DNA of 30,010 nt from a virus: the IMG/VR virus record IMGVR_UViG_3300032288_005342, positions 1 to 30,010 of that record; one strand, given 5' to 3'. This document shows positions 1 through 30,010 of this stretch, one piece after another; positions within the stretch are counted from its first letter, which is position 1, and every line of letters starts with the position of its first letter. Under the pieces are notes generated by a model. The model saw only the letters and a program-made list of their open reading frames with translations, did no database searches and had not been told where the DNA came from. The translations under genes were made by a program, and so were the position numbers.

Positions 1-687
1 ATAAAACAGATTAATGCAGATGTTCAATCTAAGTATACTATTCAAGGGCCACCCATCCAAACACTACCGAAGAATCAATCACTAACAAAGAAACAAACAA
101 AATATCTTGGTATGATATCTAAACTACAGAAAGAGTTTGGATTAACCGATTCATCTAATGTGGCAGATTATCATCAAGCCTGGTGGGAAGATTTTGTAGA
201 AAAGAATGCAAAGGAATTAGACACTCATTCAAAAATTGGATTAGTAAAGAGATGGGCGTTCGATGATAAATCTTTCCGAGTAGCAGGAATACAAGATAGC
301 AAAATAAGAAAGTGGGCAGAGGGTGTAGATAAAAAAGATAAAGATAAGATACGAAAGGATAACCTAATAAAGTTTGAAGAGATATTCTTGGGAGTAGGAG
401 CAGATGTGCTGCAGTTTATGAAATCAGTTCTAACGGTAGACCCCGATTCTGCTGCTAAATCCATGAAGAAAGAGTTGGATACTGCCATAAAACAAATACA
501 AGCAAAAGGAACACCTGAACAAATTCGTAAATTAGAAATTGAGTTAAGAAGATTACATAAATTAGGAGGATTTAATAAGATTGTACCTGCAGAGGGTATA
601 GTTTTTGTCTACAACGGAAATACCTATAAACTGACCGGCGCGTTCGCACCACTAAATCAGATATTGGGTATATTCAAATTTGGTTAA
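1..687 (+). CDS. Nucleotidyltransferase/RNA-ligase-like phage protein, 5' partial
   Basis: The reading frame is open from base 1, so the gene starts upstream of the window; the ATG at 112 is probably internal. 228 codons are visible. The C-terminal end reads EGIVFVYNGNTYKLTGAF (about bases 592-645) and then a FAPLNQILGIFKF tail. EGIVF followed by a lysine 12 residues after the Glu resembles motifs IV and V of the covalent nucleotidyltransferases (DNA/RNA ligases, capping enzymes). I recall a widespread marine T4-like phage family (annotated DUF6267) with this ending and a KWDG-type motif I in its N-terminal half, which would lie outside this window. The middle (bases 280-560) is charged and helical. 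The family assignment is from memory and the ligase link is inference. It could equally be an inactive structural relative. Confidence 0.6.
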   Translation: MKQINADVQSKYTIQGPPIQTLPKNQSLTKKQTKYLGMISKLQKEFGLTDSSNVADYHQAWWEDFVEKNAKELDTHSKIGLVKRWAFDDKSFRVAGIQDSKIRKWAEGVDKKDKDKIRKDNLIKFEEIFLGVGADVLQFMKSVLTVDPDSAAKSMKKELDTAIKQIQAKGTPEQIRKLEIELRRLHKLGGFNKIVPAEGIVFVYNGNTYKLTGAFAPLNQILGIFKFG

Positions 688-704
688 TAACTGATAGTTG
701 AGAT

Positions 705-1529
705 ATGAAACTAAATGAGTGTATTATTGTATCCAAAGAAATTGATGATAAGTTTATACTTGCCAAGAATCGTGACCGCACATACAAACCCACACTTCAG
801 ATTGTAAGAGAAATTTTAAATGGTATAGAAGTGGCATATTTGCATGATACCAAAACAGATTGGAGTGAAGGATTGAATGCAAATGGAATCGGAGCAGTTA
901 ACTCTGCTTTGATGGTTGGTGCAGATGAAGATGAATTGAAATTAATAAAGAAAAGTGGTAAAAAAAGTTTAGATGGGCAAAAGATGAGACATATTATGGC
1001 TCAACATACCCTCCGTGAGGCTTTAATTGCAGCAGTTGTTTTCAAGGGAAATAATAGGTATGGTATCAAGGGCCATACATTTATTGCATCACCAAAAACG
1101 CTTGTTAGTTTAGAAAACATAAGAGATATTGATAAACCAATTATCAAAATTGAAAATAAAGAACACCCATTAGTTAGAACAAACCACGGCCAAGTGTATA
1201 CCACGGCAGGATATACAAAAGGACAAGATTATTTATCATCCAGAATAAGGAAGATTAGTGCGGAAAAAGTTGTTGATAGTGTGACAGATTGGACTGAAAT
1301 GGGAAAGGCACTTCGTAAAGATTTCTACGGTTCAGATAAAGAAAAATTCAACATGAGTAGAGAAACTGATAAGATGTCCACAACCTCACACACAATACTT
1401 AATCTTACAGATAAAATACTTATGATAGAGTATTATGAAGACAGAATTGATAAATTTGAGGGTATAGTTAATAAACTACCACAAGGATATACTCCAACTA
1501 TAAAGGTAATCATTAAAAAACTTGTTTAA
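705..1529 (+). CDS. Putative Ntn-hydrolase (linear amide C-N hydrolase/acylase-like)
   Basis: 274 residues. The pattern fits the choloylglycine hydrolase/penicillin V acylase/C45 group of N-terminal-nucleophile hydrolases: a near-terminal Cys6, a KNRDR segment (21-25) where family members carry the substrate-site Arg/Asp, EGLNANGIGAVNSAL (55-69) matching the 'GxNExGxxxxNxxl' segment, RTNHG (158-162) with a conserved-type Asn160, and SSRIRK (178-183) where the family has its late Arg. Such enzymes hydrolyse non-peptide amide bonds after removal of residues before the nucleophile Cys. Here MKLNE would have to be removed. There is no signal peptide, so it acts in the cytoplasm or inside the virion. 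Substrate unknown. It lies 17 bases after the previous gene. A degenerate or non-enzymatic homologue is possible because the full catalytic set cannot be verified by eye. Confidence 0.5.
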   Translation: MKLNECIIVSKEIDDKFILAKNRDRTYKPTLQIVREILNGIEVAYLHDTKTDWSEGLNANGIGAVNSALMVGADEDELKLIKKSGKKSLDGQKMRHIMAQHTLREALIAAVVFKGNNRYGIKGHTFIASPKTLVSLENIRDIDKPIIKIENKEHPLVRTNHGQVYTTAGYTKGQDYLSSRIRKISAEKVVDSVTDWTEMGKALRKDFYGSDKEKFNMSRETDKMSTTSHTILNLTDKILMIEYYEDRIDKFEGIVNKLPQGYTPTIKVIIKKLV

Positions 1530-1557
1530 TTGAAAAATAAATAGTAAATACAGAGTT

Positions 1558-2235
1558 ATGGCTAAAAAAGAATTTAAGAGGTCTTTAATGCATAAGACCA
1601 GAAAAGAACTTGCAGATTTTATCCTGAAAGGAGATGAAATTTCACAGAAATCATGGGGATATGAGGGTGAATCCAAACGAAGAAAAGTAGGTGATGTATG
1701 GGAAGATGAGTATTGGAGATACGAACAGATGGATGGATTCATATCTAAGACCGGTAAGAATCACGAGGTGTTTCAAGGTATACGCGATTACTTAAAATCT
1801 AAATCCGAGTGTCAGAACTTAAAATGTGAAAAGCAAAAGTTTGGTCCAACGGATAAAATGATAATTTCTCAAACCGGATATTGTGTTGATTGTTTGGCAA
1901 AATTTGAAGCAGATATTAAATTAGCTGGATTATGGGAATCATATGAAAAATGGAGAATGTTGCGTAAAGCAATATCAATTGGAGAAGATGCAAAAAAACA
2001 AATAGAACAAGGTATAAAAGATTTGAAACCACATTATGAGTTTGTACAAGAGAATGGTACAATTGAAAAGTGGAATCTTCCTAAACCAATGGATGAAATG
2101 AAAAAAGAAATGGAGGATGAAATACAGAATATAGATAAAGAGTTGATTGAGATGCGGAGTGATATAGCAGTATATGAAGAATTATTAACTCAATCAAATA
2201 ATTCATACCTCAAAAAGTTAATTACTCAAAAGTAA
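1558..2235 (+). CDS. Hypothetical protein with a four-Cys zinc site and helical C-terminus
   Basis: 225 residues, function not recognised. The N-terminal half is basic and aromatic (WGYEGES, WEDEYWRYEQ). The centre has C85-x4-C90 and C109-x2-C112, separated by 18 residues, which looks like a structural zinc ribbon or knuckle. The C-terminal third (about 137-225) is highly charged and predicted helical, probably coiled coil. The start at 1558 follows an A/T-rich 28-base gap (agttATG) without a Shine-Dalgarno sequence. Its position one gene before the methyltransferase and two before terminase is roughly where T4 carries the small terminase gp16, but it has no recognisable gp16 sequence features, so I do not assign that role. 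Confidence 0.7.
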   Translation: MAKKEFKRSLMHKTRKELADFILKGDEISQKSWGYEGESKRRKVGDVWEDEYWRYEQMDGFISKTGKNHEVFQGIRDYLKSKSECQNLKCEKQKFGPTDKMIISQTGYCVDCLAKFEADIKLAGLWESYEKWRMLRKAISIGEDAKKQIEQGIKDLKPHYEFVQENGTIEKWNLPKPMDEMKKEMEDEIQNIDKELIEMRSDIAVYEELLTQSNNSYLKKLITQK

Positions 2236-2248
2236 AATAGTTTACAAT

Positions 2249-2863
2249 ATGGAAAAACAAATAAACGGATGGTTCGCCTATAGAGGAGTAACATTAATGC
2301 AACATGAAAATGTAGCAATTCCTTTTCATTTATTACTACAACAAGTTAAACCAAAGAGAGTTCTAGAGATTGGTACATCACATGGCGCGTTAACTCTTCT
2401 TACGCGAGATTTATTAGATGAACTTGAACTTTATGAGACACAAATTAAATCTTATGATGTATTTTCTATCAGTCAAGAGTATGTAGCAAACATGCCCGTA
2501 AAAGGAAAAAGTATAGAATTTATCATTAAAAATATTTTTAATGATACATACGATTCACTTAAAGATAATGAGATTGTTGATTACATACAATCACCTGGAA
2601 CTACTTTAGTTCTATGTGATGGGGGCTCCAAAAAAAATGAGTTTAAAATCATTTCACCTTATCTTAAACGGGGTGATATTATTATGGCGCATGATTACGC
2701 ACCAAATCAAGATTATTTTGAAAATAATATAAAAGATAAAATTTGGAATTGGTGGGAAATACAGGATTCCGATATAGAATCAGCTGTTGTAGAAAACAAT
2801 TTGAAACCATACATGGAAAAAGAGTTTAGAGAAGTGGTATGGGTTTGTAAAATAAAAAATTGA
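2249..2863 (+). CDS. SAM-dependent methyltransferase (class I fold, CmcI/methyltransferase-24-like)
   Basis: 204 residues. RVLEIGTSHGALTL (37-50) is a clear motif I of Rossmann-fold SAM methyltransferases, with the acidic residue and glycine-rich loop. KSYDVF (67-72) sits where the ribose-binding acidic strand is expected. TTLVLCDGGSKKNEF (118-131) and KRGDIIMAHDY (140-150) resemble the late strand motifs of the cephalosporin hydroxylase/CmcI and methyltransferase-24 groups, where Asp and His residues contribute to metal or substrate binding. The substrate cannot be read from sequence; sugar or small-molecule modification is typical of the relatives, while virion or DNA modification is possible. 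It ends one base before the terminase start, so the two are likely translated from one message. Confidence 0.75.
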   Translation: MEKQINGWFAYRGVTLMQHENVAIPFHLLLQQVKPKRVLEIGTSHGALTLLTRDLLDELELYETQIKSYDVFSISQEYVANMPVKGKSIEFIIKNIFNDTYDSLKDNEIVDYIQSPGTTLVLCDGGSKKNEFKIISPYLKRGDIIMAHDYAPNQDYFENNIKDKIWNWWEIQDSDIESAVVENNLKPYMEKEFREVVWVCKIKN

Positions 2864-2864
2864 A

Positions 2865-4463
2865 ATGGATAGTCAGAGTAAAACACTCAAAGATGTAATA
2901 AAAGAAGAATACAAGAAGTGTGCTTCTGACCCAATACATTTTATGAAAAAGTATTGTAAGATTCAGCATCCAACTAAAGGTAAGATGCGGTTTGAGTTAT
3001 TTCCATTCCAAGAAAAAACATTAGACCAATTTAATAAGAATCGTTACAATATAATTCTTAAATCCCGTCAGACAGGTATATCAACTCTTACAGCAGGATT
3101 TGCTTTGTGGCAGATGACATTCAATAGTGACTTCAATGTTCTTGTTATTGCCATCAAACAAGAGGTTGCTAAAAACTTGGTTACCAAAGTACGAGTAATG
3201 TACGATGGATTACCAAGTTGGTTAAAAGTAAATGAGGTTGAAGATAATAAACTTTCTTTACGATTGGCAAATGGCTCACAAATTAAGGCAGTTGCTGCCT
3301 CACCCGATGCAGGTCGTTCTGAAGCACTTTCACTTTTAGTAATTGATGAAGCAGCATTTATTGATGATATAGATGAGATATGGACATCCGCAACACCTGC
3401 TCTTTCAACCGGTGGTAGTTGTATTGCGTTATCTACTCCAAATGGAGTGGGTAATTGGTTTCATAAACAATGGGTAGGTTCAGAGGAAGGTAGTAATGAG
3501 TTTAATCCAATAAAACTACATTGGACAGTTCATCCTGAAAGAAATCAAAAATGGAGAGATGAACAAACTATAGTGCTGGGAGAAAAATTAGCAGCACAGG
3601 AGTGTGATTGTGATTTCGTATCTTCAGGTAACACCGTCATAGAAGCACAATACCTATTGTGGTATAAAGAAACTTTTGTAAAAGACCCGATTGAGAAAAC
3701 GGGGTTTGATGGTAATTATTGGAAATGGGAATACCCCGATTACACCAAATCATACATGGTATCTGCCGATGTGGCTCGTGGAGATGGTGGAGATTATTCA
3801 GCGTTTCATGTGTTTGATATTGTAAATAATGTTCAGGTTGCAGAATATAGGGGTAAAATGGATACCAAAGATTTCGGAAACTTTTTAGTAGGAGTTGCGT
3901 CTGAATGGAATACCGCACTATTAGTAATTGAAAATGCGAATGTGGGTTGGGCAGTTATTCAACAATGTATAGATAGAGGATATCCAAATCTTTATTACCA
4001 ATCTCAGGATTACAAATATGTTGATATTGAAAGACAATATAGCAACAAGTTGAGGGCAGAAGAGAAACGAGAGGTTGCAGGGTTTACAACATCTGTACGA
4101 ACTCGTCCACTTATCATTTCAAAATTAGATGAGTATTTTAAAAATAAAGCTATGGTAATACAATCAATTAGATTGATTGATGAACTATTTACCTTTATTT
4201 GGAGTGGTAGTAGAGCTGAGGCACTAAAAGGATATAATGATGATTTAGTGATGAGTTTTAGTATTGGATTATGGGTAAGGGATACCGCCCTTAGATTGAG
4301 ACAGGAAAGAATGGATTTAGCAAAACAATCACTGAATTCGTTTGAAGTTACCGGATTTTCAACTGGTAATAGAAACACATACCTTAACTCAAAGTTGAAA
4401 CAAGACCCATACAAAATGCAAATGGGAAAGGATACCGAAGATATTAAATGGTTATTGGGTTAA
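2865..4463 (+). CDS. 17: Terminase large subunit, gp17-like packaging motor and nuclease
   Basis: 532 residues. ATP-driven motor and nuclease that cuts concatemeric DNA and pumps it through the portal. N-terminal ATPase domain: FPFQEKTL (46-53) adenine-binding Q motif, Walker A SRQTGIST (67-74), Walker B LLVIDEA (157-163; D161, E162 catalytic), coupling motif ALSTPNG (188-194). C-terminal RNase H-like nuclease domain: SADVARGDGGDYSAF (300-313) with D302 and D310, LVIENANVG (353-361) with E356, and YNDDLVMS (457-464) with the last metal-binding Asp. It is shorter than T4 gp17 (610 residues) and has no intein. No small terminase is recognisable next to it. The start at 2865 is one base after the preceding stop and lacks a Shine-Dalgarno sequence, as usual in this window. 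Confidence 0.97.
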   Translation: MDSQSKTLKDVIKEEYKKCASDPIHFMKKYCKIQHPTKGKMRFELFPFQEKTLDQFNKNRYNIILKSRQTGISTLTAGFALWQMTFNSDFNVLVIAIKQEVAKNLVTKVRVMYDGLPSWLKVNEVEDNKLSLRLANGSQIKAVAASPDAGRSEALSLLVIDEAAFIDDIDEIWTSATPALSTGGSCIALSTPNGVGNWFHKQWVGSEEGSNEFNPIKLHWTVHPERNQKWRDEQTIVLGEKLAAQECDCDFVSSGNTVIEAQYLLWYKETFVKDPIEKTGFDGNYWKWEYPDYTKSYMVSADVARGDGGDYSAFHVFDIVNNVQVAEYRGKMDTKDFGNFLVGVASEWNTALLVIENANVGWAVIQQCIDRGYPNLYYQSQDYKYVDIERQYSNKLRAEEKREVAGFTTSVRTRPLIISKLDEYFKNKAMVIQSIRLIDELFTFIWSGSRAEALKGYNDDLVMSFSIGLWVRDTALRLRQERMDLAKQSLNSFEVTGFSTGNRNTYLNSKLKQDPYKMQMGKDTEDIKWLLG

Positions 4464-4466
4464 CCC

Positions 4467-4476
4467 ATATTTATAG
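4467..4476 (+). promoter_or_regulatory. ATATTTATAG motif (candidate late promoter core)
   Basis: A copy of the recurrent intergenic motif ATA(T/C)TTATA(G/C/A). It lies only two bases before the ATG at 4479. If it is a -10 element, the transcript for this start would begin at or after the ATG, so this copy may serve a different role or a downstream gene. Confidence 0.4.
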
Positions 4477-4478
4477 TT

Positions 4479-5027
4479 ATGAAACTTCTTACCGAATCAA
4501 AAACAATCAATGAGGGGCTAGTTTACCATAAAAATACAGGTACACCCTTACATGAATCAATATATAGATATGGTTCTAAAAAATACTTTGAAATGTTTTT
4601 AGAGGCTAGGATGTTATTTAAAGAGGGTAATTTAATAATTGAAAACGCACAAGACCTATGGTTTTTAACTGAAACCGATTTAGGTGAATCAGTAGTTTAC
4701 AAAGGAAAACAGGTTTGGTTAGATTTTCCTTACATTAACGAAGCAGAATATGATGGGAAGGAAGTGGAATTGAACCAACCAAAAAAAGGTGGTTCTAAGA
4801 AATATTATGTTTATGTAAAGGATGGTGATAAGGTAAAAAAAGTTGAATGGGGTGATACCACCGGTTTGAAAACTAAAATGGGTAATTTGGAAGCTAGTAA
4901 AGCATTTGCAGCAAGACATAAATGTGATACTGAAAAAGATAAGACTTCCGCAAACTGGTGGGCGTGTAACCTACCTAAATATGCAAAACAACTTGGATTA
5001 TCAGAACCAGCCTATCGTTATTGGTAA
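4479..5027 (+). CDS. Conserved phage head-region protein with C-terminal RHxC/WWAC domain
   Basis: 182 residues. It begins MKLLTES; L-L-T-E-S resembles a prohead-protease site and the short capsid-targeting peptides of T4 internal proteins. A middle segment (about 55-90) is acidic and aromatic. The C-terminal domain (about 105-176) reads KKYYVYVKDGDKVKKVEWGD, then an RHKCDTEKDKTSA segment and WWACNLPKYAKQLGL. I recognise this as a small domain common in marine T4-like phages (a VYVK..KVEFGD segment plus RHxC....YWxC); the two Cys and one His may bind metal. Function unknown. It occupies the place between terminase and portal where T4 has the sheath and tube genes. Confidence refers to it being a real gene. 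Confidence 0.75.
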   Translation: MKLLTESKTINEGLVYHKNTGTPLHESIYRYGSKKYFEMFLEARMLFKEGNLIIENAQDLWFLTETDLGESVVYKGKQVWLDFPYINEAEYDGKEVELNQPKKGGSKKYYVYVKDGDKVKKVEWGDTTGLKTKMGNLEASKAFAARHKCDTEKDKTSANWWACNLPKYAKQLGLSEPAYRYW

Positions 5028-5048
5028 TATGAAGAATTTTTTGTATAT

Positions 5049-5318
5049 ATGGAACAGAGATATACCGATGTCATTATTGATGAACACAGTAAGTACAGGA
5101 TATTCAAGAGTACAATTGATGATACTGAATTATTATGGCATCAAGATAAGAGAGAAAGGGTTATTAGAATCTTTGGTGGAAGGGATTGGAAACTTCAATT
5201 TGATGACCAATTACCCATCACTTTGGAAGAGGGAAAAGATTACACTATACCCGACCATACTTATCATAGAGTAATAAAAGGTAAAGACGATTTGATTATA
5301 AAGATAACTGAAAAATAA
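5049..5318 (+). CDS. Small cupin-fold protein
   Basis: 89 residues. Two cupin-like motifs are visible. WHQDKRERVIRIFGG (30-44) carries H31 and E37 before a glycine turn, like motif 1. EGKDYTIPDHTYHRV (61-75) matches G-x5-P-x-H-x2-H of motif 2. The strands between (WKLQFDDQLPITL) fit a single-domain beta barrel. I have seen this type next to portal genes in marine T4-like phages; its job is unknown, and metal or sugar binding or a structural role are possible. It ends directly against the portal ATG (TAAATG), suggesting translational coupling. An overlapping ORF in another frame (ATG at 5029, ending 5274) is less convincing because this frame shows a recognisable fold and exact junction with the portal gene. 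Confidence 0.75.
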   Translation: MEQRYTDVIIDEHSKYRIFKSTIDDTELLWHQDKRERVIRIFGGRDWKLQFDDQLPITLEEGKDYTIPDHTYHRVIKGKDDLIIKITEK

Positions 5319-7202
5319 ATGGCAGAAGAAGTAAAAACAAATGGGTTCTTTGAGAGATTAAGAAAATTATTCTCTACTAAAGTAATCATTGCTAGAGATG
5401 AAAATGGTAAACGAAAAGTAGTAGACCATGAACAACAACAGCAACTTTCTAACCTTAAATCGTTAAAGGATAGATTCTATCGCCTTCAAACAGGATATAA
5501 ATACGAAAACTTTACAACACAATTATCATATTCTACAATTCGCAGAGAGTTATTTTTGGATTATGATGCAATGGATAACGACCCAATCATAGCATCTGCG
5601 TTAGATATATATGCAGATGAGTGTACTACTAAAAATGAATATGGTGATATTCTAACTATTCGTACCCAAAATCACGAAGTTAAAGAAGCACTTCATAATT
5701 TATTCTATGATATTTTAAATGTAGAATTTAATTTGTGGCCATGGGCTCGTAACCTATGTAAGTACGGAGACCAGTTTCTTGTATTAGAAATTGTAGAAGG
5801 TGAAGGTGTAGTTGGTATACATCCTCAATCTGTTTATCATGTTACAAGAACTGAAGGCCCGTATGACCCACAGCGTGTTAATAAGAAACAACCTGGTATC
5901 AAATTTACAATTGACCCCGATTATTTGGGTAAGCATGAGTATGATAACTATGAAGTTGCCCACTTCCGTCTATATTCTGATACCAACTACCTACCATATG
6001 GAAAGGCAATGTTGGAGAATGCAAGAAGATTATGGAAACAGATTACTCTTATGGAAGATGCGATGATGATTCATCGTATTATGAGAGCACCTGAAAAGCG
6101 TATCTTCAAAATTGATATTGGTAACATTCCTCCACAGGAAGTTGATAACTATATGCAGAGGATTATCAACAAAATTAAGAAGACTCCATTTGTAGACCAA
6201 AATACGGGAGATTACAATCTCAAGTATAATATGATGAACATTACAGAGGATTTCTTCATGCCAGTTCGTGGAGGTGATAGTGGAACTTCAATTGATACAT
6301 TAGCCGGATTACAATACGCTGCTATTGAAGATTTGGATTACCTAAAAGCAAAGATGTTTGCAGCTCTAAAAATACCGAAAGCATTTTTAGGATATGAGGA
6401 AGATATTAATGGTAAAGCAACTTTAGCAGCCGAGGATATTCGTTTCGCTAGAACTATACAGAGAATACAACGAGTAATGGTATCTGAACTTTCTCAAATT
6501 GCAATGGTTCACTTATTAGCAAACGGATTCAAGGGTATGGATGTAGTTGATTTTGAATTGGAACTAACCAATCCATCAACTATATACGAACAAGAAAAAG
6601 TAAATCTTTGGTCTCAAAAAGTTACACTTGCAAAAGATATTAAAGACCTTAAACTTCTATCATCTGATTTTATATATAACGAGATATTTCAATTATCACA
6701 AGACCAGATTGATAAGCATCGTCAGGATGTTGTACTTGATACATTTGATACCAACAGATTAACTAAGATAGAAAATGAAGGAGTAGACCCATATGAAGAA
6801 TCAAACCCACAACCTGGTGAGGGTGGTGAGGAAGGTACTAAATCTGCAGAAGGTGAAGCTCCTACAGAGGGAGAACCTGAAGTAGAGGAATCTATTGATG
6901 CAAGAACAGAAACATCTGCAGAAAATGGTGAAAAAGGTGGAAGACCTAAAACCGCTGGCAACCGAGGAAGTGATGAAAATGCGTTTGGAAGAGACCCATT
7001 AGGTAAAGCAGATGTAATGCGAAACTTTGGTAGAGATACCCGTAGTGCAAGGTTAGCAAACCGATTAAAAGATATTTCTACTAAAGAACAAGCACTTCGT
7101 GATAGTCTGAGAAAGAAAATACGAAAAGAAAGACTATTTGAATCACAGAACACCGATACGGGTTCATTACTGGATGATAAGAACATATTACCAGATGAAT
7201 AA
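5319..7202 (+). CDS. 20: Portal vertex protein, gp20-like
   Basis: 627 residues. Dodecameric portal through which DNA enters and leaves and onto which the neck attaches. The T4-family segments are present: an N-terminal basic stretch, SYSTIRRELFLDYDAM (69-84), DNDPIIASALDIYADECTTK (86-105), the Trp/Arg-rich wing and stem region, and YLKAKMFAALKIPKAFLGYE with the following DINGKATLAAEDIRFARTIQR segment (about 341-385). T4 gp20 is 524 residues, so this protein carries about 100 extra C-terminal residues: an acidic Gly/Glu-rich linker (about 490-530), a basic Gly/Arg segment, and a helical Arg/Lys-rich tail with ERLFESQNT near the end, a possible protease site. It follows the cupin gene with no gap. 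Confidence 0.96.
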   Translation: MAEEVKTNGFFERLRKLFSTKVIIARDENGKRKVVDHEQQQQLSNLKSLKDRFYRLQTGYKYENFTTQLSYSTIRRELFLDYDAMDNDPIIASALDIYADECTTKNEYGDILTIRTQNHEVKEALHNLFYDILNVEFNLWPWARNLCKYGDQFLVLEIVEGEGVVGIHPQSVYHVTRTEGPYDPQRVNKKQPGIKFTIDPDYLGKHEYDNYEVAHFRLYSDTNYLPYGKAMLENARRLWKQITLMEDAMMIHRIMRAPEKRIFKIDIGNIPPQEVDNYMQRIINKIKKTPFVDQNTGDYNLKYNMMNITEDFFMPVRGGDSGTSIDTLAGLQYAAIEDLDYLKAKMFAALKIPKAFLGYEEDINGKATLAAEDIRFARTIQRIQRVMVSELSQIAMVHLLANGFKGMDVVDFELELTNPSTIYEQEKVNLWSQKVTLAKDIKDLKLLSSDFIYNEIFQLSQDQIDKHRQDVVLDTFDTNRLTKIENEGVDPYEESNPQPGEGGEEGTKSAEGEAPTEGEPEVEESIDARTETSAENGEKGGRPKTAGNRGSDENAFGRDPLGKADVMRNFGRDTRSARLANRLKDISTKEQALRDSLRKKIRKERLFESQNTDTGSLLDDKNILPDE

Positions 7203-7223
7203 TGTGTTTTATTAGGGTGTAAT

Positions 7224-7233
7224 ATATTTATAG
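7224..7233 (+). promoter_or_regulatory. ATATTTATAG motif (candidate late promoter core)
   Basis: Recurrent intergenic motif, 43 bases before the ATG at 7277. A near copy, AGATTTATAG, follows at 7246-7255. The leader then carries TTCGGACATAAAA (7256-7268), similar to TTCGGGCACAAAA in the scaffold-gene leader. It would transcribe the head-assembly cluster. Confidence 0.55.
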
Positions 7234-7276
7234 TAGTAGATATATAGATTTATAGTTCGGACATAAAAATATCGAG

Positions 7277-8155
7277 ATGAAAGTTAAACATAGTAAGTTT
7301 ATAAATACGGCCATACTATTTGAATTGTTGGTCAAACAGATAACACATGAGGTGTTATCTAATTCCCCTAAACCTATTTCCGAACAAATAATCAAAGAGT
7401 TTTTTAATTCCAAAAGAGAATTATCTAAGGAGTTAAAGTTGTATAATCAGATAGTAAAAGAAAAATATTCAAAAGCAGATGATGCAAAGTTATTTCTTGA
7501 GGAAGTAATTACAGAAAGAAAAAAGTTAGATGAGACCAAACTCAATAGAGAAAAGTACAATCTTATCAAAACTATAAAAGAATCTTACGATTTACAGAAG
7601 TTCTTATCATCAAACCTACAAAATTATCGAATCCTAGCATCAATATATAAAGTATTTGAAGCTAAGACAAAAGGTAGAACAGGTGAAATAAGAGAATACA
7701 TAGATGCAAATAATTTAGTTCTTGAGCACATTACATCAAAGCGTAATCCCGTAGCTAAGAAGGATGCAATCTATGAGGTGTTCAGAAAACAATCTGAAGA
7801 TATACGATTATTGACATATAAATTAATGTTAGAAAACTTTAATAAGAAATATTCTAACTTAAATGATGCTCAAAAAGATTTATTAAGGGAGTTTATACAT
7901 AATGTATCAAATACATCCACATTCCCTACATTTATAAAAGAGCAGGTAAAGAAAGTTCTTATAGAATTAGTTACTATATCTAAAACGGTAGATGATAAAG
8001 TTACTAAGATAAAAATTGCAGAAGTGATAAAATTGTTAAAAACTGGTAATATCCTAAAAGAGAATCAGGAAAAACAAGTTTCATTACTCATGCTATCGTA
8101 TGAATTATTAAAAGAAATAACCCATGTTAAGTCCAATAGGAAGATTAAGAAGTAA
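7277..8155 (+). CDS. Conserved helical protein between portal and protease (head assembly)
   Basis: 292 residues, predicted almost entirely alpha-helical. The opening KHSKFINTAILFELLVKQITHEVL (in two halves, 4-27) followed by a PISEQIIKEFF segment matches a family I recall from marine T4-like phages, typically 'KFKNTGILFELLVRQVT...', located between gp20 and gp21. The rest is Lys/Glu-rich helix without Cys or signal sequence. T4 has prohead core genes 67 and 68 in this interval, so a core or head-shape role is plausible by position only. The start is chosen because it gives the family's N-terminus and follows a 74-base promoter-bearing gap. Its 3' end overlaps the next gene by 32 bases. Confidence 0.75.
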   Translation: MKVKHSKFINTAILFELLVKQITHEVLSNSPKPISEQIIKEFFNSKRELSKELKLYNQIVKEKYSKADDAKLFLEEVITERKKLDETKLNREKYNLIKTIKESYDLQKFLSSNLQNYRILASIYKVFEAKTKGRTGEIREYIDANNLVLEHITSKRNPVAKKDAIYEVFRKQSEDIRLLTYKLMLENFNKKYSNLNDAQKDLLREFIHNVSNTSTFPTFIKEQVKKVLIELVTISKTVDDKVTKIKIAEVIKLLKTGNILKENQEKQVSLLMLSYELLKEITHVKSNRKIKK

Positions 8156-8573
8156 AATTCAGGAAATTGTTAAAGAAGAGTTAACTCCTAAAAAGAAACT
8201 TAAAAAGGAGGCTTCCGTAACTGCAAATGTTGCTGGATATGATACTCCTCGTGCATTTAACTCCGATGGTTCACACACTAAGGGGTATGTAAAGCGAATG
8301 GCTGGGGTAGCAGGATATTCAGCTGTGAATGAAAACAGATATTATGCATTAAAAAAAGAAGATAAAACTCCCAATCAAAAAATTGGTATAGGTATTCGCG
8401 AGATGAGAAAGCAGATTGGTGAGATAGAGAAATTCTTAGAATGGTATGGTAAGATTAAGAATGAGAATGGAATGAAGAGTAACGATTTTTGGAAAAGAAC
8501 AAATAAGCATATTTATAAGATAAAAGAGAGGTTACAAGGTATTAGAGAAAAGATTAACACACTTTATAAGTAA
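8124..8573 (+). CDS. Small head-region protein with targeting-like N-terminus (gp67/gp68 position)
   Basis: 149 residues. It starts MLSPIGRLRSKIQEIVKEEL, a basic amphipathic helix ending in IVKEE, then a TANVAGYDTPRAFN segment (34-47) and VAGYSAVNENRYYAL (62-76), the 'AGYxTPxAF' signature common in marine T4-like head clusters. The C-terminal half is basic and helical. Function unknown. Start at 8124 lies inside the end of the previous gene (32-base overlap); no other start keeps the amphipathic N-terminus. The N-terminal pattern recurs in the next genes and may be a capsid-targeting peptide cut by the prohead protease; this is inference. Confidence 0.75.
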   Translation: MLSPIGRLRSKIQEIVKEELTPKKKLKKEASVTANVAGYDTPRAFNSDGSHTKGYVKRMAGVAGYSAVNENRYYALKKEDKTPNQKIGIGIREMRKQIGEIEKFLEWYGKIKNENGMKSNDFWKRTNKHIYKIKERLQGIREKINTLYK

Positions 8574-8578
8574 ACGAT

Positions 8579-9007
8579 ATGAAAATCACACGCGAGCAAC
8601 TCCAATCTATTGTAAAAGAGGTAATGCAAGAAGAAAGCGATTACCAAGATTATTTCAAAACAATGCTAAACAAGCATGGGGTAAAATCACCAGCTGAGTT
8701 CAAATCCGATGAAGAGCGTAAAAATTTCTTCAATAAGGTAGAAGCAGGATGGGATGGAGTTAACGAAAGAATTAAAGAAATTCGTGCCGAACAATCAAGA
8801 AGAGTTGAGGCATTAAAATTAAAAGAAGCCGAAGAAGAAGCTAGATTACAAAAAGAAGCAGAAGAAAAGGCTCAACAACTAAAAGAATTGAATGATAAAA
8901 TTGATAATGCTATTGAAACATTAGAAGCACTCCGCCCTGTACAAGAAGAAGTACCCCCTATGCAACAATCAGAAGTTCCATTTCAGGAATACAAAAAGAA
9001 AAAATAA
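8579..9007 (+). CDS. Small coiled-coil head-region protein with targeting-like N-terminus
   Basis: 142 residues. N-terminus MKITREQLQSIVKEVMQEE is the clearest copy of the recurrent 'MKxTxxxLxxIVKE' tag. Residues 20-62 (DYQDYFKTMLNKHGVKSPAE, then EERKNFFNKVEAGWDG) match a short conserved domain seen in other T4-like phages before gene 21. Residues 63-122 are a Glu/Lys/Ala-rich continuous helix, almost certainly coiled coil. The tail is Pro/Gln-rich and ends in a lysine run. A scaffolding-core or internal protein role is suggested by location immediately before the protease; not proven. Five-base gap to the previous gene. Confidence 0.75.
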   Translation: MKITREQLQSIVKEVMQEESDYQDYFKTMLNKHGVKSPAEFKSDEERKNFFNKVEAGWDGVNERIKEIRAEQSRRVEALKLKEAEEEARLQKEAEEKAQQLKELNDKIDNAIETLEALRPVQEEVPPMQQSEVPFQEYKKKK

Positions 9008-9025
9008 TTTCTGATTTCAATTCAT

Positions 9026-9625
9026 ATGAAAACACTTTTAGTAGAGACAAGACTTTTTGAGGGTAAATTGCAAGAAAACGATAACGGTGTTGTTCTTGTT
9101 AAAGGTGTACTACAAAGAGCGGATGCACAAAACCAAAATGGTAGAGTGTATCCTAAAGAAATACTTGAAAGAGAAGTAAAGAAGTATCAACAACTTATTA
9201 AAGAAAAAAGAGCATTAGGTGAGTTAGATCACCCTGATAGCTCTGTAATTAATCTTAAAAATGTTTCCCATAATGTAAAAGAATGTCATTGGGAAGGTGA
9301 TGATGTTGTTGGTGTCGTAGAAATACTACCAACTCCATCTGGTAATATCTTAAAAGAATTATTAAAGTGTGGAATTCTATTGGGTATATCTTCCCGTGGA
9401 ATGGGTTCAGTAGAAAACATCGGAGATGGAAAAGTTCAAGTGGGTGAAGATTTTGAGTTATTAGGTTGGGATTTTGTATCTAACCCATCTACTCAGGGTG
9501 CATTTATGGAAACTCTTAATGAATCCGTAAAGAAAGATGTTCGTAAACAAATAGGAACAGATGTATGTGGTGAATGGTGCAAGACACAACACCTTATCAG
9601 AGAAATAATTAGTGAATTAAACTAA
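9026..9625 (+). CDS. 21: Prohead core protease, gp21-like
   Basis: 199 residues, close to T4 gp21 (212). Serine protease of the herpesvirus-assemblin-like phage prohead protease clan; matures the prohead by cutting scaffold, capsid and internal proteins. Visible features: NQNGRVYPKEILEREVKKY (37-55), the family's 'NGRxYP' segment; ELDHPDSS (66-73) with catalytic His69; GILLGISSRGMGSV (116-129) with the nucleophile Ser at 122 or 123; ELLGWDFVSNPS (144-155) with the acidic residues near the third catalytic position. METLNESVKK (161-170) near the C-terminus contains an L-x-E site and may be an autocleavage point. It precedes two very small genes and then the scaffold. Confidence 0.95.
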   Translation: MKTLLVETRLFEGKLQENDNGVVLVKGVLQRADAQNQNGRVYPKEILEREVKKYQQLIKEKRALGELDHPDSSVINLKNVSHNVKECHWEGDDVVGVVEILPTPSGNILKELLKCGILLGISSRGMGSVENIGDGKVQVGEDFELLGWDFVSNPSTQGAFMETLNESVKKDVRKQIGTDVCGEWCKTQHLIREIISELN

Positions 9626-9626
9626 T

Positions 9627-9800
9627 ATGAAACTTACTCAAGTAGAATTAAGAACCCTTATTAGAGAAGAAATAAAGAAATTGTGTGAGAATCTAATGGT
9701 GGCTTGCCGAAATTGTGGATGGCAGTGGAAATTCAAAGAAGGTGGAAACGACCCGTATCTATGCCATAAATGTGGTGGGCATGGTGTAATAATAAAATAA
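9627..9800 (+). CDS. 57-residue zinc-ribbon protein with targeting-like N-terminus
   Basis: Short gene translated by hand: it begins MKLTQVELRTLIREEIKKLC and continues with a compact zinc ribbon, C27-RN-C30-GWQW ... C46-HK-C49-GG. The sequence type 'CxxCGWxW...GG.DPYxCHKCG' is one I recall from many marine phages, usually annotated as hypothetical. The N-terminal 15-18 residues repeat the tag found on the two proteins before gene 21. It starts one base after the protease stop and lies in the same operon. Zinc binding is strongly suggested by the four cysteines; nucleic-acid binding or a packaged structural role is inference. Confidence 0.8.
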   Translation: MKLTQVELRTLIREEIKKLCENLMVACRNCGWQWKFKEGGNDPYLCHKCGGHGVIIK

Positions 9801-9821
9801 TCAAACTAAAACAAATAAGTT

Positions 9822-10019
9822 ATGTTAATAGTAAAAGTAAATGGAAATATTGAGAAAGCATTGAAACTTCTCAAAAATAAGGTTATCAAAACACAACAAG
9901 TTCAAGAGTTACAAAAAAGAACAGAGTATGTAAAACCATCGGTAAAGCGTAGAACTGAAATTAAAGATGCGATATACCGACAGAAAAAAAGAACTCAAAC
10001 TGAAAAAGATTACAACTAA
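9822..10019 (+). CDS. rpsU: Ribosomal protein bS21 (phage-encoded)
   Basis: 65 residues, the normal size of bS21. It shows V.VNGNIEKALK.LK (3-18), then the Arg/Lys-rich helix LQKRTEYVKPSVKRRTEI (30-47), and DAIYRQKKR (49-57). Alignment by eye to bS21 is straightforward, with KPSV and AxYxQK resembling Bacteroidota versions more than the KPTxERKRAKA type of Proteobacteria. bS21 sits near the 3' end of 16S rRNA on the small subunit and affects mRNA selection. Phage-encoded bS21 genes are known from environmental phages. The gene follows the zinc-ribbon gene by 21 bases, starts with aagttATG without a Shine-Dalgarno sequence, and is followed at once by a terminator, so it is co-transcribed with head genes and likely made late. 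Confidence 0.88.
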   Translation: MLIVKVNGNIEKALKLLKNKVIKTQQVQELQKRTEYVKPSVKRRTEIKDAIYRQKKRTQTEKDYN

Positions 10020-10024
10020 ATTTG

Positions 10025-10053
10025 AAGGAGAGAATAAAAAACTCTCCTTTTTT
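10025..10053 (+). terminator. Intrinsic terminator after rpsU
   Basis: AAGGAGAG (10025-10032) pairs perfectly with CTCTCCTT (10042-10049) around a 9-base A-rich loop, followed by a run of T to 10053 and more T-rich sequence. It closes the portal-distal head cluster ending with rpsU. Confidence 0.88.
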
Positions 10054-10075
10054 ATTTGTTTTATCATAAATTCAT

Positions 10076-10085
10076 ATACTTATAC
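10076..10085 (+). promoter_or_regulatory. ATACTTATAC motif (candidate late promoter core)
   Basis: Variant of the recurrent intergenic motif, placed after the rpsU terminator and 103 bases before the scaffold ATG. With a terminator upstream, a promoter here is needed to express the scaffold and capsid genes. Confidence 0.5.
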
Positions 10086-10092
10086 TTAATTG

Positions 10093-10128
10093 ATTGAAAT
10101 ACTCTATCCATTTTATATAGAGTTCAAT
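10093..10128 (+). promoter_or_regulatory. Stem-loop in the leader of the scaffold gene
   Basis: ACTCTAT (10101-10107) pairs with ATAGAGT (10117-10123) around a 9-base loop. After a 3-base bulge, ATTGA (10093-10097) pairs with TCAAT (10124-10128), giving 12 base pairs in total. There is no T-run after it, so it is not an intrinsic terminator. It lies 60 bases before the ATG and could stabilise the mRNA or control translation. The leader also carries TTCGGGCACAAAA at 10146-10158. Confidence 0.5.
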
Positions 10129-10188
10129 ATAATCAAGTAATCTTATTCGGGCACAAAATCTATTAGCCTGAGCAAATCATAGAAGAAT

Positions 10189-11376
10189 ATGACAAGCAAA
10201 CTATTAAAAGAAGCAATTGCTGATGCAAAAGCCGTAAGAGAAACTGCTCTTGCTAATGCAAAAATCGCTCTTGAGGAAGCTTTCACTCCTAAACTTCAAT
10301 CTATGCTTTCTAGAAAATTAAAAGAAGAATTAGAAGGCGATGAAATTGAAGAGGATGAAGACCTAAAAGAGAACGATGAATCTTCCGAAATCGGTAAGGG
10401 TGATAACAAACAACCCGCAGCCAAAGCGTTTGATTCTGCAGCAGATTCTAATGAGCTAGGAAAAGCAGGTGTTAAAAAACAAACTGCAGCAACTGGTGAA
10501 GAGGATGATAATGTAGAAGTAGTCGCAGAAGGTGAAGACCTTGAAGAAGATGATGTTACTGGTGCAACCGCTGGAACTGGCCTTAATGTAAAAGAAGGCG
10601 AGGAAGGTGAGGAAGTACATGAAGGCGAAGAAATCGCTAAAGAAGGTGAAGAAATCGCTAAAGAAGGTGATGATGAACACGATATTGAATTGAGTGAAAT
10701 CATTGCCGAATTAGAAGATGAACTCGCTAAAGAAGGTGAAGAAATCGCTAAAGAAGGTGAAGAACCTGCTTATGAAGGTGAAGAACCTGTAGCTAAAGAA
10801 GGTGAAGAGCCTGTAGCTAAAGAAGGTGAAGAGCCTGTAGCTAAAGAAGGTGAAGAACTTGATTTAGATGAAATCCTAAGAGAAATGGGATATGGTGATG
10901 CACCTGCAGTTGAAGAAGATGAAGAGTTAGAAATTGACCTTTCAAAAGAAGGTGAAGAAACTGCTCCTAATGCTGACGCACTTCAAAAAGAGGTTGAGGA
11001 AAAAGAAGAGGAATTAAAAGAAGCATACAAAGTTATCAAGTCTCTAAAAGGTACAATCAATGAGGTTAACCTTTTGAACGCGAAACTTCTTTATGTTAAC
11101 AAACTATTCCGTTCTTACAACTTAACCAACGAACAAAAATCTAAAATCGTTGAGACTTTAGACAGAACCAAAAATGTAAGAGAAGTTAAATTGGTTTACT
11201 CTACTATCGCTGAGTCTTTCAAGGCTGGTGCTGGTGTAACAAGAAAACCCGTTGCTAAACTTACTGAAAGTTATGCATCAAAACCAGCTAAATCTACTGC
11301 CCCTGCAAAGAAAGTAATTTCTGAGAGTGTGGACATGGCAAATAGATTCAAAAAACTTGCTGGTATCAACAAATAA
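10189..11376 (+). CDS. 22: Prohead scaffold (core) protein, gp22-like
   Basis: 395 residues. Main internal scaffold around which the capsid assembles and which is later degraded by the protease. The N-terminus MTSKLLKEAIADAKAVRETA and the following EEAFTPKLQSMLSRKL (29-44) match scaffold proteins of marine T4-like phages. Residues about 45-265 are extremely acidic and carry KEGEE-type repeats (EEIAKEG, EEPVAKEG). Residues about 268-310 (LQKEVEEKEEELKEAYKVIK and onward) are coiled coil, then a helical C-terminus with KLTESYAS and VISESVDM, both fitting an (L/I)-x-E/S protease site. T4 gp22 is 269 residues, so the acidic repeat tract accounts for the extra length. It lies directly before the major capsid gene, as in T4. 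Confidence 0.9.
   Translation: MTSKLLKEAIADAKAVRETALANAKIALEEAFTPKLQSMLSRKLKEELEGDEIEEDEDLKENDESSEIGKGDNKQPAAKAFDSAADSNELGKAGVKKQTAATGEEDDNVEVVAEGEDLEEDDVTGATAGTGLNVKEGEEGEEVHEGEEIAKEGEEIAKEGDDEHDIELSEIIAELEDELAKEGEEIAKEGEEPAYEGEEPVAKEGEEPVAKEGEEPVAKEGEELDLDEILREMGYGDAPAVEEDEELEIDLSKEGEETAPNADALQKEVEEKEEELKEAYKVIKSLKGTINEVNLLNAKLLYVNKLFRSYNLTNEQKSKIVETLDRTKNVREVKLVYSTIAESFKAGAGVTRKPVAKLTESYASKPAKSTAPAKKVISESVDMANRFKKLAGINK
10591..10857 (+). repeat. In-frame tandem repeats encoding KEGEE units in the scaffold gene
   Basis: Imperfect 21-24-base repeats in frame. A 24-base unit encoding GEEPVAKE occurs three times in a row at 10777-10800, 10801-10824 and 10825-10848, identical or nearly so. A 21-base unit encoding EEIAKEG occurs at 10627-10647, 10648-10668 and again at 10738-10758. 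The near identity suggests recent slippage or unequal crossing-over. The product is a highly charged, probably unfolded spacer. Confidence 0.9.
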
Positions 11377-11393
11377 ACTAAACAACAAACACA

Positions 11394-13010
11394 ATGGCAA
11401 ATTTCAATGTAAAATCATTGCTTGAGGCAAAAAATCCTCAATCCATTATGTTGGAGCAAACTCGTGGACTTAAAAAGAAGTGGGATAAAACCGGCTTACT
11501 TGAAGGTTTAAGAGAAAGAGAACAACATTCAATGGCGGTTCTATTAGAGAACCAAGCTCAGCAACTTCTTGCTGAAGCATCTCAGACCAACGCAAACGGT
11601 CAGGGTTCTGAAGAATGGTCTGGTGTAGCACTTCCACTTGTAAGAAGAATCTTCGGTGAAATCGCTGCAAAAGAGTTCGTTAGCGTTCAACCTATGAACC
11701 TACCTTCAGGACTTATCTTCTTCATGGATTTCAAATATGGTAACACTAAAGGTGATAAGACTGCTCTTAGCTCACTTTATGGTGGTACAGGTGCGAAATT
11801 CGGTAGAACTGATGCAGTTTCTGGTGGTCTTTATGGTAACGGAACATATGGATATTCACTTCCTTCCCAATCTATTTCAACTACCGTAGCAGTAGGTGCA
11901 ACTACCGCTTCATGGGCAGATGTAGGTTTCCGCCAAGAGTATTCTGCATCAATGGCTGCATCTCAGCTAAAGAAAATTACTATTGCGGCAAACCAGTTAA
12001 CAAACGCAGATTTTGAAGCAGTAAAATCCTTTACTTTAGTTCAATCTGGTATAGTTGCTAACTATAATGAATTTGCTACACATGATTATGCTGCAGCAAC
12101 TGCGTCATTCATCGTGTCTGCATCTCGTACAGACCACTTTACTACATTTACAAGTGTAAGATATAGCACTCAGCCTACATCTTTTGCTCGTGGTGATTTT
12201 GAAGACCAGAATCCTATCGTTGATGGTGGTGCTGGTGCATCTTCAGGAACTAATTTGAATATTCCTGAAATTGATCTTGAGTTGAAGAGTGAATCCATCG
12301 TTGCCAAGACTCGTAAGTTAAAGGCAGTGTGGACTCCTGAATTAGCGCAAGACTTGAACGCGTATCACTCAATTGATGCTGAAGCTGAATTAACTTCAAT
12401 GTTAAGTGAGTATATCTCATTGGAAATTGACCTTGAGATTCTTGATATGTTACAAGTTAACGCTCTAACTACGGATTACTGGTCAGCAACCGTAGGTGAG
12501 GAATACAACCCTTCAACTGGCGTATGGGCCGGTGGTAACTCTTCACTTGCTTATCAGAAGTCAACATGGTTCCAGACTCTTGGTGTGAAAATCAACAAGG
12601 TGTCTAACAAAATCCATCAATTGACGATGAGAGGAGGTGCAAACTTTATCGTAGCTTCTCCTGATGTATGTACGATTCTTGAGTCTATCCCTGGCTTCCA
12701 TGTGAATGCTGAGAAGGATGCACTTCAGTTCGCAGCAGGTGTATCAGTAGTAGGTAGCATTTCTAATCGTTACACAGTTTATAAGAACCCTTACATGACC
12801 CACAACCAAATTCTGTTGGGTTACAAAGGTGCTAACTTCTTAGAGACTGGTGCCGTTTACGCTCCTTATGTACCTCTAATTATGACACCTCTTGTCTATG
12901 ATCCTGATAACTTCACTCCTAGACGCGGTGTTATGACCCGTTACGCTAAGAAGATGGTAAGACCTGAATTCTATGGTCGCATCTTCGTGAAGGATTTGAA
13001 CTTAATCTAA
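11394..13010 (+). CDS. 23: Major capsid protein, gp23-like
   Basis: 538 residues (T4 gp23 has 521). HK97-fold shell protein. Recognisable T4-family segments: LVRRIFGEIAAKEFVSVQPM (82-101) with MNLPSG following (T4 has 'GVQPMNSPTG'), FKYGNTKGDKTAL, the central IVAKTRKLKAVWTPELAQDL region (T4 'SRALKAEYSIELAQDL'), and a C-terminal FTPRRGVMTRYAKKMVRPEF. The N-terminal about 61 residues are Leu/Glu/Lys-rich and helical, like the T4 delta peptide; LLAE61/ASQT resembles the T4 maturation site (FLTE65/AEIG), so the mature protein probably begins at Ala62. The start follows a 17-base A/C-rich gap. Codon choice looks more C-ending than in neighbouring genes, consistent with high expression. A strong terminator follows. 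Confidence 0.97.
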   Translation: MANFNVKSLLEAKNPQSIMLEQTRGLKKKWDKTGLLEGLREREQHSMAVLLENQAQQLLAEASQTNANGQGSEEWSGVALPLVRRIFGEIAAKEFVSVQPMNLPSGLIFFMDFKYGNTKGDKTALSSLYGGTGAKFGRTDAVSGGLYGNGTYGYSLPSQSISTTVAVGATTASWADVGFRQEYSASMAASQLKKITIAANQLTNADFEAVKSFTLVQSGIVANYNEFATHDYAAATASFIVSASRTDHFTTFTSVRYSTQPTSFARGDFEDQNPIVDGGAGASSGTNLNIPEIDLELKSESIVAKTRKLKAVWTPELAQDLNAYHSIDAEAELTSMLSEYISLEIDLEILDMLQVNALTTDYWSATVGEEYNPSTGVWAGGNSSLAYQKSTWFQTLGVKINKVSNKIHQLTMRGGANFIVASPDVCTILESIPGFHVNAEKDALQFAAGVSVVGSISNRYTVYKNPYMTHNQILLGYKGANFLETGAVYAPYVPLIMTPLVYDPDNFTPRRGVMTRYAKKMVRPEFYGRIFVKDLNLI

Positions 13011-13033
13011 TCCTACCGTAGCTGGTTAATAGT

Positions 13034-13069
13034 AAAAAGGGGAGAGCAATCTCCCCTTTTTCTTTTTTG
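13034..13069 (+). terminator. Strong intrinsic terminator after major capsid gene
   Basis: AAAAAGGGGAGA (13034-13045) pairs perfectly with TCTCCCCTTTTT (13050-13061), a 12-base-pair stem closed by a GCAA tetraloop (GNRA type). The descending arm ends in T5, followed by c and T6. It ends the scaffold-capsid transcript 24 bases after the gene 23 stop. The A-rich ascending arm would also form a bidirectional terminator, though no opposing gene exists. Confidence 0.95.
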
Positions 13070-13073
13070 TTCT

Positions 13074-13083
13074 ATACTTATAA
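13074..13083 (+). promoter_or_regulatory. ATACTTATAA motif (candidate late promoter core)
   Basis: Variant of the recurrent motif directly after the capsid-gene terminator and 17 bases before the ATG at 13101. Restart of transcription is required here by the terminator upstream. Confidence 0.5.
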
Positions 13084-13100
13084 GAGTAAACACAATTTAT

Positions 13101-13457
13101 ATGGAAGATATTCTATCAGTTTTATTTCACTCAAGAACACAGAGTCATGTATTCCATTTGGGAACTGATTCTTACTCACAACATATTGCATTACAAAAAT
13201 ACTATGATGGTATAGTTGCTATTGTTGATGGGTTAGCTGAAAGTTGGCAGGGGAAGTATGGAAAAATTCAATTTAAGGCTATTGGTGGTCTTGAACAAAA
13301 TGAAGGTTTAGAATCTGTAATATCTTATTTTGAAAAGATTCTCAAAATTGTGGTAGAAAAAAGAAAAGATATCAAAGAATCATATATACAAAATCAAATA
13401 GATAATGTTGAACAACTTATCTATTCCACTCTATATCTCTTAAAGGAATTAAAGTAA
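13101..13457 (+). CDS. Ferritin/Dps-like four-helix protein
   Basis: 118 residues, all-helical. Residues 15-47 (SHVFHLGTDSYSQHIALQ, then KYYDGIVAIVDGLAE) align without gaps to the ferroxidase helices of E. coli Dps: H16, H28, Q32, D43 and E47 fall at the exact spacing of Dps H51, H63, D67, D78 and E82. Only the D67 position is changed (Gln). I recall a phage family with this signature annotated DUF5856. The C-terminal half has two more predicted helices (67-90, 92-118). At 118 residues it is shorter than Dps (about 167) and lacks its DNA-binding lysine tail, so iron storage or DNA protection is not established; a structural use of the fold is equally possible. Flanked by promoter-like motifs on both sides, so it may form its own unit. 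Confidence 0.7.
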   Translation: MEDILSVLFHSRTQSHVFHLGTDSYSQHIALQKYYDGIVAIVDGLAESWQGKYGKIQFKAIGGLEQNEGLESVISYFEKILKIVVEKRKDIKESYIQNQIDNVEQLIYSTLYLLKELK

Positions 13458-13480
13458 AAGGTTTATTCTAACGATTCTTT

Positions 13481-13490
13481 ATATTTATAC
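13481..13490 (+). promoter_or_regulatory. ATATTTATAC motif (candidate late promoter core)
   Basis: Recurrent intergenic motif in the 47-base gap before the neck genes, 14 bases before the ATG at 13505. Confidence 0.5.
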
Positions 13491-13504
13491 TAAAGAATTG
13501 TCAG

Positions 13505-14662
13505 ATGTCAGTAGATTCCTCAATCAATCATTATCCCGGTTCATCTTCATTTAATGCAGGTGATACCCCCTTTAATATCTATGATAATGATCCTGTATTT
13601 TCCGATGATGCACCAAAAGTAGCTTTATGGTGTGCGCGAAGATTAGGATATCCAATTATAGATGTAGAACTTATTGATGATCAATTTTATGCTTGTTTTG
13701 AAGAGGCAGTATCTGAATATGCAGCACAGGTAAATCAATTCAACATACGAAACAATCTTACAATACTTCAAGGTCAAGATAACAAAGAAGATTATTCTCA
13801 AAAACTTGTTGATGGTACTTTTTTACCCAACATAGTTCGTATGAGTGATGCATATGGAACTCTTAGTGGAGTTGGTGGTAATGTGGATATCAAAAGTGGT
13901 AGTATTAATTTGATAACAGGACAACAAGATTACGACTTAAAAGAATTGGTATCAGATGTATATGAAAGTGGTTCACGGATAGATGTGGTAAGAGTATATT
14001 TTGAAAACAAACCAGCTATTTCTCGTTTTTTTGACCCGTATTCTGTTAGTGGTATGGGTACACTTAACATTACCCAAGAGTTTGGATTTAGCTCATTCTC
14101 TACTGCCACCAAGTTCGTGCTGATGCCATTTTATGAGGATATTCTTCGTATGCAGGCTATTGAGTTCAATGACCAAATCCGCAAATCTGCACATACATTT
14201 AATATCGTTAATAACAAACTAAGTATATTCCCGTTACCTGTAAACGATAGTAAACTATTTTTTGAATACTTTGTGAGGGATGAGTTTGAAAAAAATTCAG
14301 CGTATATCAAATCAAATAAAGTTGCCGATTATTCAAACATCAAATACAACTTTATTCCTTATCGTAAGATAAATGATGTGGGTAGACAGTGGATTAGAAA
14401 GTATACCCTTGCACTTGCAAAAGAATTGTTAGGTGCAATTCGTGAAAAATATAACACTATTCCGATACCAGGTGGAGAAACAACTTTAGATGGTGGACAA
14501 TTGAGAGCAGAGGCAACAACAGAAAAAGAAAATTTAATCACATCCCTGAGAGAAAACCTCGCAGAGTTATCAAGACCTAAGCAGTTTGAATATAAAGCAG
14601 CCGAAGCTAATCAACACATGGAAATGTTACAAAAAGTTCCGTTATTAATTTATATAGGATAA
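13505..14662 (+). CDS. 13: Neck/head-completion protein, gp13-like
   Basis: 385 residues (T4 gp13 has 309). N-terminal TPFNIYDNDPVFSDDAPKVA (21-40) and the following WCARRLGYPIIDVELIDDQF segment are the hallmark of the neck protein found after the capsid gene in marine T4-like phages. The middle has beta-rich segments (GSINLITGQQDYDL, RIDVVRVYFENKP), and the C-terminal half the RQWIRKYTLALAKELLGAIR helix (296-315) and PGGETTLDGGQLRAEA. It would attach to the portal after packaging and, with the next gene's product, seal the head. The next gene starts one base after the stop, matching the T4 13-14-15 order. The exact gp13 name is by synteny and family memory. Confidence 0.8.
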   Translation: MSVDSSINHYPGSSSFNAGDTPFNIYDNDPVFSDDAPKVALWCARRLGYPIIDVELIDDQFYACFEEAVSEYAAQVNQFNIRNNLTILQGQDNKEDYSQKLVDGTFLPNIVRMSDAYGTLSGVGGNVDIKSGSINLITGQQDYDLKELVSDVYESGSRIDVVRVYFENKPAISRFFDPYSVSGMGTLNITQEFGFSSFSTATKFVLMPFYEDILRMQAIEFNDQIRKSAHTFNIVNNKLSIFPLPVNDSKLFFEYFVRDEFEKNSAYIKSNKVADYSNIKYNFIPYRKINDVGRQWIRKYTLALAKELLGAIREKYNTIPIPGGETTLDGGQLRAEATTEKENLITSLRENLAELSRPKQFEYKAAEANQHMEMLQKVPLLIYIG

Positions 14663-14663
14663 C

Positions 14664-15119
14664 ATGCCACGCTTTAACTCACCACGAGATGTAGGGTTTT
14701 TCAGACAGATATCAAGTGAATTAGTTGATGATGTAGTTGAAACACCTGTAGTATTTTATAAATTGAATGTATCAGAAACATCATATAATTTGTATGGAGA
14801 ATCTTTGGCAAAACAATGGTATCAGGGATATCAAACTTTTTGTTTGATTGAAAGACAAGAGACAATAACTAATTATGAATTCTTTGGGCCAGATACGGCA
14901 AGAACTGCTAAGTTTAGATTTAATAAACATACTTTGGAAAAAGGAGATTTTTATCCTGAAGTCGGTGATTTAATATATGTGGATGATGTATACTATGAGG
15001 TATCAAATGTGAGTTTGGATCAATGGGTAGGTGGGTTGAATGTTAATAAGTTCTCGGTTATATGTGAAACATTTATGACACGAAAAAGTGCTGTGGATTT
15101 AGACCCCATAGTGAGATAA
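14664..15119 (+). CDS. 14: Neck protein, gp14-like
   Basis: 151 residues, mostly beta. It contains VVFYKLNVSETSYNLYGES (28-46), the EFFGPDTARTAKFRF segment (72-86), FYPEVGDLIYVDDVYYEVSN (96-115) and WVGGLNVNKFSVICETF (121-137), a pattern I recognise from neck proteins adjacent to gp13 and gp15 homologues in marine T4-like phages. It is shorter than T4 gp14 (256). It lies one base after the gp13-like gene and one base before the gp15-like gene, so the three are surely one operon. No Shine-Dalgarno sequence. Confidence 0.75.
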   Translation: MPRFNSPRDVGFFRQISSELVDDVVETPVVFYKLNVSETSYNLYGESLAKQWYQGYQTFCLIERQETITNYEFFGPDTARTAKFRFNKHTLEKGDFYPEVGDLIYVDDVYYEVSNVSLDQWVGGLNVNKFSVICETFMTRKSAVDLDPIVR

Positions 15120-15120
15120 T

Positions 15121-15939
15121 ATGGCAGAGGGAGTATACGATAACGAAAAACTTAGTAGAACTATTAAGCAAAATGATGGTGAAATGATAGGTATTTCACT
15201 ATTAGATGTTGATACCGTTGTAGCAAAATACATGGAAGAAAATGTAATTCCTGAGTTAGAGCAGAATGGTAAAAAGATAAAAGTACCTGTTATATACGGA
15301 AATGCAGAAAGGTGGAAAAACGCTCAACGAGATGGATATCTTCGTGATAAGGAGGGAAGAATTCAGATACCACTTGTAATGTTTAAACGAAACAGCATAG
15401 CAAAAAATGAGAATGTAAAATTTCTAAAAGAAGAAGTTGTTACATATCCAACCGTAAAAAAATATTCAAGAAAAAATTCATACGATAGGTTTTCACTCTT
15501 AAATCCTGATTTTGGGCAGAGATACGAAACATTTGATGTTAGAATGCCTGACTATGTAAACCTGAGTTACGAAGTGGTTGTGTGGACAAACTATACAGAA
15601 CACAACAATGCCATAGTTGAAAGATTTAGCTACTCTACAGAACAATATTGGGGAGAAAAAGATAGAAAAGATAGATATAAATTTAGAACAACTGTTGATA
15701 GTTTTGATACTACTCAGGAAGTGACAGCGGGAAATGAAAGAGTAATAAAAACTACATTTACATTAGTTGCATACGCTTATATTTTACCGAAACAGGTTGG
15801 AAATGTATCCAATACATTAAAGGGTATAACAAATCACACACCTGTTATTCAAGTAGGTGAAACTGAGGTGATAATTGATAATAGAACAGATTTTGAAAAG
15901 ATAGTTGGAGAAAGATACATAGGTAAGTGGAGTTCGTAA
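15121..15939 (+). CDS. 15: Tail sheath terminator/completion protein, gp15-like
   Basis: 272 residues, the same length as T4 gp15. Hexameric protein that caps the tail tube and sheath and joins the tail to the neck. KKIKVPVIYGNAERWKNAQR (50-69) matches the 'VPVxYxxxERW' segment of the family. QIPLVMFKRNSIAKN (82-96) and YEVVVWTNYTEHNNAIVERF (149-168) with SYSTEQYWG correspond to T4's YELSIFTRYEDDMFQIVEQI region. The C-terminal part ends in a beta strand and a KWSS tail. It closes the 13-14-15 block; a 69-base gap with a promoter-like motif follows. Confidence 0.88.
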   Translation: MAEGVYDNEKLSRTIKQNDGEMIGISLLDVDTVVAKYMEENVIPELEQNGKKIKVPVIYGNAERWKNAQRDGYLRDKEGRIQIPLVMFKRNSIAKNENVKFLKEEVVTYPTVKKYSRKNSYDRFSLLNPDFGQRYETFDVRMPDYVNLSYEVVVWTNYTEHNNAIVERFSYSTEQYWGEKDRKDRYKFRTTVDSFDTTQEVTAGNERVIKTTFTLVAYAYILPKQVGNVSNTLKGITNHTPVIQVGETEVIIDNRTDFEKIVGERYIGKWSS

Positions 15940-15958
15940 CGATTTAATGGACAAATTT

Positions 15959-15968
15959 ATATTTATAG
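15959..15968 (+). promoter_or_regulatory. ATATTTATAG motif (candidate late promoter core)
   Basis: Recurrent intergenic motif, 40 bases before the ATG at 16009, at the border between the neck genes and the tail-fibre genes. Confidence 0.55.
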
Positions 15969-15969
15969 A

Positions 15970-15989
15970 TTGTAGAGGTGTATCTACGA
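15970..15989 (+). promoter_or_regulatory. Small stem-loop in the leader of the gene at 16009
   Basis: TTGTAGA (15970-15976) pairs with TCTACGA (15983-15989) with one G-T pair and a six-base loop. It begins two bases after the promoter-like motif, so it would be at the very 5' end of the transcript, where such hairpins often protect mRNA. No T-run follows. Confidence 0.4.
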
Positions 15990-16008
15990 CTTACTAAAAA
16001 ATATAAAT

Positions 16009-16398
16009 ATGTCAGCAGGCAAATACTCTTTTTCTATAGACCAAGGTTCAACATTCAGAATAGGTGTTCAGTATTTGGATTCTAATTCAACACCTATAGA
16101 TTTAGCTGGATATAATGGAAGAATGCAAATTCGTTCGGATTATGCCGATAATACAAATACATTATACACCACCATAAGTTCATCAATAGATACAGATGGA
16201 ACCGGATTGAATTTTAATGGATTGAATGGAGATCAACCTCTTTCATCCGGCAGTATTGGTATAACTATATCAGCAGAAAAAACTACATCAATGAGTTTTG
16301 ATTCAGGATTCTATGATTTAGAATTATATAGTGGAAGTTTTGTTACGAGAATACTTGAGGGGTCAGTATTGATTAATAAAGAAGTAACAAGAGTATAA
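16009..16398 (+). CDS. Small beta-sandwich tail/baseplate protein
   Basis: 129 residues, no Cys, no signal peptide, high Ser/Thr/Gly. The beginning SFSIDQGSTFRIGVQYLD (7-24), then TPIDLAGYNGRMQIRSDY (28-45), is a pattern I recognise from an Ig-like beta-sandwich domain found in phage baseplate and tail proteins (BppU-like N-terminal domains). The C-terminal DSGFYDLELYSGSFVTRILE (97-116) fits the last strands of the same fold. It sits four bases before the first large tail-fibre gene, so it probably attaches or organises fibres. Assignment is by motif memory only. Confidence 0.7.
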   Translation: MSAGKYSFSIDQGSTFRIGVQYLDSNSTPIDLAGYNGRMQIRSDYADNTNTLYTTISSSIDTDGTGLNFNGLNGDQPLSSGSIGITISAEKTTSMSFDSGFYDLELYSGSFVTRILEGSVLINKEVTRV

Positions 16399-16402
16399 TC
16401 TA

Positions 16403-19336
16403 ATGGCAAAGGTAGTCGTAAATACGGATGAGAACATAGTAACCGTATTATCAGATGGTACAACCAAAATCGTAAAAGTAACTGCGGTTGACCAGAATCG
16501 GATAATTAAGGTTCAAACTCCTGGCCCTAAAGGTGAGAAGGGTACAGACGGCGCAGCTTTTACAGGTACTCTAACAGGTTCTTTAAGTGTATCGGGTACT
16601 ATCCTTTTAGATGGTAATTTTAGTGGTAGTGGACAGATTATTGCTCAATCTTTTACGGGTTCATTATTTGGAACCGCTTCATGGGCAAGTAGAGCAGTTA
16701 CCTCTTCTTATGTTTCGGGTTCAGTATTCACCTCCGCGAACCCAGCCCTATCGGCAAGTTATTCACTTAGTTCATCATATAGTATAAGTGGGTCGCATTC
16801 AATAACCTCATCGTACGCATTAACCGCTTCTTATGTAAATCCTTTATATCAAGATGTAATCATAACGGGTTCACTATATGTAACCCAATCTCATATCTCA
16901 ACCGTTGATTGGATTGATTTTACAACAATGGTTAACCCACCCCATCAAGAAGGGAGAATACATTGGATTGATGATACAAAAACAATACAGGTTGATACCG
17001 ATGTGGATGGACTGATGATTGAATTGGGACACCAACACGCCGTACGAATTAGAAACAATAGTGGTTCTCCTATCAGTAAAGGTAAGATAGTTTACATAAC
17101 AGGTTCTCAAGGAAACTTACCATTAATTGTTACCTCATCCATCGAAAGTGATAGAGTATCTGCAGGTACATTGGGTATGGTAGCACAAACCGTAAATGAT
17201 AATAGTAATGGATATGTTATCACAAGGGGTATTATCAGAGGAATAAATACAAATGCGTATATCGGTGGAACACCTCTATATTTGTCTACCTCTGGTGATT
17301 GGTCATCAACTGCACCCGAAGCACCATTGCATGAAGTTCGTATAGGTAAAATAATTACCCAAGCAACACAAGGAACTATTTACTTAGACATAATGAATGG
17401 CTATGAAATAGAAGAATTGCATGATGTTGTTGATACGAACAAACAGATTGGAGATTTGTTAGTTAGAAGTGGTAGTAATGTTTGGAAAAATACAAAACAA
17501 CTAACTGGTTCATACGGGTTGACAGGTAGTTTATCGGTATCAGGAAGTATAACCGCAACAAATCTAACAGGTACTGCTTCGTTTGCAACAACCTCATCTT
17601 ATTCCTTAACTTCATCGTACGCACTTAATGTTCCTTCGGGTGTTGGATTTCCTTATACAGGTTCAGCCCAAATAACAGGTAGTTTAGGAGTCACAGGTTC
17701 TATTTCTATTGTAAGTGGCTCATTAATAGGAACTTCATCAAACGCGATTACTTCATCGTATGCATTAACTGCATCACATGCATTAGGATATCTCCCACTT
17801 ACAGGGGGTACAATAAATGGAGATGTTATTCTTAATGGTACTGCATCTATTGCATTTTTAAATGTAATATATGAAAGTTCATCTGTAATTATATCAACGG
17901 GTAGTAATATATTTGGCGATGCTGCTAATGATTCTCAAACCTTGTATGGAGCCGTATCAATTCCAACAGGAAGTTTAAGGATATCAGGTAGTACACTTAT
18001 AACAGGTAATCTTTTTGTAACGAGTGGAATAACAGGTAGTTTATTTGGTACAAGTAGTTGGGCACAAAATTCAATAACTGCATCATTTGTATCAGGAGCA
18101 GTGTATACTTCTGCTAATCCTGCACTATCTGCATCTAATGCTGTATCTGCTTCTTACACAATAACTGCATCATACTCATTAAGTAGTTCTTTAGCCCAAA
18201 CATCAAGTAATATAGTTGGAGGATATGTATCATCTTTTAACACAAGACAAGGTGCAGTAACTTTACAAGCAACAGATATTAGTGGATTGGGAGTAGGTAT
18301 TATATCATCATCTGCATTCACCTCATCATGGTCAAATAACTCAGTAACTGCTTCCTATGTAACAGGAGCAATATTTACTTCAGCAAATCCAGCACTCTCT
18401 TCTTCGTATGCATTGAGTGCATCATTTGCAAGAACCACTGCAACTGCCAGTTATGTAACGGGTTCAATTTATACATCAACTAATCCTGCGCTATCTGCTT
18501 CATATGCTCTAACTGCATCATACGCACTTAATGCAGGTGGAGGTGCAGGTGTAGGATTTCCTTTTTCAGGTTCGGCACAAATTACAGGAAGTTTAGAATT
18601 AACGGGTTCTCTTTATGTAAGTGGAACTTTATATGGTGATGGAAGTGGATTAACAAATCTTCCATTTGGGAATACAAAAAAATTAATACAAACCACACCT
18701 TCTACAACTTGGTCGTTTTCACATAACTTAAATGAACAATACCCTACAATAACCGTATTTGATTCAAACGGAGATGTAGTCATACCAGGTAGGATAGAAG
18801 TAGTTGATGATGATAATTTAAAGGTATACTTTAATAATGCAACTTCTGGTGTAGTAGTAGCAGTTGTAGGTGGAACTGCAGAAACCGCATCATTTGTTAC
18901 TGCATCAAATGTATGGGGGCCGTTTGGTAGTAATTCAATATTTTCATCTTCTTATGCCTTAACCGCCTCTTACGCTCTTAATGGGGGAGGTGGTACGGGA
19001 GTAGGATTCCCATATACAGGTAGCGCGGGTATAAGCGGTTCACTTTATGTTGTGGGCCCCGCTAATATTATTAGTATCCCATCATATCAATCTAACGATT
19101 TCTTTTTGATACGAAATACTACGACAACCTTTAAAATAGCTAGTTCATCAGGTGTACAAATAACATCATCCGCTGAAATTCCACTTCAGATAGCCGGTCA
19201 AAATAGTCAAAGTTTATTTTATGTGTCACAGAGTGGAATGATTGTATTAGCAACTTCATCCGTAGTATTATCTGAACCGGCCCCAAATGGTGGAATATAT
19301 TTTACCTCTACAGAATTTTTTGTTGGATTATCCTAA
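16403..19336 (+). CDS. Large tail-fibre protein 1, repeat-rich with collagen-like segment
   Basis: 977 residues. After a beta-rich N-terminus (1-38) it has a short collagen-like stretch PGPKGEKGTDG (40-50), then shuffled repeats of TGSLFGTASWA, SxVFTSANPALSASY and SSYALTASYALN type. A globular insert (about 170-355: ELGHQHAVRIRNNSGSPISK, then GTLGMVAQ..., TPLYLSTSGDW, EELHDV) is a domain I know from many phage tail fibres. SSFNTRQGAVTLQATDISGL (about 610) and a WSFSHNLNEQYPTITVFDSN module (about 772) follow. No intramolecular chaperone (S74-type SDxxxK) is visible at the C-terminus. It likely forms a trimeric fibre for host binding. Unusually high Ser (about one in five residues). Confidence 0.85.
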   Translation: MAKVVVNTDENIVTVLSDGTTKIVKVTAVDQNRIIKVQTPGPKGEKGTDGAAFTGTLTGSLSVSGTILLDGNFSGSGQIIAQSFTGSLFGTASWASRAVTSSYVSGSVFTSANPALSASYSLSSSYSISGSHSITSSYALTASYVNPLYQDVIITGSLYVTQSHISTVDWIDFTTMVNPPHQEGRIHWIDDTKTIQVDTDVDGLMIELGHQHAVRIRNNSGSPISKGKIVYITGSQGNLPLIVTSSIESDRVSAGTLGMVAQTVNDNSNGYVITRGIIRGINTNAYIGGTPLYLSTSGDWSSTAPEAPLHEVRIGKIITQATQGTIYLDIMNGYEIEELHDVVDTNKQIGDLLVRSGSNVWKNTKQLTGSYGLTGSLSVSGSITATNLTGTASFATTSSYSLTSSYALNVPSGVGFPYTGSAQITGSLGVTGSISIVSGSLIGTSSNAITSSYALTASHALGYLPLTGGTINGDVILNGTASIAFLNVIYESSSVIISTGSNIFGDAANDSQTLYGAVSIPTGSLRISGSTLITGNLFVTSGITGSLFGTSSWAQNSITASFVSGAVYTSANPALSASNAVSASYTITASYSLSSSLAQTSSNIVGGYVSSFNTRQGAVTLQATDISGLGVGIISSSAFTSSWSNNSVTASYVTGAIFTSANPALSSSYALSASFARTTATASYVTGSIYTSTNPALSASYALTASYALNAGGGAGVGFPFSGSAQITGSLELTGSLYVSGTLYGDGSGLTNLPFGNTKKLIQTTPSTTWSFSHNLNEQYPTITVFDSNGDVVIPGRIEVVDDDNLKVYFNNATSGVVVAVVGGTAETASFVTASNVWGPFGSNSIFSSSYALTASYALNGGGGTGVGFPYTGSAGISGSLYVVGPANIISIPSYQSNDFFLIRNTTTTFKIASSSGVQITSSAEIPLQIAGQNSQSLFYVSQSGMIVLATSSVVLSEPAPNGGIYFTSTEFFVGLS
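18212..18292 (+). repeat. NTRQG module copy 1 (copy 2 at about 22376-22455)
   Basis: Encodes VGGYVSSFNTRQGAVTLQAT then DISGLG. The gene at 22087 encodes VGGYVTSFNTRQGSVTLAAT then DISGLG. Related to the 'VNGxxGxVTLxAsDIg' linkers common in phage fibres. Boundaries approximate. Confidence 0.8.
18677..18882 (+). repeat. HNL-type module copy 1 (copy 2 at about 21502-21708)
   Basis: Encodes KLIQTTPSTTWSFSHNLNEQ, continuing with YPTITVFDSNG, VIPGRIEVVDDDNLKVYF and SGVVVAVVGGTA. The protein from 21250 carries the same module with about two-thirds identity (KLTQTTPATVWSFTHNLGER ...). Boundaries are approximate. Confidence 0.8.
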
Positions 19337-19342
19337 CTTAAT

Positions 19343-19352
19343 ATATTTATAG
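19343..19352 (+). promoter_or_regulatory. ATATTTATAG motif (candidate late promoter core)
   Basis: Recurrent intergenic motif in the 42-base gap after tail-fibre gene 1, 26 bases before the ATG at 19379. Confidence 0.55.
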
Positions 19353-19378
19353 TCAAATAACATTTAAATAGTAAAATT

Positions 19379-20710
19379 ATGGCAGTTTGGAAAAAAGTAA
19401 TAGTATCGGGCTCAAACGCGCATCTAAATCAAGTAACCGCAAGTATATTTAGTGGTTCACAATTCTCTGGCTCATTCTTCGGAAATGGTTCAGGATTATC
19501 AGGAGTAACCGCCACTCCAACTTTCCCAACGACAGCTAAAACTGATTTAGCGACAACTGATAAGTTTTTTATAAACGATGATGCAGGCAACGCAACATCG
19601 GGTAACAAACAAGTCACATATGCTAACTTAGTAACGGATTTGGCAGGTAGTGGTGCAGGAACAAGTAACCTTACCACAACCGATACCGGAGATAGTTTAG
19701 CACTTACTTCAACTATTTCAGGTTTAACCTCTGTTCAAGCAACAAGTGTAACTGCTTCTATATTTTCATCATCTTTAGCAGCAGGTGGTACAACTACATT
19801 TATAGGTACTGCATCTTTTGCGGTTGGTTCAACAAACGCAACGAACGCAGCTAATATTGCTGTAACTGATACCACTGCAGGTATTGGTCCTTACTATATT
19901 ACATTCGTAGATGCAACATCAGGAAATGAAGCACTAAGAGTTGATAGTAGTACATTAACATACAACGCAACAACTAATACAATAACAGGAACAGCATCAT
20001 TTGCTGGAACATCATCTTGGGCTAATGGTGCGGCGTATAGTTCATTGACTGGTATCCCAAGTGGTATTGTATCAGGTTCTTCATTAGATTCACCAGCTCA
20101 AGGTGAGGTAAGATTAACTACAAACGGAGTTCAGGGTTCTACAATTGATTTAGGATTACAGACAACTGATTCTCCTACTTTTGCAGGTGCAACAATCAGT
20201 ACTAACGCATTACAGGTAAACAACACAAATGGTATTACCACTAACGCGGCTACATTCCCGATTGCACCATCTGCTACCACAATCAATATTGGTACAACAA
20301 CCAATACCGCAATTAATATTGGTACAACTGCAACGACAGTTACTATACCAGGTAACCTTAATGTTCAAGGCGCAACTACAATCATAAGTTCAAGTAACTT
20401 AACCGTATCGGATAAATTCGTATTCATTTCATCGGGTTCAACATCCGCTGCAAACGAAGGTGGTATAATTGTATCAAATGCATCAAACTCAAGTGGTTCA
20501 GCCTTCTTCTACGAAGGATCTAATACTAGATGGGCATTAGCTCCCGCAGTTGGTGCAACTGATTCAGGCGCTACACCAAACAGCTTTATAGTATCTGTAT
20601 CGGGTTCAACCGCAGATCCGACAGGTAACCCTACATATGGTGGAAGTGCAACTGGATATGGTAATATGTTTATTAATACAACAACAGAAGATATTTGGAT
20701 ATTCGTTTAA
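19379..20710 (+). CDS. Tail-fibre/structural protein 2
   Basis: 443 residues, Thr/Ser/Asn/Gly-rich and beta-helical in character. N-terminus MAVWKKVIVSGSNAHLNQVT is nearly the same as that of the protein at 21250 (MPAWKKVITSGSNASLNQVT), so the two probably share an attachment module. Then come TASIFSGSQFSGSFFGNGSG units, a region of NIGTTTNTAINIGTTATTVT repeats (about 307-326), and a C-terminal domain SDKFVFISSGSTSAANEGG ... TRWALAPAVGA ... GNMFINTTTEDIWIFV that I recognise from other marine phage fibre proteins. No catalytic motif seen. Probably part of a distal or side fibre. Confidence 0.8.
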   Translation: MAVWKKVIVSGSNAHLNQVTASIFSGSQFSGSFFGNGSGLSGVTATPTFPTTAKTDLATTDKFFINDDAGNATSGNKQVTYANLVTDLAGSGAGTSNLTTTDTGDSLALTSTISGLTSVQATSVTASIFSSSLAAGGTTTFIGTASFAVGSTNATNAANIAVTDTTAGIGPYYITFVDATSGNEALRVDSSTLTYNATTNTITGTASFAGTSSWANGAAYSSLTGIPSGIVSGSSLDSPAQGEVRLTTNGVQGSTIDLGLQTTDSPTFAGATISTNALQVNNTNGITTNAATFPIAPSATTINIGTTTNTAINIGTTATTVTIPGNLNVQGATTIISSSNLTVSDKFVFISSGSTSAANEGGIIVSNASNSSGSAFFYEGSNTRWALAPAVGATDSGATPNSFIVSVSGSTADPTGNPTYGGSATGYGNMFINTTTEDIWIFV

Positions 20711-20728
20711 TATTTAAAATAATAAGTT

Positions 20729-20953
20729 ATGAATAGTTTTTTGGCAGCAATTTCTTCAAAACAAAAGGAGCAAGATTTAAAGAAACAAGAATCGTTACAG
20801 CCAATTATTAATCAAGATGAACTAACTAAAGAAGAAATTCAATTGTTAGTTGAAACAATGAGAAACTCAACATTTAGAGGTGAGTATGTAGAATTGTTTT
20901 ATAATACTATAATGAAACTTCAAAATCAATACACTAAGTTGCAACAAAAATAA
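20729..20953 (+). CDS. Small helical protein A between fibre genes
   Basis: 74 residues, charged and helical, no Cys. After a Lys/Gln-rich N-terminal segment, LTKEEIQLLVETMRNSTFRG (32-51) and a helix NTIMKLQNQYTKLQ resemble the next gene's FTESELQIIRQSLDIIQLYG and KLEQ helix, suggesting a diverged pair. Starts with aagttATG and ends nine bases before its partner. I recall small 'FTxxELxxIxxxLdxI..kGkda' proteins among phage tail genes; function unknown, perhaps a fibre-assembly chaperone by position. Confidence 0.65.
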   Translation: MNSFLAAISSKQKEQDLKKQESLQPIINQDELTKEEIQLLVETMRNSTFRGEYVELFYNTIMKLQNQYTKLQQK

Positions 20954-20962
20954 TTATAAGTT

Positions 20963-21145
20963 ATGGATTTATTTTCTGTAGATTTTACTGAATCGGAACT
21001 TCAAATAATTAGACAATCTTTAGATATTATTCAATTGTATGGAAAAGATGCAAAATTAATTGCTAACCTTCAAATTAAGTTGGAACAAACTTTAATAGAA
21101 ATTAATCAAAAATTATCATCCTCAAAACCACAAAAGGTTAAATAA
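20963..21145 (+). CDS. Small helical protein B between fibre genes
   Basis: 60 residues: two predicted helices, FTESELQIIRQSLDIIQLYG (8-27) and KLIANLQIKLEQTLIEINQK (32-51), then a basic tail. Likely paralogue of the preceding gene product. Starts with aagttATG. The gene lies between two fibre genes that share an N-terminus. Function unknown. The pattern is that of a helical hairpin. Confidence 0.65.
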   Translation: MDLFSVDFTESELQIIRQSLDIIQLYGKDAKLIANLQIKLEQTLIEINQKLSSSKPQKVK

Positions 21146-21154
21146 TATTTTTTC

Positions 21155-21164
21155 ATATTTATAG
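21155..21164 (+). promoter_or_regulatory. ATATTTATAG motif (candidate late promoter core)
   Basis: Recurrent intergenic motif, 85 bases before the ATG at 21250 and immediately before the structured leader at 21169-21234. Confidence 0.55.
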
Positions 21165-21168
21165 AAGA

Positions 21169-21234
21169 TTACCATCGGCCCGAAAGGGAAGTGGGCCCAT
21201 GCACGGCATAAGTGTGTGTATCCAACCATGGTAA
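21169..21234 (+). ncRNA. Predicted three-way-junction RNA in the leader of the gene at 21250
   Basis: Three helices can form together: P1 TTACCAT (21169-21175) with ATGGTAA (21228-21234); P2 GGCCC (21177-21181) with GGGCC (21193-21197); P3 ATGCAC (21199-21204) with GTGTAT (21216-21221, one G-U pair). An alternative inside P2 is CCC-GAAA-GGG (21179-21188), a GNRA tetraloop hairpin. The segment is far more GC-rich than any other gap in the window. It starts four bases after the promoter-like motif, so it would be the transcript's 5' end. It is not a tRNA (no T arm, no anticodon arm), and I do not recognise a known riboswitch or self-cleaving ribozyme core. Confidence 0.55.
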
Positions 21235-21249
21235 CTAAAACGACATACT

Positions 21250-22059
21250 ATGCCAGCTTGGAAGAAGGTCATTACATCAGGATCTAATGCTAGCCTTAAT
21301 CAGGTAACAGCATCATTTATATCCTCTTCACGAATTACAGGTAGTTTATTTGGAAGTTCATCGTATTCGTTAACTTCCTCATACGCATTAAATGGTGGTG
21401 TAACCCAAATAGTAGCTGGTACTAATATCAGTATATCTCCTACAAATGGATTAGGAGCAGTAACAATAAATTCTACAGGTGGAAGTGGTGTAGGTGCTGT
21501 TGCTAAATTGACACAAACCACACCAGCAACCGTTTGGTCGTTTACGCATAATTTAGGAGAAAGATATCCTGTTGTAAATGTTTATGATTCAGCTGGTGAT
21601 GCTCTTGTACCGGGTAGGATTGAAACGATTGATTCTAATAACCTTAATGTTCATTTTACAATTGCCACTTCAGGTACGGCAGTTGCAGTAGTTGGCGGCA
21701 CTGCTCCTACTACAGCTTCTTACTCAAATACATTTGTAGTATCATCAAGTTTACTTTCATCACAACAAAACTTTGATGTAGATACAGGAACAGAGGTAGT
21801 AGCAACTATAAACACAGGTAGTTATTCTGCCGCTTTTTTTGATTATTTTGCAAACGATGGAACTAACTATAGAGCAGGAACCGTCATGTCAGTATGGAAT
21901 ACAACGGGAACAATCAAGTATACTGATAACTCAACGGAAGATATAGGAAATACTTCGGGAGTTACTCTTTCAGTTGTAGGAAATGGAAGTAATGCAGAGT
22001 TAAGAGCAACGGTTACAACAAATAATTGGAATGTTAAAGCGTTCGTTAGGGCTATATAA
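21250..22059 (+). CDS. Tail-fibre protein 3 with HNL-type module
   Basis: 269 residues. It opens MPAWKKVITSGSNASLNQVT like the protein at 19379, followed by TGSLFGSSSYSLTSSYALNG repeats (about 30-49). The HNL module (about 86-155: TQTTPATVWSFTHNLGERYP, VYDSAGDALVPGRIETIDSN, SGTAVAVVGG) is shared with fibre protein 1. The C-terminal domain (about 170-269: NFDVDTGTEVVATINTGSYS, then DYFANDGTNYRAGTVMSVWN) is beta-rich and ends in FVRAI. It is preceded by the structured leader. Role in host adsorption is inferred from composition and neighbours. Confidence 0.8.
   Translation: MPAWKKVITSGSNASLNQVTASFISSSRITGSLFGSSSYSLTSSYALNGGVTQIVAGTNISISPTNGLGAVTINSTGGSGVGAVAKLTQTTPATVWSFTHNLGERYPVVNVYDSAGDALVPGRIETIDSNNLNVHFTIATSGTAVAVVGGTAPTTASYSNTFVVSSSLLSSQQNFDVDTGTEVVATINTGSYSAAFFDYFANDGTNYRAGTVMSVWNTTGTIKYTDNSTEDIGNTSGVTLSVVGNGSNAELRATVTTNNWNVKAFVRAI
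21502..21708 (+). repeat. HNL-type module copy 2
   Basis: Second copy of the module at about 18677-18882 in fibre gene 1. DNA similarity is clearest at acacaaaccacacc and over the YP..VYDS and PGRIE codons. Boundaries approximate. Confidence 0.8.
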
Positions 22060-22070
22060 AATAAAAAAAG

Positions 22071-22080
22071 ATATTTATAC
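22071..22080 (+). promoter_or_regulatory. ATATTTATAC motif (candidate late promoter core)
   Basis: Recurrent intergenic motif ending six bases before the ATG at 22087. If it is a -10 element the mRNA would be leaderless or nearly so. Confidence 0.45.
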
Positions 22081-22086
22081 TAGATT

Positions 22087-24882
22087 ATGAGAATACACGA
22101 TCCACAATTAACAGGTAGTATACAATTTCTAAATCCAGTAGTAGGTGGAGTAACTGCTAGCTTGTTTGGAAGTTCATCATACGCCCTAACTGCATCTTAT
22201 GCCCTTAATGGTGGTGGAGGGGGTGGAACACCAGGTGGTAGTACAACTCAACTACAATATAATAATGGTGGTACATTCGGTGGTGTTCCCGTTGCTACAT
22301 ATGATGGGACTACTCTAAGATTAACAGGTTCTTTTTCTGGGTCATTAGTTGGAACTGCTTCTATTGCAAATTCAGTAGTTGGTGGGTATGTTACATCATT
22401 TAACACCAGACAGGGGTCAGTAACTTTAGCAGCAACAGATATTAGTGGATTAGGTGCAAGTATAATCAGTTCATCCGTATTATCTGCTGGAGCAGCACAA
22501 GGTCAAATAACAAATACTATAAATGGTGTAGCAACCACAATTACTGCTACTGAATTAGGAACAAGTGGAAATCCTCGTTTCAACAATATTACAGCATCAA
22601 TAGTTTCATCTTCAAACGGATTTACAGGTTCAATTTCAGCATCTTTTTTACAAGGTGCTATTAATAATACACAACTAAGAAATAGTTCCGTAACCGTAGG
22701 TTCAACTGCAATTGCATTAGGTGGAACATCTACAACGATAACAGGATTGGTATCAGTAAACTCAACAAGTTTAACTGCATCAATCGTATCTTCATCTCAA
22801 TTTACAGGTAGTTTATTTGGAACTGCAAGTTTGGCAATAACTGCATCATATATCCGAAATCTTTACATAAGTTCTTCTGAAATCGCAAACTCGTCACCCA
22901 CTATTAATGAATTATGGCACGATGCATCAAACGGAAAAACCTACATACGATATAAAAGTGGAAGTAATGAAATATGGTTGTTGCAAAGTGATCCAACAAT
23001 AGATGTAACAACCTCTCTACAAACTCTACAAGAAGTAACGGATTTAGGTTCAACCACAGATAATATTGTAACAATAACAAATACAACTAATGCTACGGAT
23101 TCAGGTTCGGGTGCTTTAATTGTGAGTGGTGGCGCTGGATTCAGAGGAGATGTTTGGGGAAAGAAATTTTATGGTGATGGAAGTGGATTGACAGGTATAA
23201 CCGCAACCTATACCGAAACTGATACTTTACAATCGGTAACCACAAGAGGAAATGAAACATCCACTTCGTTGTTTATTAAGAGTACCCAAAATTCTACTGC
23301 AATTGGAGTAGGTGCATTAAGAGTATCAGGTGGTCTTTCTGTAGAATTAGATATTAATGCAAGAAACATAACATCAAGTTTATTTGGAACAAGTAGTTGG
23401 TCTATAAATTCACGAACAGCCAGTTTTGTTGCAACATCAAGTTGGGCAAACAACTCAATAACAGCAAGTTATGTAACGGGTTCGATATTTACATCGGCTA
23501 ATCCTGTGCTATCTGCTAGTTATGCTCTTACCGCATCCTACGCTTTAAACGGAGGTGGTGGTTCGGGAGTAAATGTGCAGGATGAAGGTGGTGCATCATT
23601 TTCATCAACTACATTAAACTTTGTAGGAGCGGGTGTAACTGCTGCTAATCCCGGTGGTGGAGTAGCAACTATTACAATACCAGGTGGAGGAGGAGATGCT
23701 TTCCCATTTAGTGGTTCAGCACAAATAACAGGTAGTTTAGGAGTTACTGGTTCAGTTGTAATTACAGGTTCTTTAGATATAACGGGTTCATTCCAAGTAT
23801 TGGTATCGGGAACTGAAGGTGGAGCTATACATGGTAATATAAATAATTACTTAGAATTTTATGTTCAGAACTTCAGTAATGGAATAAGTGCATCAACCGA
23901 TTTAGTTGCATATAACGATACAGGAAATAAGAATCAGAACTATGTTGATATGGGTATCAATAGTAGTGGTATCTCTTCTACTTATTCGTTTGGAAAAGCA
24001 AATGATTCTTATATATACAACACAGGTGGAGACCTTTTTATAGGAAATTCTACTGCATTCTATCAACCAACTAGAACATCTCAATCTTTACACCTATTTG
24101 CTAATGCACCGGGTACACCTGACTTAACAATAACGGGAAGTAGAGTTGGTATTCAAAAATCTGGTTCTTTAAACGCCACATTAGATGTATTAGGAAATGT
24201 AATAATTAGTGGAGCGTTACATATCACGGGTTCAGCAGCTGCGGAGTTAAAAGTTTTAGGTGAGACTCAAATGACAGGTTCATTACAAGTGACAAATGGT
24301 ATAGTCGCACAATCTGTAACCGCATCACTATTTGGAACTGCAAGCTGGGCATTGAATGTTGTTGGTGGAGCAGGAGGAGGTGGAGGAAACACATTCGCAA
24401 CATTCTCCGTAGCGGGTCAATCAAATGTAACCGCAAGTGTTACGAATGATACTTTGACTTTGGTTGCAGGTAGTGGTATTAGTATCACTACAAACGCAAC
24501 TGCGGAATCAATAACATTTAATTCTACCAACACTAATAACTTTACAAGAGGTATAACTATTGCTGACCCTACAAACGCTGAAAACGCAACGATAATGTTT
24601 ACTACATCATCATTGACTATAAATCGTATTACATCAGTAATAAGAGGAACTGCTGCGCCTTCGGTAACCTATACTTTAAGATACGCAGCTAGTAGAAGTT
24701 TGACAGGAACAGAAGTAATAACAGGAGGTACACTTGTACAATCTCCATTTACAGGTAGTGCCTTAATCTCTTCTTCAGGATTTACAAACCCAACTGTGCC
24801 TGGTAATAACTTTATTTGGTTACAAACTACTGCAAAAACAGGAACCGTAAACGAATTATTTGTTCAATTCCAATACACATAA
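22087..24882 (+). CDS. Large tail-fibre protein 4, repeat-rich
   Basis: 931 residues. Starts MRIHDPQLTGSIQFLNPVVG, then shares the unit set of fibre 1: SLFGSSSYALTASYALNGGG, VGGYVTSFNTRQGSVTLAAT, SLFGTSSWS, SIFTSANPVLSASYALTASY, FPFSGSAQITGSLGVTGS. Globular stretches lie at about 258-300 (NSSPTINELWHDASNGKTYI, YKSGSNEIWLLQSD), 378-430 (TETDTLQSVTTRGNETST), and 575-700 (HGNINNYLEFYVQNFSNGIS through SLHLFANAPGTPDLTITGSR). Its last about 130 residues (TNNFTRGITIADPTNAENAT onward) form a separate beta domain. No S74 chaperone motif or enzymatic signature. Probably a trimeric host-recognition fibre made of modules exchanged with gene 16403. Confidence 0.85.
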   Translation: MRIHDPQLTGSIQFLNPVVGGVTASLFGSSSYALTASYALNGGGGGGTPGGSTTQLQYNNGGTFGGVPVATYDGTTLRLTGSFSGSLVGTASIANSVVGGYVTSFNTRQGSVTLAATDISGLGASIISSSVLSAGAAQGQITNTINGVATTITATELGTSGNPRFNNITASIVSSSNGFTGSISASFLQGAINNTQLRNSSVTVGSTAIALGGTSTTITGLVSVNSTSLTASIVSSSQFTGSLFGTASLAITASYIRNLYISSSEIANSSPTINELWHDASNGKTYIRYKSGSNEIWLLQSDPTIDVTTSLQTLQEVTDLGSTTDNIVTITNTTNATDSGSGALIVSGGAGFRGDVWGKKFYGDGSGLTGITATYTETDTLQSVTTRGNETSTSLFIKSTQNSTAIGVGALRVSGGLSVELDINARNITSSLFGTSSWSINSRTASFVATSSWANNSITASYVTGSIFTSANPVLSASYALTASYALNGGGGSGVNVQDEGGASFSSTTLNFVGAGVTAANPGGGVATITIPGGGGDAFPFSGSAQITGSLGVTGSVVITGSLDITGSFQVLVSGTEGGAIHGNINNYLEFYVQNFSNGISASTDLVAYNDTGNKNQNYVDMGINSSGISSTYSFGKANDSYIYNTGGDLFIGNSTAFYQPTRTSQSLHLFANAPGTPDLTITGSRVGIQKSGSLNATLDVLGNVIISGALHITGSAAAELKVLGETQMTGSLQVTNGIVAQSVTASLFGTASWALNVVGGAGGGGGNTFATFSVAGQSNVTASVTNDTLTLVAGSGISITTNATAESITFNSTNTNNFTRGITIADPTNAENATIMFTTSSLTINRITSVIRGTAAPSVTYTLRYAASRSLTGTEVITGGTLVQSPFTGSALISSSGFTNPTVPGNNFIWLQTTAKTGTVNELFVQFQYT
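22376..22455 (+). repeat. NTRQG module copy 2
   Basis: Second copy of the module at about 18212-18292; the acagatattagtggatt segment is identical at DNA level in both copies, with other positions diverged at synonymous sites. Confidence 0.8.
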
Positions 24883-24885
24883 TAT

Positions 24886-25251
24886 ATGAGTGAATTTATA
24901 GAAGATGAAACAATATACTACACCGATGTTCTAACCGGAAAAGTTTGGAAAAGAACAGGTGGATGTTCACAATGTGGTGATTGTTGTACTGATACAGGAG
25001 GATGGGGGTTTAATCATGTCTTTGAAAAGTTTGATGGAAATTATGATACTAATAATCCCTTAACACAAGTAGTACCGGGTATGTGTGCATATTTTAGATG
25101 GAACGAAAGTGGAAAAGGAGAGTGCACAGGAAGAGATACATCTTTTTATTTAAACGGATGTAAATTTGCACCAACTAAACCAATACAAATAGCAGATTGG
25201 CCGAATTGTACTTATGTATGGACAGAGGTAAACCCTTTAAGTGAACCCTAA
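24886..25251 (+). CDS. Cys-rich YkgJ-like metal-binding protein
   Basis: 121 residues with eight Cys: C27-x2-C30-x2-C33-C34, C67, C80, C92 and C108. The GGCSQCGDCC opening and the later C...C...C..PNC pattern resemble the YkgJ/UPF0153 family ('CxxCxxCC ... C ... C'), thought to chelate iron or zinc. The sequence from 64 on (GMCAYFRWNESGKGEC, then YLNGCKFAP and WPNCTYVW) fits. No signal peptide. It starts three bases after fibre 4, in the same operon, unlike typical host ykgJ genes. Its function in a tail operon is unknown: it may modify or metallate a tail component. The family link is by Cys spacing only. Confidence 0.7.
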   Translation: MSEFIEDETIYYTDVLTGKVWKRTGGCSQCGDCCTDTGGWGFNHVFEKFDGNYDTNNPLTQVVPGMCAYFRWNESGKGECTGRDTSFYLNGCKFAPTKPIQIADWPNCTYVWTEVNPLSEP

Positions 25252-25257
25252 TATGTT

Positions 25258-25968
25258 ATGGCAACCAAAACTTGGTATTTAAACGAAATTGCAACAGGAG
25301 GAACACCGGCCAACATATTATGGTGGGGTGATGATGCAGACGCGGTAGCGGAAGCAACTGCAAACACAGGTTTTCTAGTCGCTAAATCAGGTGTAAACAA
25401 CTATACTAACCTTTCAAACGGAACTCCAAACGCAGTTGGTTTTACAACTACAATCGTTCCAAACACTACCGCTCCAACCTCAGATAACTCTTACACTCCC
25501 GCTGTTTACACCCCACCAAACATAATTTATTCAACAGATAGTATCGCAACCCTTTATGAATATACAGGATATTTCCCCGCTGGAAACTGGGTTTTTACTT
25601 TTCCGATGATAGCAACTAACTCCGGTACAAACGATATTGCAGGGAGGATTAACCTTAGAGTATTTAAAGGAATACGAAGTGGAACTTCTTGGGCGAGTGT
25701 AACTGAATTAACATCTGCTCTACAAGCTGGAACATCAACTGGTTTATTTCCTAACACAACAACCGTGTTAAATAGTACCGTAACTTGGGCCGCATCAGCT
25801 TTTGAATTACAAAATGAATTTTTGATACTTAAAATAGGTTGGCAAATTTTAGATGCAGGTGGCACTACCGGACGACAAATTCAATTTCGTTATGGAAATA
25901 CAGCCACAATGGTTACGCCAGAATTTCAAAAACAAAGGGCTAAATATACTTACTCAAATGATTTTTAA
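25258..25968 (+). CDS. Beta-rich tail protein, function unknown
   Basis: 236 residues, Thr/Asn/Ala-rich, no Cys, no catalytic motif. It begins MATKTWYLNEIATGGTPANI, has a Pro/Thr linker (VPNTTAPTSDNSYTPAVYTP, about 67-86), then a probable jelly-roll region (FPAGNWVFTFPMIATNSGTN, RINLRVFKGIRSG, ELQNEFLILKIGWQILDAGG). The strand pattern resembles small phage adhesin or decoration domains that carry GNWxFxF and LxxxxGWQ segments. Six bases separate it from the Cys-rich gene. It ends in a basic AKYTYSNDF tail. Confidence 0.75.
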   Translation: MATKTWYLNEIATGGTPANILWWGDDADAVAEATANTGFLVAKSGVNNYTNLSNGTPNAVGFTTTIVPNTTAPTSDNSYTPAVYTPPNIIYSTDSIATLYEYTGYFPAGNWVFTFPMIATNSGTNDIAGRINLRVFKGIRSGTSWASVTELTSALQAGTSTGLFPNTTTVLNSTVTWAASAFELQNEFLILKIGWQILDAGGTTGRQIQFRYGNTATMVTPEFQKQRAKYTYSNDF

Positions 25969-25970
25969 TA

Positions 25971-25980
25971 ATACTTATAT
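25971..25980 (+). promoter_or_regulatory. ATACTTATAT motif (candidate late promoter core)
   Basis: Weak variant of the recurrent intergenic motif, ending six bases before the ATG at 25987 in an 18-base gap. Confidence 0.3.
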
Positions 25981-25986
25981 AAGAAT

Positions 25987-26949
25987 ATGGCACTATTAAA
26001 CTTTCCAATCTCACCTACAAATGGACAACAATATCAAGACCCAAATAATGTTGTATGGGAGTATGCTTCCTCAAAAGCAGTTTGGAACAAAAAGAGTAGC
26101 GTAGCTGAGAAAGAATTTTCAGGAGCTAAATTAATTTTAAATGATGCCGTTGTATTAACGGATACATTAACCGCTATTTCATTTCCATCTTCAGAATTTG
26201 ATACAGGAACATATTATAGTGCAGGATCTCCTACAAAAGTTACAGCGAATCAAAGTGGGTTTTACAGAGTAAATGTTTTATTGAATACTGGAACACAAGG
26301 TATAGGAGCATCATATTCATTTCAAATATTAAAGAATGGATTAGTTGAATTGGCAGCTGATACAGCCGGCGCAAACCAAACAATATATTTTGATCAAGTA
26401 CTAAACCTAAGTTCAGGTGATTATATAGAAGTATTAGTAAGTGAAACGGGTGCAACAGGAACTATATTGAACACATCATTTTTGGAAATACAAAGAGTAG
26501 GGTTTTCTATTGGCTCATCGTTTTCTCGCAATAATGCATTTAGTGGTGTTAGAGTACATATTACCTCTAATGAAACATTAAGTGCAACTGCAACGGCAAT
26601 AACTTGGGATAATGCAAATGATTTTAATCTAAACGCAGATATAAACGGAAATGTGTATTGGAAAAATACCACATCCGATAAAATAGATATTTACACCACG
26701 GGTTATTATAGAGTTAAATCTGAATACTATTCTAATTCACAAGGTGCAGATAATTCTTATAATGTAGATTTGAGATTAGATGGTATTACATTAGAAAGTA
26801 GTTCATTTAACGCAAATGAAAAGCTAACTTTGGAAGAAATATATAATTTGACATCTGGTAGTTATTTACAAGTTTATGTAAAGAACACGGGTGCAGTTGG
26901 ACAATTAACGACAGATAGTTACTTAGAATTAATAAGAGAAGGAGTATAA
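25987..26949 (+). CDS. Tail protein with two C1q-like jelly-roll domains
   Basis: 320 residues. N-terminal NFPISPTNGQQYQDPNNVVW (5-24) followed by YASSKAVW is the common phage 'FPxsPtnGQxy...W' attachment module. Two tandem beta-sandwich repeats follow: residues about 43-168 (GAKLILNDAVVLTDTLTAIS, GFYRVNVLLNTG, QILKNGLVE, LNLSSGDYIEVLVSETG, SFLEIQRVG) and about 182-318 (GVRVHITSNETLSATATAIT, GYYRVKSEYYSNS, DLRLDGITLE, YNLTSGSYLQVYVKNTG, SYLELIREG). The GxYxVxxxxx, LxxGDxxxVxV and SxLxIxRxG elements are those of C1q/TNF-like trimeric heads, which in phages serve as adhesin tips. Trimerisation is inferred from the fold. Confidence 0.8.
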   Translation: MALLNFPISPTNGQQYQDPNNVVWEYASSKAVWNKKSSVAEKEFSGAKLILNDAVVLTDTLTAISFPSSEFDTGTYYSAGSPTKVTANQSGFYRVNVLLNTGTQGIGASYSFQILKNGLVELAADTAGANQTIYFDQVLNLSSGDYIEVLVSETGATGTILNTSFLEIQRVGFSIGSSFSRNNAFSGVRVHITSNETLSATATAITWDNANDFNLNADINGNVYWKNTTSDKIDIYTTGYYRVKSEYYSNSQGADNSYNVDLRLDGITLESSSFNANEKLTLEEIYNLTSGSYLQVYVKNTGAVGQLTTDSYLELIREGV

Positions 26950-26960
26950 AATAAAACGAT

Positions 26961-27338
26961 ATGGCATTTGTAAAATCAACATCAACCGTAACAGATACAG
27001 CACTAACTGTTCCAAATTTAACAGGTGGAACAGATGGGAGGGTAGTAAGAATTACTGGAAACAATACAGCTACCGATGCATCAAATACAAATACAATTGG
27101 TCAGTTGAATTCACTACTTTTTAAACAAGGAGGAATTTATTATTCATCGGGATTGATTACCGGATTAAGTGGATTAAGTGCAGGTACATCTTACTTTCTT
27201 TCTACAGGTGGAACTTTAACCGCCACCGCACCAACTCCAACATCACCCACAACTACAGGAGTTAAAGCTGTATACATAGGTTTTGCAATTAACACAACGG
27301 ATTTAATTTTCCGTCCACAATTTCCAATCGCAGGATAA
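26961..27338 (+). CDS. Small tail-fibre-like beta protein
   Basis: 125 residues, Thr/Gly/Ser-rich. Segments DGRVVRITGNNTATDASN (25-42), GLSAGTSYFLSTGGTLTA (69-86) and GVKAVYIGFAINTTDLIF (100-117) parallel the globular insert of fibre 1 (KGKIVYITGSQGN, GTPLYLSTSGDWSS, EVRIGKIITQATQGTIYLD), so it looks like a stand-alone copy of that domain. Start 11 bases after the C1q-like gene. Its TAA stop overlaps the ATG of the following methyltransferase (TAATG), meaning translational coupling. Confidence 0.7.
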   Translation: MAFVKSTSTVTDTALTVPNLTGGTDGRVVRITGNNTATDASNTNTIGQLNSLLFKQGGIYYSSGLITGLSGLSAGTSYFLSTGGTLTATAPTPTSPTTTGVKAVYIGFAINTTDLIFRPQFPIAG

Positions 27339-28033
27339 TGAAATTATTTACTTGGGATTTAGCCGGATTTGAAAAAGCATATATGAAATATTATTATATG
27401 CCACATCTTAGTGATTGTGAAGATGGAATAGATGGAGATGGACATTTCCATGATACTTTACATGAATGTGGAAGAGCATCTTGTATTTGTGCGTTTGAAG
27501 ACGAGTTAATCACTTATAGTAGATTGTTTTTCAAAGAAGATAAAATTTTTGTGGATAGAGCGGAAGGTATTATTTCAAAACTCAATATGAAAGCTGGAAG
27601 TTCCGTTTTTGTTTTAGGGTGTGGGTTTGGATATTTACTTAATGAATTAGCAGATAGAAGAATGAATGTATGGGGATGTGATAATTCACCTTACATACAT
27701 TTTAATACCGATACCGAAGCCGATTATCCAATACACAATATAGATGTTTTATCATCAACTTTTGCAGATGATGTATTAAACGCAACGGGAATAGCTAAAT
27801 TTGATTATGTTATTAGTGAGGATTTACTAACAACATATGATGATAATGACGAACCCTCAATGCACACCATTCTTTCAAATATGGAAACGATTTTGAAAGC
27901 TGGAAAACCATTAGAAAACATAATAAACATAGTTACCGTAAATTGCCCATCCCCATTCGTTACGAAAACATTAGATGAATGGAAACAAATAAACCCAAAC
28001 TATACCTGGTTAGGAGACCATGGAACAGAATAA
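27338..28033 (+). CDS. Class I SAM-dependent methyltransferase with N-terminal Cys/His cluster
   Basis: 231 residues. VFVLGCGFGYLLNELADRRM (90-109) is motif I; VWGCDNSPYI (111-120) gives the acidic ribose-binding residue D115; KFDYVISEDLLTTYDD (154-169) is the motif IV-like strand; the helix and strand after it (LSNMETILKAGKP, IINIVTVN) fit the fold. The N-terminus (23-53) is rich in Cys and His (C27, H36, H38, H42, C44, C49, C51), a possible metal site not typical of the fold. Substrate unknown; modification of a tail-fibre protein or glycan is a guess from location. It overlaps the previous gene by one base and the next by 14. Confidence 0.75.
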   Translation: MKLFTWDLAGFEKAYMKYYYMPHLSDCEDGIDGDGHFHDTLHECGRASCICAFEDELITYSRLFFKEDKIFVDRAEGIISKLNMKAGSSVFVLGCGFGYLLNELADRRMNVWGCDNSPYIHFNTDTEADYPIHNIDVLSSTFADDVLNATGIAKFDYVISEDLLTTYDDNDEPSMHTILSNMETILKAGKPLENIINIVTVNCPSPFVTKTLDEWKQINPNYTWLGDHGTE

Positions 28034-28208
28034 TATGTGCCCAATTTGTATAACAACGATGGTAGTAAACGGAATACTTTGGTTAGTAGGAGCAATCGGA
28101 TTAACTAAACTATATACTTACTTGCGGAAAAGGTATTACGCTTGGAGTGGAAAAAAATGTTCTGTTTGTAAAGCAAGAGAAAAAGAAGAGTTAAATGCCA
28201 ATAAGTAA
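28020..28208 (+). CDS. Small membrane protein with paired CxxC motifs
   Basis: 62 residues: MCPIC (C7, C10), a hydrophobic segment about 11-30 (ITTMVVNGILWLVGAIGLTK), a basic stretch LRKRYYAWSGKK, then CSVC (C47, C50) and a charged tail. One membrane span with a CxxC on each side is unusual for its size. It overlaps both neighbours by 14 bases, so the start at 28020 inside the methyltransferase gene is plausible. A holin or spanin function is possible because small membrane proteins of phages are often lytic, but nothing specific supports it and the CxxC pairs suggest metal or redox chemistry instead. Confidence 0.6.
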   Translation: MEQNNMCPICITTMVVNGILWLVGAIGLTKLYTYLRKRYYAWSGKKCSVCKAREKEELNANK

Positions 28209-30010
28209 CATAACACATAGTGTAAATCTTTCGGAATCAATAGTACAAAATTACTATCTGAATCATCCTGCAAATGTTGGTATGAGTGCAGGTTATTGGT
28301 ATTATTATTCCGCATCTGCTGCAAACAATACAATAGGAGCAAAACTAAAACCATATCGTTGGGCAACACCATTAACTACGAATGAAACGGGAAATGTTCT
28401 TACAATGGATGGAACTATTGTCTTAGTTTCAGAAAGTTTAAATCGACAGAGAATATTTCATGGTGGTGGATTGGTCAGAAAAGGACCAGGAACAAATGTT
28501 CAAACCGGGCAGGTAGAAGATGATTCATTTTTCTTTTATCATTTAGGAGATTTAAACGCAGCAGATAATGTAGGCTATTGGGATTACGCATATTTGGCAG
28601 AAGGAGGTTCTCAATGGGATTATTTTCAATACCATCAACATGTCCCAAATGTGTATGAAGATTATAATAACGGAAGACAAATCCAAAATTCAGGTATATT
28701 CATAAACGATGCAGATAAAAGATTTGCTCATGTTCAACCCACAAATGTTTCATTTATGGGTACTGATTATACGAATGTAATGTTGAGAGTACACCAACCA
28801 TCACAAGGTGGTGCACACAACTCACATACCGATGTTGAATTAGGTTCTACAACCAACAGAAACTACATAATTGGAGGAACAATAACAGGAACATCAAACC
28901 GATTCCATGCGTTTTATCTTTCATCAGGAAGTGGAAATAATTGGAGAGTTTATAGTAGAACATTTGCTTTAGCATCAAATGCAGTAACTGCCGAAGTTGA
29001 TTATGGTGAATTTGCTCTAGCACCACCATCATCATCCACAACCACAACAATTGGAAGAATGGAAAGATTTCCATTTAGAGCAAGTGCAGGAACAACTTTT
29101 GGAAACGATTGTTACATACCCGTATTGTATAGTGGGTCAGGTGTTAATTTCGACCTAAAAGTTTGGAAGTTTGAATCGGCGGATACAATTCTTGGTTCTA
29201 CCATTACCACATCCTCAATTGTTACAGGAGTATCACAAAGGCCAGATTGTCATTTAACAAAAACAAATGATAAAGTAGTAGCAGCTGTTTCTGATATAGC
29301 AAATGGTGGAGTAGATTTTTATATTTTTGATGGAACAGATTGGATAAATTCTGGTAGCATTGTAACAAACGGAACACAAGAGGTGTTAAGAGTTCATGGA
29401 TTAAATTATAACACAGAAGATGGTAGATACTACACATTGATTTCAGGTCAGATTACTGGCTCTGGAAACTATAGTGGATCTGGAATCTATTCTTTTACCG
29501 ATGGTGAGTCTTTTTCAGGATACAAACATCTTACACTTTTAACAGGAAGTGGTATAGGATTTCAACTAAAGAATCCATTAGAGTTAGGATTTGTGAAATA
29601 TACAAACGGTGGATTTGTATATAGTGGAAGTGCAGAACCACAGAGTTTTGCTGATGATGAAAGAGTATTAATATACGATTATACTTCTCCACAATTTTAT
29701 GGAAAAACAGATACTAAAGTTTTAGGAAGTGAAGCATACTTTCATGGAATTAAACTATCAGATGGTAGATTGGTTGGAGTAGGAAATATAGAACAAAATA
29801 TAGGAAGTAGAGATGGAGGAGTTGAGGGGCAAAGAGACCTTTTAATTGCGGTATATAGTGATACGGGTATTCCTCAACAATTCATAGGAGCAGGCGGAAG
29901 TGGGGATGATTTCTTTACTGCAGTATTAGAAGATACAGGAAGTAAGAGTTTGTGGATGACCGGATACACAAAAAGTTATTTGGTAGATAAAAAAGATTTA
30001 CGAGTTCATG
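28195..30010 (+). CDS. Large tail/adhesin protein, 3' partial
   Basis: Open frame from the ATG at 28195 to the window end with no stop (605 codons visible), found by reading this frame. It starts MPISNITHSVNLSESIVQNY and overlaps the previous gene by 14 bases. Sequence is rich in Gly, Ser, Thr, Asn and aromatic residues. Segments of the type KVVAAVSDIANGGVDFYIFD, DGTDWINSG, GRYYTLISGQITGSGNYSGS and GIKLSDGRLVGVGNIEQNIG read like blades of a beta-propeller or a repeating beta structure. A mid-part HNSHTDVELGSTTNRNYIIG may be a separate domain. Consistent with a receptor-binding or baseplate-wedge protein at the end of the fibre cluster. No catalytic motif recognised. Confidence 0.85.
   Translation, partial: MPISNITHSVNLSESIVQNYYLNHPANVGMSAGYWYYYSASAANNTIGAKLKPYRWATPLTTNETGNVLTMDGTIVLVSESLNRQRIFHGGGLVRKGPGTNVQTGQVEDDSFFFYHLGDLNAADNVGYWDYAYLAEGGSQWDYFQYHQHVPNVYEDYNNGRQIQNSGIFINDADKRFAHVQPTNVSFMGTDYTNVMLRVHQPSQGGAHNSHTDVELGSTTNRNYIIGGTITGTSNRFHAFYLSSGSGNNWRVYSRTFALASNAVTAEVDYGEFALAPPSSSTTTTIGRMERFPFRASAGTTFGNDCYIPVLYSGSGVNFDLKVWKFESADTILGSTITTSSIVTGVSQRPDCHLTKTNDKVVAAVSDIANGGVDFYIFDGTDWINSGSIVTNGTQEVLRVHGLNYNTEDGRYYTLISGQITGSGNYSGSGIYSFTDGESFSGYKHLTLLTGSGIGFQLKNPLELGFVKYTNGGFVYSGSAEPQSFADDERVLIYDYTSPQFYGKTDTKVLGSEAYFHGIKLSDGRLVGVGNIEQNIGSRDGGVEGQRDLLIAVYSDTGIPQQFIGAGGSGDDFFTAVLEDTGSKSLWMTGYTKSYLVDKKDLRVH

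Follow-up and report, generated by a model that had tools for sequence, protein, structure and literature searches.

A gene for ribosomal protein bS21 was identified within the head gene cluster of a phage genome fragment of 30,010 nucleotides (IMG/VR record IMGVR_UViG_3300032288_005342), which is referred to as the window. The phage belongs to an immuto-like lineage where bS21 shares its strand with the head genes, whereas 151 of the 157 relatives that could be placed encode bS21 on the opposite strand. Three other observations are also new. The opposite-strand bS21 genes of the relatives carry a promoter-like element, GTCAAA-N18/19-TATTTATA. Nearly all phage bS21 genes lack the extended Shine-Dalgarno (SD) sequence by which Flavobacteriaceae autoregulate rpsU. 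Phage bS21 with an aromatic residue at position 54 is accompanied by the absence of SD use, though in a single independent contrast and with one clear exception. Phage bS21 genes were already known, bS21 being the ribosomal protein that phages carry most often, and what the window adds is a distinct phage lineage whose bS21 is on the head-gene strand. Bacteroidota bS21 is one of the factors that determine if mRNA can base-pair with the 16S tail, and most Bacteroidota leaders are SD-less.

Bacteroidota myoviruses that encode bS21 with a conserved aromatic residue and late expression have been reported by Chen et al. 2022, where phage bS21 transcripts were abundant alongside structural genes and selection for phage transcripts by divergent bS21 was proposed (PMC9723584). 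Ribosome exchange by phage bS21 has been discussed by McNutt et al. 2023 (PMC9976891). The initial annotation had implied as new that phage bS21 may replace or top up the host copy late in infection and keep the anti-SD tail hidden. This hypothesis is in substance that of both papers. The terms 'promoter', 'leader', 'autoregul-' and 'terminator' are not used in the body of the Chen et al. 2022 article, and the published work examined mentions neither the SD-less leaders of phage rpsU nor the promoter-like element of the opposite-strand phages.

Identity and features of bS21

The window product matched PF01165 Ribosomal_S21 in Pfam (E 2.8e-13, 49.8 bits, cut-off 27) and the equivalog TIGR00030 in NCBIfam (score 38.3, cut-off 28.95). 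Its best solved relative is the bS21 chain of 7jil (E 1e-8), the ribosome of Flavobacterium johnsoniae (PMC9723584). The recognition of the 65-residue product as bS21 in the initial annotation is confirmed by these three matches. The two best-matching solved chains are 43-46% identical to the product over 53-55 residues. Tyr52 of the product occupies the column of F. johnsoniae Tyr54 in the alignments, so the aromatic residue at Fj54 (F. johnsoniae numbering) is present. Tyr54 of F. johnsoniae bS21 stacks on A1534 of the 16S tail (PMC9976891). The segments KPSV and AIYRQK had both been described as Bacteroidota-like. This description holds only for A-x-Y-x-Q, which contains the Tyr54 equivalent, because KPSV is common to bS21 of other phyla.

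The window bS21 resembles that of F. johnsoniae (7JIL; PMC9976891) in family, Tyr54, and the KPS and A-x-Y segments. It differs in the absence of an extended SD leader, in the phage-type alpha1-alpha2 segment (NKVIKTQQ, where hosts have RKF(E/D)KTG), in Glu at Fj37, and in the loss of Arg33. The AF2 model consists of two helices (residues 10-33 and 39-64) joined at the KPS turn with pLDDT of 86. The Foldseek search with this model returned no significant match, a helical protein of 65 residues being an uninformative query. The comparison with the closest relative (L002) gave dS of 0.76, dN of 0.063, and dN/dS of 0.08, thus the protein is under strong purifying selection.

Phylogeny of bS21, gp23, and terL

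The nearest genome matches to the window bS21 are all from Bacteroidota (best 80 of 80, counting one MAG labelled Chlorobiota). The bS21 tree was constructed from 106 proteins and 65 columns without a broad outgroup of other phyla, and many of its forks are open. The window bS21 forms a group with those of L002, L003, L182, and L183 (96% SH-aLRT). This group is nested in a phage bS21 clade of 44 rows (97%) among Bacteroidota rows. The phylogeny that the initial annotation had suggested as a check therefore gave, in a poorly resolved tree, no placement that contradicts it, and the genome matches, this placement, and the Tyr54 equivalent agree on a bS21 of Bacteroidota type. Within the reach of this analysis, no outcome that the initial annotation had named as refuting turned up.

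The gp23 tree exhibits a different topology. The window lineage is found with immuto, Mel-JY01, LR756508, and RM378, and the phages with opposite-strand bS21 are set apart (99% SH-aLRT). The discord between both trees indicates that the histories of bS21 and the capsid differ. The simplest reading is that bS21 may have been transferred between phage lineages. Repeated capture of bS21 with convergence would be an alternative for a protein so short. The nearest isolates by terL are Flavobacterium phage immuto (55.4% identity) and Microcystis phage Mel-JY01 (55.0%). The host phylum is probably Bacteroidota.

Position and strand of bS21 in the window and related phages

The head cluster of the window is T4-like and lies on one strand in the order terL, gp20, protease, CxxC protein, bS21, scaffold, and gp23 (Table 1). 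The CxxC protein has no Pfam match above the cut-off. The scaffold ORF has no Pfam or PHROG match, and its name rests on position and synteny.

Table 1. Features of the head gene cluster of the window.
Feature	Position	Strand	Evidence
Terminase large subunit (terL)	2865..4463	+	Pfam; terL comparison with isolates
Portal gp20	5319..7202	+	PF07230
TATTTATA box, candidate late promoter of the 8579-protease-znf-bS21 unit	8510..8517	+	Motif enrichment (predicted)
Prohead core protease (Peptidase_S77, gp21-type)	9026..9625	+	PF03420, 101.9 bits
CxxC...CxxC protein of 57 aa (znf), upstream neighbour of bS21	9627..9800	+	ORF call
bS21 translation initiation region without SD	9797..9821	+	Duplex energy +1.8 kcal/mol
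bS21 (rpsU-like) gene	9822..10019	+	65 aa, ATG start; Pfam, NCBIfam, and PDB matches, alignments, AF2 model
Intrinsic terminator closing the protease-znf-bS21 unit	10024..10053 (stem-loop 10024-10050 and T tract)	+	RNA fold
TACTTATA box directly 3' of the bS21 terminator, candidate scaffold-gp23 promoter	10077..10084	+	Predicted
Putative scaffold / prohead core protein	10189..11376	+	Position before gp23, kept synteny
Major capsid protein gp23	11394..13010	+	PF07068, 264 bits
Terminator after gp23	13034..13061	+	Scan and fold, -18.8 kcal/mol

Other features were observed outside this cluster. Downstream of gp23, at 13101-13457, is a gene with DUF5856 (PHROG 'starvation-inducible transcriptional regulator'). 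Four proteins (977, 443, 269, and 931 aa) at 16403-24882 contain repeated GSLFGT(A/S)S and SYALTASYALN-type segments; they resemble tail-fibre or adhesin arrays and are possibly recombination material. Weak methyltransferase-like proteins (Methyltransf_24 and Methyltransf_25, below curated cut-offs) flank the structural cluster at 2249-2863 and 27338-28033. The window contains no tRNA gene and no Rfam match.

The survey covered 168 viral bS21 loci, of which 157 could be placed relative to head genes. In 151 loci the bS21 gene lies between the protease and the portal and runs opposite to the head genes. It is found between the protease and the scaffold on the same strand, as in the window, in six loci (L002, L003, L004, L182, L183, and Mel-JY01). 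The other 11 loci have no head gene in reach. The protease-scaffold slot is retained in relatives of only about 60% MCP identity. A ferritin-like gene directly precedes bS21 in L003 (7459-7989, Pfam Ferritin 61 bits) and, by resemblance, in L182 (3271-3795).

A divergent bS21 gene was also found directly before the scaffold gene of the 484-kb phage LR756508.1 (L022; 9810-10049, Pfam 39.9 bits), which tblastn with the window bS21 protein had not picked up. The immuto genome has no bS21 anywhere, though its head gene order is the same as that of the window. The gene is therefore dispensable in kin, and SD-less late translation does not in itself require it. A tblastn search of the window with the portal-side neighbour of the opposite-strand bS21 gave no match, and the neighbour on the other side is the protease.

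The phages of clades a-e of Chen et al. 2022 (PMC9723584) are similar to the window in their Bacteroidota-type bS21 with aromatic residue 54, in its location within terL-portal-protease-gp23, and in the phage-type divergence at Fj21-28. However, their bS21 lies without exception on the other strand, between the protease and the portal, as in the 151 sampled loci. The window also represents a different lineage, given the gp23 split when the opposite-strand loci are taken as Chen-type, and its terL is about 25% identical to those of the Chen-type phages. Mel-JY01 (PP395634) has bS21 in the same slot and strand as the window, with terL 55% and gp23 about 50% identical, but has Lys in the Tyr54 column and clearly uses SD (z -5). 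The phage vB_FspM_immuto is the nearest isolate by terL, has the same head order, and is SD-less, but differs in having no bS21. The pelagiphages HTVC008M and Mosig EXVC030M (PMC6375957) are also large phages that encode bS21; unlike that of the window, their bS21 has no aromatic residue 54, occurs in SD-using phages, and lies among replication genes.

Terminators and candidate promoters

The terminator 3' of bS21 (-12.1 kcal/mol, z -2.9) is kept in the 91%-identical relative L002. It was missed by the consensus scanner because its loop is 9 nt. The late-gene neighbourhood closed by a terminator, as proposed in the initial annotation, is thus found in the window with bS21 between the protease and the scaffold.

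The TATTTATA boxes in the window start at 4468, 7225, 8510, 13482, 15960, 19344, and 22072, and the TACTTATA boxes at 10077, 13075, and 25972. The box at 8510 sits within the ORF preceding the 8579 unit. The TATTTATA box is enriched upstream of the window genes (6 of 28 leaders, 0.2 expected), is over-represented upstream of immuto genes (6 of 21 leaders), and is found in 173 of 727 leaders of the opposite-strand bS21 phages (15 expected). The box TA(T/C)TTATA is likely a late-promoter element of the window phage, immuto, and the opposite-strand bS21 phages. Some of these boxes end 3-7 nt 5' of the ATG, and a gap so short suggests leaderless messages. Together with the terminator ends at 10050 and 13061, the boxes suggest two transcription units, 8579-protease-znf-bS21 and scaffold-gp23.

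The opposite-strand bS21 genes also carry GTCAAA, mostly 18-19 nt before a TATTTATA-like box and at most 75 nt upstream. The combined element is present in 44 of 72 distinct opposite-strand bS21 leaders and in 22 of 727 other genes (Fisher odds ratio of 50, with related leaders counted as separate). The loci include L005, L007, L012-L018, L110, L153, and L196-L218. The box ends 4 nt 5' of the ATG in 17 of the leaders bearing the element, and these messages may be nearly leaderless. The element is promoter-like, specific to bS21, and perhaps not of the late class. Many opposite-strand relatives thus have a promoter-like element of their own for bS21, whereas the window bS21 has neither GTCAAA nor a TATTTATA box directly upstream.

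Shine-Dalgarno use and bS21 leaders

Duplex energies were calculated with the 16S tail that we take to be ACCUCCUUUCU, which may differ in the actual host. The mean energy of the 33 window starts is -1.31 kcal/mol, compared with -1.26 for shuffled leaders, and strong SD-like pairing (-6 kcal/mol or lower) is found at only two of these starts. The energies of bS21 (+1.8 kcal/mol) and gp23 (+2.0) denote no pairing. These values bear out the earlier remark that essentially no start in the window has SD. The leaders of immuto are SD-less like those of the window (-0.89 against -0.73 kcal/mol shuffled), whereas Mel-JY01 exhibits a clear SD signal (-5.63 against -3.28). Adenine is enriched at -12/-13 of the starts in the window lineage and immuto.

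The rpsU leaders of Flavobacteriaceae have SD down to about -17 kcal/mol, in line with PMC9976891. The extended SD of the autoregulated Bacteroidota rpsU type (pairing below -13 kcal/mol) is absent from the window bS21. The leaders of 152 of 166 phage bS21 genes are above -4 kcal/mol, and only three reach -10 or lower. L185 (-13.4 kcal/mol) and L193/L023 (-12.1) retain an extended SD of host type (AAAGGAGG, AGAGGAGGT), and their bS21 is possibly autoregulated like the host rpsU. L023 is LR756501.1 of 735 kb, with bS21 at 12001-12201.

The statement that the phage copy lost the SD of the host was considered and set aside. It is true in comparison with Flavobacteriaceae, but weak SD is also found in 57 of 80 sampled Bacteroidota rpsU genes (above -4 kcal/mol) and, in a separate set, in 22 of 31 Flavobacteriales loci. 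Loss of rpsU autoregulation is for the window phage a lead, not a result.

Residue signatures of phage bS21

The Fj54 column of the 168 sampled loci consists of Tyr in 162, Phe or His in five, and Lys in Mel-JY01 as the exception. Chen et al. 2022 reported divergence of phage bS21 at Fj21-28 (PMC9723584). The opposite-strand phages have S-K-V-I-K-T-(K/R)-Q at these positions, where hosts have R-K-F-E-K-T-G-V, and they also differ at Fj33 and Fj37. Fj27 is Gly in 91% of hosts and Lys or Arg in 99% of opposite-strand phages, Fj28 is Gln in 98% of these phages, and Fj33 is Arg in 100% of hosts and 17% of these phages. The bS21 of L003 and L182 keep several host residues and lack most of this signature.

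The SD delta is -0.16 +/- 0.54 kcal/mol for viral loci with aromatic residue 54 (n=141) and -2.73 +/- 1.11 for those without it (n=82), which include the Mel-JY01 group. Tyr54 was rejected as a predictor of SD absence across phages. The tree yields a single independent contrast for this co-variation, and LR756508 breaks the rule with Met at the Tyr54 position although its region is without SD use. The association is a correlation that is consistent with bS21 matching the ribosome type of the host, and no more.

Discussion

We hold with moderate confidence that the gene supplies Bacteroidota-type bS21 late and free of feedback, which would keep 30S subunits replete and the anti-SD hidden. In this T4-like phage of a Bacteroidota host, bS21 would probably be expressed together with the head genes, late and without the autoregulatory SD leader of the host. 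It would bind 30S subunits that lack bS21, which may be newly assembled or may have lost a loosely held host copy, and its tyrosine would be placed on A1534 of the 16S tail. The anti-SD of replete subunits would then be tucked away and initiation would be tuned to SD-less messages, and essentially all phage messages in the window are among these. Incorporation into ribosomes, late timing, and the effect on initiation are what we infer. The observations in support are the identity of the protein, its Tyr54 equivalent, Bacteroidota kinship, the absence of SD, the head-cluster slot with its terminator, and purifying selection, and the slot is common to six sampled relatives and LR756508. The reading is also consistent with experiments where F. 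johnsoniae ribosomes without bS21 were poorer at initiation on SD-less mRNAs but more efficient on rpsU, and where Y54A or truncation of bS21 increased translation of strong-SD reporters (PMC9976891). Several observations stand against the supply of bS21: immuto is a related isolate without the gene, LR756508 has the slot and no SD signal but no aromatic residue, and Tyr54 and SD co-vary in one independent contrast. Phage bS21 enters E. coli ribosomes, and pelagiphage bS21 leaves them nearly inactive in vitro (PMC6375957), thus incorporation need not help translation.

Phage bS21 might instead replace the host copy to form specialised ribosomes, where the alpha1-alpha2 changes (NKVIKTQQ, Glu at Fj37, and loss of Arg33) favour phage messages. 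The same substitutions recurring in different phage lineages where hosts are almost invariant (Fj27, Fj28, and Fj33) agree with this, as do the divergence at Fj21-28 and the selection for phage transcripts proposed by Chen et al. (PMC9723584). We regard it as unlikely. L003 and L182 occupy the same slot without most of the signature, and phage leaders are SD-less like most Bacteroidota leaders, hence leader differences give no support to selective phage translation and no known leader feature is there to discriminate on. Ribosomes that carry host bS21 would also suit SD-less phage mRNAs, so it does not follow that these are preferred to host messages. A preference of this kind would have to originate in the alpha1-alpha2 segment specific to phages. 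Host rpsU may be suppressed if its leader bears an SD. In the full form of this shut-off, phage bS21 would fill the ribosomes, the bS21-less pool that translates SD-bearing rpsU would vanish, and host bS21 production would stop while the SD-less phage copy would still be made. The experimental autoregulation of rpsU (PMC9976891) and the contrast between the weak phage leaders and those of Flavobacteriaceae speak for it, but the many weak rpsU leaders of Bacteroidota and Flavobacteriales and the strong SD kept in two phage lineages (L185 and L023/L193) make it improbable.

A role outside the ribosome, such as RNA binding in head assembly or packaging, is very improbable. The position in the head cluster of most sampled phages with this bS21 type and the extraribosomal role proposed for bS21 in the OLE RNP (PMC12054373) would suit it, but the tyrosine that faces the ribosome (Tyr54) has been retained, the bS21 gene of pelagiphages is located among replication genes, and in 11 sampled loci no head gene is within reach. 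It is hardly credible that a captured host bS21 was retained by chance as a passive passenger, a reading that we disfavour: the gene is absent from the related immuto, but dN/dS of 0.08 with dS of 0.76 and a slot kept at about 60% MCP identity argue against it.

The supply of bS21 may be extended to its origin. Bacteroidota phages might have acquired rpsU together with the SD that autoregulates it and lost this SD afterwards, and the feedback-proof bS21, which replete ribosomes would produce, would saturate 30S subunits and silence the SD-dependent host rpsU. The strong-SD lineages L185 and L193/L023 have a near-basal position in the phage bS21 clade, where an intermediate of SD shedding would be expected. 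We consider this extension doubtful, and ribosomes would carry phage bS21 during head production if it is true.

The window represents a second Bacteroidota phage lineage with bS21, where the gene and the head genes share one strand and the host regulatory leader is absent. It offers simple testable contrasts between phage and host leaders, between the presence and absence of Tyr54, and between the same slot with and without bS21. These contrasts bear on the question of whether phages remodel ribosomes.
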